The translations under genes were made by a program, and so were the position numbers. Below the pieces are notes generated by a model. The model saw only the letters and a program-made list of their open reading frames with translations. It was not told the DNA's origin and did no database searches. A stretch of DNA of 64,000 bases. It comes from an uncultured Bacteroidales bacterium (GTDB taxonomy: Bacteria > Bacteroidota > Bacteroidia > Bacteroidales > UBA932). Numbering within the stretch: the stretch's first letter is position 1; each line of letters starts with the position of its first letter. Shown piece by piece: positions 1 through 64,000 of the stretch. The stretch lies in assembly GCA_900316525.1 (NCBI GenBank), contig ONDF01000005.1, forward strand, positions 62,001 through 126,000. The letters run 5' to 3'.

Positions 1-499
1 AGTACAGGTTGCTGTAACCCGTCTTCGGGTTCACGCGGCCGGCCACGCTGATGCCCATTCCGAGGACGCGGTTCCAGTCCAGGTCGTGCTCTACGAAGAA
101 ATCGCGGATGTTCTTCGAGATGGAGTGGAGGCAGGCTTCGTCAATTTCCAGGATGAAGGGAATGTTGTCCTCGAAGCAGACGAGGCCGCCCTTGAAGTCG
201 GTGACCGCGATGCTGGCGTGCGTGTGCCGGATGTCCAGGCCGATGAAATAGCCGGCCTCGGGGTTCAGCCCGTAGATGCTGGGCCGGCGGCCGCCGGACG
301 TGCCGGACTTTCCGAGCTCGATCATGAAACCTTCGTCCATCAGTTCGCCGATGAGTTTCGTCACCGTGGGGACGCTGGTGTTGATCTGCTCGCTGAGGGC
401 GGCGATGCTATATTCCCCGCTCTGGATGCAGAGCCGGAGGATGGTCTTTTTCAGGATGGAATTCTTGTTGTCTTTTTTGTCTAGGAAAGTAGTTCGCAT
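1..499 (-). CDS. ROK-family transcriptional regulator/sugar kinase, N-terminal part (cut by window edge)
   Basis: The minus-strand frame is open from the ATG at 499 to the window edge, giving 166 residues with no stop. Residues ~12-60 form a winged helix-turn-helix (SIAALSEQINTSVPTVTKLI). A GRRP linker follows at about residue 80, then the start of the ROK actin-like ATPase fold (FIGLDIRHTHASIAVTDFKG), whose DxxxTxxxxA-like phosphate loop is recognisable. This layout is that of NagC/Mlc/XylR-type repressors, which bind DNA and sense a sugar or sugar phosphate; the ligand cannot be told from this half. It is transcribed divergently from the gene at 651. A promoter of the Bacteroidota type lies just upstream (TTTG 550-547, TATTTTTG 527-520 on the minus strand). 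Confidence 0.88.
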   Translation of the reverse strand, partial: MRTTFLDKKDNKNSILKKTILRLCIQSGEYSIAALSEQINTSVPTVTKLIGELMDEGFMIELGKSGTSGGRRPSIYGLNPEAGYFIGLDIRHTHASIAVTDFKGGLVCFEDNIPFILEIDEACLHSISKNIRDFFVEHDLDWNRVLGMGISVAGRVNPKTGYSNLY

Positions 500-519
500 C
501 GTCTTTCGATTTAGATGTG

Positions 520-550
520 CAAAAATAGGATAATTTTTTAGAAATTCAAA
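520..550 (-). promoter_or_regulatory. Bacteroidota promoter for the ROK regulator
   Basis: On the minus strand TTTG (550-547), 19 bases, then TATTTTTG (527-520), matching TTTG-N19/20-TAnnTTTG. It is placed 21 bases before the ROK start codon. Confidence 0.65.
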
Positions 551-596
551 GAAAGTTTTGAAAATTCCTTAAATTATTTTTGAGAAAATTACCTCC

Positions 597-628
597 CTTG
601 GCAAGTTCGGTGAAAAACGTTATATTTG
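597..628 (+). promoter_or_regulatory. Bacteroidota promoter for the sensor-like/trkH/helicase operon
   Basis: CTTG at 597-600, 20 bases, TATATTTG at 621-628. Its position argues for translation from the ATG at 651 rather than the upstream in-frame TTG at 633, which would fall almost on the transcription start. Confidence 0.7.
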
Positions 629-650
629 TCAGTTGAGAAAAAGGTACGCT

Positions 651-1496
651 ATGTTCGGAAGGCTCAAAAAAAGGATGAATTCGTTCCGGCTGTCGATCAA
701 GTCGAAAATGGTGCTGGCCCTGAGCGCCATCGCCGTCGTCCTGATCGTGTCGGGCGTCATCTCCTTTATCGAATACAGGCGCATGTCCACCTATGTGTCC
801 GACATGATCGCCGAGGATATCAGCAGCATCAATGTGGCGCAGAAGCTGGCGGCGGTCACCGACAGCTACAACCTGCAGATCCTGACCGTCATCGGCGACG
901 ACTCGCTGAATTCGCTGCCGGACTTCGACCAGCAGGGGTTCGTCTCCTATTGTGATTCGCTGCGTTCCTCCTTCTCCGGCGAGAATGTCCTCCCGCTGAC
1001 GGACTCTGTCCTGTATTCCTACTCGGCGTACATGCTCACGTCCCTGGAACTGGAGCAGGTCCTCCAGTCCGACTTCATCGACTCCCGGACCTGGTATTTC
1101 GAGCGCCTGCAGCCTTCCTTCAACCGGCTGAACGGGGACATCGATCGCCTCAGCCAGGCCATGTACGACGACCTGCAGGCGAACTCCGAGGATTTCGACC
1201 AGGGCTTCATCCGCAGCATGATGCCGGTGGTCGCCTCCGTCGCCGTGGGCGTCCTCCTCGTGATCCTCCTGATGTTCTTCATCGTCAGCTACTACGTGAA
1301 TCCGCTGAACCGGATGCTCGCGGGACTGGACGATTACCGGTCCATGGGCCGGCGTTACGGCTATGCCTTCGAAGGGGACGACCAGCTGGCCGACCTGAAC
1401 CAGGGCATCACCGAACTCACCGAGGAGAACCGGCAGTACCGCCGCCGGATCAAGCTCCTGAAGGAAACCCAGTCCCGGACGGAGGAAACCGAATGA
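651..1496 (+). CDS. Two-pass membrane sensor-like protein without an output domain
   Basis: A 281-residue protein. A short basic N-terminus is followed by a membrane segment at ~20-41, an extracytoplasmic helical domain at ~42-187, a second membrane segment at ~190-213, and a HAMP-like cytoplasmic stretch ending in a charged coiled coil (about residues 225-281). The layout is that of the input half of a sensor kinase or chemoreceptor, but no kinase, GGDEF or methyl-accepting domain follows. The next gene, trkH, begins inside its last codons (4-base overlap), so the pair is translationally coupled. A role in sensing for, or assembly with, the potassium transporter is inference from context. 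I do not recognise the family. Confidence 0.7.
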   Translation: MFGRLKKRMNSFRLSIKSKMVLALSAIAVVLIVSGVISFIEYRRMSTYVSDMIAEDISSINVAQKLAAVTDSYNLQILTVIGDDSLNSLPDFDQQGFVSYCDSLRSSFSGENVLPLTDSVLYSYSAYMLTSLELEQVLQSDFIDSRTWYFERLQPSFNRLNGDIDRLSQAMYDDLQANSEDFDQGFIRSMMPVVASVAVGVLLVILLMFFIVSYYVNPLNRMLAGLDDYRSMGRRYGYAFEGDDQLADLNQGITELTEENRQYRRRIKLLKETQSRTEETE

Positions 1497-2941
1497 ACCT
1501 GAAAGTCATATCGCGGAACACGGGAATGGCGCTCCTCGTGAGCTCGCTGTTCATGCTGGTCGCGGCGGGCATTTCGCTGTACGACGGCGGGGACAAGGCC
1601 CTGGCGCCGCTCCTGATCAGTTTCGCGCTGACTTTCACCGTGGGCATCTTCCCCTTCATCTTTGTGCGGAAGACGGACGGAATCACGCTCCGGGACGGCT
1701 ACATGATCATCTTCCTGTCCTGGATCCTTTCCTTCGTGTTCGGCATGCTGCCTTATGTGCTGTATGGCGGCCCGTTCACCCTGGCCAACGCCTGGTTCGA
1801 GTCCGTGTCGGGCTTCACCACCACGGGCGCCACGATCCTCGAGGATGTGGAGGCGCTTCCGCGGAGCCTGCTGTTCTGGCGCTCTTCCACCCATTTCATC
1901 GGCGGTCTCGGTGTCGTGGTGTTCCTGCTCCTGATCATCCCGAACTCCTCGCCGGTGCGCCTGCGGCTCACGAACATGGAGCTGTCGTCCCTTTCCCGCG
2001 AGGAGTACCAGTCCCGGGCCAACAAGTCCGTGTCCATCTTCGCGCGGGTGTATCTCGTCCTCTTCGCCCTGGCTTTCCTGAGTTTCTGGGCGGCCGGCAT
2101 GTCCGCGTTCGATGCGGTCAACCATGCCTTCAGCGTCTGCGCGACGGGGGGATTCTCCACCCATAACCTGTCCGTGGGCTATTTCCATTCCACGCTCATC
2201 TCCGTCCTCACGATCATCTTCATGGTCCTGGCCTCGCTGCATTTCGGCCTGCTCTACATCGCGTTCGTGTCCCGTTCGCTCCGTCCGCTCAACAACCCGG
2301 TGCTGAAGTTCTTCCTGTTCAGCCTGGCCGGCGGCTCCTTGCTGGCGGCCGTCTCGCTCAAGCTGCAGGGGGTGGATGCCACCTGGGGGGAGGCTCTCCT
2401 GGATGCGACGTTCCACGTGGCCAGCTACACATCCACGTCGGGCCTGGCCATCAGTGACAATGCGAACTGGCCGATGCTGCCGTGCTTCATCCTGGTCCTG
2501 GGCGGCCTCGTCTGCGGCTGCGCGGGCTCCACGACCTGCGGCCTCAAGTCCGACCGCGTGCTGGTGCTGTTCAAGGCCATCCGGATGCAGATCGTCAAGA
2601 CCCTGTATCCCTCCTCCATCTTCGAGGTCCGCTTCGGCAAGCGGACCGTCCGGGACGAGGACGTGTATCAGCAGATCCTCTATATTGCCCTGTTCCTGCT
2701 CCTGATCGCCCTGTCGTCCGTCCTGTGCATCGTGATCGGTGACCCGAACCAGCACGCCCTCCTGGGCTCCATCGCCTCGCTGACGAACGTGGGACCTTCC
2801 CTGGGAACCATCGGCTCGTTCGGCAACTACAACGCAGAGCCGGACGCGCTCAAGATCATCTTCTCGTTCGACATGTTCCTTGGCCGCGTGGAAATCTATC
2901 CCGTCCTCGCCGTCATCGCGAGCATTTTCCACAAGGGCTAG
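1493..2941 (+). CDS. trkH: TrkH-family potassium uptake channel subunit
   Basis: A 482-residue polytopic inner-membrane protein of the TrkH/KtrB superfamily, which moves K+ through four pseudo-repeated M1-P-M2 units. All four filter loops are visible: SGFTTTG at ~105, CATGGFST at ~220, TSTSGLA at ~310 and NVGPSLG at ~430, each with its filter glycine. The length is normal for TrkH. It overlaps the sensor-like gene upstream by 4 bases and is followed after 3 bases by the helicase gene. No trkA gate subunit is present in this window, so the regulatory NAD-binding partner must be elsewhere, or the upstream coiled-coil protein may substitute (inference). Confidence 0.92.
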   Translation: MNLKVISRNTGMALLVSSLFMLVAAGISLYDGGDKALAPLLISFALTFTVGIFPFIFVRKTDGITLRDGYMIIFLSWILSFVFGMLPYVLYGGPFTLANAWFESVSGFTTTGATILEDVEALPRSLLFWRSSTHFIGGLGVVVFLLLIIPNSSPVRLRLTNMELSSLSREEYQSRANKSVSIFARVYLVLFALAFLSFWAAGMSAFDAVNHAFSVCATGGFSTHNLSVGYFHSTLISVLTIIFMVLASLHFGLLYIAFVSRSLRPLNNPVLKFFLFSLAGGSLLAAVSLKLQGVDATWGEALLDATFHVASYTSTSGLAISDNANWPMLPCFILVLGGLVCGCAGSTTCGLKSDRVLVLFKAIRMQIVKTLYPSSIFEVRFGKRTVRDEDVYQQILYIALFLLLIALSSVLCIVIGDPNQHALLGSIASLTNVGPSLGTIGSFGNYNAEPDALKIIFSFDMFLGRVEIYPVLAVIASIFHKG

Positions 2942-2944
2942 CCT

Positions 2945-4375
2945 ATGGACCGGGCAGGATTCCTGTACCACGAGTTCCTGCGTCGCCTCCCGTACGAGCC
3001 GACGTCCTGCCAGGATGCCCTGATGCGCGACATCGGGGAATTCCTGACTTCGGACGAGGGCGACATCCTGGTTGTGAACGGCTACGCCGGCACCGGCAAG
3101 ACGACCGTGCTGGCGGCTGTCGTATCGGCCTTCATGGACCTGAAGACACCCGTCATCCTGATGGCCCCGACCGGGCGGTCGGCCAAGGTGCTGTCCGGCT
3201 ACACCGGGCGGCCTGCCTCGACGGTCCACAAACAGATCTATCGGCAGAAATCGCACGGAGACGACGGTTTCGGCCAGTTTTCCCTGGCGCCGAACAAGGC
3301 GAAGAACACGCTCTTCATCGTGGATGAGGTGTCGCTCATCGGCATCGAGGCGGGGGAGCGGCAGAGTACCGCGGCCTTCGGCTCGGGCAACCTGCTGGAG
3401 GACCTCATCCTGTACATGCGCAGCGGGGTCGACTGCCGGATGATCCTGGTCGGAGATTCGGCGCAGCTCCCGCCCGTGGGCCTGGACCGGTCTCCGGCGC
3501 TGTCGGAAGAGTACATGTCCGGCGTCGGCGGCGTCCGCTTCTCGGAGCTGAGGACGGTGGTCCGCCAGCAGGCGGATTCGGGCATTCTCGTGAACGCGAC
3601 GCACCTGCGGGAACTGCTGGAAAAGGATTGCGAGATTCCGCTGGACGAGCTGGGGCTGACGGTCGAGGGTTTCGACGATGTGCAGCGCATTTCCGGCGGC
3701 GAACTCATCGAGACATTGACCGACGCCTATGCGAAGTACGGCGAGGACGAGACCATCGTCCTGTGCCGGTCCAACAAGCGGGCGAACCGCTACAACGCCG
3801 GGATCCGCGCGCAGGTCCTGTTCCGCGAAGAGCGTCTCGTGCGGGAGGACAAGCTGATGATCGTGCGGAACTGCTACCATTTCGCCGAGGAACTGGAAGG
3901 AACGGATTACATCGCCAACGGCGACATCTGCAAACTGGTCCGCATCAGCCATTACGAGGACCGTTACGGCCTTCATTTCGCGGATGCGCGGCTCTCGTTC
4001 CCGGATTACCAGGACCAGGAGATCGTGGCCAAGGTCCTGCTGGACACGCTGGACGCCGAATCCGCGTCCCTGACCTACGAACAGGCGAACGCCTTGTACC
4101 AGGGTGTCAGCGAGGATTACGCGCACCTGTCCACCAAGAAGAAGCGGTACGACGCCGTCCGGGAGGACCCTTTCTTCAACGCCCTGCAACTGAAATATGC
4201 CAACGCGATCACGGGCCACAAATCCCAGGGCGGCCAGTGGCGATGCGTCTTCATCGACAATCCCTTCTGGCAGGATTTCCTCACCCCGGACGACCTCAAA
4301 TGGCTCTACACGGCCCTCACGCGCGCCGTCGAAAAAGTATATCTCGTGAATTTCAAAAACGAACTGTTTGTTTAA
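2945..4375 (+). CDS. ATP-dependent DNA helicase, RecD/UvrD C-terminal type
   Basis: A 476-residue superfamily 1 helicase. Walker A is GYAGTGKTT at residues 46-54, Walker B is FIVDEVSL at about 122, motif III-like LVGDSAQLPPV follows, and the C-terminal motifs TGHKSQGGQW and YTALTRAVEKVY define a UvrD_C_2 domain. This domain order is typical of the short RecD-like helicases of Bacteroidales, probably in DNA repair or recombination. It lacks the N-terminal extension of full RecD2. It is the last gene of the operon starting at 651, 3 bases after trkH. A copy of the 27-bp GTCATT repeat begins 4 bases after its stop codon. Confidence 0.88.
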   Translation: MDRAGFLYHEFLRRLPYEPTSCQDALMRDIGEFLTSDEGDILVVNGYAGTGKTTVLAAVVSAFMDLKTPVILMAPTGRSAKVLSGYTGRPASTVHKQIYRQKSHGDDGFGQFSLAPNKAKNTLFIVDEVSLIGIEAGERQSTAAFGSGNLLEDLILYMRSGVDCRMILVGDSAQLPPVGLDRSPALSEEYMSGVGGVRFSELRTVVRQQADSGILVNATHLRELLEKDCEIPLDELGLTVEGFDDVQRISGGELIETLTDAYAKYGEDETIVLCRSNKRANRYNAGIRAQVLFREERLVREDKLMIVRNCYHFAEELEGTDYIANGDICKLVRISHYEDRYGLHFADARLSFPDYQDQEIVAKVLLDTLDAESASLTYEQANALYQGVSEDYAHLSTKKKRYDAVREDPFFNALQLKYANAITGHKSQGGQWRCVFIDNPFWQDFLTPDDLKWLYTALTRAVEKVYLVNFKNELFV

Positions 4376-4379
4376 CCAT

Positions 4380-4406
4380 GTCATTTCGAGCGAAGTCGAG
4401 AAATCT
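4380..4406 (+). repeat. GTCATT...AATCT miniature repeat, copy 1
   Basis: A 27-bp element starting GTCATT and ending AATCT with an imperfect palindromic core around TCGA. It is base-for-base identical to copies at 25933-25959 and 54286-54312. It lies 4 bases after the helicase stop codon and 13 bases before the next start. Confidence 0.85.
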
Positions 4407-4419
4407 AATCATTTGTGAT

Positions 4420-6450
4420 ATGAAGAAGTTATTCCTTACATTAACCTTCCTCGCAGCCCTTGCCCTCGGCGCTTCCGCCCAGGAGTTCAACCGGATGCCC
4501 TATGCCTACAAGTGGCTGGGCGACAAGGAAGTGGCGTTCACCTACAACGGAATGTACACCGATGACGCTTGCTTCAAGCTGGTGATGCCCAAAGGCACGA
4601 AGGTGACGGGCGTGAAGGCCCCGGAGAAGTTCTCCGATTTTCCGCTGCGGCCCGAAGGCGCCGTGAACCTCACCTATTCGCCGGATTCCACGATGCTCGC
4701 CTTCACCCGGGCCAATGACCTCTATGTGGTGTCCATCGCCGACGGGAAGGAATGCCGCCTGACCTTCGACGGAACGGAGACGGTGATGAACGGATACGCC
4801 TCCTGGGTGTACTACGAGGAGATTCTCGGCCGTCCGTCCCGCTACCGCGCGTTCTGGTGGTCGCCGGACAGCAAGAAACTCGCCTTCTATCATTTCGACG
4901 ATACGGAGGTGCCGATGTTCCCGATCTATTCGCCCTTCGGCCAGGACGGGAAGATCCGCGAGACGCATTACCCGAAGGTGGGGGAGAAGAACCCGGACGT
5001 GAAGATCGGCTTTGTCGATGTGCCCGCGGCCTTCGCCGGCCGGGTGTCGACGGTCTGGGCCGATTTCGACGAGAAGGAGGACCAGTACTTCGGCATCCCG
5101 TTCTGGTCGGACGACTCCCGGACCTTCTACGTGGCCCGCGAACCGCGCATCCAGAACACCCTGGACCTGTACGCCGTGTCGCCGGTGGACGGTTCCAAGA
5201 ACGTCCTCTATCACGAGCATTATCCCACCTGGCTGGACTGGATCGAGGGCATGCTGTTCACGGAGAAGGGCCTGTACATGGTCCGCGCCTTCGAGACGGG
5301 CTGGCAGCAGATCTATTTCCTGGGCTATGACGGCTCGGTCCGCCGCCTGACCGACGGCCCGAACTGGCGCATCGCCCTGGTCCGCGCGGAAAAGGACGGC
5401 ACCGTCTATTTCACCGCCCAGCGGGACGATCTCCATATCCGTCAGGCCCTTTACAAGGTCTCCCCGAAGGGAGTCATCACGCCCCTGACGGACGAATCCC
5501 TGAATGTGGCCGGCGTGCAGTTCTCCCCGGACGGCAAGTATTTCGTCGCGCAGACTTCTTCCCTGCACGTTCCGGCGCAACTGCGTGTGTATCAGACCTC
5601 CAAGCCTTCCAAGAACTGGCTGGTCGCGGACCAGAAGGGACCTGACTATGATGCTTCCAAGTACTCGCTCGGCGAGGTGATCACCATCCGTCGCGACGGG
5701 TTCGAGTTCCCGGGCATCATCATCTATCCGGAGAATTTCGACCCGGCGAAAAAGTATCCGGTCCATGTGGACATCTACGGCGGTCCGGACTCCCCGCAGG
5801 TGACCGACCGCTGGACCGCGCCCACCCGCTATGCCTGGTATCGGCAGCACGGCATCATCGAGGTCATCGCGGACAACCGCGCCTCGGGCCACAACGGCCG
5901 CGCCGGCCTGGACTGCATCTACAAGCAGCTCGCCACGGTGGAGGTCGACGACTTCGTCGCCTGGGCGGAATACCTCCAGACGCTTCCGTACGTGCAGGGG
6001 GACAAGATTGGTGTCGAAGGCTTCTCCTTCGGCGGCACGATGACGGCCTTGCTGGTGGCGACGGCTCCGCAGGCCTTCCACTACGGCATCGCCGGCGGCG
6101 GCGTCTATGACTGGAAACTCTACGACACGCACTACACGGAGCGCTTCATGTCCACGCCGGAAGACAACCCGGACGGCTACGCCCGCACTCGCGTCGTGGA
6201 CCGCATCGCCTCCTACCCGGCCCGCCCCGGTGATGACGGCACCGTGATGCTCAAACTCACCCACGGCACCGGCGACGACAACGTCCACTACCAGAACACC
6301 CTCCAGCTCATCGACGCCCTCCACAAGATCGGCGCCTCCTTCGACTTCATGGTCTACCCCGACGGCATGCACGGCTACCGCGGCTACCAGGGCGCCCACT
6401 TCCAGGCCGAAAACAACGCCTTCTGGCTCAAGTACCTGAAAGGGGAGTAG
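4420..6450 (+). CDS. Secreted dipeptidyl peptidase IV-type S9 protease
   Basis: A 676-residue exported serine peptidase. The start at 4420 gives a clean signal peptide (MKKLFLTLTFLAALALGASA-Q); the frame stays open upstream only as a shadow of the helicase gene. An N-terminal beta-propeller (about 30-430) precedes the alpha/beta-hydrolase domain. The catalytic Ser is S536 in GFSFGG, the Asp lies in THGTGDDNVHY and the His in PDGMHGY. The propeller contains the YYEEIL segment, a Glu motif of DPP4 enzymes that binds the substrate N-terminus. It probably removes Xaa-Pro dipeptides in the periplasm or at the surface. A composite GTCATT repeat begins 6 bases after the stop. Confidence 0.92.
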   Translation: MKKLFLTLTFLAALALGASAQEFNRMPYAYKWLGDKEVAFTYNGMYTDDACFKLVMPKGTKVTGVKAPEKFSDFPLRPEGAVNLTYSPDSTMLAFTRANDLYVVSIADGKECRLTFDGTETVMNGYASWVYYEEILGRPSRYRAFWWSPDSKKLAFYHFDDTEVPMFPIYSPFGQDGKIRETHYPKVGEKNPDVKIGFVDVPAAFAGRVSTVWADFDEKEDQYFGIPFWSDDSRTFYVAREPRIQNTLDLYAVSPVDGSKNVLYHEHYPTWLDWIEGMLFTEKGLYMVRAFETGWQQIYFLGYDGSVRRLTDGPNWRIALVRAEKDGTVYFTAQRDDLHIRQALYKVSPKGVITPLTDESLNVAGVQFSPDGKYFVAQTSSLHVPAQLRVYQTSKPSKNWLVADQKGPDYDASKYSLGEVITIRRDGFEFPGIIIYPENFDPAKKYPVHVDIYGGPDSPQVTDRWTAPTRYAWYRQHGIIEVIADNRASGHNGRAGLDCIYKQLATVEVDDFVAWAEYLQTLPYVQGDKIGVEGFSFGGTMTALLVATAPQAFHYGIAGGGVYDWKLYDTHYTERFMSTPEDNPDGYARTRVVDRIASYPARPGDDGTVMLKLTHGTGDDNVHYQNTLQLIDALHKIGASFDFMVYPDGMHGYRGYQGAHFQAENNAFWLKYLKGE

Positions 6451-6456
6451 CAAGGC

Positions 6457-6504
6457 GTCATTCCGGGCGGTTCCTGAGCTTGTCGAAGGATGGACCGGGA
6501 ATCT
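6457..6504 (+). repeat. GTCATT...AATCT repeat, long composite copy
   Basis: A 48-bp member of the GTCATT...AATCT family. The arms GTCATTCCGGG and CCGGGAATCT are kept, but the centre carries a second palindrome (CCTGAGCTTGTCGAAGG). It lies 6 bases after the DPP4 stop and just left of the RAYT element. Confidence 0.7.
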
Positions 6505-6530
6505 CTAAATCGCTCGGGCACGAAAATGAT

Positions 6531-6619
6531 GCCCTGTGCAACGAAACGTGGCCGACCCCAAGTGTTGAATAGGGGGTCGGCCACGATTCGTGTCGTAGGA
6601 GGGCGAAAGTGTGCCCGAG
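6531..6619 (+). repeat. REP-like direct repeat with hairpin, left copy
   Basis: An 89-bp repeat matching 7832-7920 (offset 1301). It contains a hairpin with arms 6541-6559 and 6573-6591 (19 bp, one mismatch, core CGTGGCCGACCCC) and a 13-base loop. Both copies keep the 13-base loop length, and the trailing GGGCGAAAG...CCGAG is conserved. The rest of 6451-6793 holds only the composite repeat at 6457 and the promoter at 6747. Confidence 0.85.
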
Positions 6620-6746
6620 CGTATTCGGCTACTTTTCCCTATCTGTCTTTTTACGCGTTTTTCCTTGGTTTTTGTTGAAATGGTTTCTCCGAAAACCGCG
6701 TTGTAAGCTTCTGGGATGGGCTTTTCTTTTTTTATCCGTTTCCCTT

Positions 6747-6778
6747 TTTGCGAAAACGGATAGGTCGCAGTATCTTGC
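6747..6778 (+). promoter_or_regulatory. Probable promoter of the RAYT-like gene
   Basis: TTTG at 6747-6750, 20 bases, TATCTTGC at 6771-6778, one mismatch from TAnnTTTG. It lies 16 bases before the ATG. Confidence 0.5.
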
Positions 6779-6793
6779 GGGTAAAAGAAGAGT

Positions 6794-7648
6794 ATGAAGG
6801 ACGAAGTGGTTGAAAACATGTGGCATGTCTATTCGGACGGCACCCGGGCTGATATTCCTTTCAATACGGATGAAGACAAGTTGTATGCCTGGAACAGTGT
6901 GGCGGTTTGTGCAGAGATCGCCGGAGTGCAGGTGTGGGTGTCGACGGTGAATGATACGCATCTTCACACCGTGGTGAAAGGCGTGGAGGTCCGTGTGAAA
7001 CGGTATCGGGGCGTCCTCCAGCAGCGGCTGCAGACGCGGTTTCCGGGGCAGGGCGTCTATTTTGCTTGTGACCCGATCAAAACGCACGATGATGTCCTGA
7101 TCAAGTTCATGTACGTGTATCGGAACTGCCTGGACTTTTTCAAGAACCTCCCCGGGGAGTATGCCTGGGGTTCTGGGAACATCTACTTTTCCGAGAAACG
7201 TCATTTCTTCAAGGGACGAAGGATCGGAGACATGCCGGTGCGGGAACAGCGCCGTCTGTTCCACACGAAAATACCCCTTCCAGCCCATTGGATGTGTGAT
7301 TATGACGGGAGGATCCTTCCGGAATCCTTCATTGACTATGAATCAGTAGAGCAATTTTTCCGATCCGTGTTCACCTATATCGCCTTCATGCATATCAAGA
7401 AAGATGATGAGGCGAGGTTGAAGCAACAGATTCATAGCCGTTATCTTGAATCTCGTTCGATCCAGGATCTCCGGCGGCTGGGCAACGAAATTTGCGTGAG
7501 ACGGTGTGGACGAAAACTATCCAAAGCATCGTTCAAGACTCGCTTGGATGTCGCTGTCGAAATGCTCCGTCGCGGTCTCTCCGGCCGTTCCGCCAGCCTG
7601 GCCAAGGCCCTTATTCTCAAGCCGCAGGACCTTGAGTTGCTGGTGTAA
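6794..7648 (+). CDS. REP-associated tyrosine transposase-like (RAYT/Y1-HUH) protein
   Basis: A 284-residue protein whose motifs match the IS200/RAYT class of Y1 transposases, single-strand nucleases that nick at hairpins. The HUH motif is NDTHLHTVV with H56 and H58. The catalytic-tyrosine helix is KFMYVYRNCLDF (Y107 aligns with the Tyr of YIHRNP in known RAYTs), followed by GEYAWGSGNIYF, equivalent to the Y-W-S-S signature. The C-terminal ~70 residues (210-284) are basic and helical and look like a helix-turn-helix extension. The gene stands alone between two direct repeats carrying 17-19 bp hairpins, the arrangement of a RAYT with its own REP sequences. Its base composition is visibly lower in GC than its neighbours, which fits transfer. 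Family assignment is by motif reading only. Confidence 0.75.
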   Translation: MKDEVVENMWHVYSDGTRADIPFNTDEDKLYAWNSVAVCAEIAGVQVWVSTVNDTHLHTVVKGVEVRVKRYRGVLQQRLQTRFPGQGVYFACDPIKTHDDVLIKFMYVYRNCLDFFKNLPGEYAWGSGNIYFSEKRHFFKGRRIGDMPVREQRRLFHTKIPLPAHWMCDYDGRILPESFIDYESVEQFFRSVFTYIAFMHIKKDDEARLKQQIHSRYLESRSIQDLRRLGNEICVRRCGRKLSKASFKTRLDVAVEMLRRGLSGRSASLAKALILKPQDLELLV

Positions 7649-7662
7649 CAGTGAGTATGCGC

Positions 7663-7795
7663 GGGGAGGTCTGGCGGGCGGCGGGGGCTCCGGCGTCATG
7701 CGTCTTTCATCGTGCTCGCACGGTGTCGGGAAGGCTCGCGTTCGATGAAAGCCGAAATCCGCCGGAGCCACCCGCCGCCCGCTTCAGACCTCCCC
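7663..7795. repeat. Long imperfect inverted repeat downstream of the RAYT-like gene
   Basis: Arms 7663-7712 and 7743-7795 pair over about 50 bp with few mismatches (GGGGAGGTCT, GGGCGGCGGG, GGCTCCGGCG and CTTTCATCG are all matched), with a 30-base loop. It begins 15 bases after the RAYT-like stop codon. No run of T follows, so it is not a simple terminator. No coding frame with recognisable content lies in 7649-8037. Confidence 0.8.
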
Positions 7796-7831
7796 AAACT
7801 GATTGCCAAAACGGTCGGCTACGAAATAGCC

Positions 7832-7920
7832 GTCCTATGTAATGAAACGTGGCCGACCCCGGGTGCCTGATAGGGGGTCGGCCACGTTTCTTGTCGTGAA
7901 AGGGCGAAAGCGTGTCCGAG
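7832..7920 (+). repeat. REP-like direct repeat with hairpin, right copy
   Basis: The second 89-bp copy. Hairpin arms 7844-7860 and 7874-7890 are a perfect 17 bp with a 13-base loop. Differences from the left copy are scattered and often compensated within the stem. Confidence 0.85.
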
Positions 7921-7979
7921 GGCTCTGAAGCGGCGTGTCGATCGTTACGTGATCAACGTTATCTCCGTCTTGCTTTATC

Positions 7980-8039
7980 GTCATTCCCGGCCTGCTTCCC
8001 GTCTTGCCATTCCGTCATTCCCGGCCTGACCGGGAATCT
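7980..8039 (+). repeat. GTCATT...AATCT repeats, one partial and one complete
   Basis: A partial unit at 7980-8001 (GTCATTCCCGGCCTG) is followed by a complete 26-bp unit at 8014-8039 (GTCATTCCCGG ... CCGGGAATCT). The complete unit runs into the glpC stop codon: on the minus strand the repeat begins with the AG of the TAG stop. Confidence 0.75.
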
Positions 8040-9252
8040 ATTCCAGCGCTTCGGCGAGGATGGAGATGGGATGCTTCACCTTGTAGGGGGTGGACATTTC
8101 GAGCTGCCATTTGCAGGTTTCGCAGTCGCAGGCGACGAAGTCGGGGTTCACGGACTTGATTTGGTCGAAGAGGGGCTTGCCGATGGCCTGGGAGGCCTCG
8201 TAGTTCTCTTTCTTGAAGCCGTAGGTGCCGGAGATGCCGCAGCAGTTGGAGTCAAGGAGGGTGAATTCCACGCCGGGAATCATCTTCAGCATTTCGGTGG
8301 AGAAGATGCCCCAGCCCAGTTTCTCCAGGTGGCAGGGGATGTGGTAGGCGATGCGGGCGCGGTAGTTCTCCTTGAACTTGAGCTGCGCCTGCCCGGATTC
8401 GATCAGCTGATAGATATACCGCGTGGCGAGGAGGATGGAGTCCTTGATGCCGCTGTTGTCGACCTGAAGGAGGCCCGGGTACTCTTCGCGGATGGTCATC
8501 GTGCAGGTGGAGGAGGTGGTGAGGACCTTGAGCCCGGCGTCCACGGCCTTCTGCAGGACATCCACATTGTGCTTCGCGTTCTTCGCCGCCTTCTTGGACA
8601 TGCCGTTCGCGATGAGGGCGACGCCGCAGCATTTCTCCTTGTCCAGCAGCTGGACGCCGATGCCGAGTGCGTTCATCACCTTCACGAAGTCCTTGCCCAG
8701 CTGGGGATAGTTGTAGTTCACGTAGCAGCCGTGGTAGTAGGCGACCTGCTTCTCGAACTTCGCCTGCTCCTTGGCGCGGCGCTTGAGCCAGCGCTCGAAG
8801 CTGCGGCCGCTGTACTTCGGGAAGGTGCGGTGCTTGTCAATGGCGAAGGTCGCGTCCAGGACGGTCTTGGTGACACCGAGGGCGGTGGTTCCGTTCACGA
8901 TGGGCGCGAACGGACGGGCAAGCTTGCCCATGAAATCCGTATTGGCCAGCATCACGTCGCGGAGCTTGGGCTGCGCGTGGTCGTACTTGATGCGGGCGGA
9001 CTGGATGATGTCCGCCACTTTCACGCCGGACGGGCACACGACCTCGCACCGCTTGCAGTTCAGGCAGTACTTGAGCGCCTGGTTGAAGAAGTACGGATCC
9101 TTGAGGCGGAGCCGTTCTCCGTCGGGACCGGCCTGCTTGGGGCCGGGATAGCGCGGGTTCACCGGCACGACCGGGCAGTAGGCCGTGCAGATGGTGCATT
9201 TCATGCATTCCTCGAAATTATGCGCGCTGGCGGTGTATTCCTGCAGTTTCAT
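8038..9252 (-). CDS. glpC: Anaerobic glycerol-3-phosphate dehydrogenase subunit C
   Basis: A 404-residue iron-sulfur subunit that anchors GlpAB to the membrane and passes electrons to menaquinone. Two ferredoxin-type clusters are visible near the N-terminus (CMKCTICTAYCP at ~16-27 and CLNCKRCEVVCPSG at ~63-76). Two CCG-type cysteine-rich domains follow (KEKCCGVA; DSNCCGISGTYG). The length and motif order are those of GlpC. It is the last gene of the que-glp operon and overlaps glpB by 4 bases (ATGA). Its stop codon coincides with the edge of a GTCATT repeat. Confidence 0.93.
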   Translation of the reverse strand: MKLQEYTASAHNFEECMKCTICTAYCPVVPVNPRYPGPKQAGPDGERLRLKDPYFFNQALKYCLNCKRCEVVCPSGVKVADIIQSARIKYDHAQPKLRDVMLANTDFMGKLARPFAPIVNGTTALGVTKTVLDATFAIDKHRTFPKYSGRSFERWLKRRAKEQAKFEKQVAYYHGCYVNYNYPQLGKDFVKVMNALGIGVQLLDKEKCCGVALIANGMSKKAAKNAKHNVDVLQKAVDAGLKVLTTSSTCTMTIREEYPGLLQVDNSGIKDSILLATRYIYQLIESGQAQLKFKENYRARIAYHIPCHLEKLGWGIFSTEMLKMIPGVEFTLLDSNCCGISGTYGFKKENYEASQAIGKPLFDQIKSVNPDFVACDCETCKWQLEMSTPYKVKHPISILAEALE

Positions 9253-10382
9253 ACGTTCCCTCCTTTGATGGTGTCCACGACCGCGAAGGCCGTCCGGATG
9301 GCGAGCCCGGCCGCCGTCCCGTAATCCTCTTTTCTCGTGCCACCGAGCACGGAGCCGATGCAGAACAGGTTCTTCACCTGTTCGCCGTCCTTGACGGCGT
9401 GCAGCGACGCGTCCGTCTTGACGCCGAAGTCCATGAACGGCTGCGCCGAGAAGAAGTCCGCGTCATACCAGTCCTTGCGCTCGACAGGATAGTCGATGTC
9501 CAGGCCGAACAGGGGCTCGAACACCTGCGTGGGCGTGGCGACTAGGCCCTTGGAGAAGTAGCCGCCGGAAGCGAGGATGAAGTGGTCGGCGAAGAGCCGG
9601 GCCGTGTCCAGGTTCCGGGTGGTGATGCTGGAAACGACGCCCCCGTGCAGGGCGGCGGAGGTGACTTCGTCACCCATCAGGAAAGTGCCGCCCAGCACCT
9701 CGAAACGGCGTTTCAGCAGCATCTGGGTGCGGATGCCCGGCACGGAAGGGGGCATCGTCCCGACGAAGGCGACGCGGGCGGGGAGGGCGGTGCGGATCTT
9801 GTCCAGCACCGACGCGTCCTTGAGCCCGAACACCTGCGGGAGGATGATGAGATCCTCGTCCCCGAGCAGGATGCGGATGTCGGAAACGGCCTTCTCCCAG
9901 TATTCGTCCAGCACGCGCGCGATGTTCACGGAGCGCATTTCGCTGGGGCTCGTCCGCAGATGCTCCATCTCGGGCAGGCGCACGAAGCGGATCCGGCAGG
10001 CGGTGCCGGCCTTTTCCAGCGTCTCCGCGAGGAAGGTGCAATAGAAGTCGTGGAAGCCGGTGAAATTGACGATGAGCGCCTTTTCGGCAATGTGTTCCTC
10101 CGGGAAGACGGTCACGTCCTCCAGGGTCAGGGAAACGGGCTGGAACTTGCCCATGGGCATGAGCTGGAGTCCGTCGATGGCGCTCATGCGCACGCCGGCG
10201 GCCGCGAACAGGGCCGAAACCCGTTCCCGGACCGGCGCGGCCTCCTCGAAGCTGCCGGAGAAGAAATGCATCGCATTCTGGCCGGCGCTCACGATGGCGA
10301 CTTTCTGGCCCGCCTCCTGGAGGCTGATGCCCGCGGTGAGGCCCGCTAGGCCTCCGCCGATGATCACAGTATCGAATCTCAT
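9249..10382 (-). CDS. glpB: Anaerobic glycerol-3-phosphate dehydrogenase subunit B
   Basis: A 377-residue flavoprotein subunit. The N-terminal dinucleotide-binding motif is DTVIIGGGLAGLTAGISL (residues ~4-21), and a second FAD-contact segment near the C-terminus (LFCIGSVLGGTRKEDYGTAAGLA) is typical of GlpB. With GlpA it oxidises sn-glycerol 3-phosphate to dihydroxyacetone phosphate under anaerobic conditions. It overlaps glpA and glpC by 4 bases on each side. Confidence 0.9.
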   Translation of the reverse strand: MRFDTVIIGGGLAGLTAGISLQEAGQKVAIVSAGQNAMHFFSGSFEEAAPVRERVSALFAAAGVRMSAIDGLQLMPMGKFQPVSLTLEDVTVFPEEHIAEKALIVNFTGFHDFYCTFLAETLEKAGTACRIRFVRLPEMEHLRTSPSEMRSVNIARVLDEYWEKAVSDIRILLGDEDLIILPQVFGLKDASVLDKIRTALPARVAFVGTMPPSVPGIRTQMLLKRRFEVLGGTFLMGDEVTSAALHGGVVSSITTRNLDTARLFADHFILASGGYFSKGLVATPTQVFEPLFGLDIDYPVERKDWYDADFFSAQPFMDFGVKTDASLHAVKDGEQVKNLFCIGSVLGGTRKEDYGTAAGLAIRTAFAVVDTIKGGNV

Positions 10383-11974
10383 ACGCCCAACACGTGTTTA
10401 TAGACCCACTGCGTATATTCCGCTTCGCGGAGGGCGTCGCCCCAGCCGATGGGGTACATGCCCTTCCAGCGCTCGGTCATGAAGTCCTGGAGGTCGGCGC
10501 GGGCGCGGTCGGCGCAGCCGTGCGCCTTGGCGAGCAGGCCGGCTGCCCGGCAGCCGCAGAGCTCGCCCTGGCACGTGCCCATGCCGACGCGCGTTCTCCG
10601 GCGCAGGTCCGTCAACCCGTTCACATCCAGCCGCTCGATGGCGGAATTGATCTCGCCCACGGACACTTCCTCGCATTCGCAGATGAGGGACTGGTCCAGC
10701 GAGTCGGCCGACTGGATGCGGGCGGCGACGGTGCCCAACCGGCCCACGGCCGCCTTCTGCACGGTCGTCGGATTCTCCCAGATCTTTTCCGCCACCTCGC
10801 GGAAACTCTTGCCGCCGGAGCCCGGCAGGGGAGTCGTGGCCGTCTCGCAGGCCTTGTCCACAGCGAGTTTCTTGCACACCAGGTCCGTGGCCATTTCGGC
10901 CATCAGCCGGTAGGTCATCAGCTTGCCGCCGGTGATGGAGATGAAGCCCTTCACGCCGTCGCGCGTTTCGTGATCGAGACAGACGATGCCGCGGCTGATG
11001 TTGCGGCCGGAGGGATCGTTGTCCGCGCTCACGAGCGGGCGGACGCCGGCGTAAGCCCTTAAGATACGGGTACTTGCGAGGGCGGGCGCGAGCTTGGCGC
11101 CTTCCTCGATGAGGAGGTTCACCTCCTCGGGCGTGACGCGCACGCCGTCGCACTCCTCGAACGGAATCTTGGTGGAGGTGGTGCCGATGATGCAAACGGT
11201 ATCGCCCGGGACGAGGATGTCGGCGTTCGCAGGCTTGCGGCAGCGGTTGATGACGATGCCGTTCACGCGGTGCGCGAAGATCAGCAGGGCGCCCTTCGCC
11301 GGGAACATGCCGATCTTGACGCCGGCGAGGTCCGCGATGCGCTGGCCCCAGATGCCGGCGGCATTGACGGTGATGGTCGCGTAGTACTGGCCGGATTTAT
11401 GGGTCTGGTGGTTGTACGTCTTCACGCCCACGATGCGGTCGCCGTCCTTGATGAAGCCGGTGACCTCGGTGTAAAGGAGAACCTGGGCGCCGTGGAGCTT
11501 TGCGTCCACCATGTTGGCGGCGCACAGGCGGAACGGGTCCACGCTGCCGTCCGGCACCTTGACGGCGCCGATGATGTCCGGGTTCATGGCCGGTTCCATC
11601 CGGAGGGCCTCCTTCGGGTCCACGATCTCCGCGTTGATGCCCGCGGCGAGGCAGGATTCGACAAACTTGGCCTGGTAGTTCAGGTCGTCCTCCGGGAGGG
11701 TGATGAAGAAGCCGTCGGTCTCGTCCACGCAGTGGGACGCGATCCGGCGGAGGATCATGTTCTCGCGGATGCACTCATTGGCGGACTCCTGGTCCGTCAC
11801 GGCATAGCGGGCGCCGGAGTGCAGCAGGCCGTGGTTCCGGCCCGTCGCTCCGGTGGCGATGTCATGCCGTTCGATGAGGAGGACCTTCAGTCCGCGCATC
11901 GCACAGTCCCTCGCCGTGCCGGCACCGGTGATGCCGCCGCCGACGATGATGACGTCGTACTCGTTCCTTTTCAT
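10379..11974 (-). CDS. glpA: Anaerobic glycerol-3-phosphate dehydrogenase subunit A
   Basis: A 531-residue catalytic subunit. FAD-binding motif DVIIVGGGITGAGTARDCA is at residues ~7-25, the DAO-fold body runs to ~375, and a C-terminal BFD-like [2Fe-2S] domain carries CECEEVSVGEI and GTCQGELCGC, which separates GlpA from aerobic GlpD. The start at 11974 overlaps the queE stop by 4 bases, so it is translated from the same message as the queuosine genes. Glycerol-phosphate oxidation feeding fumarate respiration is the expected role in an anaerobic Bacteroidales. Confidence 0.93.
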   Translation of the reverse strand: MKRNEYDVIIVGGGITGAGTARDCAMRGLKVLLIERHDIATGATGRNHGLLHSGARYAVTDQESANECIRENMILRRIASHCVDETDGFFITLPEDDLNYQAKFVESCLAAGINAEIVDPKEALRMEPAMNPDIIGAVKVPDGSVDPFRLCAANMVDAKLHGAQVLLYTEVTGFIKDGDRIVGVKTYNHQTHKSGQYYATITVNAAGIWGQRIADLAGVKIGMFPAKGALLIFAHRVNGIVINRCRKPANADILVPGDTVCIIGTTSTKIPFEECDGVRVTPEEVNLLIEEGAKLAPALASTRILRAYAGVRPLVSADNDPSGRNISRGIVCLDHETRDGVKGFISITGGKLMTYRLMAEMATDLVCKKLAVDKACETATTPLPGSGGKSFREVAEKIWENPTTVQKAAVGRLGTVAARIQSADSLDQSLICECEEVSVGEINSAIERLDVNGLTDLRRRTRVGMGTCQGELCGCRAAGLLAKAHGCADRARADLQDFMTERWKGMYPIGWGDALREAEYTQWVYKHVLGV

Positions 11975-12564
11975 CTGATTTTCAGTAGTTTATGTGTCTG
12001 CAGCGACAGCCTCCAAAGGGGATGCCGCTGAATGTGGTCCATGGTTTCGGCCCATAGGGCCTTGTTCTTCGCTTCGTCGCCGGTGTCGCAGGGCTGCAGG
12101 AAATGCCAGTCCGCCGGGAACGCCGCCCACTTGTCGACAGGGAAGCCCTCGTAGACGACTTTCACCTCGTCGGCCCTTTCCAGCACGACGGTTCCGTCGC
12201 CCTTCAAGCCCTTCACATCGGACTTCGGGCTCAGGGTCAACCAGTCCACGCCTCCCGGCAGGACCCGGGTTCCGTTGGTCTCGACATGGATCCGGAATCC
12301 GGCCCTGTGCAGGGCCTCGACAAGCGCCTCGTCCAGCTGCAGCGAAGGCTCGCCACCGGTGACGCAGGCTCGCCGGCACTCTCCGCCGGCCTGGAGCATT
12401 TCCGCCACGATTTCTTCGGCACCCATCTCCCGGTATCCGCTGTGGTCCGTATCGCAGAACGGGCACTTCAGGTTGCAGCCGGAAAAGCGCAGGAACACCA
12501 TCGGCGTCCCGGTCCAGAATCCTTCTCCCTGCAGGGAATAGAATATTTCGTTGACCCGGTACAC
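11971..12564 (-). CDS. queE: 7-carboxy-7-deazaguanine synthase
   Basis: A 197-residue radical SAM enzyme that rearranges 6-carboxytetrahydropterin to 7-carboxy-7-deazaguanine in preQ0/queuosine synthesis. The SAM cluster motif is GCNLKCPFC (Cx3Cx2C at ~30), preceded by NEIFYSLQGEG, which is diagnostic for QueE, and followed by VTGGEPSLQ. I chose the GTG at 12564, which shares its last base-pair step with the queD stop (TAGTG); the longer upstream frame is a shadow of queD. It is short for QueE but lies within the range of the compact forms. Confidence 0.92.
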   Translation of the reverse strand: MYRVNEIFYSLQGEGFWTGTPMVFLRFSGCNLKCPFCDTDHSGYREMGAEEIVAEMLQAGGECRRACVTGGEPSLQLDEALVEALHRAGFRIHVETNGTRVLPGGVDWLTLSPKSDVKGLKGDGTVVLERADEVKVVYEGFPVDKWAAFPADWHFLQPCDTGDEAKNKALWAETMDHIQRHPLWRLSLQTHKLLKIR

Positions 12565-12896
12565 TAGTCCCTTTCGTACGCGGCCATGTTCATCTCGGAC
12601 TCCCAGACCTCGACCTTGTAGGCGTTGGGGGTGCGGTCGCAGATCCAGCGGGCGATGTTCTCGGCCGTCGGGTTCATCGGGAGGACGTCGTTCAGGTTCT
12701 TGTGGTCCAAGGCCTTCTCGATGTCCCGCTTGATGAGGGTGAAGTCCGTGACCATCCCGTCCTGGTTGAGGGTTTCGGACTTGCAGTAGATCTTGACGAT
12801 CCAGTTGTGGCCGTGCAGGTCCTCGCACTTGCTCTCGTAGGAGAGCATCAGGCTGTGGGCGGCCGATATTTCAAGTCTTTTGCAAACGTAGTACAT
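12564..12896 (-). CDS. queD: 6-carboxytetrahydropterin synthase
   Basis: A 110-residue member of the PTPS/QueD family converting dihydroneopterin triphosphate to 6-carboxytetrahydropterin. Zinc-binding histidines appear in FSAAHSL-like EISAAHSL and DLHGHNW, with the catalytic Cys just before (SKCEDLHGHNW). NPTAENIARWI is a further family motif. It sits 4 bases downstream of queC and overlaps queE. Confidence 0.93.
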   Translation of the reverse strand: MYYVCKRLEISAAHSLMLSYESKCEDLHGHNWIVKIYCKSETLNQDGMVTDFTLIKRDIEKALDHKNLNDVLPMNPTAENIARWICDRTPNAYKVEVWESEMNMAAYERD

Positions 12897-12900
12897 GGTT

Positions 12901-13542
12901 CTATGCTTCGTATTCGGTGGGGTCGAAGCCTTCGAGGGCTTCTTTCCGTTCGGTGCAGGTCCCGCAGCGGCCGCAGTGCTTCTCGCCGCCCTTGTAGCAG
13001 GAATAGGTGAGGGAATAGTCGATCCCGAGCGCCCGGCCGCGGAGGGCGATGTCGCGCTTGGTGATGTTACAGTAGGGGGAGACGATGTGGACGCCGTTGT
13101 AGGTGCCCGCTTCGGCCGCCCGGTCGAAGGCGTCCACGAACTCCGGACGGCAGTCCGGGTAGATGGCGTGGTCGCCGCCGTGGTTCGCCAGGAGAACGGT
13201 GTCGAGGTCGTTGCTTTCCGCCAGGCCCACGGCCACGGCGAGCATGATGCCGTTCCGGAAGGGAACGACGGTCGATTTCATGTTGTCGTCGGCGTAGCTG
13301 CCCTCGGGGATGTCGCCCCCGGACAGGAGGAGGTCGCTGCGGAAGTACTTGCCGATGAACTCCAGCGGAATCACCCGGTGCGGGATGCCGAGGCGGCGGC
13401 AGTTCTCCACTGCGTAGGCAATCTCCCGGGCGTTGTGCTTGGATCCGTAGTCGAAGGTGACGGCCAGCGCGATGCTGTCCTTGTACTCGTACAGGAGCGT
13501 CGTGCTGTCCAGCCCGCCAGAATAGATGAGGATTGCTTTCAT
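12901..13542 (-). CDS. queC: 7-cyano-7-deazaguanine (preQ0) synthase
   Basis: A 213-residue ATP-dependent amide/nitrile-forming enzyme. The PP-loop SGGLDSTTLLY is at residues ~8-18, and the C-terminal zinc site is CYKGGEKHCGRCGTCTERKEA. It is the first gene of the minus-strand run queC-queD-queE-glpA-glpB-glpC. On the minus strand TATATTTG at 13567-13560 gives a likely -7 element, although no well-spaced TTTG is clear. Confidence 0.94.
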   Translation of the reverse strand: MKAILIYSGGLDSTTLLYEYKDSIALAVTFDYGSKHNAREIAYAVENCRRLGIPHRVIPLEFIGKYFRSDLLLSGGDIPEGSYADDNMKSTVVPFRNGIMLAVAVGLAESNDLDTVLLANHGGDHAIYPDCRPEFVDAFDRAAEAGTYNGVHIVSPYCNITKRDIALRGRALGIDYSLTYSCYKGGEKHCGRCGTCTERKEALEGFDPTEYEA

Positions 13543-13579
13543 TCCTTGTTTATATTTTTCAAATATAAGAATAATTTCC

Positions 13580-13587
13580 TAAATTTG
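13580..13587 (+). promoter_or_regulatory. Probable -7 element for the NfnA-like gene
   Basis: TAAATTTG at 13580-13587, 30 bases before the ATG at 13617. No convincing -33 TTTG is seen. The -7 element of the divergent queC promoter (13560-13567) is 12 bases away. Confidence 0.45.
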
Positions 13588-13616
13588 GGCCAATTTAAAC
13601 CGACTGTTAAAAACAA

Positions 13617-14474
13617 ATGTACAAGATTATCCAGAAGGAAATGCTGACCCCGAACATCTGCCGGATGGTCGTGGAAGCACCGAGGCTGGCGGCCGCCGCC
13701 AAGCCCGGCCAGTTCCTGATTGTCAGGGCTGACGAGAAAGGAGAGCGCATCCCGCTCACCATCAGTGATTTCGATGTCGAGAAGGGCACCGTCACCATCG
13801 TCACCCAGCCCATCGGCGCTTCGACGCAGGACATCGTGGCCTTCGAGGAAGGGGAGTCCTTCGCCGACGTGGTCGGCCCCCTCGGAAACCCGTCCGAGTT
13901 CATCGAGATGAGCCCTGAGCAGCTCGCGGCGAGCCATTTCATCTTCATCGCCGGCGGTGTCGGTACCGCTCCGGTCTACCCGCAGGCCAAGTGGCTGCAC
14001 GCGCACGGCGCGAAGGTCGATGTCATCATCGGCGCCAAGACGGCCTCCCTGCTCATCTACAAGGAAGAAATGGCCGCGGTCTGCGACCATCTCCACCTCT
14101 GCACCGATGATGGCTCGGAAGGCTTCCACGGCATGGTCACCGCCCTCCTGGAGAAGCTTGTCAACGACGGCAACCAGTACACCCAGGCCGTCGCCATCGG
14201 CCCGATGATCATGATGAAGTTCACCACGCTGACCGCGAAGAAGCTCGGCCTGCCCATCGTCGTGAGCCTGAACACCCTGATGGTGGACGGCACCGGCATG
14301 TGCGGCGCCTGCCGCGTCACCGTGGCCGGCAAGACCCGCTTCGCCTGTGTGGAAGGCCCCGAATTCAACGGCTACGACGTCGACTTCGACGAGGCGATGC
14401 GCCGGCAGTGCCAGTACCGCACGGAAGAGACGGAGGCCCGGGAGAATCACGTATGTAAAATCGGTAGAGGTTAA
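13617..14474 (+). CDS. NfnA-like ferredoxin:NADP+ reductase subunit (FAD/[2Fe-2S])
   Basis: A 285-residue protein of the dihydroorotate dehydrogenase electron-transfer/sulfide dehydrogenase family. FAD-binding barrel motif RIPLTISD is at ~42-49, NAD-binding begins at FIFIAGGVGTAPVYPQAKWL (~108-127), and a C-terminal [2Fe-2S] site is MCGACRVTVAGKTRFAC. Together with the next gene it forms the two-subunit NADPH:ferredoxin enzyme (Nfn/SudAB type), which can bifurcate electrons among NADH, ferredoxin and NADPH. The stop shares one base with the next start. Whether it truly bifurcates cannot be read from the sequence. Confidence 0.87.
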   Translation: MYKIIQKEMLTPNICRMVVEAPRLAAAAKPGQFLIVRADEKGERIPLTISDFDVEKGTVTIVTQPIGASTQDIVAFEEGESFADVVGPLGNPSEFIEMSPEQLAASHFIFIAGGVGTAPVYPQAKWLHAHGAKVDVIIGAKTASLLIYKEEMAAVCDHLHLCTDDGSEGFHGMVTALLEKLVNDGNQYTQAVAIGPMIMMKFTTLTAKKLGLPIVVSLNTLMVDGTGMCGACRVTVAGKTRFACVEGPEFNGYDVDFDEAMRRQCQYRTEETEARENHVCKIGRG

Positions 14475-15868
14475 TGGCTATGGCGAACAAGATTGGAAGA
14501 GTTCCCGTCCGGGAACAGGACCCGAAAGTGAGGGCGACCAATTTCGAAGAGGTCTGCTACGGATATAATGTCGATGAGGCGATGCTCGAGGCGACCCGCT
14601 GCCTGCATTGCAAGAATCCCCGCTGCGTGGGCGCCTGCCCCGTGGGCATCAAGATTCCCGAGTTCATCGAGAAGGTCAAGGACGGCGACTTCGCCGCCGC
14701 CGCGGCCGTCATCGCCGAGGACAGCTCGCTGCCGGCCATCTGCGGCCGTGTGTGCCCGCAGGAAACCCAGTGCGAAGGCAGCTGCATCCTGGGCATCAAG
14801 GGCGAGAGCGTCGCGATCGGCAAGCTCGAGCGCTTCGTGGCCGACTGGACGCGCGAGCAGGGCAAGGCTCCTGCCGCCGCCATCGCTCCCTCCAACGGCA
14901 AGAAAGTGGCGATCATCGGCTCCGGCCCTTCCGGCCTTGCCTGCGCCGCGGACCTCGCGAAGCTCGGCTATGACGTGACCATCTTCGAGGCGCTGCACCG
15001 TCCGGGCGGCGTGCTCGAGTACGGCATCCCCGAGTTCCGTCTTCCGAAGGACAAGGTCGTGGCCGCCGAGATCGAGGCCGTCAAGGCGCTCGGCGTCAAG
15101 ATCGAACTGGACGTGATCATCGGCCGGACCGTCACCATCGACTCCCTGATGGACGAGGAAGGCTTCGAGGCCGTGTTCGTCGGCTCCGGCGCCGGCCTGC
15201 CGCGCTTCATGGGCATCCCGGGCGAGAATGCCAACGGCGTCTTCTCCGCCAACGAGTTCCTGACCCGCAACAACCTGATGAAGGCTTTCCGTCCGGACTA
15301 TCTCACCCCGATCCACGCCGGCAAGCAGTGCGTCGTGGTCGGCGGCGGCAACGTCGCCATGGATGCCGCGCGTACCGCGCTGCGCCTCGGCGCCGAGACC
15401 ACCATCGTCTACCGCCGTACCGAGGTGGAACTTCCCGCCCGTAAGGAGGAAGTCCATCATGCGCACGAGGAAGGCGTTGAGTTCAAGATGCTTACGAACC
15501 CCGTCGAGGTCCTCGCGGACGAGAAAGGCTGGGTCCGGGCCATCAAGTGCATCAAGATGGAGCTCGGCGAGCCCGACGCCAGCGGCCGCCGTTCCCCGAT
15601 TCCCATCGAGGGCTCCGAGTTCGAGATCCCCTGCGACACCGTCATCATGGCCCTCGGCACGTCCCCGAACCCGCTGATCGCCCAGACGACCGGCGGCCTG
15701 GAGACGAACCGCCGCGGCTGCCTCGTCGCCGACGAGCACGGCGCGACGACCCGTCCCGGCATCTTCGCCGGCGGCGACGCCGTCACCGGCGCCGCGACCG
15801 TGATCCTCGCGATGGGCGCCGGCCGCAAGGCCGCCGCCGCCATCCACGAGTATCTTTCCGCGAAATAG
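14474..15868 (+). CDS. NfnB/GltD-like NADPH-dependent oxidoreductase subunit
   Basis: A 464-residue flavoprotein commonly annotated as NADPH-dependent glutamate synthase (GltA). The N-terminal [4Fe-4S] region shows CLHCKNPRCVGACPVGIKIPEFI (~45-67) and CGRVCPQETQCEGSC. The first FAD motif is VAIIGSGPSGLACA at ~145 and the NADPH motif CVVVGGGNVAMDAART at ~285. Because no large glutamate synthase subunit is nearby and an NfnA-like partner is fused in the operon, the Nfn-type transhydrogenase role is more likely than glutamate synthesis. Confidence 0.88.
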   Translation: MAMANKIGRVPVREQDPKVRATNFEEVCYGYNVDEAMLEATRCLHCKNPRCVGACPVGIKIPEFIEKVKDGDFAAAAAVIAEDSSLPAICGRVCPQETQCEGSCILGIKGESVAIGKLERFVADWTREQGKAPAAAIAPSNGKKVAIIGSGPSGLACAADLAKLGYDVTIFEALHRPGGVLEYGIPEFRLPKDKVVAAEIEAVKALGVKIELDVIIGRTVTIDSLMDEEGFEAVFVGSGAGLPRFMGIPGENANGVFSANEFLTRNNLMKAFRPDYLTPIHAGKQCVVVGGGNVAMDAARTALRLGAETTIVYRRTEVELPARKEEVHHAHEEGVEFKMLTNPVEVLADEKGWVRAIKCIKMELGEPDASGRRSPIPIEGSEFEIPCDTVIMALGTSPNPLIAQTTGGLETNRRGCLVADEHGATTRPGIFAGGDAVTGAATVILAMGAGRKAAAAIHEYLSAK

Positions 15869-15894
15869 CGGACTATTACGATAGCATCAGGATT

Positions 15895-15928
15895 ACACCC
15901 ACGCGCTACAACGACAGCGCGTGGGTGT
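15895..15928. terminator. Bidirectional hairpin between nfnB-like gene and lrp
   Basis: Perfect 13-bp arms ACACCCACGCGCT (15895-15907) and AGCGCGTGGGTGT (15916-15928) with an 8-base loop. It overlaps the last codons of the convergent lrp gene. Confidence 0.7.
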
Positions 15929-16373
15929 TCTTGATTTCCTTCATCACGAAGGAGGAGAGGATGGAGCCGATGGAGTCGATGGTGCCCAGGACGTTGATGA
16001 TGAATTCGTTGTAGTACTTCATGTCGGGGGCGTGGATCTTCAGGAGGTAGTCGTATTCGCCGGAGATGTTGTAGCATTCGGCCACCTGGGGGATGTCCCG
16101 GATGATGGAGACGAAGGTCCGGGCGACTTCGCGGCTCATCTGCTTCAGCTTCACGGAGCAGAAGACGACAAAGCCCCGATTCAGTTTCTCCGCGTCGAGG
16201 ACAGCGACGTACTTCTTGATGAAGCCGCTGCGTTCCAATCGCTTGAGGCGTTCGAAGACGGGCGTGGTGGAGAGGTTCACGCGGGCGGCCAGCTCCTTGG
16301 TGGTCAGGCGGGCGTTCTCCTGCAGGCAGCGCAGGATGTCCAGGTCGGTGGAGTCAAGGACGAATTCGTTCAT
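15906..16373 (-). CDS. Lrp/AsnC-family transcriptional regulator
   Basis: A 155-residue regulator. The helix-turn-helix is at residues ~20-45 (LTTKELAARVNLSTTPVFERLKRL) and the RAM ligand-binding domain follows (~70-150), with the GEYDYLLKIHAPD strand typical of Lrp. I start at the ATG at 16373 (MNEFVLDSTDLDILRCLQ), which matches the family N-terminus; an upstream in-frame extension lies in the promoter region. It is divergent from metY, so it may regulate the methionine genes or sense branched-chain amino acids, but this is inference. Confidence 0.9.
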   Translation of the reverse strand: MNEFVLDSTDLDILRCLQENARLTTKELAARVNLSTTPVFERLKRLERSGFIKKYVAVLDAEKLNRGFVVFCSVKLKQMSREVARTFVSIIRDIPQVAECYNISGEYDYLLKIHAPDMKYYNEFIINVLGTIDSIGSILSSFVMKEIKNTHALSL

Positions 16374-16443
16374 ATCGTAGAATATTTTTCTATATCTGGC
16401 TGGATGAAGTGGGTACTTTTTCTTTATTGCCCCCATTTTTCTG

Positions 16444-16451
16444 CAAAAATA
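16444..16451 (-). promoter_or_regulatory. Probable -7 element for lrp
   Basis: On the minus strand TATTTTTG (16451-16444) fits TAnnTTTG, 71 bases upstream of the lrp start. No well-spaced -33 element is seen. Confidence 0.4.
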
Positions 16452-16478
16452 GAAATATTTTCCAAATTATTTAAGAAC

Positions 16479-16510
16479 TTTGGAAGAAAAGTCCAAAGAC
16501 CTTATCTTTG
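16479..16510 (+). promoter_or_regulatory. Bacteroidota promoter for the metY-metX-thrA-fur operon
   Basis: TTTG at 16479-16482, exactly 20 bases, TATCTTTG at 16503-16510. It shows that the in-frame TTG at 16508 is part of the promoter and that the ATG at 16532 is the start. Confidence 0.8.
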
Positions 16511-16531
16511 TACGGAAACAATGGATTGACC

Positions 16532-17812
16532 ATGAGCAAGATCGACACCCTGTGCGTCCATGCGGGCTACGAGCCCGGACGCGGCGAACCCCGGCAGATG
16601 CCCATCGTGCAGAGCACGACGTTCAAATATGAAACCTCCGACCAGATGGGCCGGCTCTTCGACCTCGAAGACGCGGGCTATTTCTATACGCGGCTGGCGA
16701 ACCCGACCTGCGACATGGTCGCGGCCCGCATCAACGCCCTGGAAGGCGGCGTGGGCGCCATCCTGACCTCCTCCGGCCAGGCGGCGAACCTCTTCGCCTG
16801 CATGAACATCTGCAGGGCGGGGGACCACATCGTGAGCCTGAACAACATCTACGGCGGCACCTTCAACCTGCTGGGCGTGTCCCTGAAGCAGATGGGCATC
16901 GACGTCACGTTCGTGGACCACAAGGCCACGGATGAAGAGGTGAACGCCTGCTTCCGCCCGGAAACCAAGCTCCTGTTCGGCGAAACCCTCTCCAACCCGG
17001 GCGTGGAAGTGCTTGATATCGAGCGCTTCGCGAAGATCGCCCACGCGCACGGTGTGCCGCTGGTGATCGACAATACCTTCGCGACGCCTGTCCATTGCCG
17101 TCCCTTCGAGTGGGGCGCGGACATCGTCACCCATTCCACGACCAAGTACATCGACGGCCACGGCGCCACCGTCGGCGGCTGCGTGGTGGACAGCGGCAAC
17201 TTCGACTGGGAGGCCCATGCGGACAAGTTCCCGGGCCTGACCACGCCGGATGCTTCCTACCATGGACTTACCTATACGAAGAAGTTCGGCCGCGCGGCCT
17301 ATATCACCAAGGCCACGACGCACCTGATGCGCGACCTCGGCTCGATGCAGAGCCCGCAGAACGCCTTCTACCTGAACCTGGGCCTGCAGACGCTGCACCT
17401 GAGGATCCGCCGCGTGTCGGAAAGCGCGCTGAAGGTGGCCACCTTCCTCAAGAACCACCCGGCCGTCGCCTGGGTCCGCTATCCGGACCTGCCGGACGAT
17501 CCTGAGCACGAGAAGCAGCTCAAATACCTGCCGGAAGGCTCCTGCGGCGTGATGTGCATCGGCCTCAAGGGCGGTCGCGCCTTCGACAACCGCTTCATGG
17601 ACGCCCTGAAGCTCATCACCATCGAGACGCACGTGGCGGACTGCTATTCCTGCATCCTGCACCCGGCCTCGCATACGCACCGGCAGCTGTCGGACGAACA
17701 GCTCCGCGCCGCCGGCATCGACCCGGGCCTGATGCGCGTGTCCGTCGGCCTGGAAGATCCGGACGACATCATCGCCGACCTCGCCCAAGCCCTTGACGCC
17801 GCCGCGAAATGA
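16532..17812 (+). CDS. metY: O-acetylhomoserine aminocarboxypropyltransferase (sulfhydrylase)
   Basis: A 426-residue PLP enzyme of the Cys/Met metabolism family. It joins O-acetylhomoserine with sulfide to form homocysteine. The N-terminus (CVHAGYEPGRGEPRQMPIVQSTTFKY) and the PLP-lysine segment THSTTKYIDGHGATVGG (about residues 200-216) are clear. Its length, near 430, distinguishes it from the shorter cystathionine gamma-synthase/lyase group, as does the long insert containing FDWEAHADKFPGLTTPD. It overlaps metX by 4 bases, and the two act in sequence. Confidence 0.93.
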   Translation: MSKIDTLCVHAGYEPGRGEPRQMPIVQSTTFKYETSDQMGRLFDLEDAGYFYTRLANPTCDMVAARINALEGGVGAILTSSGQAANLFACMNICRAGDHIVSLNNIYGGTFNLLGVSLKQMGIDVTFVDHKATDEEVNACFRPETKLLFGETLSNPGVEVLDIERFAKIAHAHGVPLVIDNTFATPVHCRPFEWGADIVTHSTTKYIDGHGATVGGCVVDSGNFDWEAHADKFPGLTTPDASYHGLTYTKKFGRAAYITKATTHLMRDLGSMQSPQNAFYLNLGLQTLHLRIRRVSESALKVATFLKNHPAVAWVRYPDLPDDPEHEKQLKYLPEGSCGVMCIGLKGGRAFDNRFMDALKLITIETHVADCYSCILHPASHTHRQLSDEQLRAAGIDPGLMRVSVGLEDPDDIIADLAQALDAAAK

Positions 17813-18813
17813 TCCGCAAAGAACTCATCACGGACCTGACCTTGGAAGCCGGAGGAACCCTCTCCGGCGCCCATGTCGTGTACCATGTCTCCCAGGAGGC
17901 CTGGGACGGCCGCAAGCCCGTCATCTGGATCTGCCACGCCCTCACGGCGAACAGCGATCCCGAGGACTGGTGGCCGGAGATGGTGGGTCCGGGCAAGGCC
18001 ATCGACACGGAGAAGAGCTTCGTGGCCTGCGTGAACATGCTGGGCTCCGCCTACGGTTCCGAAGGACCGGCCCGCGAGAATCCGGCGACAGGGAAACCCT
18101 GGCTCCTGGATTTCCCGAAGGTGACGGTCCGGGATATGGTCACGGCGTCCATCGTTGTCCGCAAGGCGCTGGGTATCAGTTCGGTGGACCTCCTAATCGG
18201 CAGTTCCATCGGCGGTTTCCAGGCCATTGAATGGGCGGTGACCGAGCCCGATGTGTTCAAGCGCTGCCTGTTCATCGCGACGGCTCCGCGCGTGTCCCCG
18301 TACCTGTCGGCGACGGTGGAGGCGCAGCGCATGGCCCTGGAGGCGGACCCGACGTTCCGGGAGGCCCGGGACCTGTCGGGCGGCGCCGCCGGCCTCAAGT
18401 GCGCCCGCGCCCAGGCGCTCATTTCCTACCGCTGCTTCGAAGGCTATTGCCTCACCCAGTTCGAGGCCGATCCCGACACCCTCTTCGCCGGCCGGGCCGC
18501 TTCCTATGAGCGGTACCAGGGCGAGAAGCTGGTCCGTCGCGGGTTCGACGCCTATTCCTATCACACCCTGTGCGACGCCCTGGACAGCCACAATGTGGGC
18601 CGGGGCCGGGGCGGGGTGGACGCCGCCCTCGCGCGGATCAAGGCGCGGACGACGGTCGTCTCCATCGACACGGACGCCCTTTTCCCGCCGCAGGAATCGT
18701 CCGTCTGGGCCCGCTGGATTCCCGCGGCTGACTACATTGAAATCTCCTCCCGTTTCGGCCACGACGGCTTCCTGCTGGAAACCGCGCGGCTGACGGCCAT
18801 CCTCATGAAATAA
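17809..18813 (+). CDS. metX: Homoserine O-acetyltransferase
   Basis: A 334-residue alpha/beta-hydrolase-fold acyltransferase that makes O-acetylhomoserine from homoserine and acetyl-CoA. The nucleophile is in LIGSSIGGFQAIEWA (~128-142), NMLGSAYGSEGPA is a family marker, the acid is in SIDTDALFPP and the histidine in RFGHDGFL. It is slightly shorter than the usual 350-380 residues. Acetyl versus succinyl specificity is inferred from pairing with MetY. Confidence 0.92.
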   Translation: MIRKELITDLTLEAGGTLSGAHVVYHVSQEAWDGRKPVIWICHALTANSDPEDWWPEMVGPGKAIDTEKSFVACVNMLGSAYGSEGPARENPATGKPWLLDFPKVTVRDMVTASIVVRKALGISSVDLLIGSSIGGFQAIEWAVTEPDVFKRCLFIATAPRVSPYLSATVEAQRMALEADPTFREARDLSGGAAGLKCARAQALISYRCFEGYCLTQFEADPDTLFAGRAASYERYQGEKLVRRGFDAYSYHTLCDALDSHNVGRGRGGVDAALARIKARTTVVSIDTDALFPPQESSVWARWIPAADYIEISSRFGHDGFLLETARLTAILMK

Positions 18814-18823
18814 TAGAACGAAC

Positions 18824-21187
18824 ATGCAAGTACTGAAATTCGGAGGCACCTCCGTGGCCTCTTCCGAAGCGATGCTTCAGGTTGTCGATATCGTCCGCAA
18901 GGCCCTTGAAGAAGACCGCACGATCGTGGTCTCCTCGGCCGTGAGCGGATGTACGGACGCGCTGATCGAGACCGGCCGGAAGGCGGCCGCCCGCGACGAG
19001 TCCTACAAGACGCTCATCGAGGACCTCCGGAAGCGCCATTACAAGATCATCGGCGAACTGCTGCCGGAAGGATACCGGGAGCGGACGGCCGCATCCGTGG
19101 ACAAACTGTTCGAATCCCTGGAGGGCATCACGTACGGGGTGTTCCTGCTGGGCGAACTGAGCCATGCGAGCCTGGAAGCCATCGAGAGCTACGGCGAGCT
19201 GTTCTCCACGACCATCCTGACGGACAAGTTCCTCTCGCTGGGCATCACTTGCCAGTGGCTCGACGCCCGGGACTTCGTCCAGGTGCGCGACGGGGAAGTG
19301 GACGAGCCGGAAACCTACGCCCGGGTGGCCAAGACCGTGAATTCGAACCCGCATGTGGAACTGTTCATCGTCCCGGGCTTCATCGCCACAGACGGGAACG
19401 GCCGCGTGACCACGCTCGGCCGCGGCGGCTCCGACTTCACGGCCTCGCTGGTGGCCGTGGGCATCCACGCCCGCCGCGTGGAGATCTGGACCGACGTCCC
19501 GGGCATCATGACGGCCAATCCGAAGATTGTCCCGACCGCCCGCCCCATCCCGAACATCTCCTACCGGGCGGCGCAGGAACTGTCCCATTTCGGGGCGAAA
19601 GTCATCTATCCGCCGACCATCCAACCCGTTGTGGATGAGGGAATTCCGATTATCGTCAAAGATACCTTCCATCCGGAGGAACCGGGTACGCTGGTGGAAC
19701 GGAACCCGCCGCGCGTGCGGGACGGCATGATCGGCATCGCCCATTCCGACCACATCGCCCTCATCTCCCTGGAGGGCAGCGGCATGGTGGGCGTTCCGGG
19801 CTTCTCGTCGCGCCTGTTCGACGCGCTGAGCCGGAAGGGGATCAACATCATCCTCATCACCCAGGCCTCGTCGGTGCATTCGATGTGCATCGCCATCGCC
19901 GAGCAGGACGCCGAGGCGGCCCGCGAGGCGGCGGACGCCTGCTTCGCCTACGAGATCTCGCTGGGCCGGCTGAATCCGCTCAAGGTGGAGACGGGCTTCT
20001 CGCTCGTGTGCCTGATCGGCGACGACATCCTCGGGCACAGCGGCGCCACGGGCCGCATGCTGGCAGCCCTCGGGGCGCACAGCGTCCCGGTCCGCGCCAC
20101 GGCGCAGGGCTCCTCGGAGCGGAACATCTCCGTCATCGTCCCTTCCGTCCGGGCCGAGGTGGCCATCCGGGCCATCCACCGGGAGTTCTTCGACAAGTGG
20201 AGCAACAAGGTCATCCACCTGTTCATCGCCGGTTACGGCCGTGTCGGCAAGGCGCTGGTCGAGATGCTTTCCGAGAATGCGGCTTCCATCGCGAAGCGCT
20301 CCGGCAAGGAGCTGCGCGTATGCGGCCTCGCGAACAGCCGGAAATATGTGATCGACACGGAAGGCATCGACCTCACCAAGGCGAAGGAACGCCTGGACGC
20401 CGGAAAACCGGGCGCGGGCTATATCGATGCGGTGGCGGAACTGTCGCTGGAGAATTCCATCTTCGTGGACTGCACGGCGAACGGGGAGATCGGCTTCCGG
20501 TATCCCGCCCTGTTCCGCAGCGGCTACAGCGTGGTGGCCTGCAACAAGATCCCGTTCTCGGGCACGTACGCCCAGTTCAAGGCGCTGCAGGAGCAGGCCC
20601 ACAAGGCGGGCGTCTCCCTGCGGTATGAAACCACGGCCGGAGCCGCCCTGCCGGTGCTCGTCACGCTGGACCGCGTGGTCCAGTCCGGCGACACCCTGGT
20701 CCGCATGGACGCCGTCCTTTCCGGTACGCTCAACTACCTGATGGACAATTACAAAGGCACCGGATTCGACGAGCTGGTCGAAGACGCCCGCATCAAGGGC
20801 TACACCGAGCCGGACCCGAACATCGACCTCAGCGGCAAGGATGTTCTCCGGAAGATCCTGATCCTCAGCCGCCAGACGGGCATTCCGCTGGAAGAGTCCC
20901 AGGTCACGCTCGAGCCCATCCCGGCCGACATCGCCGACCGCTATGCCGCGGCCGCCGCGAAGGGCCTGAAACTGCGCTATGTCGCTTCCGTCGATGCCGA
21001 AGGGCACGCGACCGTGGGCCTGCAGGAAGTCGGCCCCGACAGCCCGCTCTACGCCCTGAAGGGCACGGACAACGCCATTATGATCACGACGGGCGACTAT
21101 CCCTCGCCGATGCTCATCCAGGGCGCCGGCGCCGGTACGCGCCAGACGGCGGGCGGCCTGCTGAACGACATCATGCTGACGCTGTAG
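18824..21187 (+). CDS. thrA: Bifunctional aspartokinase/homoserine dehydrogenase
   Basis: A 787-residue fusion. Residues 1-~285 are aspartokinase (KFGGTSVASSEAM at the start; GRGGSDFTASL), ~290-460 are regulatory ACT domains, and ~465-787 are homoserine dehydrogenase with the NADPH motif GYGRVGK at 470-476 and the EPDPNIDLSGKDVLRK active-site segment. It commits aspartate to homoserine, the substrate of MetX, so this operon makes homocysteine from aspartate. It could equally be called metL; feedback specificity (Thr or Met) cannot be read here. It follows metX by 10 bases. Confidence 0.95.
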   Translation: MQVLKFGGTSVASSEAMLQVVDIVRKALEEDRTIVVSSAVSGCTDALIETGRKAAARDESYKTLIEDLRKRHYKIIGELLPEGYRERTAASVDKLFESLEGITYGVFLLGELSHASLEAIESYGELFSTTILTDKFLSLGITCQWLDARDFVQVRDGEVDEPETYARVAKTVNSNPHVELFIVPGFIATDGNGRVTTLGRGGSDFTASLVAVGIHARRVEIWTDVPGIMTANPKIVPTARPIPNISYRAAQELSHFGAKVIYPPTIQPVVDEGIPIIVKDTFHPEEPGTLVERNPPRVRDGMIGIAHSDHIALISLEGSGMVGVPGFSSRLFDALSRKGINIILITQASSVHSMCIAIAEQDAEAAREAADACFAYEISLGRLNPLKVETGFSLVCLIGDDILGHSGATGRMLAALGAHSVPVRATAQGSSERNISVIVPSVRAEVAIRAIHREFFDKWSNKVIHLFIAGYGRVGKALVEMLSENAASIAKRSGKELRVCGLANSRKYVIDTEGIDLTKAKERLDAGKPGAGYIDAVAELSLENSIFVDCTANGEIGFRYPALFRSGYSVVACNKIPFSGTYAQFKALQEQAHKAGVSLRYETTAGAALPVLVTLDRVVQSGDTLVRMDAVLSGTLNYLMDNYKGTGFDELVEDARIKGYTEPDPNIDLSGKDVLRKILILSRQTGIPLEESQVTLEPIPADIADRYAAAAAKGLKLRYVASVDAEGHATVGLQEVGPDSPLYALKGTDNAIMITTGDYPSPMLIQGAGAGTRQTAGGLLNDIMLTL

Positions 21188-21191
21188 CCGT

Positions 21192-21632
21192 ATGGACGAA
21201 AAGCACCTGCTGGAATTGATGGAGCACCACGGCGTCAAGCCGACGGCGAACCGCATCGTCATCGCCCGCGCCCTCGCGGCGGCGGGCCGCCCGATGTCCA
21301 TGACCGAGCTCGAAACGGTCGTGGAAACCATCGACAAGTCCAACATTTTCAGGACCTTGCAGGCTTTCCGCGAGGCGCATCTCGTGCACGTCCTCGACGA
21401 CTCCGGCGACGGCGTCCGTTACGAACTCTGCCACAGCCACCACGATGACGAGGACGATGACGTCCATGTCCATTTCTACTGTGAAAAGTGCCACCGCACC
21501 TTCTGCCTGGAAGACACCCCCGTCCCGCCGGTTTCCGTGCCGGATGACTATGCCGTGCATTCTGTTTCCTATCTGATCAAAGGTCTTTGCAAGGACTGTC
21601 GCTACCGACAGTCCGGTGCCATCAAATCTTGA
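21192..21632 (+). CDS. Fur-family metalloregulator
   Basis: A 146-residue protein. The winged helix is at ~15-70 (VKPTANRIVIARALAAAGRPMSMTELE). The dimer/metal domain follows, with a histidine-rich strand CHSHHDDEDDDVHVHFYCEKCHRTFCLED and two zinc CxxC pairs (CEKC and CKDC). It might be a Zur- or Fur-type repressor. It starts 4 bases after thrA and so appears to be the last gene of the methionine operon. Its last 31 bases overlap the end of the convergent gene tcdA. Confidence 0.88.
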   Translation: MDEKHLLELMEHHGVKPTANRIVIARALAAAGRPMSMTELETVVETIDKSNIFRTLQAFREAHLVHVLDDSGDGVRYELCHSHHDDEDDDVHVHFYCEKCHRTFCLEDTPVPPVSVPDDYAVHSVSYLIKGLCKDCRYRQSGAIKS

Positions 21633-22354
21633 ATGACCAGTGAAGCGAGGGTAAATCCGAAGGGGGCGGTGACGGTGATGAGGGAGCCGTTGTGGCTTAC
21701 TTTGTCGAATTTCAGCTCTTCGGGGAGGGCGGTTTCTTCGCCGCGGTTGGGGAGGAGTTCCTCGTCGTAGACGCAGAGGAAGTCCTTGGCGGGTAGGGTG
21801 CCGGCCTTGCGGAGTTTCTTGCGGAGCATGGCCCCGAGGGGGCAGCCGCGGACTTCCCAGAAAGAGGCCACCCGCACCTTTGTCGGGTCGATTTTACAAG
21901 CTGCGCCCATCGAGGAGAAGAAGGTCGCCGGGGTGGCTGTCGCGTGCAGGATCAGGGCCGCCTTGTCCTTCAGGGCGTCGATCGCGTCGATGATGTAATC
22001 GTAGTTTTCCAGTCCGAACGAAGCGGCCGACGCTTCTGTGAAACGGGCGTGGATGGTCTCGACCGAGGCCTCCGGATTGATGTCCAGGAGGATTTCTTTC
22101 AGGGCTTCCACCTTGGAACGGCCCACGGTGGAAACCGTGGCCATGCGCTGCCGGTTGATGTTGGAGGGGACCACGTCGTCCGCATCGACAATCGTCAGGT
22201 GCGTGATGCCCGAACGGACGAGCCCTTCCGCGCACCAGCTGCCGACCCCGCCCACGCCGAAAAGAATGACGCGCGCGGACGCGAGGCGTTCCATCACGTC
22301 GGCCCCGAGCAGCAGTTCGGCCCGGTTGAAGATATCCTTGGATGCGGGCGTCAT
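21602..22354 (-). CDS. tcdA: tRNA threonylcarbamoyladenosine dehydratase (ThiF/E1-like)
   Basis: A 250-residue E1-like ATP-dependent enzyme that cyclises t6A to ct6A at position 37 of ANN-decoding tRNAs. The nucleotide loop GVGGVGSWCAEGLVRSG is at ~34-50, DADDVVPSNINRQ follows, and the C-terminal CPLGAMLRKKLRKAG is typical of TcdA. The ATG at 22354 overlaps the upstream stop by 4 bases; a longer reading of this frame is only a shadow of the hydrolase gene. It is the last of five minus-strand genes. Confidence 0.9.
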   Translation of the reverse strand: MTPASKDIFNRAELLLGADVMERLASARVILFGVGGVGSWCAEGLVRSGITHLTIVDADDVVPSNINRQRMATVSTVGRSKVEALKEILLDINPEASVETIHARFTEASAASFGLENYDYIIDAIDALKDKAALILHATATPATFFSSMGAACKIDPTKVRVASFWEVRGCPLGAMLRKKLRKAGTLPAKDFLCVYDEELLPNRGEETALPEELKFDKVSHNGSLITVTAPFGFTLASLVIQDLMAPDCR

Positions 22355-23274
22355 CGGGCCAGCCATCCGTCCAGCCGCTCCCGGACGTCGCGCCAGACGT
22401 CCTCCCGGCCGATTTCGTTCAGGATCTCGTGGCGCAGCTTGGGATAGACCTGGCTCGTGACTTCCCGGTAGCCGCGGCCGCGGAGGAAGCTCACCGCCTG
22501 CGAGAACTTTTTCAGGTTGATGATGCAGGGGTCCTCGGCGCCGGCGATGAAGTGGACCGGCAGGTCCGGCTTCGTCACGTTCCAGCCCTCGGGGGAGTAG
22601 ATATCCTTCATCAGGCGGAAGAGGCCGTTCCGGTAGCCGTTCACCGTGAAGACGAATCCGCACAGGGGATCGTTGTTGTAGGCCTGCACATTGGCCTTGT
22701 TCGTGGAGAGCCAGGCGTTCTTGATGCCGTCGGCCTTGAATTTCTTGTCGTTGTTCCCCGTGCACAGGTTCGCCAGGAACTCCGAACGGTAGCGGGGGCC
22801 CCGGAAACAGCTGATGCAGCCGGCGAGGAAGTCGCCCAGGCCTGCGGCGGGGTTCTTGCTCGGGCTGCCGCACACGACGAGCCCGTCGATGTCGTGGTCA
22901 TACCGCTTGAGATAGCTGCGGACGATCATCGACCCCATGCTGTGGCCGAACAGGAAGAAGGGGAGTCCCGGGTATTGCGCCCTGGCCCAGTCGGTGACGC
23001 AGTGGACATCGTCCACCAGGGCCTGCATGCCGCCCTTGCCCATCCAGCCGAGGTCCTTCGGGTCCGTGACCGTGGCGCCGTGACCGCGGAGGTCGCAGAT
23101 CACGCAGGCGTAGCCGGCCTCGGACAGGTAGTTCATGAAAGGAATGTAGCGCTCTTTGTGTTCCGCCATGCCGTGGACCAGCTGGAGGACGGCCTTGGGG
23201 GACTCGGGCGCGATGACGAGGGTGCTGAGCCGGACGCCGTCGGCGGCGCCGGGCACGGTGAACGTTTCCATCAT
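22351..23274 (-). CDS. Alpha/beta hydrolase, monoacylglycerol-lipase-like
   Basis: A 307-residue serine hydrolase of the S33/Hydrolase_4 group. Nucleophile motif FFLFGHSMGSMIVRSY is at ~105-120, LVHGMAEHKERY near residue 33 gives the oxyanion hole, the acid is in FIAGAEDPCI, and the histidine in LRHEILNE. No signal peptide is seen, so it should be cytoplasmic. It probably acts on lysophospholipids or monoacylglycerols, but the substrate is unproven. ATGA overlaps join it to the genes on both sides. Confidence 0.87.
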   Translation of the reverse strand: MMETFTVPGAADGVRLSTLVIAPESPKAVLQLVHGMAEHKERYIPFMNYLSEAGYACVICDLRGHGATVTDPKDLGWMGKGGMQALVDDVHCVTDWARAQYPGLPFFLFGHSMGSMIVRSYLKRYDHDIDGLVVCGSPSKNPAAGLGDFLAGCISCFRGPRYRSEFLANLCTGNNDKKFKADGIKNAWLSTNKANVQAYNNDPLCGFVFTVNGYRNGLFRLMKDIYSPEGWNVTKPDLPVHFIAGAEDPCIINLKKFSQAVSFLRGRGYREVTSQVYPKLRHEILNEIGREDVWRDVRERLDGWLAR

Positions 23275-24272
23275 TTCTCGATTTTCTCGAATTTGTCGAA
23301 GGGGGCGGGAAGCGGAGACTTGAGGCGCACGATCTCGCCGGACATCGGATTCCGGAACACGAGGGTGGCCGCGTGGAGGGCGAGGCGGCGGATCGGGTCC
23401 GTCTCGGCGCCGTATTTCTTGTCGCCGGCGACGGGGTGGCCGAGGTCGGCGGCATGGACGCGGATCTGGTTCTTGCGGCCGCTCTCCAGGGAGAATTCGG
23501 CCTTGGTATAGACGCCCTTGCCCCGGCGGACATACTCCAGGACCTTGTAGTGGGTGATGGCGAGCTGGCCGCCGCGGACTTCCTCCGGATAGGAATAGAC
23601 GATGAGGGACTTGGGATTCTCCACGAGCCAGCTCTGGATGGCGCCGCTCTCCTTCTCGAGCCTGTTCTCGAGGACGGCGATGTACCGGCGCTCGATGACG
23701 AGCTCCTTCCAGCGGCTCTGGAGAATGTCCTTGGCGTGCTCGTTCTTGGCGAAGACCACCAGGCCGGACGTGCCCTTGTCCAGGCGGTGGACGATCCAGA
23801 TCTTGGCGGTGGAACGGTCGGGCGTCCTTCCGCTGGCGATGTCCTCCTTGCGGCGGGCGCGGGCGTCCGTCTTCACGTAGGCGTTCAGGATGGCGTACAG
23901 GGTGGCTTCCTTCTTGCCGGACTTGCTCTGGGAACCCTTGGCGGTGGAAACCGTCAGGAGGCCGGCGGGCTTGTCCACGACGATGTAGTCGGCGTCCTCG
24001 AAGACGATCTTGACGCCTGTCTTCTCCACGTCCTCGCGGGCGTTCTCGCTGCTTTCGCGGGCCATGGAAACGGCCTTGGCCAGGACCAGGAGGGAATCTC
24101 CGGCGCGGAGGGGATGGTCGAAGGCGGTCCTCCGCTCCCCGTTCACCAGGACCTGGCCCTTGGAAAGCATGTTCTTGACGCCGGTCTTGGACTGGCCCGG
24201 GAAGATTTCGTACAGGTATTTCAGGAGGGGACTGTCGTGGGAGACGGTAAACTTTTGTCCGGCGGTGTTCAT
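23271..24272 (-). CDS. RluA/RluD-family RNA pseudouridine synthase
   Basis: A 333-residue protein. An S4 RNA-binding domain occupies ~15-70 (NMLSKGQVLVNGERR). The catalytic domain contains the aspartate motif IWIVHRLDKGTSGLVVFAK at ~160-178 and the later RKNQIRVHAADLGHPVAGDKKYG. Target uridines (rRNA or tRNA) cannot be told. An insert of about 25 basic residues lies before the catalytic motif (KSGKKEATLY...RRKEDIASGRTPDRSTAK), longer than in RluD. The ATG at 24272 overlaps the upstream stop by 4 bases. Confidence 0.9.
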   Translation of the reverse strand: MNTAGQKFTVSHDSPLLKYLYEIFPGQSKTGVKNMLSKGQVLVNGERRTAFDHPLRAGDSLLVLAKAVSMARESSENAREDVEKTGVKIVFEDADYIVVDKPAGLLTVSTAKGSQSKSGKKEATLYAILNAYVKTDARARRKEDIASGRTPDRSTAKIWIVHRLDKGTSGLVVFAKNEHAKDILQSRWKELVIERRYIAVLENRLEKESGAIQSWLVENPKSLIVYSYPEEVRGGQLAITHYKVLEYVRRGKGVYTKAEFSLESGRKNQIRVHAADLGHPVAGDKKYGAETDPIRRLALHAATLVFRNPMSGEIVRLKSPLPAPFDKFEKIEK

Positions 24273-24892
24273 AATTCTTCGATGAATTCGTGTAAGGATT
24301 TGGGGATGAGGGCGAGGAACCGGTCCAGGGTTCCGGAAGGGATGAGGATCGCCTCGAGCGATTCGCAGTCGTCGAAGGCGTCTTCGCCGATGGCTTCGAG
24401 CCCCTTGTTCAGGCGGATCTGGTACAGGTTGATGCAGCCCTGGAAGGCCCGGGGGCCGATGACGCGGAGCGAGGCGGGGCAGGTGATCCTTTCCAGGTTC
24501 CAGCAGTCGCAGAAGGCTTCTTCGCCGATGGACAGGAGCCCTTTCGGGAGCCGGATGCTCTCCAGGAGCCCGCATTCGTTGAAGGCGGCGTTGCCGATAT
24601 GCGTGAGGGAGGCGGGAAGGTGAATCTTCTCCAGGAAGGAGTCCCGCTCGTCCAGGGGAATCTCTTCGCCGATCTTCCGGTCCTCGGCCATGTAGTCCTG
24701 GAAGGCGAACACCCCGTCGCAGAGGATCCGGCAGCCTTCGCGGACCGTCACCTCGGACGGAAAGTTCTCCGCGTCGAGGAGCTTCTCCCCGTCGGCCGAG
24801 TAGCAGCAACGGTTCTCGTCGTCCCAGACGTCATCGGCCCGCTCTTCGGGGCTGGCGGCCGTAGGGACGCGGAGGATTTCTTCCAGGGTCAT
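24269..24892 (-). CDS. Small leucine-rich-repeat (BspA-type) protein, cytoplasmic
   Basis: A 207-residue protein. The N-terminal 45 residues are acidic (MTLEEILRVPTAASPEERAD). Residues ~90-190 contain four BspA-type leucine-rich units (LPASLTHIGNAAFNECGLLESI, then three variants with IGEEAF, IGPRAF and IGEDAF). No signal peptide or lipobox is present, unlike the usual surface BspA proteins, so a protein-binding role inside the cell is more likely. It follows the gene at 25356 by 2 bases and overlaps the pseudouridine synthase by 4. Confidence 0.8.
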   Translation of the reverse strand: MTLEEILRVPTAASPEERADDVWDDENRCCYSADGEKLLDAENFPSEVTVREGCRILCDGVFAFQDYMAEDRKIGEEIPLDERDSFLEKIHLPASLTHIGNAAFNECGLLESIRLPKGLLSIGEEAFCDCWNLERITCPASLRVIGPRAFQGCINLYQIRLNKGLEAIGEDAFDDCESLEAILIPSGTLDRFLALIPKSLHEFIEEL

Positions 24893-24894
24893 GG

Positions 24895-25356
24895 TCAGAA
24901 GTTCTTGACGAATTCGATGTCTTTCTTGAGCATCACCTTCGGCTCCATCACGGAGACTTTCTGGAACAGCTTGAACTGATAGGCGGGGGAGAGGTAGACC
25001 ACGTGCTCGTGCTTTCCTTTGCGCCACCATTTGTAGAAGGCGATGGGGTCGGTGTCGTAGGGGATCTTGGCTTCGATCTCGGAGGTGTATCCGGGGAAGT
25101 CGATGAGCATCTTGAGGCCGGTGATGCGCTTGTAATACTCGTAGTCCGCCCGGCGGAGCTTGGACACCAGGGGGGCGAACACCTCCATCTGGTCCACCTT
25201 GAGGACCTTTTCGCGCACGACCATCCGGTGGATGCGGACAGGGTCCACATTCAACCATTCGCCAATTTTCCGGGTTTCAGGGCCGCTTTCACACTCAAGT
25301 GTCAGCAGGTCAGCGGAATTGTACGTTTTTTCTTGGTCAAGCGGATAGGTTTCCAT
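24895..25356 (-). CDS. Conserved-looking protein of unknown function
   Basis: A 153-residue soluble protein that I do not recognise. It is mixed alpha/beta and rich in basic and aromatic residues (ADYEYYKRITGLKMLIDFPGY; FYKWWRKGKHEHVVYL), with no cysteine-rich or nucleotide-binding motif except one Cys near residue 24. The segment LTLECESGPETRKIGEWLNVDPVRIHRMV may be a helix-turn-helix. The ATG at 25356 is preferred over a TTG one codon upstream. It is the first gene of a five-gene overlapping operon; on the minus strand TATATTTG (25386-25379) is the probable -7 element. Confidence 0.7.
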   Translation of the reverse strand: METYPLDQEKTYNSADLLTLECESGPETRKIGEWLNVDPVRIHRMVVREKVLKVDQMEVFAPLVSKLRRADYEYYKRITGLKMLIDFPGYTSEIEAKIPYDTDPIAFYKWWRKGKHEHVVYLSPAYQFKLFQKVSVMEPKVMLKKDIEFVKNF

Positions 25357-25394
25357 CAAATTTTTTTCCTACTCCTTGCAAATATAAGAAAAAT

Positions 25395-25426
25395 TTTGTC
25401 TTTTTCCACGAAAAAATGTATATTTG
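25395..25426 (+). promoter_or_regulatory. Bacteroidota promoter for the DUF4332-like gene
   Basis: TTTG at 25395-25398, 20 bases, TATATTTG at 25419-25426. The 47-base leader has no evident structure. Confidence 0.75.
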
Positions 25427-25472
25427 AACGATTAATAAACACGAACAACAACCTTTAAACACAAATTTTGAT

Positions 25473-25880
25473 ATGACTTACAAGATTATCGACATTCAGG
25501 GTATCGGCCCTGTGTACGCCGAGAAGCTCATCGGCATCGGCATCGAAACCGTGGACCAGCTCCTTGAGAAGGGCGCCGACCCGAAGGGCCGCCAGGCCAT
25601 CGAAGACGCCACCGGCATCGACCACGGCCGCGTTCTCACCTGGGTCAATCACGCCGACCTGTTCCGCGTCAAGGGCGTCGGCCCGCAGTTCTCCGAGCTG
25701 CTCGAGGCCGCCGGCGTGGACACCGTGAAGGAGCTCCGCAACCGCAACGCCGCGAATCTCGCCGCCAAGCTCGCCGAGGTGAACGAAGAGAAGCATCTCT
25801 GCCGTCGCACCCCGGTCGAGAAGGAAGTCGCCAAGTTCGTCGAGCTCGCAAAGGCCCTCGACCCGGTCGTGACCTACTAA
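25473..25880 (+). CDS. DUF4332-like helix-hairpin-helix protein
   Basis: A 135-residue protein with two helix-hairpin-helix motifs, IQGIGPVYAEKLIGIGIETVDQLLEKGA (~8-35) and FRVKGVGPQFSELLEAAGVDTVKEL (~63-87), the hallmark of DUF4332 and of non-specific DNA-binding HhH pairs. It has its own strong promoter and a clear terminator, so it is a single-gene unit. Such proteins are abundant in Bacteroidales, but their task is not established; DNA binding is inferred from the fold. Confidence 0.82.
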   Translation: MTYKIIDIQGIGPVYAEKLIGIGIETVDQLLEKGADPKGRQAIEDATGIDHGRVLTWVNHADLFRVKGVGPQFSELLEAAGVDTVKELRNRNAANLAAKLAEVNEEKHLCRRTPVEKEVAKFVELAKALDPVVTY

Positions 25881-25898
25881 TCGTCGCATAACCCAACG

Positions 25899-25930
25899 AA
25901 AACGGCGCCCCGGAAGGGACGCCGTTTTTC
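25899..25930 (+). terminator. Rho-independent terminator after the HhH gene
   Basis: Arms AAAACGGCG and CGCCGTTTT enclose a short inner stem (CCC/GGG) and are followed by a T-run. It ends 2 bases before the GTCATT repeat at 25933. Confidence 0.85.
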
Positions 25931-25932
25931 TT

Positions 25933-25959
25933 GTCATTTCGAGCGAAGTCGAGAAATCT
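25933..25959 (+). repeat. GTCATT...AATCT miniature repeat, copy 2
   Basis: Identical over 27 bp to the copies at 4380 and 54286. Its AATCT end forms the stop of the nitroreductase gene on the minus strand: the first two repeat bases in that direction are the AG of TAG. Confidence 0.85.
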
Positions 25960-26587
25960 ATAGGATCAGATCGTCGGCCTTTAATTTCGGGACGAAGTGG
26001 ACGCCGTCCTTGCGGTAGTAGTTGAGGGATTCGCCCGCGTCCACGGGTTTCAGGTAGATGTTTTCCGCGCCTTTGCCGATGGCGATCACGAGAAGGGGTG
26101 TCAAGTCCAGGCCCAGGGCTTCCTGCATCTTTCCGGGGTCGAAGGCCCGGATGATGAGGCCGTTCAGGCCCATCTCGACCGCCTTCAGGAGCAAGCTCTG
26201 GGCGGCGATGCCGAGGTCGATGTCCAGGACCGGATTCTCCGGGACCGTGCCGCAGATGACCAGGAAGGCGCGGGGCTCCGTGCCCGGGAAGGGCAGGTGG
26301 AGCTCCGGCAGCGCGGCGCCCATCCGGATGAGGGGCAGGACCTTGTCGCTTTCCTCGGCCGTGACGAGCCGGTAGCGGAGCGCCTGCAGGTTCTTGCCGG
26401 AGGGGACCAGGGTGGTCACTTCCACCAGCTTCTTCAATTCTTCGCGCGTGACCGCGCGGGCGGGATCGTAGCCCCGGTAGCTCCGGTTCCGGCGGAGGAG
26501 CGTGTCCAGGGACAGGTGGTTCCGCTTGATGACCGGCCGTTTTTCCCGGAGTTCCTCGAATTTCTTTTCCAAATAGTTGTCTGCCAT
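25958..26587 (-). CDS. Nitroreductase-family protein
   Basis: A 209-residue FMN-dependent oxidoreductase. The N-terminal RRNRSYRGYDPARAVTREEL and VPSGKNLQALRYRLV (~60-75) carry the FMN phosphate contacts, and the later GIAAQSLLLKAVEMGLNGLIIRAF is a family signature. It is typical in length. The substrate cannot be assigned. The C-terminus ends exactly where a GTCATT repeat starts, so the last residues or the stop codon may have been altered by repeat insertion. Confidence 0.88.
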   Translation of the reverse strand: MADNYLEKKFEELREKRPVIKRNHLSLDTLLRRNRSYRGYDPARAVTREELKKLVEVTTLVPSGKNLQALRYRLVTAEESDKVLPLIRMGAALPELHLPFPGTEPRAFLVICGTVPENPVLDIDLGIAAQSLLLKAVEMGLNGLIIRAFDPGKMQEALGLDLTPLLVIAIGKGAENIYLKPVDAGESLNYYRKDGVHFVPKLKADDLIL

Positions 26588-26622
26588 ATGGCAAAGATAC
26601 GGATTTTTCTTATCTTCGCACT

Positions 26623-27387
26623 ATGAGAATCACCTTGCTGCAGACGGCTCCGGAGTGGGGGAATCCCGCCCAGAGCCGGGAGGATGCCCGCCGGATGCTG
26701 ATGGGTACCCTGAAGACGGACCTCGTCGTCCTTCCCGAAATGTTTTCCACCGGATTCGTCACGGACCCCGTCGGGGTGGCCGAGGAGGGAGAAGGGGACA
26801 GCCTCCGATGGATGCAGGAATACGCGCGCAGCAGGGGCTGCGCCGTCGCGGGCAGCGTGTCCACGCACGTGGACGGCACCTACCGCAACCGGTTCTATTT
26901 CGTGTTCCCGGACGGCCATTACCAGTATTATGACAAGCATCACCTCTTCACCTTTGCCGGCGAGCACGAGCGCTATACCGCCGGCGAGGAGCGGGTGGTC
27001 GTGGAGCATGCCGGCTTCCGGATCCTGCTCCAGGTCTGCTACGACCTCCGTTTCCCCGTCTTCGCGCGGAACAAGCTGGTGGACGGCAAGCCCGATTACG
27101 ACCTGATCCTCTATGTCGCCAGCTGGCCGCAGCAGCGGATCGACGCCTGGGACGCCCTCCTGAAGGCCCGCGCCATCGAGAATGTGTGCTATGTCGCGGG
27201 TGTGAACCGGGCCGGAAAGGACCCCGGAAATCTGTACTCCGGACATACCAGTTTGTATGGTCCCCGCGGGGAACTGCTTTCAATTTGTAAGGAAGGACGC
27301 ATCGACATTATCGAATCTGAACTGAAACGCCCGGTTCTGGACCAGTTCCGTCAATCCTTCCCGGCCCTCTCGGATGCTGATTATTAA
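26623..27387 (+). CDS. Nitrilase-superfamily omega-amidase
   Basis: A 254-residue carbon-nitrogen hydrolase. The Glu-Lys-Cys triad is visible: E in VLPEMFSTGF (~39), K in YYDKHHLFTFAGEHE (~105) and C in QVCYDLRFPVF (~139). The MFSTGF and YDLRFP variants match the YafV/NIT2-like omega-amidases that hydrolyse alpha-ketoglutaramate, a repair-type reaction. It is divergent from the nitroreductase. A near-consensus -7 element TATCTTCG is at 26611-26618. Confidence 0.88.
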   Translation: MRITLLQTAPEWGNPAQSREDARRMLMGTLKTDLVVLPEMFSTGFVTDPVGVAEEGEGDSLRWMQEYARSRGCAVAGSVSTHVDGTYRNRFYFVFPDGHYQYYDKHHLFTFAGEHERYTAGEERVVVEHAGFRILLQVCYDLRFPVFARNKLVDGKPDYDLILYVASWPQQRIDAWDALLKARAIENVCYVAGVNRAGKDPGNLYSGHTSLYGPRGELLSICKEGRIDIIESELKRPVLDQFRQSFPALSDADY

Positions 27388-27405
27388 GATTTTTTTGGAC
27401 TTTTT

Positions 27406-27437
27406 CTTGTTTTTTAAAAACTAATTTGCCATCTTTG
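27406..27437 (+). promoter_or_regulatory. Promoter of the ilv-leu operon
   Basis: CTTG at 27406-27409, 20 bases, CATCTTTG at 27430-27437 (one mismatch from TAnnTTTG). It would start the message about 20 bases before the leader peptide. Confidence 0.6.
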
Positions 27438-27462
27438 TTCTCGGTAACAATTTGAAACCGGA

Positions 27463-27513
27463 ATGAACATCGTACTCGTCCTTGCTCTCGTCCTTATTAT
27501 CCTTGTCAAGTAG
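27463..27513 (+). CDS. ilvL: Branched-chain amino acid leader peptide
   Basis: ATG to TAG encodes MNIVLVLALVLIILVK, 16 residues, of which 12 are Ile (3), Val (4) or Leu (5), the three end products of the operon downstream. Such a run is the signature of a ribosome-mediated attenuator. The stop codon lies 2 bases before the 5' arm of an alternative hairpin. It is too short to be found by ordinary gene callers. The symbol is used by analogy with the enteric ilvL, not by homology. Confidence 0.85.
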   Translation: MNIVLVLALVLIILVK

Positions 27514-27515
27514 AC

Positions 27516-27588
27516 GCGGACTGGAACGGCATGACGGTGTAAAGATAACATGAGCCCCTTCCAGTCCGCACTGGAAGGGGTGTTTTTT
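27516..27588 (+). promoter_or_regulatory. Attenuator: mutually exclusive antiterminator and terminator
   Basis: Terminator: perfect 11-bp arms 27555-27565 and 27570-27580 (CCCCTTCCAGT / ACTGGAAGGGG) with a 4-base loop, then seven T at 27582-27588. Antiterminator: GCGGACTGGAA at 27516-27526 pairs perfectly over 11 bp with 27559-27569, which includes most of the terminator's left arm. A ribosome stalled on Ile/Val/Leu codons leaves 27516-27526 free, so the antiterminator forms and ilvD is transcribed. A ribosome reaching the stop codon covers it, and the terminator forms. Confidence 0.88.
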
Positions 27589-27597
27589 TAGTAGTGT

Positions 27598-29430
27598 ATG
27601 AAACATCCTTTCAGAAGCAGCGTTACCTTCGAGGGACGCCGGATGGCAGGCGCCCGCGCCCTCTGGGCCGCGGCGGGCATGAAACCGGAACAGGTGGGAA
27701 AGCCGGTCATCGCGGTGGTGAATTCCTTCACCCAGTTCGTCCCCGGCCATACGCACCTGCATGAGGCCGGCCAGCTGGTCAAGGCTGAAATCGAGCGCCT
27801 GGGCTGCTATGCCGCCGAATTCGACACCATCGCCGTGGACGACGGCATCGCCATGGGCCACGACGGGATGCTGTATTCCCTCCCTTCCCGCGAAGTCATC
27901 GCGGACAGCGTCGAGTATATGGTCAACGCCCACAAGGCCGACGCGATGGTGTGCATCAGCAACTGCGACAAGATCACGCCCGGGATGCTGATGGCCGCGA
28001 TGCGGCTGAACATCCCGGCGGTCTTCGTCTCCGGCGGCCCGATGGAGGCCGGCGTCCTGGGCGACCGCAAGCTGGACCTGATCGACGCGATGGTCCAGTC
28101 GGCCGACACCTCCCTGTCCGATGCCGAGGTGGCGAAGATCGAGGCGGCCTCCTGCCCGGGCTGCGGCTGCTGTTCCGGCATGTTCACGGCCAACTCGATG
28201 AACTGCCTGACCGAGGCCATCGGCCTGGCCCTCCCCGGCAACGGGTCGGTCCTGGCCACCCACGCGAACCGGAAGGAACTCTTCCGCAAGGCCGCGGCGC
28301 TCGTCGTGGAAAATGCCTGGAAGTATTACCGGGACGGCGATGAACGCGTCCTCCCGCGCAGCATCGCGATCCGTCCGGCGTTCCTGAACGCGATGGCGCT
28401 CGATATCGCGATGGGCGGTTCCACGAACACGGTCCTGCATCTGCTGGCCGTGGCGCAGGAAGCCGGCGTGGATTTCACGATGGCCGACATCGACGCCCTC
28501 TCCCGAAAAGTCCCCTGCATCTGCAAGGTGGCCCCCAATACCGCAAAATATCACGTCCAGGATGTGAACCGCGCCGGCGGCGTCATCTCCATCCTCCGCG
28601 AACTGGCTGTCGCCGGTCTTGTCGACACCACCCTTTACCGGGTGGATGGAACCTCCCTTTCGGAGACGATGGACCGCTTCGCCATCCTGTCGGAGCACGT
28701 GACGGAGGAGGCCCTGCAGCTGTATCGCAGCGCACCCGCCGGGCGGTTCTCGACGGAACTGGGCTCCCAGGAAACCTATTACAAGGAACTGGACACCGAC
28801 CGGGAGAACGGCTGCATCCGCTCCGTCGCCCACGCCTACACGAAGGACGGCGGCCTGGCGGTGCTCCGGGGGAACATCGCGGCCGACGGCTGCGTCGTGA
28901 AGACGGCCGGCGTGGACGAATCCATCTGGAAGTTCACCGGCCCGGCGAAGGTCTTCGATTCCCAGGAAGCGGCCTGCAACGGCATCCTGGGCGGGAAAGT
29001 GAAGAGCGGCGACGTCGTCGTGATCACGTATGAAGGCCCCCGCGGCGGTCCCGGCATGCAGGAAATGCTGTACCCGACCTCCTACCTGAAGTCGGTGCAC
29101 CTGGGCAAGGAATGCGCCCTCCTCACCGACGGCCGTTTCAGCGGCGGCACGTCCGGGCTGTCCATCGGCCACATCTCGCCCGAGGCGGCGGCCGGCGGCG
29201 CCATCGGCCTGGTCCGCGACGGCGACCTCATCGAAATCGACATCCCGGCCCGTTCCATCCGCGTCCTGTTGACCGACGAGGAACTGGAGAGCCGGAGGCA
29301 GGAGGAACTCGCCCGCGGCGACAAGGCCTTCACGCCACCTTTCCGCGTGCGCGAGGTCTCTAAGAGCCTGAAGGTGTACGCCCGGATGGTCAGCTCCGCG
29401 GACAAGGGAGCAGTAAGGGTCATTGATTGA
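27598..29430 (+). CDS. ilvD: Dihydroxy-acid dehydratase
   Basis: A 610-residue iron-sulfur enzyme for the third common step of Ile/Val synthesis. Cluster cysteines are C123 in [10 protein letters not shown] and those of [17 protein letters not shown] (~186-202). The KD-type signature segments [12 protein letters not shown] and [16 protein letters not shown] are present. The length fits the long IlvD form of enterobacteria. It is the first structural gene after the attenuator and leads a ten-gene operon to ilvE. Confidence 0.96.
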
Positions 29431-29450
29431 AAGAACGATAACAAATAGAT

Positions 29451-31154
29451 ATGATTACAGGTTCGGAAGCCTTGTGGCAGTCCCTCATCGAAGAGGGCGT
29501 GGATACCGTCTTCGGGTATCCGGGCGGGCAGATCATGCCCGTGTACGACAGCCTGTGCAGCTATCGGGACCGCGTCCGCCATATCCTGGTGCGGCACGAG
29601 CAGGGAGCCATCCACGCGGCGCAGGGCTTTGCCCGCGTGAAGGGCGATCCCGGCGTGGTGATCGTCACCTCCGGTCCCGGCGCGACCAATGTCATCACCG
29701 GCGTCCACGACGCGATGACGGACTCCACCCCGGTGGTGGTCATCACCGGGCAGGTTTCGTCCGCCGCCCTGGGCACGGACGCCTTCCAGGAGGCCGACGT
29801 CATCGGCCTCACCGGCCCCATCAGCAAGTGGAACTACCAGATCCGCTCGGCGGACGAGGTGGCGTGGGCCGTCGCCCGGGCTTTCTACATCGCCCGGAGC
29901 GGCCGTCCCGGCCCCGTGGTCCTGGATTTCACCAAGGACGCGCAGGTGGGCCTGACGGATTTCAAGTACGAGAAATGCAATTTCATCCGGAGCTACGTCC
30001 CCGACCCGAAGGTCTCGGAAGTCTCCCTGAACAAGGCGGTCGCCCTCCTGAACGAGGCGGAGCGCCCCTTCGTCGTGTTCGGCCAGGGCGTGGTCCTGGG
30101 CCATGCCGAAGAAGAACTGAAGGCTTTCCTCGAGAAGGGGGACATCCCGGCGGGCTCCACGCTCCTGGGCCTCAGCGCCCTGCCTTCCGACTTCCCGCTC
30201 TACCGCGGGATGATCGGGATGCACGGAAACGTGGCCCCGAACATCCTGACGAACACCTGTGACGTGCTGGTGGCCGTCGGCATGCGGTTCGACGACCGCG
30301 TGACCGGGACGGTCTCCACCTACGCCCGCCAGGCGAAAGTCATCCACATCGACATCGACACCTCCGAGATCGGGAAGATCATTCCCGTCGAGGTGGGCCT
30401 CCGTGGCGACGCCAAGAAGGTCCTCAAGGTCCTGACGGAGCGGATGAAGGCACGCAAGCACCCCGAGTGGAACGCGAGCGTCCAGCGCTGCGACGCCGTA
30501 GAGAAGGAAAAGGTCATCGACCCGGAAGTGCACCCCGGCTCCGGCATGCTCCGGATGGGCGAGGTGGTGGACCGCGTGGTCCGCGCTTCCGAGGAGAAGG
30601 CGGTCGTCGTGACGGACGTGGGCCAGAACCAGATGATGGGCGCCCGCTACTCCCGCTTCACGCGCTCCCGCAGCTTCATCTCCTCCGGCGGCCTGGGCAC
30701 GATGGGCTTCGGCCTGCCCGCTGCCATCGGCGCCAAGGTGGCCGACCCGGGTCGCCCCGTGTGCTGCTTCGTCGGCGACGGCGGCATCCAGATGACGATG
30801 CAGGAGTTCGGCACCATCATGCAGGAGCAGGTGGGCGTGAAGATCGTCCTCCTGAACAACAACTGGCTGGGCAACGTCCGCCAGTGGCAGGAACTGTTCT
30901 TCGGCTGCCGCTATTCGGAAACCCGGATGCTGAATCCCGACTACGCGATGATCGCCCGCGCCTACGGTATCCCCTGCGTCACCGTGGAGAAGCGCGAGGA
31001 GCTGGATGCGGCCCTGGAGGCGATGTTCGCCGACGACAAGCCCTTCCTCCTGGACGTCCATGTCCTGGAAGAGGGGATGGTAATGCCCATGGTGCCCCCC
31101 GGCAAGGGCATCCACCAGATCATGATCACGGAAAACGAATGGTACAATGGATAG
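29451..31154 (+). CDS. ilvB: Acetolactate synthase large subunit
   Basis: A 567-residue thiamine-diphosphate enzyme that makes acetolactate or acetohydroxybutyrate. N-terminal FGYPGGQIMPVYD and HEQGAIHAAQGFAR (carrying the catalytic Glu) are clear, the FAD-binding middle domain follows, and the ThDP motif starts at VGDGGIQMTMQEFGTI (~441) and ends NNNWLGNVRQWQELFF. It is 20 bases after ilvD and overlaps ilvN by 8 bases, which couples the two subunits. Confidence 0.96.
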   Translation: MITGSEALWQSLIEEGVDTVFGYPGGQIMPVYDSLCSYRDRVRHILVRHEQGAIHAAQGFARVKGDPGVVIVTSGPGATNVITGVHDAMTDSTPVVVITGQVSSAALGTDAFQEADVIGLTGPISKWNYQIRSADEVAWAVARAFYIARSGRPGPVVLDFTKDAQVGLTDFKYEKCNFIRSYVPDPKVSEVSLNKAVALLNEAERPFVVFGQGVVLGHAEEELKAFLEKGDIPAGSTLLGLSALPSDFPLYRGMIGMHGNVAPNILTNTCDVLVAVGMRFDDRVTGTVSTYARQAKVIHIDIDTSEIGKIIPVEVGLRGDAKKVLKVLTERMKARKHPEWNASVQRCDAVEKEKVIDPEVHPGSGMLRMGEVVDRVVRASEEKAVVVTDVGQNQMMGARYSRFTRSRSFISSGGLGTMGFGLPAAIGAKVADPGRPVCCFVGDGGIQMTMQEFGTIMQEQVGVKIVLLNNNWLGNVRQWQELFFGCRYSETRMLNPDYAMIARAYGIPCVTVEKREELDAALEAMFADDKPFLLDVHVLEEGMVMPMVPPGKGIHQIMITENEWYNG

Positions 31155-31707
31155 CGAAGTGAAAGAATACACGGTGACCATCTACACCGAGAACCAGATC
31201 GGCCTCCTGGCGCAGATCACGAACGTGTTCACGCGCCACGGCCTGAGCATCTGGAGCCTTTCCGCGGGCGCCACCTCCATGGAAGGCGTCCACAACATCA
31301 CCATCGTGACCTCCGGCCTGGAAAAGAAGGTCCGCGAGAGCGTCCAGCAGATTGAGAAGCGCGTGGACGTGATCAAGGTTTTCTACTACACGGCCGACAA
31401 GATCGTCTACCGCGAGCTGTGCCTCTACAAGGTGCCCACGCCGGCCCTGCTCGAGTACGGCGACATTGAAACCCTGCTGAACCGCTATCACGCGCGCATC
31501 GTGGAGATGAACAAGGTGTTCACGGTCATCCAGAAGACCGGCCTGTCCGACGAGACGGCCGCCCTGCACGACGACCTCAAGCCCATCGGCGTGCTGCAGT
31601 TCGTGCGCTCGGGCCGCATCGCGGTCTCCCGCGCCGAGCAGGAGCCCGTCTTCAAGTTCCTGAAGAAACGGGAAAGGGAAAGAAATCAACAATTAAACAA
31701 CAGATAG
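31147..31707 (+). CDS. ilvN: Acetolactate synthase small (regulatory) subunit
   Basis: A 186-residue regulatory subunit. The N-terminal ACT domain (~8-80; YTVTIYTENQIGLLAQITNVFTRHGLSIWSL) binds valine for feedback control, and a C-terminal ALS_ss_C-like region follows (~95-170). The start lies inside the end of ilvB. The extra GATSMEGVHNITIVT strand is typical of Bacteroidota IlvN. Confidence 0.93.
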   Translation: MDSEVKEYTVTIYTENQIGLLAQITNVFTRHGLSIWSLSAGATSMEGVHNITIVTSGLEKKVRESVQQIEKRVDVIKVFYYTADKIVYRELCLYKVPTPALLEYGDIETLLNRYHARIVEMNKVFTVIQKTGLSDETAALHDDLKPIGVLQFVRSGRIAVSRAEQEPVFKFLKKRERERNQQLNNR

Positions 31708-31709
31708 TT

Positions 31710-32759
31710 ATGGCAAAGATCAATTTCGGCGGTGTCGACGAGAACGTCGTGACCCGCGAGGAGTTCACCCTGGAACATGCACGCGAAGTCCTGAAGGACG
31801 AAACCATCGCCGTCATCGGCTACGGCGTCCAGGGCCCCGGACAGTCCCTGAACCTGAAAGACAACGGCTTCAACGTCATCGTCGGCCAGCGCAAGGGCAA
31901 GACGTATGACAAGGCCGTCGCCGACGGCTGGGTCCCGGGCGTGAACCTCTTCGAGATCGAGGAGGCCTGCGAGAAGGGCACCATCATCCAGTTCCTGGTC
32001 TCCGACGCGGCCCAGATCGCGATCTGGCCCACCGTGAAGAAGCACCTGACCGCTGGGAAGGCCCTGTATTTCTCCCATGGCTTCGGCATCACCTACAAGG
32101 AACGCACCGGCATCGTCCCGCCCGCGGACGTGGACGTGATCATGGTGGCCCCGAAGGGCTCCGGCACCTCCCTGCGCCGGCTCTTCCTGCAGGGCCGCGG
32201 CGTGAATTCCTCCTACGCCGTCTACCAGGACGCCACCGGCCGCGCCCTCGACCGCACGCTCGCCCTGGGCATCGGCGTGGGTTCCGGCTACCTGTTCGAG
32301 ACCGACTTCAAGCGCGAGGTCTATTCCGACCTCACCGGTGAGCGCGGCACCCTGATGGGCGCGATCCAGGGCATCCTGTCTGCCCAGTACGAGGTGCTCC
32401 GCGAGCACGGCCACAGCCCGTCCGAGGCCTTCAACGAGACCGTCGAGGAGCTGACGCAGTCCCTGATGCCGCTCTTCGCCGAGAAGGGCATGGACTGGAT
32501 GTACGCGAACTGCTCCACCACCGCCCAGCGCGGCGCGCTGGACTGGATGGGCCCGTTCCACGATGCCACCAAGCCCGTGTTCGAGAAGCTGTACCAGCGG
32601 GTGGCCAGCGGCGAGGAGGCCCAGGTCTCCATCGACGCGAACTCCAAGCCGGACTACCGCGAAGGCCTGGAGAAGGAACTGAAGGCGCTCCGCGAGAGCG
32701 AGCTCTGGCGCACCGGCGCCGCCGTCCGTAAGCTCCGTCCCGAAGAGATCGACCGATGA
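31710..32759 (+). CDS. ilvC: Ketol-acid reductoisomerase
   Basis: A 349-residue NADPH-dependent class I enzyme that isomerises and reduces acetolactate. The Rossmann motif is [19 protein letters not shown] at ~35-53, with RKGKTYDKA giving the NADP phosphate contacts; [11 protein letters not shown] and the metal-binding [19 protein letters not shown] follow. GYGVQGPGQ differs a little from the usual GYGSQGHA. It is 2 bases after ilvN and overlaps leuA by 4. Confidence 0.95.
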
Positions 32760-34249
32760 GCGACCGGGTGTACATATTCGACACCACGCTCCGCGACGGG
32801 GAACAGGTCCCGGGATGTCAGCTGAACACCGTGGAGAAGATCCAGGTCGCCAAGGCCCTGGAGCTCCTCGGGGTGGACGTCATCGAGGCCGGTTTCCCGA
32901 TCTCCTCGCCGGGTGATTTCAACTCGGTCGTGGAGATTTCCAAGGCGGTGACCTGGCCCACGGTCTGCGCGCTGTCGCGGGCCGTGGAAAAGGACATCGA
33001 CATGGCCGCGGAGGCGCTGAAGTACGCCAAGCGGGGCCGGATCCACACCGGGATCGGCACCTCCGACTCGCACATCCGCTACAAGTTCAATTCCACCCGG
33101 GAAGAGGTCCTGGAACGGGCCGTCCGCGCCGTCAAGTACGCGAAGAAGTACGTCGAGGACGTTGAATTCTATGCGGAGGACGCCGGCCGTACCGACAACG
33201 AGTTCCTCGCCCGCGTGGTGGAGGCGGTGATCAAGGCGGGCGCGACTGTGGTGAACATCCCCGACACGACGGGCTATTGCCTGCCGGAGGAGTTCGGCGC
33301 CAAGATCAAGTACCTGATGGAGCACGTGGACGGAATCCACAAGGCCATCATCTCCACCCACTGCCACAACGACCTCGGGATGGCGACGGCCAACACGATG
33401 GCCGGCCTGCTGAACGGCGCCCGCCAGTGCGAGGTCACGATCAACGGCATCGGCGAAAGGGCGGGGAACACCGCCCTGGAGGAGATTGCGATGATTCTGA
33501 AGGCCCATCACGGGATTCCGCTTGAGACGAACATCAACACCAAGCGCATCTATCCCACGAGCCGGCTCGTGTCGTCCCTGATGAACATGCCGGTGCAGCC
33601 GAACAAGGCCATCGTGGGCAAGAACGCCTTCGCCCATTCGTCCGGCATCCACCAGGACGGTGTCCTGAAGAACGCCGAGACCTACGAGATCATCGATCCG
33701 AAGGACGTGGGCATCGACACGAACTCCATCGTCCTGACGGCCCGCAGCGGCCGGGCGGCGCTCAAGTACCGCCTGGAAGTGAACGGCGTGAAACTGGACG
33801 AGAACAAGCTGGACGAGGTGTACGAGCAGTTCCTCCGCCTCGCCGACAGCAAGAAGGAGATCCACGACGACGACATCCTGATGCTCGCCGGGGCCGACCG
33901 GGCCGCCGCGCGCCACATCAAGGTGGACTGGCTTCAGGCGACGAGTGGCATCGGCGTGCGGCCGGTGGCCTCCGTGGGCCTGGACATCGCCGGGGAGAAG
34001 TTCGAGGCGGCCGCGACCGGCAACGGCCCGGTGGACGCCGCCATCAACGCGCTGCGGCAGATCGTCCGGCGCCATGTCACCATCAACGAGTTCACCATCC
34101 AGGGTGTGACCAAGGGGTCCGACGACTGCTGCAAGGTCCACATGCAGGTGGAGAACGAGGGACGGGTGTACTACGGATTCGGCGCTTCGACCGACATTGT
34201 GACGGCCTCCATCGAGGCCTATGTGGATTGTATCAACAAGATTGTATGA
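32756..34249 (+). CDS. leuA: 2-isopropylmalate synthase
   Basis: A 497-residue first enzyme of leucine synthesis. The metal/substrate motif [12 protein letters not shown] is near residues 7-18, the zinc HxH is H202-C-H204 in [25 protein letters not shown] follows, and the C-terminal LeuA dimer/leucine-binding domain (~380-497) is complete, so it should be feedback-inhibited by leucine. It overlaps ilvC and leuC by 4 bases each. Confidence 0.94.
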
Positions 34250-35640
34250 ACACCCTCTTTGACAAAATCTGGGATGCGCATGTCGTCCAGCACGTGGAAG
34301 GCGGGCCCGACCAGCTGTACATCGACCGGCTCTACTGCCACGAGGTGACGAGTCCGCAGGCGTTCGACGGCCTGCGCGAGCGGGGCATCCGCTGCCTGCG
34401 TCCGGAGAAGATTATCTGCATGCCGGACCACAATACCCCGACCGAGGGCCAGGAAAGGCCCATCGAGGACCCGGTTTCCAAGAAGCAGGTGGACGCCCTC
34501 GCGGCCAACGCCGCCGAGTTCGGGCTCACGCATTACGGGATGATGGACCCGGACAACGGCATCATCCACGTCGTGGGACCGGAGAAGGGCCTGTCCCTGC
34601 CGGGCATGACCATCGTCTGCGGCGACTCGCATACGTCGACGCACGGGGCCGTGGGCGCCGTGGCGTTCGGCATCGGCACCTCTGAGGTGGAGATGGTCAT
34701 GGCTTCGCAGTGCATCCTGCAGCAGAAGCCCAAGTCGATGCGCATCCGCATCGAGGGCGCCCTCGGACGGGGCGTGACCGCCAAGGACATGGCGCTGTTC
34801 CTGATGAGCAAGCTCACCACCAGCGGCGCGACGGGCTACTTCGTGGAGTACGCCGGTTCCGCCGTCCGGGCCCTGTCCATGGAAGGCCGCCTGACGCTGT
34901 GCAACCTGTCCATCGAGATGGGCGCCCGCGGTGGCTTCATCGCCCCGGACGACATCACCTTCGCCTACCTCCAGGGCCGCGATTACGCGCCGAAGGGGGA
35001 GGACTGGGACAAGGCCGTCGCCGCCTGGAGACAGCTCCGCAGCGACGACGACGCCATCTTCGACCGGGAAGTCGTCTTCGACGCGGCCGAGATCGCGCCG
35101 ATGCTCACCTACGGCACCAATCCCGGCATGGGCATCGCCATCACGGGCTATCTGCCCACGCTGGACGATATCCCCGCCGAGGCCCAGGCATCCTTCTGCA
35201 AATCCTTGAAATACATGGGCTTCCGCCCGGGTGACATGCTCCTCGGAAAGCCCGTGGACTATGTTTTCCTCGGCGCCTGCACGAACGGCCGCATCGAGGA
35301 CTTCCGCGCATTCGCGTCCATCGCCGCCGGCCGCCAGAAGGCCCCCGGCGTCGTGGCCTGGCTCGTCCCCGGCTCCTGGAAGGTCCGCCGCCAGATCGAG
35401 GAAGAAGGCCTGGACAAGATCCTGGAAGCCGCCGGCTTCGAGATCCGCCAGCCGGGCTGTTCCGCCTGCCTGGCGATGAACCCCGACAAGGTCCCCGCTG
35501 GAAAATACTGCGTCTCCACGAGCAACCGGAACTTCGAAGGCCGGCAGGGCCCCGGTTCCCGGACGCTCCTCGCCAGCCCGCTCACGGCGGCCGCCGCGGC
35601 GGTCACCGGTTTCATCACTGATCCCCGCGTACTGCTATGA
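34246..35640 (+). CDS. leuC: 3-isopropylmalate dehydratase large subunit
   Basis: A 464-residue aconitase-family subunit holding the [4Fe-4S] cluster. [14 protein letters not shown] is the standard LeuC start and chooses the ATG at 34246, which overlaps the leuA stop. [43 protein letters not shown] and [33 protein letters not shown] hold the cluster and substrate residues, quoted here in pieces as family markers (about residues 130-155, 347-362 and 405-437). Confidence 0.95.
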
Positions 35641-36227
35641 AACAGAAATTCGACATCATCGAGAGCACCTGCGTCCCGCTTCCGCTCGAGAACGTGGACA
35701 CGGACCAGATCATTCCCGCCCGCTTCCTGAAGGCGACCACGCGGGACGAACAGTTCTTCGGCGACAACCTGTTCCGCGACTGGCGCTACCGTCCCGACGG
35801 CACGCCGGATCCGGACTTCGTCCTGAACGATCCGCGCTATGGCGGCGAGATCCTCGTCGCGGGCCGCAACTTCGGCTCCGGCTCCAGCCGCGAACACGCG
35901 GCCTGGGCCATCGCCGGCTACGGCTTCAAAGTCGTGATTTCCAGTTTCTTCGCGGACATCCACAAGAACAACGAGCTGAACAACTTCGTCCTGCCGGTGG
36001 TCGTGACCCCGTCCTTCCTGGAGGAGCTGTTCGCCTCCATCGAGGCCGATCCCGCGACGAAAGTCCGGGTGGACGTCCCGAACCAGACCGTGACGAACCT
36101 CGCCACGGGCCGAAGCCAGTCCTTCGAGCTGAACGCGTATAAGAAGTACTGCCTGATGAACGCGCTGGACGACATCGACTACCTGCTCCTCCAGAAGGAG
36201 AAGATCGAAGCCTACGAAAAACGATGA
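35637..36227 (+). CDS. leuD: 3-isopropylmalate dehydratase small subunit
   Basis: A 196-residue small subunit. [14 protein letters not shown] at ~20-33 and the swivelling-domain motif [14 protein letters not shown] (~83-96) are diagnostic. It works with LeuC and overlaps it, and leuA2, by 4 bases each. Confidence 0.95.
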
Positions 36228-37750
36228 TCGAAATCCTGGACACCACCCTGCGTGACGGCGAGCAGACCGCTGGCGTCTCGTTCAACCCGGACGAGAAGCT
36301 GGCCATCGCGCGCCTGCTCCTGGATGAACTGAAGGTCAACCGGATCGAGGTGGCCTCGGCGCGGGTTTCCCGCGGCGAACAGGAGGCTTTTGCCAAGATC
36401 TGCGCCTGGGCCTCCACCTGCGGGAAGCTCGGCGCCGTGGAGGCGCTCGGCTTCGTGGACGGCGGCCTGTCCGTGGACTGGATCCGTTCCGCCGGGGGAC
36501 AGGTGATGAACCTGCTGACGAAGGGCTCCCTCCGCCACGTGACCGCCCAGCTGCGGAAAACCCCGCAGGAGCACCTGGACGACATCCTCCGGGACATCCG
36601 CATCGCCGTTTCGAAAGGAATGGAGGTGAATGTGTACCTCGAGGACTGGTCCAACGGAATGGCCGACTCGCCGGACTACGTGTTCTTCCTGGTGGACGCC
36701 CTGAAGGACGCGCCCGTGAAGCGGATCATGCTGCCCGACACCCTGGGCATCCTGGACCCGACCCGGGCCTCGGCGTATTGCCGGACGATGGTGGAGCGCT
36801 ATCCGTCCGTCCATTTCGACTTCCATCCGCACAATGACTACGACCTCGCCGCGGCGAACGCCTTCGAGGCGGTCCGCGCCGGCGTCAAGGGCCTGCACAC
36901 GACCGTGAACGGGCTGGGGGAGCGGACCGGCAACCTGCCCGTGTCCAGCGCCATCGGCATCCTCAACGATCACCTGAAGGTGGAGAACACCCTGGATGAG
37001 AGCCGCCTGATGCACGTGTGCCGGTATGTGGAAACGATTTCCGGCGTGCGGATCCCCGCGAACAAGCCCCTCGTGGGCGAGTTCGTCTTCACGCAGACGA
37101 GCGGGGTCCATGCCGACGGCGACCGCAAGGGCGGGCTGTACCAGAACGCCCTCCTGCCGGAGCGCTTCGGCCGTCACCGCCACTACGCCCTCGGCAAGAC
37201 CAGCGGCAAGGCGAACATCGTCAAGAACCTGGAATCCCTGGGCATTACCCTGACGCCGGAGCAGATGAAGCAGGTCACGGCCCGCGTCGTCGAGCTCGGA
37301 GACAAGAAGGAGAGCCTGACGCCGGAGGATCTCCCGTTCATCGTCGCGGACGTCCTGAAAGGGGACGTGTCCACGACGGCCCCGGACCGGATCCACATCA
37401 TCAACTACAGCCTGCAGCTCGCCCGCGGGATGCGTCCGATCGCGAACATCCGGATCGACATCGACGGGACCGAATACGAGGAGGCCTCGGCCGGCGACGG
37501 CCAGTACGACGCCTTCATGAAGGCGCTCTGGATCATCTACGACCGCCTGGGCCGCAAGCATCCCCGCCTGACCGACTATGTCGTGAAGATCCCGCCCGGG
37601 GGCAAGACCGACGCCCTCGTGGAGACGACCATCTCCTGGGACTGGCAGGGCAAGGGCTTCAAGACCCGGGGCGTGGACTCCGACCAGGCCGAAGCGGCCA
37701 TCAAGGCCACGGTCAAGATGTTGAATTTAATCGAAAACAACCTGATATGA
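36224..37750 (+). CDS. Second LeuA/CimA-like acyltransferase (isopropylmalate or citramalate synthase)
   Basis: A 508-residue DRE-TIM enzyme, clearly different from LeuA at 32756. [15 protein letters not shown] is at ~6-20, zinc motif HPHND at ~205, NGLGERTGN follows, and a C-terminal LeuA dimer domain is present. It is conserved at this place, between leuD and leuB, in Bacteroidales leucine clusters. It may be a citramalate synthase, which would give a threonine-independent route to isoleucine, or a second isopropylmalate synthase. The motifs do not decide. The window has no threonine dehydratase gene, which fits either reading. Confidence 0.85.
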
Positions 37751-38796
37751 AACTCAAGATTGCAAAACTTCCCGGCGACGGCATCGGCCCGGAAGTCGTG
37801 GCCCAGGCCGTCAAAGTGGTGGACGCCGTCTGCGCCCGCTTCGGACACGAGGTGTCCTATACCTATGGCTATGTGGGCGCCTGCGCCATCGACCGCTTCG
37901 GCGACGCCTATCCGGCCGAGACCCATGCCCTGTGCATGGACAGCGACGCCGTCCTCTTCGGCGCGGTGGGCGATCCCCGGTTCGACAACGACCCCACGGC
38001 CAAGGTGCGCCCGGAACAGGGCCTGCTGGCCATCCGGAAGCAGCTGGGCCTGTACGCGAACCTCCGTCCGGTGGAGACTTTCAAGTCCCTGGTGGACAAG
38101 TCCCCGCTGAAGACCGAGCTCGTGGACGGGGCCGATTTCCTCTGCATCCGGGAACTCACCGGCGGCATGTATTTCGGCGAGAAGGGCCGGAAGGACAACG
38201 GGAACACCGCCTATGACACCTGCATCTACAGCCGCGCCGAGGTGGAGCGCATCCTGAAGCTCGCCTTCGAGTACGCCGGCCGCCGCCGCAAGCACCTCAC
38301 GGTCGTGGACAAGGCCAATGTGCTGGAGTCCTCCCGCCTGTGGCGCCAGGTCGCGCAGGAGATGGCGCCGAACTACCCGGACATCCAGGTCGACTACATG
38401 TTCGTGGATAACGCCGCCATGCAGCTCATCCGCTGGCCCAAGTTCTTCGACGTCCTGGTGACCGAGAACACCTTCGGCGACATCCTCACGGACGAGGCCA
38501 GCTGCATCAGCGGCTCGATGGGCCTGCTGGCATCGGCCTCGGTGGGCGAGCACACCTCCCTGTTCGAGCCCATCCACGGCTCCTACCCGCAGGCGGCCGG
38601 CAAGGACATCGCGAACCCTGTCGCGGCCATCCTGTCGGCGGCGATGATGTTCGAATACGCCTTCGGCCTGATGGACGAGGGCAAGGCCATCCGCGAGGCC
38701 GTCGCCGCCTCCCTGGAGGCCGGCGTCACGACCGAGGACCTCGGCGGCAGCTATTCCACCTCCGCGGTGGGTGATTGGATCGCATCGAAAATCTAA
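37747..38796 (+). CDS. leuB: 3-isopropylmalate dehydrogenase
   Basis: A 349-residue NAD-dependent decarboxylating dehydrogenase. [12 protein letters not shown] is at ~7-18, [10 protein letters not shown] and [13 protein letters not shown] mark substrate binding, [16 protein letters not shown] carries the catalytic Lys, and the NAD site [20 protein letters not shown] is near 275-294. The ATG at 37747 overlaps the leuA2 stop; longer readings of this frame upstream are a shadow. Downstream ilvE follows after 6 bases. Confidence 0.95.
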
Positions 38797-38802
38797 GACA
38801 TT

Positions 38803-39843
38803 ATGGCACAGATAGATTGGAAGACTTTAGGCTTTGACGCCTATCGGACCCGCACGGTCGTCGTCTCTCACTTCAAGGACGGCAAGTGGTCCAAACCCGA
38901 ATCGACGGAGACCTTCTCCTTCACGTTCGATCCCTTCGCGCAGGTGTTCCACTACGCGATTTCCTGCTTCGAGGGCCTGAAGGCCTTCCGGCAGAAGGAC
39001 GGCCGCGTGGCGATGTTCCGCCCCGACCAGAACGCCGCCCGCCTGCAGCGGACCGCCGACTACCTGGGCATGCCCTGCCCGGACGAGAAGATGTTCTACG
39101 AGATGTGCGAGGCCTGCATCCGCGGCAACATGGAGTTCCTCCCGCCGTACGGCCTGGGCGCGTCGATGTACCTGCGCCCGCTGCTGGTGGGCATGCATCC
39201 CCAGATGCAGCTCGTGCCGTATCCGGAGGCCGTTTTTGCCGTGATGTGCGCCCCCGTGGGCTCCTACTACGGCGCGCACCTGAAGTCCTGCGCGGCCGTG
39301 ATCCCGGGCAACTATGACCGGGCGGCGCCGAAGGGCTCCGGCAGCTACAAGATTGGCGCGAACTACGCGAACACCTTCAAGCCCTACAAGTTCGCCCACG
39401 AGCAGGGCTATGCGGAGCTCCTGTACCTGAATTCCTCCACCCGCGAGTTCGTCGACGAGTTCGGCTCGTCCAACTTCTTCGGCATCAAGGGGAACAAGTA
39501 CATCACCCCGCTGTCCGACAGCGTCCTTCCGTCCATCACGAACAAGACCCTGCAGCAGGTCGCCATCGACCTGGGCATGGAAGTGGAGAAGCGGCCGGTC
39601 CCGCTCGAGGAACTGGAAACCTTCGAGGAAGTGGGCGGCTGCGGCACCGCGGTGGTCATCACCCCGCTCTCGCACATCGACATGAAGCCGGTGCTCGAGC
39701 AGCCGGAGGTCTCCCGCGAATTCCGCTACTGCCCCGATGGCGAGGTGGGCCCGAAGTCCACGGCCCTGTACAAGCGCATCCGCGCCATCCAGGACGGCGA
39801 ATTCCCCGACGAGCACGGCTGGTGCCGGTTCGTGGAGGTGTAA
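38803..39843 (+). CDS. ilvE: Branched-chain amino acid aminotransferase
   Basis: A 346-residue fold-type IV PLP transaminase that makes Ile, Val and Leu from their keto acids with glutamate. FHYAISCFEGLKAFRQKDG (~46-64), the PLP-lysine segment KIGANYANTF (~183-192) and EVGGCGTAVVITPL (~275) are clear. It ends the operon, so all steps from pyruvate/ketobutyrate to the three amino acids are encoded together here except threonine deamination. Confidence 0.95.
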   Translation: MAQIDWKTLGFDAYRTRTVVVSHFKDGKWSKPESTETFSFTFDPFAQVFHYAISCFEGLKAFRQKDGRVAMFRPDQNAARLQRTADYLGMPCPDEKMFYEMCEACIRGNMEFLPPYGLGASMYLRPLLVGMHPQMQLVPYPEAVFAVMCAPVGSYYGAHLKSCAAVIPGNYDRAAPKGSGSYKIGANYANTFKPYKFAHEQGYAELLYLNSSTREFVDEFGSSNFFGIKGNKYITPLSDSVLPSITNKTLQQVAIDLGMEVEKRPVPLEELETFEEVGGCGTAVVITPLSHIDMKPVLEQPEVSREFRYCPDGEVGPKSTALYKRIRAIQDGEFPDEHGWCRFVEV

Positions 39844-39878
39844 GGAACCACCCCTGCGACCTACGCGACTCACCTTAT

Positions 39879-39903
39879 AGTTCGAGTCTCGTTTTCCGCT
39901 CCA
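39879..39903 (+). other. tRNA-Gly 3'-end fragment (probable attachment-site scar)
   Basis: The sequence AG-TTCGAGT-CTCGT-TTTCCGC-T-CCA reads as the T-loop, T-stem 3' strand, acceptor 3' strand, discriminator U and encoded CCA of bacterial tRNA-Gly. The expected 5' part (GCGGAAA acceptor, D-arm, anticodon) is absent: upstream bases are unrelated and the T-stem 5' strand does not pair. Such 3' fragments are left when an element integrates into a tRNA gene. It lies 36 bases after ilvE and at the start of the lower-GC accessory block. Confidence 0.7.
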
Positions 39904-39906
39904 AAA

Positions 39907-39934
39907 GCCTCGCAGCAATGCGGGGCGTTTTTTT
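39907..39934 (+). terminator. Terminator after ilvE/tRNA-Gly fragment
   Basis: Stem GCCTCGCA (39907-39914) and TGCGGGGC (39919-39926), loop GCAA, then G and seven T. It closes the ilv-leu transcript. The remaining 39935-40123 is AT-rich, and I see no clear TAnnTTTG promoter for the sigma factor. Confidence 0.88.
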
Positions 39935-40123
39935 GTTGGTCTTGGTTGGGAACTGTGATTTCGACAACGTGTTAACAATTCAACACTTAATAACATGCGC
40001 GTGCCAAACCTGACCCTTTTTCTTTTCGACCGAGCACGGTTTAAGCGTTATTATTCGTTTTGAGAGAAAAAAACACTTTTTCTTCTTGACTTTTTCCTTT
40101 TTTTGCGTCTATATCAGTGAGGT

Positions 40124-40615
40124 ATGGATAAAACGCTTGAAATAGAACTCGCGCAGATCAGGCCCAAAGTTCTGTCGACGGCACAGAGGTTCTTCCGGGT
40201 AACGGGGCTGGACGGAGATCCGGAGGATGTAGTGCAGGATGTGCTGCTTCGGCTTTGGGTGGCAAGACGTGATGGTGTACAGATCCGTAGTGTCGAGGCC
40301 TGGGCTGTATCTACAACTAAGAACACTTGCATTTCACTCTGGCGCAAGAAATGTCCCGTGAGAAGCGGGGTGTATCCCGAATGGTTGTCGGATGGCAGGG
40401 ACGCTTCCTCGCAGATAGAGCAATCCGAGGCCGAAAGGATGGCTGACAAGGCGCTGGAACGACTTTCCGCAGGCACAAGACGGTTGCTGCAGTTACGTGC
40501 CACCGGGCTTTCCCTGGATGAAATTGCTGCTATAACAGGTAGGACGAAGGGCGGCGTGAAAACAGCCATATCAGCCGCGCGACAAGAATTGATGAAAACC
40601 TTTAATTCGAAGTAA
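40124..40615 (+). CDS. ECF-type RNA polymerase sigma factor
   Basis: A 163-residue sigma-70 family protein. Region 2 spans ~15-85 (LSTAQRFFRVTGLDGDPEDVVQDVLLRLWVAR; VEAWAVSTTKNTCISLWRKK) and region 4 ~108-160 (ERLSAGTRRLLQLRATGLSLDEIAAITGRTKGGVKTAISAARQELM). It is followed after 4 bases by a membrane protein fragment in the position of an anti-sigma factor, and then by exported proteins that are its likely regulon. Confidence 0.9.
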   Translation: MDKTLEIELAQIRPKVLSTAQRFFRVTGLDGDPEDVVQDVLLRLWVARRDGVQIRSVEAWAVSTTKNTCISLWRKKCPVRSGVYPEWLSDGRDASSQIEQSEAERMADKALERLSAGTRRLLQLRATGLSLDEIAAITGRTKGGVKTAISAARQELMKTFNSK

Positions 40616-40619
40616 TACA

Positions 40620-41103
40620 ATGGACCGGAAAGACTTGATAAGATTGTATCTGGACGCAGAAACGACCTGCGAACAGGAACAGGAGCTTGCCGCCTCCTTT
40701 GCCACTATATAAGATGATGCAGGCTGTCCGGCCTATCGAACTCCCTGAACTGCTGGAAGCCGGCGCAGAGTATGACCGGATGGTCAGGCCTTCAAGGGTG
40801 CGCCCTTTCTATACCTGGAGCCTTTCCCTGGCCGGAGTTGCCGCTGCCATCGTTGCGGTCGTCCTTCTTGCCACCAAACCCGATACCCCGGCCATTCCGA
40901 CTCAGCCGGATGATGACTATGCCGAATTGATCCAGCAATTAGCGTTTATATCCAACTTCAATCCGGCTGAAGCCGAAAGTCTCGAATTCAAACCCGTAGG
41001 GGACGGGTTTGTGATGACCGCCCATTTCCCCGATGGGCAGACAGTCTCCTACATCCTCACCCCGCTGGACGGGGGATTTAATCTCATTTCGTTGAACCAA
41101 TAA
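40620..41103 (+). pseudogene. Frameshifted anti-sigma-like membrane protein
   Basis: An ATG at 40620 opens a 30-codon frame (MDRKDLIRLYLDAETTCEQE...) that stops at 40712. The +1 frame continues from about 40690 (PLYKMMQAVRPIELPELLEAG) to 41103. Together they read as one protein of the type usually encoded next to ECF sigma factors: a short helical N-terminus, one membrane segment (FYTWSLSLAGVAAAIVAVVLLA) and an extracytoplasmic C-terminal domain of ~80 residues. The break, where some residues also seem to be lost, suggests a deletion or a sequencing error. The alternative is a separate 138-residue gene starting at the TTG at 40687. Nothing in it is a recognised catalytic domain. Confidence 0.6.
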
Positions 41104-41114
41104 CACGATCATCC

Positions 41115-41762
41115 ATGAAAAAGTTGTTTTTAATTCTGGTTTGCCTGTTTGCGGGTGTGCTTACCCTGTCCGCCCAGAAAACGATATATGTCATTGACAA
41201 TGAGACTGTGGAGCATTTTGACGGTTCACAGGTCAAGGGTAAGTTTGTCAAGGATTACAAGATAACCACCACCGGGACTGGACGTGATGCCATTACAGTA
41301 CATGCGATTACAACGGCCCGCACCTCTTTTTCCTTCTCTTATTCCGTACCTCAACTGGACTCGCTGAGAATGCCTGATATGGGCGGTGCCATGAGCGTCA
41401 AGGCAGATACGATCTATTTCCCGAAGGGAATCAGTACCTTCCAAAACTCCTCCAAAAAGATTGTATATGTCATTGACGGTAAAGAATCCGATGAAGATGA
41501 TTTCAAGTCGATCTCCAAACGGGATATCGTGAACATTACTGTCCTGAAAAACACGTCTCCGAAGGCGAAGGCATTTGGTGTGAATGCTGAAGTCATCATG
41601 ATCCAGACAAAAAAGGCGAAAAACGACCCGAAACAGACATTGCAGGGCCTTATCGGCATAAAGAAAGAAGCGGACGGGAGCGTTACATTGAACGGAAAAC
41701 CTGCGAAGTCGGTTACGATTGACGGGGAAGTGTATTATTCTATAGAACCGATCGATGAATAA
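41115..41762 (+). CDS. Exported protein with a TonB-plug-like segment
   Basis: A 215-residue exported protein. Signal peptide MKKLFLILVCLFAGVLTLSA-Q. The middle (IVYVIDGKESDEDDFKSISKRDIVNITVLKNTSPKAKAFG, about 113-152, then EVIMIQTKK) strongly resembles the plug domain of SusC/RagA receptors (xVDGxxxxxxxxIxPxDIxxIxVLKDAxAxAxYGxxxxxGVIxIxTKK), but no barrel follows. The first half repeats the IYVID motif (residues 23-27). Its end overlaps the next gene, a large barrel lacking a plug of this kind, by 8 bases. A partner or signalling role for the barrel is inference. Confidence 0.7.
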   Translation: MKKLFLILVCLFAGVLTLSAQKTIYVIDNETVEHFDGSQVKGKFVKDYKITTTGTGRDAITVHAITTARTSFSFSYSVPQLDSLRMPDMGGAMSVKADTIYFPKGISTFQNSSKKIVYVIDGKESDEDDFKSISKRDIVNITVLKNTSPKAKAFGVNAEVIMIQTKKAKNDPKQTLQGLIGIKKEADGSVTLNGKPAKSVTIDGEVYYSIEPIDE

Positions 41763-44646
41763 GGTCTTCAGTTCAATCCTCTTTTGCTTGTGCCTCTGCT
41801 TCTCACTCAAAGCACAGGTGGTCATTATCAATGACAATGTCCTGACACAGCGCCTGTCTGAGATCAAGGCTTCTGTCGTGGACTCGCTGACCAACGAACC
41901 GGTGGCTTTCGCTTCCGTGTATGTGGTTCCGTCGAAGGACACCGTCATCACGAATTTCACCTTGACGGATGCCACGGGCAAAGCCACGCTGGACGAAGTG
42001 CCGTTCGGCAGCTATGTCTTCCATGTGGAGATGATGGGCTACAAGCCCTTCGTGAAGGAACGGTATTTCCGGGAGGCGGAAGTGGATATGGGTACGATCA
42101 AGCTCCAGGTGGACGAGAACTTCCTGCAGGCGGCCACCGTCACGGACGTGGGCAACCCGATCGTGGTGAAGAAAGATACGGTCGAGTTCAACGCCTCCTC
42201 CTTCCGCGTGGGGGCCAATGCCATGCTGAAGGACCTCCTGCAGCGGATGCCGGGCATGGAAATCACCGAGGACGGCAAGGTCAAGTTCAACGGCGAACTG
42301 ATCGACAAGCTCACCGTGGGCGGGCGAACCTTCTTCTTCAACGACCAGAGTACGGCCTTGAACAACCTGCCCGCGGCCATCGTGGACAAGATCCGCGTCA
42401 TCGACCGGGAAACCGAGCAGGCCCGCGCGACGGGAGTCTCGGACGGCGAGCGGGAGAAGGTCCTGGACGTGGCCCTGAAGAAGGAATACGAGCAGGGCTG
42501 GTTCGGGAATGTGGGCGTGAAGGGCGGCACGACGGTGGGCTCCAAGGATGCCCCCGACGACCTCCGGGACGACCGCGGCCTGCTGTACTCGACCAACGCG
42601 CTGGTATCGGCCTACAACGAGAAAGACCAGGTCACGGTCGTCGCCAACGGGCAGAATATCGATGATTCCGGAATTACCGTCATCATTGTCCGCGAGGACG
42701 ACCGTGAGCGCCTGACATCGGATTCGGGACTGCTCTCTTCGGCCGCCCAACTGGGTGTCAATGTCAATACTTCCCGCATCAAGGATGTCGAAACTACACT
42801 CAGTGCCAATTACAAGTATGGGGATATGATTTCCGGGGCCGAGTCCGAACGGACGGCCTATCAGGACGACGGAGACTTGTTATCTACAGCAGTGGACAAG
42901 GGAAGGCAGTCCTCCCATGTTTTCCGTTCGAATCTGGAACTCAAGAAGGAGAAGGGCAAGGTTTGGTTCCACGTCCGGCCGGAATTCAGTTACGAAAAAA
43001 TGGAATCCTGGAAAACCGGCTCGTCGGAGGTTTTCCGGGCCGGCTCCTTCGTCAACAACTCCGACAATTCTTTCCAGAGCCTCTCGACCGTAAAAAACGC
43101 AGGTGCGGATACCGATGTCACCTTCCGCGATCTTGGAGGTAAGAAAGGGCGGAGCATATCTCTGGATCTTTCTACGGATTATGAGACATTTTCCGACGCC
43201 GAAGACGAGGCGACAGCCTTGACGACGGCGGCCGGAACGGTGTCTCGGACGATGCTGTACAACTCCGACGGCTTCTCCTCTTCGTTGTCAGGTTCCGTGG
43301 GTTATACTGAGCCATTGGGCGAAAAATGGACGCTCAGCACGACGGCAGAGTTTTCCCGTTCCTGGCGCGAGTCGGTACGCGACGCGTTTGATGCCGGAGG
43401 AAGGAACGACTATTATTCGTCCGAGAATCGGACGGATTACATCAGCCAGCGTTATCACCTGAGGTTCCAGTACAAGTTTAACCAGTATGGCAGCATTACC
43501 TTGGGAGGCCGCGTGAACGGCGTTCTCAATGAGGTTTACTCCAAAAGTTATGGCATCGAGGACGTGACCGGTAAAGACGAATGGATTTGGTATGTAACCC
43601 CGGATGTCCGATTCCAGTTCAACAGGGGGAACAATCGCCTGAACCTGTCCGCAGCCGGCGGCACCACCCGGCCTTCCGCCTCCCGGATGCTCCCGGTTTT
43701 GTCCACGGCCGACCCTTCGCGCCTGTCTTTGGGCAACATCTATCTGAAGCCCTATTCGCAGACTACCTTCACCGGAACCTTGAATCGGAACAACCGGAAG
43801 AAGTTCTCCACGCTGATGGTCTATCTCTATGGAAACCTGAACAGGTCTCCCATCACTTACGCCCGCTGGTACGATAGCGACGGCATACTGTATTCCTTTC
43901 CGGTCAATGCGCGGAAACCCAGCCTGTCGGCCTCGCTCTCCGGGAATTATACCACCCCGCTGGATGCGAAGAGAAACTGGTCCCTGACGGTCAATACCGG
44001 CGCCGGTGTCTCCTCGTCGGTCAGTTACCAGACCCGGACGAGATCCGCAGGGCTGGACAAAGAGAACTTCGACTATTCCGCGTTCATGGACGATTTCTGG
44101 GGGAATGCCGACGGCGACTGCTTCTACGGAGGTCAGAGCGGGTTCGGCGAGAGTAAGACGATCTCCTTCAGTCCTTACCTGATACTGCGCATCAGATACA
44201 ACCAAGAACGTTGGTCCTTCAGCGGGGGCGCCCGCACCCGGGGTGAAATCAGCCGCTATTCGCTGGATCCTTCCGTGAACATGAATACCCTGGACTCGGA
44301 GTTCTTTCTCGATGGCACCTATATGTCCAAACACGGGTTTGACTTTGACAGCCATTTGGGCTATGCCTTCTACAGGGGTTACGCAGAAGGCTATGGCCAG
44401 CCAGAGTGGAATTGGGACGCGGAGATTTCCAAGAATGTCGGCGCTTTCAACCTGAGCGTGAAGATCCATGATATCCTGAACCAAACGCGCAACCTAACGC
44501 ACACGGTCACCGCCAACTACGAAGAGGACAGCTACCGCCTCATCATGGGCCGCCATGTCCTGTTCGGCGTGAAGTGGAATTTCGGCAAAATGAACGCCGC
44601 CCACAGCGCAAGGTCGCAGCGGGCCGCTTTGGATATGGCTTTGTGA
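41755..44646 (+). CDS. Large outer-membrane beta-barrel protein, TonB-receptor-like
   Basis: A 963-residue exported protein. Signal peptide ~1-20 (FSSILFCLCLCFSLKA). Residues ~35-115 form a carboxypeptidase-regulatory-like beta-sandwich (IKASVVDSLTNEPVAFASVYVVP...), ~120-240 a plug-like domain (LKDLLQRMPGMEITEDGKVKFNGELIDKLTVGGRTFF), and the rest is a barrel (outer membrane protein beta-barrel family 3 type) ending with aromatic-rich strands. The final residues do not end in the usual Phe but continue with KMNAAHSARSQRAALDMAL. The substrate is unknown. It is probably controlled by the ECF sigma factor two genes upstream. Confidence 0.85.
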   Translation: MNKVFSSILFCLCLCFSLKAQVVIINDNVLTQRLSEIKASVVDSLTNEPVAFASVYVVPSKDTVITNFTLTDATGKATLDEVPFGSYVFHVEMMGYKPFVKERYFREAEVDMGTIKLQVDENFLQAATVTDVGNPIVVKKDTVEFNASSFRVGANAMLKDLLQRMPGMEITEDGKVKFNGELIDKLTVGGRTFFFNDQSTALNNLPAAIVDKIRVIDRETEQARATGVSDGEREKVLDVALKKEYEQGWFGNVGVKGGTTVGSKDAPDDLRDDRGLLYSTNALVSAYNEKDQVTVVANGQNIDDSGITVIIVREDDRERLTSDSGLLSSAAQLGVNVNTSRIKDVETTLSANYKYGDMISGAESERTAYQDDGDLLSTAVDKGRQSSHVFRSNLELKKEKGKVWFHVRPEFSYEKMESWKTGSSEVFRAGSFVNNSDNSFQSLSTVKNAGADTDVTFRDLGGKKGRSISLDLSTDYETFSDAEDEATALTTAAGTVSRTMLYNSDGFSSSLSGSVGYTEPLGEKWTLSTTAEFSRSWRESVRDAFDAGGRNDYYSSENRTDYISQRYHLRFQYKFNQYGSITLGGRVNGVLNEVYSKSYGIEDVTGKDEWIWYVTPDVRFQFNRGNNRLNLSAAGGTTRPSASRMLPVLSTADPSRLSLGNIYLKPYSQTTFTGTLNRNNRKKFSTLMVYLYGNLNRSPITYARWYDSDGILYSFPVNARKPSLSASLSGNYTTPLDAKRNWSLTVNTGAGVSSSVSYQTRTRSAGLDKENFDYSAFMDDFWGNADGDCFYGGQSGFGESKTISFSPYLILRIRYNQERWSFSGGARTRGEISRYSLDPSVNMNTLDSEFFLDGTYMSKHGFDFDSHLGYAFYRGYAEGYGQPEWNWDAEISKNVGAFNLSVKIHDILNQTRNLTHTVTANYEEDSYRLIMGRHVLFGVKWNFGKMNAAHSARSQRAALDMAL

Positions 44647-44811
44647 TCAGGCGGCCCCTCCGATAAACAAGGCTTTCATAAGCACAGTTAAACATAATCA
44701 TTCCTGATGCCAGGCGGGGCCTGTGAAGGTCCTGCCTGGCGGAAGGAAAAAAAAAGAACTTTTACAGGCAAGATTTCATACTCCCATGCGTTTTATAAGA
44801 AAACGAAAGCG

Positions 44812-45314
44812 ATGAAGATTTTGAAGACAGTGATTTGTGCGGTGCTGCTGGTGGCAGGGCTGTGCGGGTGTGAGAAACAACTGATTCCCGAGATTAACCT
44901 GACAGATAATCTGGAAGGAAGTTGGGAGAAAGTGTACCCGGAAGGTGTGCAGGATGCTGGGCTGGTGATCTGGACCTTCTCGACCATCAACAAAGAGAGC
45001 CAGGATCCGTTTATCCTGACAATATACGTATCTGATGTATTCTCCGGGGACTCGGAGGCAAAGTACATCTACCAGCAACATCAGAACGGCTATCCCGGAG
45101 TCGGCAGTTCCACGCCGGAAATTTACCTCTTTGAGTTGGACCACGATTTTATGCAAGAGGACAGGAAAGCGGCCTATCGCCTGCAGCTCGCTATTACGTC
45201 AAGGAGTGCAGCAAGGACAAGCTGGTGCTTTCGCGCGAAGAGGTGAATGTGGACGGGCCGAACCTGATCGAGGGCGATGTGACGTTCCGGAGGATGGGGC
45301 TATATACAAAGTAG
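44812..45314 (+). pseudogene. Frameshifted small lipoprotein
   Basis: From the ATG at 44812 a lipoprotein signal is clear (MKILKTVICAVLLVAGLCGC, lipobox LCGC at residue 20), and the protein reads well to about residue 127 (AAYRLQL). The frame then gives an unlikely basic tail ending at 45246, whereas the +1 frame from about 45200 reads on sensibly (YYVKECSKDKLVLSREEVNVDGPNLIEG...) to a TAG at 45314. One base is therefore missing or extra. The mature part looks like a lipocalin-type small beta-barrel (LEGSWEKVYPEGVQ...). No family name can be given with confidence. Confidence 0.6.
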
Positions 45315-45559
45315 ATTCTTCGTCCAAGGACCAAGTAATGACAGGACTGCCGTATGCTCTTTCGTGCAATGAAGGTAGGTCAGGGAACTGCCCAGGATCT
45401 TATGCCCCAGGAAGAAAGCGATCGTCGGGATGGAACAGAATGGTGGAAATAATGCAATAGGGGGGTCTGCGGATGAAGGATTGATGAAAGCATCAGCATC
45501 AACGACTTACAAAGCGACTCCCAACAGACCCTTGTAACGGCAGGAATCTCCATTGACGG
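45315..45559. other. Non-coding stretch, nothing recognised
   Basis: This 245-base gap, between the broken lipoprotein and the RNase P terminator, has no open frame with recognisable content, no promoter match and no clear hairpin. It is probably decayed DNA. Confidence 0.5.
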
Positions 45560-45593
45560 AAAAGAGGACGGTCCTTCGGGATCGTCCTCTTGT
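45560..45593 (-). terminator. Terminator of the RNase P RNA
   Basis: On the minus strand AAGAGGACGATCC-CGAA-GGACCGTCCTCTT forms a strong hairpin and is followed by TT and C. Confidence 0.75.
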
Positions 45594-45949
45594 GGTCAAA
45601 GGCGGGGCCGTAAGCCGCTTTCTGTTTTTGAATCTGCCATTTATCTTCGCAACCTACCCCCCGGCATCGGACGGGCCGCCCTCATCTGCCGGTATATTTG
45701 GTCTTGCAGGCCTGCCGCCGTACCCGACGTACGTCGCCGCACGCCGTCGTGGGCTCTTACCCCGCGTTTTCACCCTTGCCCTTGCGGGCGGTCGTTTTCT
45801 GTTACGGACGGAAAAGATTGCTCCCTTCTGTGCTTTCCACAGCCAGGCGCCCTGCCCTGTGCGGACTTTCCTCACCGAGATTCCTTCGCTGCGCTCGGAA
45901 TGACAGAGCCATCCCGGGAATGACGGCGCGGCAGATCGTCCCACCTTTT
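45594..45949 (-). ncRNA. rnpB: RNase P RNA (bacterial class A)
   Basis: The catalytic RNA that matures tRNA 5' ends. On the minus strand the universal P4 strand GAGGAAAGTCC is at 45873-45863, followed by GCACAGGGCAGG. The opposite conserved 3' segment ACAGAAAGCGGCTTAC is at 45625-45610. The ends pair as P1: AAAGGTGGG (45948-45940) with CCCGCCTTT (45606-45598). Internal AAGAGCCCACGACGGCG and GATGAGGGCGG also match conserved regions. The P3 region between P2 and P4 is made of GTCATT-type repeat sequence. On the minus strand TACCTTTG (45963-45956) is a good -7 element just before the RNA start. Frames read on the plus strand here are not genes. Confidence 0.92.
45878..45904 (-). repeat. GTCATT...AATCT repeat variant inside the RNase P RNA
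   Basis: On the minus strand GTCATTCCGAGCGCAGCG continues to AAGGAATCT, 27 bp, one base from the variant at 59031. A second GTCATTCCCGGG start precedes it at 45925-45914. It lies between the P2 and P4 strands, where helix P3 is expected. Confidence 0.75.
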
Positions 45950-45952
45950 CGG

Positions 45953-45983
45953 TTGCAAAGGTACGAAAAAAGTTGTATTTTTG
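45953..45983 (+). promoter_or_regulatory. Promoter of the glutaminyl-cyclase-like gene
   Basis: TTG at 45953-45955, 20 bases, TATTTTTG at 45976-45983, 15 bases before the ATG. The -7 element of the divergent rnpB promoter (45956-45963) lies inside it, so the two polymerases would compete. Confidence 0.6.
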
Positions 45984-45998
45984 TTGGCTTTAACGAAA

Positions 45999-46751
45999 AT
46001 GAGAAAATTTCTGGTCATAGCGTGCCTGCTCGCCGCCGCGGTTTCCTGCGGCACGACCAAGGTACGGGAATACAAGGTGAAAGTGGTCCGGGAGTATCCC
46101 CACGACGTCACTTCCTACACCCAGGGCCTGTTCTTCCGGGGCGATTCGCTGTACGAATCCACGGGCCAGTGGGGCGAGAGCTCCTTCCGCACCGTGGACC
46201 TGGAGACGGGCGAGGCGCTTTCCCGGATGAACTTCTCGCGGAAGTATTTCATCGAGGGGTCCATCTTCTTCGGGGACAACCTGTATCTCCTTACCTGGAC
46301 GAACAACCTCGTCTTCCTGTACGACGCCGCCACGCGGCAGTACAAGGCGACGCTGGCCTATCCCCGCGAGGGCTGGGGCCTCACCACGGACGGAAAGCAG
46401 CTCATCGCCAGCGACGGCAGCTCCTTCCTGTATTTCATGGACGGGGACCTGAACGTGCTGCGGCGCCTGCGGGTGACCATGGACGGCAAGTCGGTGAGCT
46501 ACCTGAACGAACTGGAATACATCGACGGAAAGGTATGGGCCAATGTCTATACCACCGACACGATCGTCATCATCGACCCGGCCGACGGGAAGGTGGAGGC
46601 GACCGTGGACTGCCGGGGCCTGCTCCCTTACCGGGAACGGACCGCGGAGACGGACGTCCTGAACGGCATCGCCGTGGATGGGCAGGGCCGGATCTTCCTC
46701 ACCGGGAAGTACTGGCCGAAAATGTTTGAAATAGAACTGGTTAAGAAATAA
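45999..46751 (+). CDS. Glutaminyl-peptide cyclotransferase-like lipoprotein
   Basis: A 250-residue lipoprotein (MRKFLVIACLLAAAVSCGTT, lipobox AVSC with Cys17) with a five-bladed beta-propeller typical of plant/bacterial-type glutaminyl cyclases, which turn N-terminal Gln into pyroglutamate. The family markers HDVTSYTQGLFF (~35-46), YESTGQWGESSFR (~53-65), LTWTNNLVFLYD and LNELEYIDGKVWANVY are all present, and in Bacteroidales pyroglutamate is common on exported proteins. The ATG at 45999 fits the promoter; an upstream in-frame start adds six residues. It reads toward the TPP riboswitch. Confidence 0.88.
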   Translation: MRKFLVIACLLAAAVSCGTTKVREYKVKVVREYPHDVTSYTQGLFFRGDSLYESTGQWGESSFRTVDLETGEALSRMNFSRKYFIEGSIFFGDNLYLLTWTNNLVFLYDAATRQYKATLAYPREGWGLTTDGKQLIASDGSSFLYFMDGDLNVLRRLRVTMDGKSVSYLNELEYIDGKVWANVYTTDTIVIIDPADGKVEATVDCRGLLPYRERTAETDVLNGIAVDGQGRIFLTGKYWPKMFEIELVKK

Positions 46752-46752
46752 C

Positions 46753-46832
46753 AACTCGGGGTATCGGGCCAGGTGGCCCGGTTGAGAGCATACCCGTGAA
46801 CCTGATGCGGTTCATACCGCCGGAGGAAAGTA
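46753..46832 (+). promoter_or_regulatory. TPP riboswitch (THI element)
   Basis: The conserved thiamine-pyrophosphate aptamer is readable: CGGGGTATC, a variable P3a stem (GGGCC AGGT GGCCC), GTTGAGAGCATACCCG (the CUGAGA core with C to U), GAACCTGATGCGGTTCATACCGCC, and GGAGGAAAGTAT, which also contains the ribosome-binding site of the next gene. Because the ribosome site lies at the aptamer's 3' end, control is probably by blocking translation when TPP is bound. Confidence 0.93.
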
Positions 46833-46833
46833 T

Positions 46834-49035
46834 ATGAAAAAAACCGTATTGATGGCGGCGTTCGCCGCCTTGTGCTTCTGCGCGGGCGCGCAGGAGCCCG
46901 AAAAGCAGGAAAGACTGGATTCAGTCGTCGTTTCCGCTTCCCGTGCCGGATCACACACTCCCGTCACACACACCGATGTGGGCAAGGACGCCCTCCGCGC
47001 CGCCAGCCCCATGCAGTCCCTGCCGATGGCCCTGAACCTGCTGCCGTCCGTCGTGACCTACAACGAAGGCGGCACCGGCCTGGGAAACTCGGCGATGACC
47101 ATCCGCGGCTCCAAGGGCTCGCAGGTCAATGTCACCCTGAACGGCATCACCCTGAACGACGCCGAATCCCAGGAAGTGTTCTGGGTCAATATCCCCGCCC
47201 TGACGGCCCTGCTGTCCGGCGTCCAGGTCCAGCGCGGCCTGGGCACGTCGGCCAACGGCGCGGGCGCCTTCGGGGCGAGCGTCAATATGAACACGGCCTT
47301 CGTCACGCCCGATCCGGCCTTCCGCTGGGAACTGTCCGCCGGCTCGTACGGGACCGTCCTCACCACAGTGTCCGGCATGTCCGGCCTGCTGCCTTCGGGC
47401 CTGTATTTCAGCCTGGCGTACTCCGCCGGGAGGACGGACGGATACATCCGGAACGCCGGTGTGGAATCCGCTTCGCTCTTCGGGGTCATCGGCTGGCTCA
47501 AGGGACGCAATTCCCTGCGGCTGACCTATCTGATGGGCGACCAGCGGAGCGGCATCACCTGGGACGGCATCTCGCCGGAGATGTACGCCGTGGACCGCAC
47601 GTACAATGGCGCCGGCGAGTATGTGGACGACAACGGAAAAACCTGCTACTACCCGAATCAGACCGACAATTACGCCCAGCACCATCTCCAGCTGAACTAC
47701 ACCCGCCGGATGACGGACGGCCTGACCTGGGCCAACACGGCCGACTATACCCGCGGCGACGGCTACGACGAGTATTACAAGACGGGCCGGAAGTTCGCCG
47801 AGTTCGGCTATCCTTTCTCCGCCTGGCAGGGCCAGAAGAAGAGCGACATGATCTATCGGAAGCGGATGGACAACGACCTGTACGTGCTGCAGTCGGAACT
47901 CCGCTATGTGGGGAACGGCCTGCGCGTGAACGGGGGAGTGAACCTCTCAAGGTATGTCGGCGGGCACTGGGGCGAGATGCTGTGGGCGCGCCTCCTGGGC
48001 GCGGATTACGATTACGCGTCGATGAACCGGGATGACACCTGGTACCGGAACACGGGCACCAAACAGGAAGTGAGCACGTTCCTCCGCGCCGAGTATCAGC
48101 CCCTTCCGTGGCTGACGGCCTATGCGGACCTGCAGTACCGGCATATCGGCTACTCGCTCGTGGGCCGGGACGACAAGGCGAGTTCCGTCCCGCTCGACTA
48201 TCACGAGAAATGGGATTTCTTCAATCCCCGGGCGGGCGTGACCGCCGAATTCGGCGCCCATAAGCTGTACGCTTCCGCCGCCGTCGGCCACCGCGAGCCG
48301 GGCAAGAGCGACATCAAGGAAAACATCAAGGGCGAGATGATTCCCATCAAGCCTGAGTCGATGCTGGACATCGAGGCCGGGTACCAGTTCGCCGCCGAGC
48401 GGTTCACCGCTTCCGCCAATGTCTATCTGATGGAATACAAGGACATGCTCCTGGAGACGGGCAAGCTGAGCACGTCCGGCTATGCGATCAAGGAGAACGT
48501 AGGCCGGGGCTGGCGCCGGGGTGTCGAACTTGCGGCCGCCTGGACGCCCGCGTCCTGGCTCCGGGCCGATGCGAACCTGACCCTGTCTACGAACAAGCTG
48601 CGTTCCTTCACCGCCTATCTCGAGAACTGGGTGGACGGGGGCTACAAGACGGAAACCTACGAGAATACGACCATGCTCCTTTCTCCCTCCGTCGTGGGCA
48701 TGGGCCGCGTCGCGCTCTCTCCTTTCGGGGGCTGGTGGAAGCCGCTGTCATTGACCTTGAGCGGGAAGTATGTCGGAAAGCAGTACTGGGACAACACGCA
48801 GAACGAGGGCCGCGCGATCCCGGCCTGGTTTGTGACCGACCTGTCCCTGTCGCATTCCATCCCGCTCCGGACGGGCTCCCTGGGCATTTCCGTATACGTG
48901 AACAACCTTCTGAACCGGGCCTATTATGCCAATGCCTGGGTATATCGGGCCTGGGATGGCAGCGAATATGTGGAGGCCGGACTGTACCCGCAGGCGCTCC
49001 GGAATCTTATGGTAAAATTTACTTATAGTTTCTAA
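46834..49035 (+). CDS. TonB-dependent receptor, probable thiamine transporter
   Basis: A 733-residue outer-membrane receptor. Signal peptide ~1-19 (MKKTVLMAAFAALCFCAGA-Q). The plug is at ~40-150 (TDVGKDALRAASPMQSLPMALNLLPSV...GNSAMTIRGSKGSQVNVTLNGITLND), followed by a 22-strand-type barrel ending ALRNLMVKFTYSF, with the terminal Phe required for barrel assembly. It has no carboxypeptidase-like N-terminal extension, so it is BtuB/FepA-like rather than SusC-like. Direct control by the TPP riboswitch indicates uptake of thiamine or a thiamine precursor; TPP-switched receptors of this kind are known in Bacteroides. Confidence 0.88.
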   Translation: MKKTVLMAAFAALCFCAGAQEPEKQERLDSVVVSASRAGSHTPVTHTDVGKDALRAASPMQSLPMALNLLPSVVTYNEGGTGLGNSAMTIRGSKGSQVNVTLNGITLNDAESQEVFWVNIPALTALLSGVQVQRGLGTSANGAGAFGASVNMNTAFVTPDPAFRWELSAGSYGTVLTTVSGMSGLLPSGLYFSLAYSAGRTDGYIRNAGVESASLFGVIGWLKGRNSLRLTYLMGDQRSGITWDGISPEMYAVDRTYNGAGEYVDDNGKTCYYPNQTDNYAQHHLQLNYTRRMTDGLTWANTADYTRGDGYDEYYKTGRKFAEFGYPFSAWQGQKKSDMIYRKRMDNDLYVLQSELRYVGNGLRVNGGVNLSRYVGGHWGEMLWARLLGADYDYASMNRDDTWYRNTGTKQEVSTFLRAEYQPLPWLTAYADLQYRHIGYSLVGRDDKASSVPLDYHEKWDFFNPRAGVTAEFGAHKLYASAAVGHREPGKSDIKENIKGEMIPIKPESMLDIEAGYQFAAERFTASANVYLMEYKDMLLETGKLSTSGYAIKENVGRGWRRGVELAAAWTPASWLRADANLTLSTNKLRSFTAYLENWVDGGYKTETYENTTMLLSPSVVGMGRVALSPFGGWWKPLSLTLSGKYVGKQYWDNTQNEGRAIPAWFVTDLSLSHSIPLRTGSLGISVYVNNLLNRAYYANAWVYRAWDGSEYVEAGLYPQALRNLMVKFTYSF

Positions 49036-49069
49036 ATAAATTTAATAATAAAATATTTATTCAAAAAAA

Positions 49070-49100
49070 TTTGCAGATAAAGAAACTTTGCGTATCTTTG
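49070..49100 (+). promoter_or_regulatory. Promoter of a candidate small RNA
   Basis: TTTG at 49070-49073, 19 bases, TATCTTTG at 49093-49100. No gene follows on this strand before the terminator. Confidence 0.7.
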
Positions 49101-49106
49101 TCCTTG

Positions 49107-49250
49107 AAAAAGGTAGGCCCGTGACGGGACGGCCCTTTTCAGAAGACAAAACGCTTCTTCTAACCAGTACAATTAACCTTCTTCTGAGTAAGAATACACT
49201 ACTAACTAACCAAGAATACGGCTCGCAGGGATGCGAGCCGTATTCTTTTA
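49107..49250 (+). ncRNA. Candidate small RNA between TonB receptor and trmD
   Basis: An approximately 145-base transcript is predicted between a consensus promoter and a strong terminator (49212-49247, 16-bp perfect arms, loop GGGA, then TTA). It holds a first hairpin around CCCGT-G-ACGGG at about 49108-49141 and then an unpaired, pyrimidine-rich middle. It has no ATG and no credible open frame. I recognise no known RNA family. The terminator also separates it from the convergent trmD gene. Confidence 0.55.
49212..49250. terminator. Strong hairpin terminator
   Basis: Perfect 16-bp arms AAGAATACGGCTCGCA and TGCGAGCCGTATTCTT around GGGA, with TTTT just at and after the right arm on the plus strand. 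It may also stop trmD transcripts in the other direction. Confidence 0.85.
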
Positions 49251-49265
49251 TGCGGGTGCGCCGGG

Positions 49266-49940
49266 TTAGTCCAGGAGCTTGGGACGGCGTTCCTTCGTCC
49301 GCTGGAGGGCCTGTTCGTCCTGCCAGGCCTGGATGAGCTTGGGATTGCCGGAGAGGAGGACGTCGGGAACTTTCCAGCCGTTGAACTCGGCGGGACGGGT
49401 GTAGACGGGCGGGGAGACCAGGCCGTCCTGGAAGGAGTCGGAGAGGGCGGAGGTCTCGTCGGTCAGGACGCCCGGGATTAGGCGGATGATGCTGTCCGCA
49501 AGGAGGGCGGCCGGAATCTCGCCGCCGCTGACCACGAAATCGCCCACGGAGATCTCCCGCGTCACGAGATGTTCGCGGATGCGCTCGTCGATGCCTTTGT
49601 AGTGGCCGCACAGGATGATGATGTTCTCCTTGAGGGACAGTTCGTTGGCGATGCCCTGGTCCAGGATCTCGCCGTCCGGGGCCATGTAGATGACCTCGTC
49701 GTAGTCCCGCTCGGCCTTCAGTTCCTCGATCATCCGGAACACGGGCTCCACCATCATCACCATGCCGGCGTCGCCGCCGTAGCAGTAGTCGTCCACGGTC
49801 AGGCGCGGCCCGAGGCCGTATTTGCGGAGGTTGTGGACATGGATTTCCACCAGGCCTTTCTTGACGGCCCGGCCCGGGATGGAATGGCTCAGCGGGCTCT
49901 CGAGGAGTTCCGGTACGACGGTGAGGATATCGATGCGCAT
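49266..49940 (-). CDS. trmD: tRNA (guanine-37-N1)-methyltransferase
   Basis: A 224-residue SPOUT-knot enzyme methylating G37 of tRNAs to prevent frameshifting. [21 protein letters not shown] is the standard start; [34 protein letters not shown] and [25 protein letters not shown] (knot and SAM site, quoted in pieces at ~47-67, 108-120 and 128-152) are complete. It is a single gene. On the minus strand TACATTTG (49968-49961) is its -7 element. Confidence 0.96.
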
Positions 49941-49990
49941 GCTTTTTCGGTTCGGTCCTGCAAATGTAATATTTATTGTCGAAAAAATGT

Positions 49991-49998
49991 TATCTTTG
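49991..49998 (+). promoter_or_regulatory. -7 element for the DUF349 gene
   Basis: TATCTTTG at 49991-49998, 36 bases before the ATG. The matching TTTG at the right distance is not clear. The -7 of the trmD promoter lies close by in the opposite direction. Confidence 0.55.
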
Positions 49999-50033
49999 CA
50001 TTCTGTATGTTAAACTTTTGAACACCATTTATC

Positions 50034-52025
50034 ATGAGTGAAGAATTGAAGCCTGAGGTCCTCGAAACCGTCAACGAGACCTTAGATGTAGCACAGGAAG
50101 CGTCCCAGGAAACCGTGGAAGAGACTGTGGAAGAAGTTGTCGAAGGAGCTGTGGAAGAAGCGGCTGAAGAAGTCGCCGAAGAAGCGCAGGAAGTGGCGGA
50201 GGAGAAGTCTGTCGTGGAGGAAGTGAAGGAGGAAGTGAAGGAGGAAGAGAAGGAAGCCGTGGAAGAGGCGAAGGAAGCGGTGGTCAATTTCGGCGAGAAG
50301 ACCCTGGCCGAACTGTCCGGACTGTTCCAGGAATTGACGGAAAGCGCTGACCGGATGAAACGTTCCAAGGAGGCCGAGGCCATCAAGTCCGCCTTCTACA
50401 AGCGCCTGTCCCGCGAAAAGGCGGAGGCCGGCGAGGATGCGACGGTCGACGAGCCCGATGCCGATACCGTGGAGGAAATCGCCGCGACCGAACCGCTGAC
50501 GAGCGCGCCTGTGAGCCCGTTCGCCGCCATCGAGGCCGGTTTCAAGTCCCTCTACAACACGTATAAGAAGGAGCGCGCGGAGTACAACCGCCAGCTCGAC
50601 GCCGAACGCGAGGGCAACCTCGTGAAGAAGCAGGCCATCATCGAGGACCTGAAGGCCCTCGTCGACGAGCAGGGCGACATGAAGGACGCCTTCCCGAAGT
50701 TCCGCGAGATCCAGAACCGCTGGCGTGAGACCGGTCCGGTCCCGCAGCAGAACTTCCGCGACGTGAACGACACCTACCAGCTGTACGTGGAGAAGTTCTA
50801 CGACCTCGTGCAGATCAACCGCGAACTCCGCGACCTGGATTTCCGCAAGAACCTCGAGGCCAAGACCGAGTTCTGCGAGCAGGCCGAGGCCCTCGCCGAG
50901 AGCGAGGATGTCGTGGGCGCCTTCAAGGAGCTCCAGAAGCTCCACGAGCAGTGGAAGGAGTTCGGCCCCGTGGCCAAGGAATTCCGCGATTCCATCTGGG
51001 AGCGCTTCCGCGCCGCCACCGCCGTCATCAACAAGAAGTACCAGGCCCATTTCGAAGGCCTGAAGGAGCAGCACGCCGCGAACCTGGAGGCGAAAACCGC
51101 CCTCTGCGAGAAGGTCGAGGCCATCGCTGCGCAGGAGATCACCTCCTCCAACCAGTGGAACGCGCTCTCCAAGGAGATCGAAGGCATCCAGGCCGAGTGG
51201 CGCAAGATCGGCTTCGCCACCCGCAAGGACAACCAGAAGGTCTACGACCGTTTCCGTGCCGCCTGCGACCAGTTCTTCAGCCGCAAGCGCGAGTACTACA
51301 ACGAGTTCAAGGACAGCATGAACGACAACATGGCGAAGAAGCTCGCCATCATCGAGCAGGCCGAGGCCCTCAAGGGCAGCACCGACTGGAAGAAGACCTC
51401 CGACGCCCTGATCGAGCTCCAGCGTCAGTGGAAGGAGATCGGCGCCGTGCCGCGCAAGAAGTCCGAGCAGCTCTGGAAGCGTTTCCGCGCCGCCTGCGAC
51501 GCGTTCTTCAACGAGCGTGACAAGCAGGGCAAGCCCGAGAACGACTTCTACGGCAACCTCAAGGCCAAGCGGGCCCTCATCGAGGAGATCGAGGCCTACG
51601 TCCCCGCGGACGCCGAGGCCGACGCCGAGGCCGCGCGCGGCTTCGCCGAGCGCTGGAGCGCCATCGGTTTCGTCCCGTTCAAGGAGAAGGAGGCCGTGGG
51701 CGCCGCCTACAAGGCCGCGATGCAGGCCAAGTTCCCGGAGTGGGGCCGGGGCGGCCGCCGCGAAGGCGGACGCGGACCGGTCCGCGAGCCGCGCAGTAAC
51801 CGGCCGCTCACCGAGAAGGACAAGCTTACCCTCAAGTACAACCAGCTCCAGCAGGACATCCAGACCTACGAGAACAACATCGGCTTCTTCGGCCTGTCGA
51901 AGGGCGCCGAACAGCTCAAGGCCCAGATGCAGCAGCGCATCGACGCCGCCAAGGAGGACCTCAAGAAGCTGGAGGCCGAAATCCGCGAACTCGTCGCCAA
52001 GGAGGCCGAGGAGAACAACGACTAA
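50034..52025 (+). CDS. DUF349-repeat protein, acidic coiled coil
   Basis: A 663-residue protein. Residues ~1-85 are a low-complexity, Glu/Val-rich segment (EETVEEVVEGAVEEAAEEVAEE). From ~190 on come about five DUF349 repeats, each about 75-80 residues with a W-K-x-x-G-P-V-P-like core (RWRETGPVPQ, QWKEFGPVAK, EWRKIGFATRK, QWKEIGAVPRKK, RWSAIGFVPFKEK), and a C-terminal coiled coil (TLKYNQLQQDIQTYENNIGFF). It has no signal peptide and should be cytoplasmic. DUF349 proteins are common in Bacteroidota; their function is not established. It lies 9 bases before yidC and is probably in the same operon. Confidence 0.85.
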   Translation: MSEELKPEVLETVNETLDVAQEASQETVEETVEEVVEGAVEEAAEEVAEEAQEVAEEKSVVEEVKEEVKEEEKEAVEEAKEAVVNFGEKTLAELSGLFQELTESADRMKRSKEAEAIKSAFYKRLSREKAEAGEDATVDEPDADTVEEIAATEPLTSAPVSPFAAIEAGFKSLYNTYKKERAEYNRQLDAEREGNLVKKQAIIEDLKALVDEQGDMKDAFPKFREIQNRWRETGPVPQQNFRDVNDTYQLYVEKFYDLVQINRELRDLDFRKNLEAKTEFCEQAEALAESEDVVGAFKELQKLHEQWKEFGPVAKEFRDSIWERFRAATAVINKKYQAHFEGLKEQHAANLEAKTALCEKVEAIAAQEITSSNQWNALSKEIEGIQAEWRKIGFATRKDNQKVYDRFRAACDQFFSRKREYYNEFKDSMNDNMAKKLAIIEQAEALKGSTDWKKTSDALIELQRQWKEIGAVPRKKSEQLWKRFRAACDAFFNERDKQGKPENDFYGNLKAKRALIEEIEAYVPADAEADAEAARGFAERWSAIGFVPFKEKEAVGAAYKAAMQAKFPEWGRGGRREGGRGPVREPRSNRPLTEKDKLTLKYNQLQQDIQTYENNIGFFGLSKGAEQLKAQMQQRIDAAKEDLKKLEAEIRELVAKEAEENND

Positions 52026-52034
52026 ACCCCGACT

Positions 52035-53906
52035 ATGGACAAGAACTCAATCATCGGTTGGGTCCTGATCGCCCTGCTCATGATCGGCTTCTTCGGCTAC
52101 CAGAGCCGGCAGATCAAAAAGCAGCAGGAATGGCAGGCGCAGCAGGATTCCATCGCGCGTGTCGAGGCCTTCCGGCAGGACAGCATCCGCGCCGCCTATC
52201 TCGCCGAACATCCGGAAGATACGGTCGTCGCGGCCCTGCCCACCCAGGCCGCGGTGTACAGCGACTCGCTCCTGAACGCCGCCGCCAACGCCGAGGCGCA
52301 GACCGTCACCCTCCAGAACGAAAAGCTTGAGATCGTCTTCACCACGATGGGCGCCCAGCCGCTCTCCGTGCGCGTGAAGGACTATCAGACGTACGACAAG
52401 TCCGACCTGTACATCCTCGCGGAAGGCAAGTCCCAGCTGGGCTTCGTCGTGTACGCGCCTACCGCCGTGGACACCCGGAAGTTCAACTTCCAGTATGTAC
52501 CGGCCGCCTCCACCGACTCCACCGTCGTGATGCGCCTTCCGTTCTCGAACGGCGGCTACATTGAGGAAACCTACACCCTGGTCAAGGATTCCTACTCCGT
52601 GAACCAGGTGCTCTCCTTCGTGAACATGGAGAACCTGATCCCGCGCAACGTGGGCAGCATCGACGTGGACTTCGAGGCCGTCATCCCGCGGATGGAGAAA
52701 GGCTACAAGAACGAGAGCCAGTACTCCCGCCTGAACTACTACTTCCCGGACGACAAGAAGCCGGAGAACATCGGCAACGGCCGCAAGGGCTCCAAGCGCT
52801 TCGACAACAAGATCGAATGGTTCGCCTTCCAGCAGCAGTTCTTCTCCGCCATCATGCGGGCTCCGAAGGACTTCACCTACGGCGAGTTCGACATCGATTT
52901 CATGGGCAAGGACCACCCGAGCCAGGACCTGATGGCCTGCTCCGCGCAGATGCGGGCGGACATCCAGCCGGGCGCTCCGCGCATCGACATCCCCTTCGAG
53001 TTCTACTTCGGCCCCAACGACTACAAGGGCCTGAAGGCCTATGACCACGCGTACGAGAAGGTGATTCCGCTGGGCGGCAAGTGGATCGGCTGGTTCACCA
53101 AGTGGGTGATCATCCCGCTGTTCGACTGGCTGAGCAAGTTCATCAAGAGCTTCGGCCTCATCATCCTCCTGATGACGATCTTCATCAAGCTGGTCGTCCT
53201 CCCGTTCGCCTACAAGAGCCTCTCTTCCTCCGCGAAGATGCAGGTCCTGCGGCCCGAACTGGACAAGATCAACGCCAAGTATCCCAAGCAGGAAGACGCG
53301 ATGAAGAAGCAGCAGGCGACGATGGACCTGTACAAGAAGGCGGGCGTCAACATGATGGGCGGCTGTCTCCCGATGCTCCTCCAGATGCCGATCCTGTGGG
53401 CGATGTTCCGCTTCTTCCCGGCCTCCATCCAGCTGCGCCAGCAGCCGTTCCTGTGGGCCGAGGACCTCTCCGCCTATGACGACGTCATCCATTGGGGCAC
53501 AAGCGTCTTCGGGATGGACCACATCTCCCTGTTCGCCCTCCTGATGGCCCTGTCGATGTTCTTCTACTCGCGCGTGACGATGCAGAACCAGAGCACCGGC
53601 GACGACCCGAACGCGAAGATGATGCGCTTCATGAGCCTATACATGATGCCGATCATGATGTTCTTCATCTGTAACAACCTCTCCTCCGGCTTGAGCTACT
53701 ACTACCTCCTCTCCAACCTCATCACGATGCTGGAGACCTGGATCATCAAGAAGTGGTTCGTCCATCCGGAAGAGATCCTCGCGAAGCTCAAGGCGGCCGA
53801 AGGCAAGCCGGCGCCCAAGTCCAAGTGGCAGCAGCGCCTGGAAGAGGCCCAGAAGATGCAGCGCGAAATGCAGAAACAGCAGGCCAAGAAAAATGGTAAG
53901 CGATAA
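52035..53906 (+). CDS. yidC: Membrane protein insertase YidC
   Basis: A 623-residue Oxa1-family insertase. N-terminal membrane segment ~5-22, a large periplasmic domain (~60-340), and five conserved membrane segments from ~350 on (WIGWFTKWVIIPLFDWL; FGLIILLMTIFIKLVVLPFAYKSLSSS; MGGCLPMLLQMPILWAMFRFF; NLSSGLSYYYLLSNLITMLE). The basic tail (KWQQRLEEAQKMQREMQKQQAKKNGKR) can bind ribosomes. Its last 14 bases overlap yggS. Confidence 0.96.
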   Translation: MDKNSIIGWVLIALLMIGFFGYQSRQIKKQQEWQAQQDSIARVEAFRQDSIRAAYLAEHPEDTVVAALPTQAAVYSDSLLNAAANAEAQTVTLQNEKLEIVFTTMGAQPLSVRVKDYQTYDKSDLYILAEGKSQLGFVVYAPTAVDTRKFNFQYVPAASTDSTVVMRLPFSNGGYIEETYTLVKDSYSVNQVLSFVNMENLIPRNVGSIDVDFEAVIPRMEKGYKNESQYSRLNYYFPDDKKPENIGNGRKGSKRFDNKIEWFAFQQQFFSAIMRAPKDFTYGEFDIDFMGKDHPSQDLMACSAQMRADIQPGAPRIDIPFEFYFGPNDYKGLKAYDHAYEKVIPLGGKWIGWFTKWVIIPLFDWLSKFIKSFGLIILLMTIFIKLVVLPFAYKSLSSSAKMQVLRPELDKINAKYPKQEDAMKKQQATMDLYKKAGVNMMGGCLPMLLQMPILWAMFRFFPASIQLRQQPFLWAEDLSAYDDVIHWGTSVFGMDHISLFALLMALSMFFYSRVTMQNQSTGDDPNAKMMRFMSLYMMPIMMFFICNNLSSGLSYYYLLSNLITMLETWIIKKWFVHPEEILAKLKAAEGKPAPKSKWQQRLEEAQKMQREMQKQQAKKNGKR

Positions 53907-54552
53907 CCTGAAAGCCCTTTACGAGAAACTGCCATCAGCCGTGAAACTGGTGGCAGTTTCCAAATTCCACCCGGTCTCCCGCCTGATGGAGGCCTACGAC
54001 GCCGGGCAGCGTGTCTTCGGCGAGAACCGGCCGCAGGAACTGGCGGCCAAGGTGCCCCAGATGCCTGCTGACGTCGAGTGGCACTTCATCGGTCACCTCC
54101 AGACCAACAAGCTCAAACTCGTCCTCCCGTACGTCTCCCTGGTCCAGTCGGTGGACTCCCTCCATCTGCTGGAAGCGATCGACAAGTGGGGGACAGACAA
54201 CGGCAAAACCGTCGATGTCCTGCTGGAACTCCACCTGGGCGCCGAAGAGACCAAACACGGATTCTCAGAGGATGAGATTGATTATGTCATTTCGAGCGAA
54301 GTCGAGAAATCTCATGTCCGGATCAGAGGCCTCATGGGGATGGCGACGAATACGGAGGACGAGGGGGTGATCGAGGCGGATTTCGCCCGGATCGAGGCGC
54401 TGTTCAAGCGGATCCGGGAGGCGCGTCCGGAACTTCGTGAGATCTTCACGGAACTGTCCATCGGGATGTCCGGGGACTGGCCGATCGCCGTCCGGCACGG
54501 GGCCACGATGGTCCGTATCGGCACGGATATCTTTGGAGAAAGGGAATACTGA
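53893..54552 (+). CDS. yggS: YggS-type PLP homeostasis protein, with a repeat-derived insert
   Basis: A 219-residue PLP-binding TIM-barrel protein. The PLP-lysine is in LVAVSKFHPVSRL (~16-28), FGENRPQELAAK and WHFIGHLQTNKLK follow, and the C-terminal ELSIGMSGDWPIAVRHGATMVRIGTDIFGERE is complete. Residues 132-140 (VISSEVEKS) are encoded exactly by the 27-bp GTCATT repeat at 54286-54312, in frame. Members without the insert run directly from the GFSEDE helix into the VRIRGLMGMAT strand, so the extra nine residues sit in a surface loop and need not break the fold. Confidence 0.92.
   Translation: MVSDNLKALYEKLPSAVKLVAVSKFHPVSRLMEAYDAGQRVFGENRPQELAAKVPQMPADVEWHFIGHLQTNKLKLVLPYVSLVQSVDSLHLLEAIDKWGTDNGKTVDVLLELHLGAEETKHGFSEDEIDYVISSEVEKSHVRIRGLMGMATNTEDEGVIEADFARIEALFKRIREARPELREIFTELSIGMSGDWPIAVRHGATMVRIGTDIFGEREY
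54286..54312 (+). repeat. GTCATT...AATCT repeat, copy 3, inside yggS
   Basis: Identical in all 27 bases to the copies at 4380 and 25933. It starts at a codon boundary (offset 393 = 131 codons) and is nine codons long, so it preserves the frame. Confidence 0.92.
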
Positions 54553-54588
54553 AAAAAGCGGCTCGCCAACTTGGCGGGCCGCTTTTTC
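54552..54588. terminator. Terminator between yggS and ompA
   Basis: Arms AGCGGCTCGCC (54557-54567) and GGCGGGCCGCT (54573-54583) with A-runs and T-runs on either side, so it works in both directions. Confidence 0.9.
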
Positions 54589-54603
54589 GATGGGACGGGA
54601 ACC

Positions 54604-55692
54604 TTATCGGATCCGGCAGGTGACGGCGCGGTTCTGGGCGCCGGAGAAGGGCTGCACCTTGTCGCCGTGGGCGGCGGTGGAGATCCGGGACTGGTCGATG
54701 CCGCGGCTCACGAGGTACTGGCGGACGGCGATGACGCGCTGCTCGGAGAGCTCCTGGTTGATCTCGGCGTTGCCGGTCTGCTTGTCGGCATAGCCGTCCA
54801 GCTTGACCTTGGCGTCCGGGGTGTTGCGCATGAAGCTGACGAGGCGGTTCAGGGTGTTCACCTGGTCGTCGCGGATGACGGACTTGTTCAGGTCGAAGAA
54901 GATGTCCACGTCGGCACCCTGGTAGATGGGCTGCTCAGCAGGCTGCTGCTTGGCGGGCTCTTCGCGGTATTCCTTCTTGGGCTCCTGCTTCTTGGGCTCG
55001 TTCCGAGGCTGGTAGGTGGCGGGGGCCACGACGGGCTTCGCCTTCTTGGGACGCCAGCCGAGGTTGAACTTCAGGCCGCCGAGGAGGGCGAAGTGGAAGT
55101 CGGGGCCGGAGGCCACCTTGGGATTGTACCGGGAGTTGAAGGACTCGGGATAGAACTGGGCGTCGAACTCGAAATTGAGGGCGATGCGGTCGGTCAGGCG
55201 GATGTCCGTGCCGATACCGGAACGGGTGTTCCAGAAGGCCTTGACCGGCTGCCAGAGCAGCGGGAGGTGCTCGCCGGCCGCGGCGAGGTCGTTCGCTTTC
55301 CCGTTCTCCAGGCCGATGGCGGCGCCTGCGCCGAAGAAGGTGTAGATGGTCGCAGGACGGTCATCGCGCCAGCCGAAGAGGCCCGCGCCCCAGTCGAGGA
55401 CCAGGTCCACGTTGGGCTGGACGAACTTGTAGCCGTACAGGGTGTTCGTCTTCTCGGAGGTGTGCTTGGCCTGCCAGCCGTTCACGGCGAAACGGACGGA
55501 CCAGCAGTCGACAAACTGATAGCCGACGGCGATCTGGGCGGCCGGGGAGAGAAGCTTGGGGAAACTGGCGTCGCCGAAGTCATAGGAGACGCCGCCCTGG
55601 AGCTGGACGTAAGGGTACGGGGTGAACTCCTGCGCCTTAGCGCTGAAGGAGAAGGCCGCAAGAAGGGCCAGGGCGAAGATTACTTTTTTCAT
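54604..55692 (-). CDS. OmpA-family outer-membrane porin/peptidoglycan anchor
   Basis: A 362-residue protein. Signal peptide ~1-20 (MKKVIFALALLAAFSFSAKA-Q), an N-terminal eight-stranded barrel (~22-215), a Pro/Lys/Glu-rich linker (PRNEPKKQEPKKEYREEPAKQQ), and a C-terminal OmpA domain (~245-362) with the peptidoglycan-binding core KVKLDGYADKQTGNAEINQELSEQRVIAVRQYL. The final residues NRAVTCRIR are the usual OmpA end. It probably links outer membrane and cell wall. A -7 element TATCTTTG lies on the minus strand at 55732-55725. Confidence 0.93.
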   Translation of the reverse strand: MKKVIFALALLAAFSFSAKAQEFTPYPYVQLQGGVSYDFGDASFPKLLSPAAQIAVGYQFVDCWSVRFAVNGWQAKHTSEKTNTLYGYKFVQPNVDLVLDWGAGLFGWRDDRPATIYTFFGAGAAIGLENGKANDLAAAGEHLPLLWQPVKAFWNTRSGIGTDIRLTDRIALNFEFDAQFYPESFNSRYNPKVASGPDFHFALLGGLKFNLGWRPKKAKPVVAPATYQPRNEPKKQEPKKEYREEPAKQQPAEQPIYQGADVDIFFDLNKSVIRDDQVNTLNRLVSFMRNTPDAKVKLDGYADKQTGNAEINQELSEQRVIAVRQYLVSRGIDQSRISTAAHGDKVQPFSGAQNRAVTCRIR

Positions 55693-55724
55693 ATTGGTCT
55701 GTTAAAGGATTTTCAAATCAAATA

Positions 55725-55732
55725 CAAAGATA
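55725..55732 (-). promoter_or_regulatory. -7 element of the ompA-like gene
   Basis: TATCTTTG on the minus strand, 32 bases before the ATG. No TTTG at the right spacing is visible because the gapA terminator occupies that area. Confidence 0.5.
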
Positions 55733-55745
55733 ATAAAAAAAGTAT

Positions 55746-55775
55746 AAAAAAGACAGGCCCCGTCAGGAACCTGTC
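55746..55775 (-). terminator. Terminator of gapA
   Basis: On the minus strand GACAGG...CCTGTC (55775-55752) with a smaller inner stem, followed by six T. Confidence 0.75.
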
Positions 55776-55811
55776 ATAAAACAACTCCGGAAGGAGCTCG
55801 CTGTGTGTCTC

Positions 55812-56879
55812 TTACTTGAGTTCGGCGAGGTACTTGATGGTGCGGACCATCTGGGAAGTGTAGGAGTTCTCGTTGTCGTACCAGGAGACGACCTGGACCT
55901 GATAGAGGTCATCGTCGACCTTGGAGACCATGGTCTGGGTGGCGTCGAACAGGGAACCGAACTTCATGCCGATGATGTCGGAGCTGACGATCTGGTCCTC
56001 GGTGTAGCCGAAGGACTCGTTGGAGGCGGCCTTCATCGCGGCGTTGATGCCTTCGACGGTGACGTCCTTACCCTTCACGACAGCGATCAGGATGGTGGTG
56101 GAACCGGTCGGGGTGGGAACGCGCTGGGCGCTGCCGATGAGCTTGCCGTTCAGTTCGGGGATCACGAGGCCGATCGCCTTGGCGGCGCCGGTGGAGTTCG
56201 GGACGATGTTGCAGGCGCCCGCACGGCTGCGGCGGAGGTCACCCTTGCGCTGAGGGCCGTCGAGGATCATCTGGTCGCCGGTGTAGGCGTGGATGGTGCT
56301 CATGATACCGCTCTGGATGGGAGCGTACTTGTTGAGAGCGTCGGCCATCGGGGCGAGGCAGTTGGTGGTGCAGGAAGCGGCGCTGATCACGGTGTCGGCC
56401 GGGGTCAGGGTCTTGTGGTTGGTGTTGTAGACGATGGTCGGAAGGTCCTTGCCCGCAGGAGCGGAGATGACGACCTTCTTCGCGCCGGCCTGGATGTGCG
56501 CGGAGGCCTTCTCCTTGGAGGTGTAGAAACCGGTGCACTCGAGGACGACGTCCACATTGAGTTCGCCCCAAGGGAGCTCGGCCGCATTGGGCTTCGCATA
56601 GATGGTGATTTCCTTGCCGTCCACGATGATGGAACCGGGGGTGACAACCGTCTTGCCGTCTTCAGCGAGGACGGCGTCCTTGTAATCCACCGTGTGCTTT
56701 CCTTCACCGAACTTGCCGGCGAAGCCACCCTGGGCGGTGTCGTACTTCAGGAGGTGAGCAAGCATTTTGGGGCTGGTGAGATCATTGATGGCGACCACTT
56801 CGTAACCATCAGCCTCGAACATCTGACGGAAAGCCAGACGACCGATACGGCCAAAACCGTTGATAGCAATTCTATTCAT
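55812..56879 (-). CDS. gapA: Glyceraldehyde-3-phosphate dehydrogenase
   Basis: A 355-residue NAD-dependent glycolytic enzyme. GFGRIGR is at 8-14, the NAD-selecting Asp is in AINDLTSP, and the catalytic Cys is C170 in [28 protein letters not shown] ends the catalytic domain. It is a few residues longer than E. coli GapA. On the minus strand TAAATTTG (56953-56946) is its probable -7 element. Confidence 0.96.
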
Positions 56880-56975
56880 GTTGAACTTGGATAAAAGTTA
56901 AATGTTTTCCAATCAAGTGCTTCGGGTATTTCTCCGAAGGCGATGCAAATTTACGAAAAAAATGGGAGAATTCCG

Positions 56976-56983
56976 TATCTTTG
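56976..56983 (+). promoter_or_regulatory. -7 element of the surE-lpxB operon
   Basis: TATCTTTG at 56976-56983, 36 bases before the ATG at 57020. No clear -33 TTTG is seen. Confidence 0.5.
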
Positions 56984-57019
56984 CAGAGAGAAATAAAAAA
57001 ATTTTTAAGAAAAGATTTT

Positions 57020-57859
57020 ATGCGGATTTTAATCAGCAACGACGATGGCTACAAGGCGGGCGGAATCCACGCCCTGGCCCGCATCATGGCGGAATTCGGC
57101 GAGGTGACCGTGGTCGCCCCCAAGTACCACCAGAGCGCGATGTCGATGGCTGTGTCCCTGGGCATGAAGCGGCTCGCGCACAAGGCGCTGCCGGAAGAGG
57201 GCCCGGGCAACTGGCATTATCTGGACGCGACGCCGGCTTCCTGCGTGAAGTTCGGCCTGGAATATTTCTACGAGCGCCGGAACCCGGACCTCGTCATCTG
57301 CGGCATCAACCACGGTTCGAACGCATCGACCGCCGCGAACTATTCCGCCACCATCGGCGCGACCGAGGAAGGCGCGCTGAACGGTTGCAAGGCCGTCGGC
57401 GTGTCCCTGTGCAATTTCCGGCCGGATGCGGACTTCACGCTCGTGGAGACGTATCTCCCGCGCATTCTCCGTTTCCTGCTGGCCCACTGGCCCGAAGGCA
57501 AGTACGGCCTCCTGTACAACATCAATTTCCCCGATGTCCCCGTGGACCGCGTGGAAGGCATCTGCTTCGCCCGGCAGGGCAAGGGCCATTGGGTGCGCGA
57601 GTTCCAGGAATGGGACGTGGAGCGCCTGCAGGCCTACGAGGCCACCGGCTTCCATCTGCAGGAGAACCTGCCGCCGCTGGAGGAAGGCGAGACGGCCTAC
57701 ATGATGATCGGCGATTTCGTCGATGATGAGGACGGCGCCATGGACGCGGACCACGTGCTCAACGAGTCCAACTGGATCACCATCGTCCCCAACACCATCG
57801 ACCGGACCGATTTCGAGGAACTCAAACGCCTCCGGGATCTCCAGGGAACTGCACTTTGA
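57020..57859 (+). CDS. surE: 5'/3'-nucleotidase SurE
   Basis: A 279-residue metal-dependent survival-protein phosphatase. The metal-binding NDDG is at residues 7-10 of MRILISNDDGYKAGGI, and VVAPKYHQSAMSMAVS and CGINHGSNASTAANYSATIGATEEG hold the remaining metal and substrate residues (~35-50 and 94-118). The ATG at 57020 gives the family start; an upstream in-frame extension is in the promoter leader. The downstream lpxB starts 14 bases later. Confidence 0.94.
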   Translation: MRILISNDDGYKAGGIHALARIMAEFGEVTVVAPKYHQSAMSMAVSLGMKRLAHKALPEEGPGNWHYLDATPASCVKFGLEYFYERRNPDLVICGINHGSNASTAANYSATIGATEEGALNGCKAVGVSLCNFRPDADFTLVETYLPRILRFLLAHWPEGKYGLLYNINFPDVPVDRVEGICFARQGKGHWVREFQEWDVERLQAYEATGFHLQENLPPLEEGETAYMMIGDFVDDEDGAMDADHVLNESNWITIVPNTIDRTDFEELKRLRDLQGTAL

Positions 57860-57873
57860 GTCGTTAGACGAAT

Positions 57874-59028
57874 ATGAAATACTACCTGATAGCCGGCGAG
57901 GCGTCCGGCGACCTGCACGGTTCCAACCTGATGCGCGGCTTGTATGCGCGCGACCCCGAGGCGGACATCCGCTTCTGGGGCGGCGGGCTGATGGTCGCGG
58001 TTTACAAGGAGAACCAGCAGGGGAGCGGCCTCGTGCGCGACTATCGGGAAGGGGCCGTGATGGGCATCTGGGAGGTGTTCGTCCAGGCGCGGAAACTGCT
58101 CAAGCGGGTCCGTTCCTGCGAGGAGGACATCCTGGCTTGGAAACCGGACGTGGTGGTCCTCATCGACTATCCCGGCTTCAATTTCCGGATTGCCGAATTC
58201 GCCCACAAGGCTGGTTTCAAGGTGTTCTGGTACATCGCCCCGAAGGTATGGGCCTCCCGCGAAAGCCGGATCAAGAAGCTGAAGGCCTATGTCGACCGGC
58301 TCTTCATCGTCTTCCCCTTCGAGATCGACTATTTCAAGCGGAAGGGGGTCGATTTCATCTACAAGGGCAATCCGCTCATCGACGCGGTGGACCGCTCGCC
58401 GGCCCTGCAGGAGCCGCGGGAGGCGTTCCTGACCCGGCACGGGCTCCCTGACAAGCCGTTTGTAGCCCTCCTGGCCGGGTCTCGCAGCGGAGAGATCAAG
58501 ACGATGATGCCTGTGCTCACGGACTTCGCCGCCAGGCTGCACAAAATGCCGCAGTACGCCGATTATCAATTCGTTATCGCTGCTGCGCCGGGACGGACCC
58601 CGGCAGATTACGGCGCGATTCCGGCGTATGTCCATCTGGTCTCCGGCGACACGTACGGCGTCCTCCGTCACGCGCGGGCGGCCGTCATCAATTCCGGCAC
58701 GGCCTCGCTGGAGGCCGCCCTCATCGGCACGCCCCAGGTCGTGGGGTACAAGATCGCCTGGCTTACCTACCTGGTCGGCCGGATCATCCTCAAGATCAAG
58801 TACATCAGTCTCGCTAACCTCGTCATCGACCGTCCCGCCTTCAAGGAACTGCTGCAGAATTACCTGACGGGGGAGAACCTCGTCGTGGAAGTCCAGCGCC
58901 TGCTGGAGGACGGGAACTACCGCGCCCGGATGGCCGCCGATTATGCCGAGGTCCGGGATAAACTGGGAGGAACCGGCGCTTCCGACGCCGTCGCGGAAGC
59001 GATGATCGCGGCGCTGAAAGACCGTTGA
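57874..59028 (+). CDS. lpxB: Lipid-A-disaccharide synthase
   Basis: A 384-residue GT19 glycosyltransferase that joins UDP-2,3-diacylglucosamine and lipid X into the lipid A disaccharide. YLIAGEASGDLHGSNLMRGL is the standard N-terminus, FWGGGLMV and VVLIDYPGFNFRIAEFAHK (~90-108) follow, FYIAPKVWASRE-type (FWYIAPKVWASRE) and LLAGSRSGEIKTMMPVL are diagnostic, and NSGTASLEAALIGTPQVVGYK binds the UDP part. A GTCATT-type repeat starts 2 bases after its stop. Confidence 0.95.
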   Translation: MKYYLIAGEASGDLHGSNLMRGLYARDPEADIRFWGGGLMVAVYKENQQGSGLVRDYREGAVMGIWEVFVQARKLLKRVRSCEEDILAWKPDVVVLIDYPGFNFRIAEFAHKAGFKVFWYIAPKVWASRESRIKKLKAYVDRLFIVFPFEIDYFKRKGVDFIYKGNPLIDAVDRSPALQEPREAFLTRHGLPDKPFVALLAGSRSGEIKTMMPVLTDFAARLHKMPQYADYQFVIAAAPGRTPADYGAIPAYVHLVSGDTYGVLRHARAAVINSGTASLEAALIGTPQVVGYKIAWLTYLVGRIILKIKYISLANLVIDRPAFKELLQNYLTGENLVVEVQRLLEDGNYRARMAADYAEVRDKLGGTGASDAVAEAMIAALKDR

Positions 59029-59030
59029 CT

Positions 59031-59057
59031 GTCATTCCGAGCGAAGCGAAGGAATCT
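59031..59057 (+). repeat. GTCATT...AATCT repeat, variant after lpxB
   Basis: A 27-bp variant with CCGAGCGAAGCGAAGG as its core, same ends and length as the other copies. Begins 2 bases after the lpxB stop. Confidence 0.8.
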
Positions 59058-59108
59058 TTTTCTTTTTTGTGCAAGATTTTTGCATGTCAAGGTTTTAAAG
59101 GGCAGATC

Positions 59109-59363
59109 ATGAAAAAGGACCGTATTATCAAGATGTTGGCCATCGGCCTCCTGGGCCTGCTGGGATTCTCTTCCTGCAGCCCTCGGCTCCGGCCGCGCCG
59201 GGCCGCCGATCCGGTGGATACGCTCAAGGTGTTTCCGCCGATTGACACGATCATTATCAAGACCAGGCCGGACCCGGATGCGCCCATCAAACTGATGTAC
59301 GGGGTCCCGCCGGCGCGTTTCGAGCGAATGGAAGCGCCGGAGAAACAATTGAAAACGGAATAG
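59109..59363 (+). CDS. Small lipoprotein of a radical-SAM/lipoprotein system (short form)
   Basis: An 84-residue lipoprotein. The ATG at 59109 gives MKKDRIIKMLAIGLLGLLGFSSC with the lipobox FSSC at Cys23; an upstream in-frame start would read through the repeat. The mature part is short, proline- and arginine-rich (RLRPRRAADPVDTL) and ends LMYGVPPARFERMEAPEKQ. MYGVPPARF parallels CEYGVPSADF in the next gene, as does the leader (LLGLLGFSSC / LLTLLGFSGC), so the two look like paralogues, this one truncated after the motif. Confidence 0.75.
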   Translation: MKKDRIIKMLAIGLLGLLGFSSCSPRLRPRRAADPVDTLKVFPPIDTIIIKTRPDPDAPIKLMYGVPPARFERMEAPEKQLKTE

Positions 59364-59365
59364 CG

Positions 59366-59845
59366 ATGAAATCTGCACTTGGAAAAGGATGGAAATGGCT
59401 GCTGGGCAGCCTATTGACCCTGCTGGGATTCAGTGGGTGCGAACGAATTGGAATCATCCGCTGTGAGTATGGCGTGCCCAGTGCCGACTTCAAACTGGTC
59501 GGCGACGTGAAAGATGCTAAGGGCAAGGGAATCGAAGGGATCCGCGTCGTATTCACGCCATACCCTGATGCTCCGGAAGAACAGCAGAAATGGGAGAGCG
59601 ACACCCTCTATTCTGACGCACAGGGGCATTTCGAGAAAGAACGGCTGAAACACGACTGGCCGGACGGGGCGCAGAAAGCCGCCGTCAAGTTAGAGGATGT
59701 GGACAGCGACGCGCACGGTTCGTTCAAGACGAAGATTCTCAAAGGTTCGGAATTGACCGTCGAGCAGACGAAAAAGGGCGACAAGCATTGGTATTCCGGT
59801 GAATACACCATCCAGGCCGATGCCGTCCTGGAAGAGGAAGAATAA
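59366..59845 (+). CDS. Lipoprotein of a radical-SAM/lipoprotein system
   Basis: A 159-residue lipoprotein (lipobox FSGC, Cys25). After the conserved YGVPSADFKLVGDVKD motif (~33-48) comes a carboxypeptidase-regulatory-like/Ig-type beta-sandwich (AKGKGIEGIRVVFTPYPD ... TLYSDAQGHFEKERL). This layout matches the family of putative lipoproteins known to occur next to a dedicated radical SAM enzyme in Bacteroidota (TIGR04134-type). The function is not known. It starts 2 bases after the short lipoprotein, and its stop shares one base with the rSAM start. Confidence 0.82.
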   Translation: MKSALGKGWKWLLGSLLTLLGFSGCERIGIIRCEYGVPSADFKLVGDVKDAKGKGIEGIRVVFTPYPDAPEEQQKWESDTLYSDAQGHFEKERLKHDWPDGAQKAAVKLEDVDSDAHGSFKTKILKGSELTVEQTKKGDKHWYSGEYTIQADAVLEEEE

Positions 59846-60915
59846 TGGAAGAAAGACTTTCGCTCAGGCGCCGTATCGCGCTGGATATCACGAAGAAGCT
59901 GCAGGATGATGTGATTGCCTCACATCCGCTCCGGCAGCTTTTTTGGGAGTGCACCCTTCGCTGCAACCACCATTGCCGCCACTGCGGCAGCGACTGCAAG
60001 CAGACGGCCGCGGTCCAGGATATGCCGATGGCGGATTTCGCCAAGGTCCTCGACAGCGTGCGCACCGCGACGGACCCGCACCAGGTGATGATCAACGTCA
60101 CCGGCGGCGAGCCGCTGATGCGTCCCGACTTGGAAGCCTGCGGCCGGATGATGTACGAGAAAGAGTTCCCCTGGGGCATGGTCACGAACGGCTGGGGCCT
60201 GACGCCGGAGCGCTATCAGCGCCTGTTGCAGAGCGGCCTCCGCGCGATGACCATCAGCCTGGACGGCCTGGAGGCGGACCACGACTGGATGCGGGGCGTC
60301 CCCGGCTCCTTCCGGCGCGCCTCGGCCGCCATCAAGATGGTCATCGATTCCGGCGCCATCGCCTTCGACGTCGTCACCTGCGTGAACCGGCTGAATTACC
60401 AGCATCTGAACGAACTGAAAGAATACCTCATCGACCTGGGCCTCAAGGAATGGCGGTTGTTCACCGTATTCCCTGTCGGGCGCGCCGCGCAGGACCCTGA
60501 GCTGCAGCTCTCCGGCGAGGAACTCCTGGGCCTGATGGAATTCATCAAGGCCACCCGGAAAGAGGGGCGCATCAAGGCGGAGTTCGCCTGCGAAGGCTTC
60601 CTGGGCAATTACGAAGGCGATGTCCGCGACCATTTCTACATGTGCCAGGCCGGCGTCAACGTGGGCTCCGTCCTCGCCGACGGTTCCATCTCGGCCTGCG
60701 CCAGCATCCGCGCGGACTATCACCAGGGCAACATCTACGAGGACGACTTCATGGAAGTCTGGAACACCCGCTTCCAGCCCTACCGCGACCGCTCCTGGAT
60801 GTACAAGGACGACTGCGCCGCCTGCCGCTTCTGGAAATACTGCCGCGGCAACGGCATGCACCTCCGCGACGAGAACGGTCGCCTGATCCAGTGCCTGCTC
60901 AAGAAGATGGCCTAG
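59845..60915 (+). CDS. Radical SAM/SPASM-type enzyme paired with the lipoproteins
   Basis: A 356-residue enzyme. The SAM cluster is C40xxxC44xxC47 in ECTLRCNHHCRHCGSDC, followed by NVTGGEPLMRPD (SAM-binding GGE) and SLDGLEADHDWMRG. The C-terminal part (~265-350) has SPASM/twitch-like cysteines (MCQAGVNVGSVLADGSISACASIRADYHQGNIYED and DDCAACRFWKYCRGNG, cited as markers). It corresponds to the rSAM partner of the lipoprotein family (TIGR04133-type). It might modify the lipoproteins, but no product is known. Its stop codon is embedded in the arm of a large inverted repeat. Confidence 0.85.
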   Translation: MEERLSLRRRIALDITKKLQDDVIASHPLRQLFWECTLRCNHHCRHCGSDCKQTAAVQDMPMADFAKVLDSVRTATDPHQVMINVTGGEPLMRPDLEACGRMMYEKEFPWGMVTNGWGLTPERYQRLLQSGLRAMTISLDGLEADHDWMRGVPGSFRRASAAIKMVIDSGAIAFDVVTCVNRLNYQHLNELKEYLIDLGLKEWRLFTVFPVGRAAQDPELQLSGEELLGLMEFIKATRKEGRIKAEFACEGFLGNYEGDVRDHFYMCQAGVNVGSVLADGSISACASIRADYHQGNIYEDDFMEVWNTRFQPYRDRSWMYKDDCAACRFWKYCRGNGMHLRDENGRLIQCLLKKMA

Positions 60916-61017
60916 GAGGAAGGGAGTACCCTCTCGGAGGCGTGTCCACCCTCGGACACGGGTAGGGGGAGGGGCCGGAGCGAAGCGGAGTCCTCCGAGA
61001 GGGTACTCCCTTCCTCC
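60915..61017. repeat. 103-bp inverted-repeat element at the rSAM stop codon
   Basis: Perfect 26-bp arms at 60915-60940 and 60992-61017 (GGAGGAAGGGAGTACC... and its complement), enclosing a smaller hairpin CGTGTCC/GGACACG at 60941-60960 and a G-rich stretch. The G of the rSAM TAG stop is the first base of the left arm. No T-run follows the outer stem. Confidence 0.88.
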
Positions 61018-61041
61018 AGCCCTTTCTCATTATTCTATTGT

Positions 61042-63783
61042 TTATTTCGCTTCTTCGTACCCGAAGTAGTAGTCCTTCTTGATCGTCGGGACGCCGTCGC
61101 GCATCCAGGCGGGTTCGGGGGCGCCTTTCAGGTAGTGGTCGAAGAACTGCTGGAGCCTGATCGTCAGGTCCTTGCGGTTGCGGCGCTCGCGGAGGTTGTG
61201 CGCCTCGTTGTTGTATTCCAGCAGCCAGGCGGGCTTGCCGAGCCGGCGCAGGCCCATGAACATCTCGATGCCCTGGTACCACGGAACGGCGCCGTCGTTG
61301 TCGTTGTGCATGATCAGCACCGGCGTCTGCACGTTCGGGAGCCGGAAGAGGGCGGAGTTCTCCAGATAGAGCTCCAGCCCGTTCCAGAGGTCGCGGCCGA
61401 TGCGGGACTGCGTCTGCTCGTACTGGAACTGGCGGCTCATGCCGGATTCCCAGCGGATGCCGCCGTAGGCCGATGTCATGTTGGAGACCGGCGCCCCGGC
61501 GCCCGCCGCCTTGAACATGTTCGTCCGGGTGATGAGCCAGGCGACCTGGTAGCCGCCCCAGCTCTGGCCCTGGATGGCCATGTTGTCCTTGTCCACCCAC
61601 GGGAACTTCGTCAGCGACTCCGCGCCGCTCACGATGCAGTTGTAGGCCGACTGGCCCGGCATGCCGGGCGTATAGACGATATCCGGGACAAAAACGATGT
61701 AACCCCTGGACGCATAGAAGATCAGGTTCACCGTGGACCAGCTGGGCTGCACGATGATGTTCTTGTACAGGTTCTCGGAATAGGTCTCGTAGAAATAGAT
61801 CATCACGGGGTACTTCTTGGCGGGATCGAAGTCTTCCGGCTTGTACAGGAGACCGTCCAGCGCCCGGCCGTCAAACGCCGTCCAGTGATAGAGCTCGACG
61901 GTTCCCCAGTTGTAGTCCTTCTGCTGCGGGTTGATGGCGGTGAGCTTCTCCGTCGACTTGCCGAAGTCCGTCACGTACAGGTCCATCTGCTCCTGGAGAT
62001 TTCCCTTCTGGTAGGCGAACACCGGTGCATTCTTCGCTTTCCGGAGCCCGTCCCAGGTATACCCGCCGAAGGCAAGCAGCTTGAAGGAATCGGCCTTGTC
62101 CGCAAAATGGATGGAGGCGAGCCCGTTCTCCTTGGTCGTTTCGTCGAATACGCTCATGAACACCTGCTCCCGGGGTCCGACGTTGGGGTCGTCCTCCGCA
62201 TCCTTGGTTCTCAGGTAGCGGTAGGTCCGTTTCTGCTCCCGGCCGCGGGTGATGCGGGAGGCGGACCCGTCGGAAATCCGGACCCGCCAGAGGTCGTACC
62301 GGTCGTTCAGGACGACCTCCGCGTCCTGCTCCGCCCAGAAGGCGAGACCGTAGGACTCGGGCATCATCGGGTGGTCGTCTTTCTCGTCCCAGAAGACCGT
62401 GTCGATGCCGCCGGTCAGGTTCCGGACCTGCTCCGCCGCCACGTCATAGACGAACCATGCGCGCTCGTTGTAATCCCACCAGATGGCGTATTTTCCCTTG
62501 GGGGAGAGCTGCACCGATTCGTAGGCGCCGCGGGCGATTTCCTGCCGCCGGCCGGAGCCGGGGAAGATGAGGGTAAGCACGGATTCTCCCTGCGTATTCC
62601 ATTGGCTTTCAATAGTATTGACTGGACTCACTTCCAGAATCACTTCAGCATCGTAGTTGTCAGTGAAAATGAGCCGGTCCGCCTTGTTGGTATTGAAGGG
62701 GATGAGGCCTTCGTCCTGGTACAGGCAAGGGAAAGTGCGCTGCTTGTCGCGGGTCAGGTTCGCCTTCATCCGCGGGGGGATCTCGTCGGCATCCCACGTC
62801 CAGATGTCCAGGCCCGCCGTCTCGAAGGAGACGAGGTTGGTGTCCTTGACGGGAACGTATTCCTGGATGCCCGCATAGATGCTCCCGTTCTTCTTGCTGA
62901 AGCGATAGGAACTGTTCTCCGTCAGGCCCCAGTTCTCGGGCATGTTGCGGCGCTGGTCGGCGGCCACGAGCTCCCGCGCCTCGTCCCGGACGATGTCGTA
63001 CAGCCACAGGGCGGCGTGCTTGCTGCCGGTGGACGCCGTGTCCTTCGCCTGCAGGTAGAGGGCCTCGGTCCCTTCCTCGTTAAAGACCGGCACCGCATGG
63101 AAGGTGGCGGTGTCCGTGAACATCCGAGCCTTGCCGTCGGCATAGAAACCGACGACCGAGTGCTTCTTGTCCGTCTTCTGGATCAGGCCGAGCGTGCGCC
63201 CGTCCTTCGAGAAGGCGAACTTGTCGATGCGGCGCAGGGTGTCCAGGCTTCCATCGGCAAAATGATAGACCGCGACCGTCGTTCCCTGGTCCTTGTCCTT
63301 CTTTTTCACGAAAGTGGTGTCGATGGTGGAAAAGGCGAACTGGTCGGTGGCATGGAGTCCCAGCTGGAACGACTTGACGTTCGGGAACTTGCGGATGCCA
63401 CCGTTCCGGAGGTCGATGACGGCCAGGGAATCCTGCGGCAATTTGTCGCCCGTCAGCTTCTTGATCTTCGCCCGGCGCGTCTTCTGGAACTCGGGCTTGA
63501 TGAGGCAGAGGGCGTAGGCGTCATTGTCCAGGATCCGCGCCTGGTAGCCGCGGGGGACTTCGATGACGCGGGCGGCGCCTTTCTTTCCGGTGACGCGGAA
63601 ATAGAGCGTGCCGTCGCCTTCCTGCGGGTTGACGGCGTAGGAAACGACTTTCCCGGAAGGGGAGAGGACGGTTCCACTCACGGCCTGCCAGCTGTCGTAG
63701 ACGTCATGGTCGAGCGCTTTCTTCTGGGCCCAGAGCGCTCCGGAGAGGGCGGTAAGGGCGGCGAGGAGGAGAATTCGTTTCAT
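61042..63783 (-). CDS. Secreted S9-family prolyl oligopeptidase-like peptidase
   Basis: A 913-residue exported peptidase. Signal peptide ~1-19 (MKRILLLAALTALSGALWA-Q), a long beta-propeller (~25-640) and a C-terminal alpha/beta-hydrolase domain. The nucleophile is in AIQGQSWGGYQVAWL, the acid in LIMHNDNDGAVPW and the histidine in EYNNEAHNLRER. It belongs to the long S9 peptidases common in Bacteroidales, larger than DPP4 at 4420. Its ATG is one base after the stop of the GH25 gene, so the two are probably co-transcribed. Confidence 0.92.
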   Translation of the reverse strand: MKRILLLAALTALSGALWAQKKALDHDVYDSWQAVSGTVLSPSGKVVSYAVNPQEGDGTLYFRVTGKKGAARVIEVPRGYQARILDNDAYALCLIKPEFQKTRRAKIKKLTGDKLPQDSLAVIDLRNGGIRKFPNVKSFQLGLHATDQFAFSTIDTTFVKKKDKDQGTTVAVYHFADGSLDTLRRIDKFAFSKDGRTLGLIQKTDKKHSVVGFYADGKARMFTDTATFHAVPVFNEEGTEALYLQAKDTASTGSKHAALWLYDIVRDEARELVAADQRRNMPENWGLTENSSYRFSKKNGSIYAGIQEYVPVKDTNLVSFETAGLDIWTWDADEIPPRMKANLTRDKQRTFPCLYQDEGLIPFNTNKADRLIFTDNYDAEVILEVSPVNTIESQWNTQGESVLTLIFPGSGRRQEIARGAYESVQLSPKGKYAIWWDYNERAWFVYDVAAEQVRNLTGGIDTVFWDEKDDHPMMPESYGLAFWAEQDAEVVLNDRYDLWRVRISDGSASRITRGREQKRTYRYLRTKDAEDDPNVGPREQVFMSVFDETTKENGLASIHFADKADSFKLLAFGGYTWDGLRKAKNAPVFAYQKGNLQEQMDLYVTDFGKSTEKLTAINPQQKDYNWGTVELYHWTAFDGRALDGLLYKPEDFDPAKKYPVMIYFYETYSENLYKNIIVQPSWSTVNLIFYASRGYIVFVPDIVYTPGMPGQSAYNCIVSGAESLTKFPWVDKDNMAIQGQSWGGYQVAWLITRTNMFKAAGAGAPVSNMTSAYGGIRWESGMSRQFQYEQTQSRIGRDLWNGLELYLENSALFRLPNVQTPVLIMHNDNDGAVPWYQGIEMFMGLRRLGKPAWLLEYNNEAHNLRERRNRKDLTIRLQQFFDHYLKGAPEPAWMRDGVPTIKKDYYFGYEEAK

Positions 63784-63784
63784 A

Positions 63785-64000
63785 TCAGGGTTGTTGTTTG
63801 ATGACGGAGAGATCGACATAGCCCCCGTTGGCGCCGTAAACGACGGCTTCTTCGGTGAACTGCCACATGGTCCAATCGGCAAAACGGGGTTCTTTCTTGT
63901 TATAGCGGGCGATCCACATGGGATATTGCGCGGTGATGTCGGAGGAGAGGATGTCGCGGGCGAAGGAATCGGACGTATAGACGATGGGTTTCCGTCCATA
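63785..64000 (-). CDS. GH25 lysozyme (N-acetylmuramidase), C-terminal part (cut by window edge)
   Basis: The minus-strand frame is open from the window edge to a TGA at 63787-63785, giving 71 residues. KPIVYTSDSFARDIL, YPMWIARYNKKEPRF and DWTMWQFTEEAVVYGANGGYVDLSVI are the last strands of the GH25 barrel; WxxWQF and GYVDLN-type endings are characteristic. The catalytic Asp and Glu lie upstream, outside the window. It probably acts on peptidoglycan. Confidence 0.88.
   Translation of the reverse strand, partial: YGRKPIVYTSDSFARDILSSDITAQYPMWIARYNKKEPRFADWTMWQFTEEAVVYGANGGYVDLSVIKQQP

What the first reader, a model, noticed from the sequence alone, without database searches (positions are those of the whole stretch)
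27463..27588. Ribosome-mediated attenuator with an Ile/Val/Leu leader peptide before ilvD
A 16-residue peptide with 12 branched-chain residues is followed by two mutually exclusive 11-bp hairpins and a T-run, all in the spacing needed for classical attenuation. The mechanism is textbook in enteric bacteria. I know of no experimental proof in Bacteroidota, where transcription-translation coupling has been little studied. One attenuator would control all ten genes through ilvE.
Basis: partly seen in the sequence, partly recalled or inferred. Interest (0 to 1): 0.78.

Follow-up and report, generated by a model that had tools for sequence, protein, structure and literature searches.

The report
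Branched-chain amino acid attenuator in Bacteroidota
In front of ten genes that appear to make leucine, isoleucine and valine, this bacterium's DNA encodes a tiny peptide packed with those same amino acids, followed by two competing RNA hairpins that are predicted to let a slowed ribosome switch the genes on when these amino acids run short; the same layout recurs in many relatives.

Summary
Window 27463-27513 encodes MNIVLVLALVLIILVK (12 of 16 residues Ile/Val/Leu), followed by an 11-bp antiterminator (27516-27526 with 27559-27569), an 11-bp terminator (27555-27565 with 27570-27580) and seven T, 8 bases before ilvD.

Leader, terminator and competing antiterminator occur together in 57 of 167 ilvD upstream regions, against 3 of 5010 shuffles, and in 0 of 22 named non-Bacteroidota loci. 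Both helices covary. Segment 2 starts 8-14 nt after the codon run in 37 of 56 loci, about a ribosome's reach. Leaders favour Leu CTA, Ile ATT and Val GTC. Before hisG, 17 of 22 family loci, this genome included, carry His-codon leaders and none an Ile/Leu/Val leader.

In print I saw only hints for Bacteroidota, no experiment. The leader was not found in 27 of 58 named Bacteroidota loci, and few sampled loci outside Bacteroidales carry the full element. Amino-acid response is untested.

The parts
27407..27437 (+). predicted promoter: TTG (27407-27409) and Bacteroidota -7-like box CATCTTTG (27430-27437; consensus TAnnTTTG, recalled)
   Evidence: 46 of 56 loci with the full element have an exact TAnnTTTG within 90 nt upstream of the leader start, against 3.9 of 56 in base shuffles. 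The window's own box matches 5 of 6 fixed positions, which is no better than chance by itself (5 of 6 is the commonest best score in shuffles, 34.6 of 56). No start site was mapped.
27463..27513 (+). leader peptide ORF MNIVLVLALVLIILVK with stop TAG; 12 regulatory Ile/Leu/Val codons, no CTG
   Evidence: relatives; codons
27516..27526 (+). segment 2: 5' arm of the antiterminator (GCGGACTGGAA)
27559..27569 (+). segment 3: 3' arm of the antiterminator (TTCCAGTCCGC); overlaps the terminator 5' arm and loop
27555..27580 (+). terminator hairpin: 27555-27565 with 27570-27580, loop CCGC
27583..27589 (+). T7 tract of the intrinsic terminator
27598..29430 (+). ilvD, dihydroxy-acid dehydratase, first gene of the cluster
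   Evidence: TIGR00110, 770 bits against cut-off 618
29451..31154 (+). ilvB, acetolactate synthase large subunit
31147..31707 (+). ilvN, acetolactate synthase small subunit
31710..32759 (+). ilvC, ketol-acid reductoisomerase
32756..34249 (+). leuA, 2-isopropylmalate synthase
34246..35640 (+). leuC, 3-isopropylmalate dehydratase large subunit
35637..36227 (+). leuD, 3-isopropylmalate dehydratase small subunit
36224..37750 (+). citramalate synthase-like gene (best match CimA, 631 bits, below the model cut-off of 950)
37747..38796 (+). leuB, 3-isopropylmalate dehydrogenase
38803..39843 (+). ilvE, branched-chain amino acid aminotransferase
39907..39935 (+). terminator-like hairpin with T run after ilvE, likely end of the operon

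Best explanation
This is most likely a classical ribosome-mediated transcription attenuator, in which the speed of a ribosome on a leader peptide rich in Ile, Leu and Val codons is predicted to decide whether RNA polymerase goes on into the ten-gene ilv-leu cluster. Shown by sequence: the leader ORF, two helices that share segment 3, a T7 tract, and their conservation. Inferred: when charged Ile-, Leu- and Val-tRNA are plentiful, the ribosome reaches the stop codon, covers about 12 nt beyond it (to about 27525, 10 of the 11 bases of segment 2), segment 3 is free to pair with segment 4, and transcription stops at the T tract. When one of the three is short, the ribosome stalls on an earlier codon (at Ile13 or before, segment 2 is wholly free), segment 2 pairs with segment 3 before segment 4 has been made, the terminator cannot form in time, and transcription continues through ilvE.
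For: Leader, terminator and antiterminator together in 57 of 167 ilvD upstream regions against 3 of 5010 shuffles; near-duplicates are few (53 distinct of the 56 analysed in detail, 160 of 167 overall). The I/L/V run is in the leader frame, best of the three, in 55 of 56 loci. Distance from the last I/L/V codon of the best 12-codon stretch to the first paired base of segment 2: median 12 nt, 8-14 nt in 37 of 56; in the window 11 nt from Leu14 and 8 from Val15. Segment 3 bases change together with both partners (for example A-T-A in 25 and G-C-G in 12 of 41 at one column). On a 14-sequence alignment 6 of 11 antiterminator pairs and 8 of 12 terminator pairs show changes on both sides, reached by 0 and 1 of 500 shuffles. 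Folding with RNA free from 27514 gives P(2:3) 0.96-0.99 from completion of segment 3 to completion of segment 4; with RNA free only from 27526, P(3:4) is 0.98 once segment 4 is made. Amino acid matches pathway: in ilvD upstreams 71 I/L/V leaders and 1 His leader of 167; in hisG upstreams 17 His leaders and 0 I/L/V of 22. Over 53 loci, leader codons depart from each locus's own ilvD usage: CTA 40 against 6.2 expected, ATT 154 against 78, GTC 125 against 60.
Against: No expression, translation or coupling data were available. No ATG-started leader was found within the upstream DNA in 27 of 58 named Bacteroidota ilvD loci (four of the 58 have under 300 nt of it; at least one of the 27, L017, has the run without an ATG), 5 of 19 genus loci and 14 of 28 family loci. 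Only 3 of 40 loci sampled mostly outside Bacteroidales pass all three criteria. At equilibrium, with the whole terminator and T tract made, a stalled ribosome still leaves P(3:4) 0.71, so the switch must rest on order of folding. One of five measures for the terminator helix (further pair types) is not above shuffles (63 of 500 reach it). The window's -7 box is one base off consensus, and its own Ile codons (2 ATC, 1 ATT) do not follow the ATT bias of the relatives. Segment 2 can pair weakly upstream (P about 0.65 in the window, mean 0.62 over 56 loci) but that fold is hardly better than shuffles (mean z -0.7), so the outcome without translation is unclear.
Confidence: 0.9

Rival explanations
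1. The terminator/antiterminator pair is a switch worked by a bound protein or small molecule (riboswitch-like), and the ORF is incidental.
For: Competing hairpins alone do not prove a ribosome; many switches of this kind are known (general knowledge).
Against: No Rfam match there at gathering threshold; at relaxed threshold only four sub-threshold matches, the best at E 0.31 and a PreQ1 hit on the other strand at 16 of 39 bits. The I/L/V content is frame-specific, changes codons while keeping residues, and is replaced by His before hisG. The stretch between segments 2 and 3 is variable in sequence and length.
Confidence: 0.04
2. The leader ORF is a small hydrophobic membrane peptide with a function of its own.
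For: A run of I/L/V would insert into membranes; small proteins of this kind exist (general knowledge).
Against: Peptide sequence is not conserved across relatives, only its content of regulatory residues; synonymous codon choice is biased, which a peptide function does not predict; the His leaders before hisG are not hydrophobic.
Confidence: 0.02
3. Ribosome-dependent control by another exit: Rho, or masking of the ilvD start, rather than the intrinsic terminator.
For: The T tract ends only 8 bases before the ilvD ATG, so the terminator hairpin could also affect initiation; Bacteroidetes generally lack SD sequences (abstract of PMC3155529 in the listing).
Against: A strong hairpin with T7, which recurs with its own T run in relatives, is the signature of intrinsic termination.
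Confidence: 0.03
4. An ordinary terminator of the upstream gene (26623-27387) with a chance leader.
For: The element lies between that gene and ilvD.
Against: Segment 2, its distance from the run, and covariation; 3 of 5010 shuffles.
Confidence: 0.01

Closest known systems
ilvGMEDA, ilvBN and leu attenuators of enteric bacteria
   Same: Leader peptide with the pathway's own codons, antiterminator against terminator, placed before the cognate operon; CTA enriched in the relatives' leaders, as in the Salmonella leu leader with its three CUA codons (PMC1183508, passages).
   Different: Shorter leader here (16 codons; enteric leaders of about 28-32 residues are recalled, not looked up), no strong 1:2 protector, Bacteroidota-type promoter, one leader for a combined ilv-leu-cimA-like ten-gene cluster; no match to an Rfam leader family. 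The window's own leader has no CTA.
ilvBNC attenuator of Corynebacterium glutamicum
   Same: Attenuation of branched-chain synthesis outside enterics (PMC11857589, title and abstract start in the listing).
   Different: Actinobacterial, reported as a three-hairpin model.
Leader-peptide attenuators inferred in Flavobacterium psychrophilum
   Same: Same phylum, same idea, upstream of amino-acid operons (passage of PMC9723704).
Bacteroid-trp RNA (Rfam RF01692)
   Same: Cis-regulatory RNA candidate in Bacteroidetes (Table 1 of PMC2864571); its link to trp genes and a leader is recalled, not seen.
   Different: Does not match here; other pathway.

Membership tests
ribosome-mediated transcription attenuator | short leader ORF with codons for the amino acid made by the operon | tested here: met
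   12 of 16 residues; operon annotated ilv/leu
ribosome-mediated transcription attenuator | intrinsic terminator between leader and first gene | tested here: met
   (by sequence and folding; termination itself not measured)
ribosome-mediated transcription attenuator | antiterminator that excludes the terminator | tested here: met
   segment 3 shared; covariation
ribosome-mediated transcription attenuator | spacing such that a ribosome at the stop masks segment 2 and a stalled one frees it | tested here: met
   the 12-nt reach is from PMC4833913 (passage)
ribosome-mediated transcription attenuator | conserved leader with changed codons in relatives | tested here: met
   not found in many relatives too
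ribosome-mediated transcription attenuator | promoter upstream of the leader | tested here: inconclusive
   strong motif in relatives, but the window box is 5 of 6, not above chance alone
ribosome-mediated transcription attenuator | leader is translated and read-through responds to Ile, Leu or Val supply | not testable with these tools
   needs expression data
T-box riboswitch | T-box covariance model match | tested here: not met
   no match in the window at gathering threshold nor in 27350-27650 at E up to 10
known Rfam leader families and Bacteroid-trp | model match | tested here: not met

The most novel reading that the evidence does not exclude
Bacteroidales run classical ribosome-mediated attenuation as a standing way to control at least two pathways (Ile/Leu/Val and His), which requires their RNA polymerase and ribosome to be closely coupled, and their leaders have been tuned to the starvation-sensitive synonymous codons (Leu CTA, Ile ATT, Val GTC) in a way convergent with enteric bacteria.
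Probability: 0.7. Interest if true: 0.62.

Novelty: new member of a known kind. Interest (0 to 1): 0.47.

Why it matters
Bacteroidota are major gut and environmental bacteria, and I found little on transcription-translation coupling in them (8 held papers have both 'Bacteroides' and 'transcription-translation coupling', none of them about that by title). A recurring, codon-matched attenuator in front of ilvD and another before hisG give a ready-made in vivo test of coupling in this phylum, and suggest how these pathways could be regulated without a dedicated repressor. The codon bias can be tested against the selective tRNA charging theory developed for E. coli.

Tried and rejected
Looked for known RNA families at the site: none over threshold. 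Looked for a trp counterpart: no chorismate-binding family match in the genome. Looked upstream of metY at the head of the cluster holding the first homoserine dehydrogenase and upstream of the second one (L163): no threonine or methionine leader seen by eye, no statistic run. Looked for a 1:2 protector hairpin: weak in the window (z 0.0 and -0.3) and not clearly selected in relatives (mean z -0.7, though segment 2 pairs upstream with mean probability 0.62). An E. coli-type promoter scan found nothing before the leader, as expected for this phylum. The first leader detector (first ATG, at most 60 aa) missed L005, L010, L017 and L165, which a stop-to-stop scan shows to hold an I/L/V run, so counts are low; one search uses inner ATGs and thereby also picks up one non-Bacteroidota locus (1 of 22).

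Rows dropped or not used: of L001-L129, L098 (35% identity) and L101 (no hit) were dropped, leaving 127; with 40 picked by me from the phylum search this makes 167. The list of phylum matches was cut short by the tool (247 genomes searched, 183 with a hit), and the 40 were chosen for spread over families, not at random. Loci L133-L162 were fetched but not analysed. Seven of the 167 upstreams are near-duplicates of others. In one search the operon codon usage counted leuB in a wrong frame; one search corrects it (CTG 62%, CTT 3% of 322 Leu codons); the 53-locus comparison is not affected. The alignment misplaces the window's own row by one base in both arms, which lowers its pair count. One search used each locus's own predicted pairs, so it leans towards pairing; searches use a structure taken from one relative (L082). 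L086 was listed for that alignment but left out of the 14. Shuffles kept base composition only, those dinucleotides.

Full report
What is there. The leader peptide MNIVLVLALVLIILVK is encoded at 27463-27513. Two bases lie between the stop codon and segment 2 (27516-27526), which pairs perfectly with segment 3 (27559-27569). Segment 3 lies inside the terminator hairpin 27555-27580, which is followed by T7 and, 8 bases later, the ATG of ilvD. The antiterminator stretch folds at -24.3 kcal/mol and the terminator stretch at -24.2, so neither wins on stability alone; access and order of folding decide.

Chance. No shuffle out of 5000 of the upstream region gave an ATG-started ORF with 11 or more I/L/V in 12 codons. 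Taking leader, terminator and antiterminator together, 57 of 167 real ilvD upstream regions qualify and 3 of 5010 shuffled ones do. By group, with the detector that looks at one leader per locus, the full element is in 28 of 58 named Bacteroidota loci, 0 of 22 named loci of other phyla, 14 of 19 genus loci (the window's own included), 11 of 28 family loci and 3 of 40 loci sampled from elsewhere in the phylum. Those three are L173 (same class), L178 (same class, leader far upstream) and L196 (another class). Counting leaders alone with inner ATGs: 31 of 58, 1 of 22, 14 of 19, 14 of 28, 8 of 27 (L165-L191: 26 from the same class and L165 from the same order) and 3 of 13 in other classes. Some of these lack the rest of the element: L194 and L198 have a leader but no terminator-antiterminator pair, L169 only a weak hairpin, and L185, L187 and L191 have a terminator but a weaker antiterminator of -6 to -8 kcal/mol. 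So the element is common in Bacteroidales, hinted at in other members of the phylum, and not found in many.

Conservation shows function. Peptides change freely but stay rich in I/L/V; the run is in the leader frame in 55 of 56 loci. The nearest relative (L092, ilvD 96% identical) reads MINVLVIALALILLVK. Segment 3 varies, and segments 2 and 4 vary with it. On a fixed alignment of 14 close loci, 6 of 11 antiterminator pairs and 8 of 12 terminator pairs show changes on both sides; 0 and 1 of 500 shuffles reach this, and no sliding of the partner does. One further measure for the terminator, the number of pair types, is not unusual (63 of 500). The tool's own caution applies: related sequences can exceed shuffles.

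Geometry. From the last I/L/V codon of the best 12-codon stretch to the first paired base of segment 2 is 8-14 nt in 37 of 56 loci, median 12; the rest range from 4 to 43 (counted from its list). In the window the measure is 11 nt from Leu14, or 8 from Val15. A ribosome is said to cover up to 12 nt beyond the stop codon (PMC4833913, passage). In the window a ribosome on the stop codon would cover to about 27525, 10 of 11 bases of segment 2; one stalled with Ile13 or an earlier codon would leave segment 2 free; stalling at Leu14 or Val15 would cover 1 or 4 bases. Partition functions agree: with RNA free from 27514, P(2:3) is 0.99 when segment 3 is out and 0.96 when segment 4 is complete; with RNA free from 27526, P(3:4) is 0.98. 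Against this, at equilibrium with the T tract included, the stalled case gives P(2:3) 0.27 and P(3:4) 0.71, so antitermination has to be kinetic. Without any ribosome, 2:3 is favoured until segment 4 is complete, then 1:2 (0.65) plus 3:4 (0.98).

Codon choice. Over 53 loci, leader codons were compared with draws from each locus's own ilvD usage: CTA 40 against 6.2 expected, CTG 34 against 66.8, ATT 154 against 78.0, ATC 36 against 86.2, GTC 125 against 59.9, GTA 14 against 58.1. In the window, none of five Leu codons is CTG, which makes up 62% of the 322 Leu codons in the ten genes, and three are CTT, which makes up 3%; but it has no CTA, and two of its three Ile codons are the common ATC. Elf and Ehrenberg (PMC1183508, passages) report that leader codons in E. 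coli are those most sensitive to supply, CUA for Leu. The loci are related, so these counts are not independent events; an RNA-folding reason for some codons is not excluded.

A second attenuator and a specificity control. Upstream of hisG in the same genome lies MNRNDISKLHHHPVSRD, then GGCGG, a hairpin and a T run, with an exact TAACTTTG box before it. Of 22 hisG loci in the family, own genome included, 17 have an ATG-started leader with three or more His in seven residues. Before hisG there are 17 His and 0 I/L/V leaders of 22; before ilvD, 71 I/L/V and 1 His of 167. I did not test the His hairpins statistically. The match of amino acid to pathway is the strongest argument for sensing by the ribosome.

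The operon. Ten genes run from ilvD to ilvE with gaps of at most 20 bases or short overlaps; nine meet an NCBIfam cut-off for their function and the eighth is CimA-like, below cut-off. The only + strand terminator-like sites in 27300-40300 are the attenuator and one at 39907 after ilvE. Control of all ten by one attenuator is therefore likely, not shown; an E. coli-type promoter-like site at 29427-29455 lies before ilvB (3 such sites in the stretch, 1.8 expected), and internal promoters of Bacteroidota type were not scanned for.

Prior work. An open-licence library of papers was searched. It yields a sentence on leader-peptide attenuation in F. [quoted passage not shown] thetaiotaomicron (PMC7366714, passage), and the Bacteroid-trp motif in a table (PMC2864571). 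None of these passages reports an experiment on attenuation. Subscription papers are mostly not held; I recall a 2004 FEMS Microbiology Letters comparative study that includes Bacteroidetes/Chlorobi, but could not open it. So this is a new, well-supported member of a known kind in a phylum where I found no experimental test, rather than a new mechanism.

Noticed in passing
L164 (own genome, contig C30), upstream of hisG; also L205-L225: His-codon leader peptide, hairpin and T run before hisG in the own genome; His leaders in 17 of 22 hisG loci of the family, own included.
   Followed up: partly
own genome G000: No match to the chorismate-binding family (trpE-type enzymes) although the genome is rated 98% complete, suggesting tryptophan auxotrophy.
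   Followed up: no
genus genomes: Only 18 of 61 genus genomes have an ilvD-family match (10 of 26 of the better ones), so branched-chain synthesis seems often lost in this genus.
   Followed up: no
window 36224-37750: A CimA-like second isopropylmalate-synthase homologue sits in the operon, suggesting an isoleucine precursor made from pyruvate via citramalate.
   Followed up: partly
window 16508-21187: Gene cluster that looks like metY, metX and an aspartate kinase-homoserine dehydrogenase (by eye; the last by family); a second homoserine dehydrogenase lies on contig C70.
   Followed up: no
window 46747-46845 and 45595-45947: TPP riboswitch (+) and class A RNase P RNA (-), both over Rfam gathering scores.
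   Followed up: no
L084, L091, L094, L095, L097: Five genus members with ilvD but no ATG-started I/L/V leader within 400 nt; L091, L094 and L095 share an upstream region of another kind.
   Followed up: no
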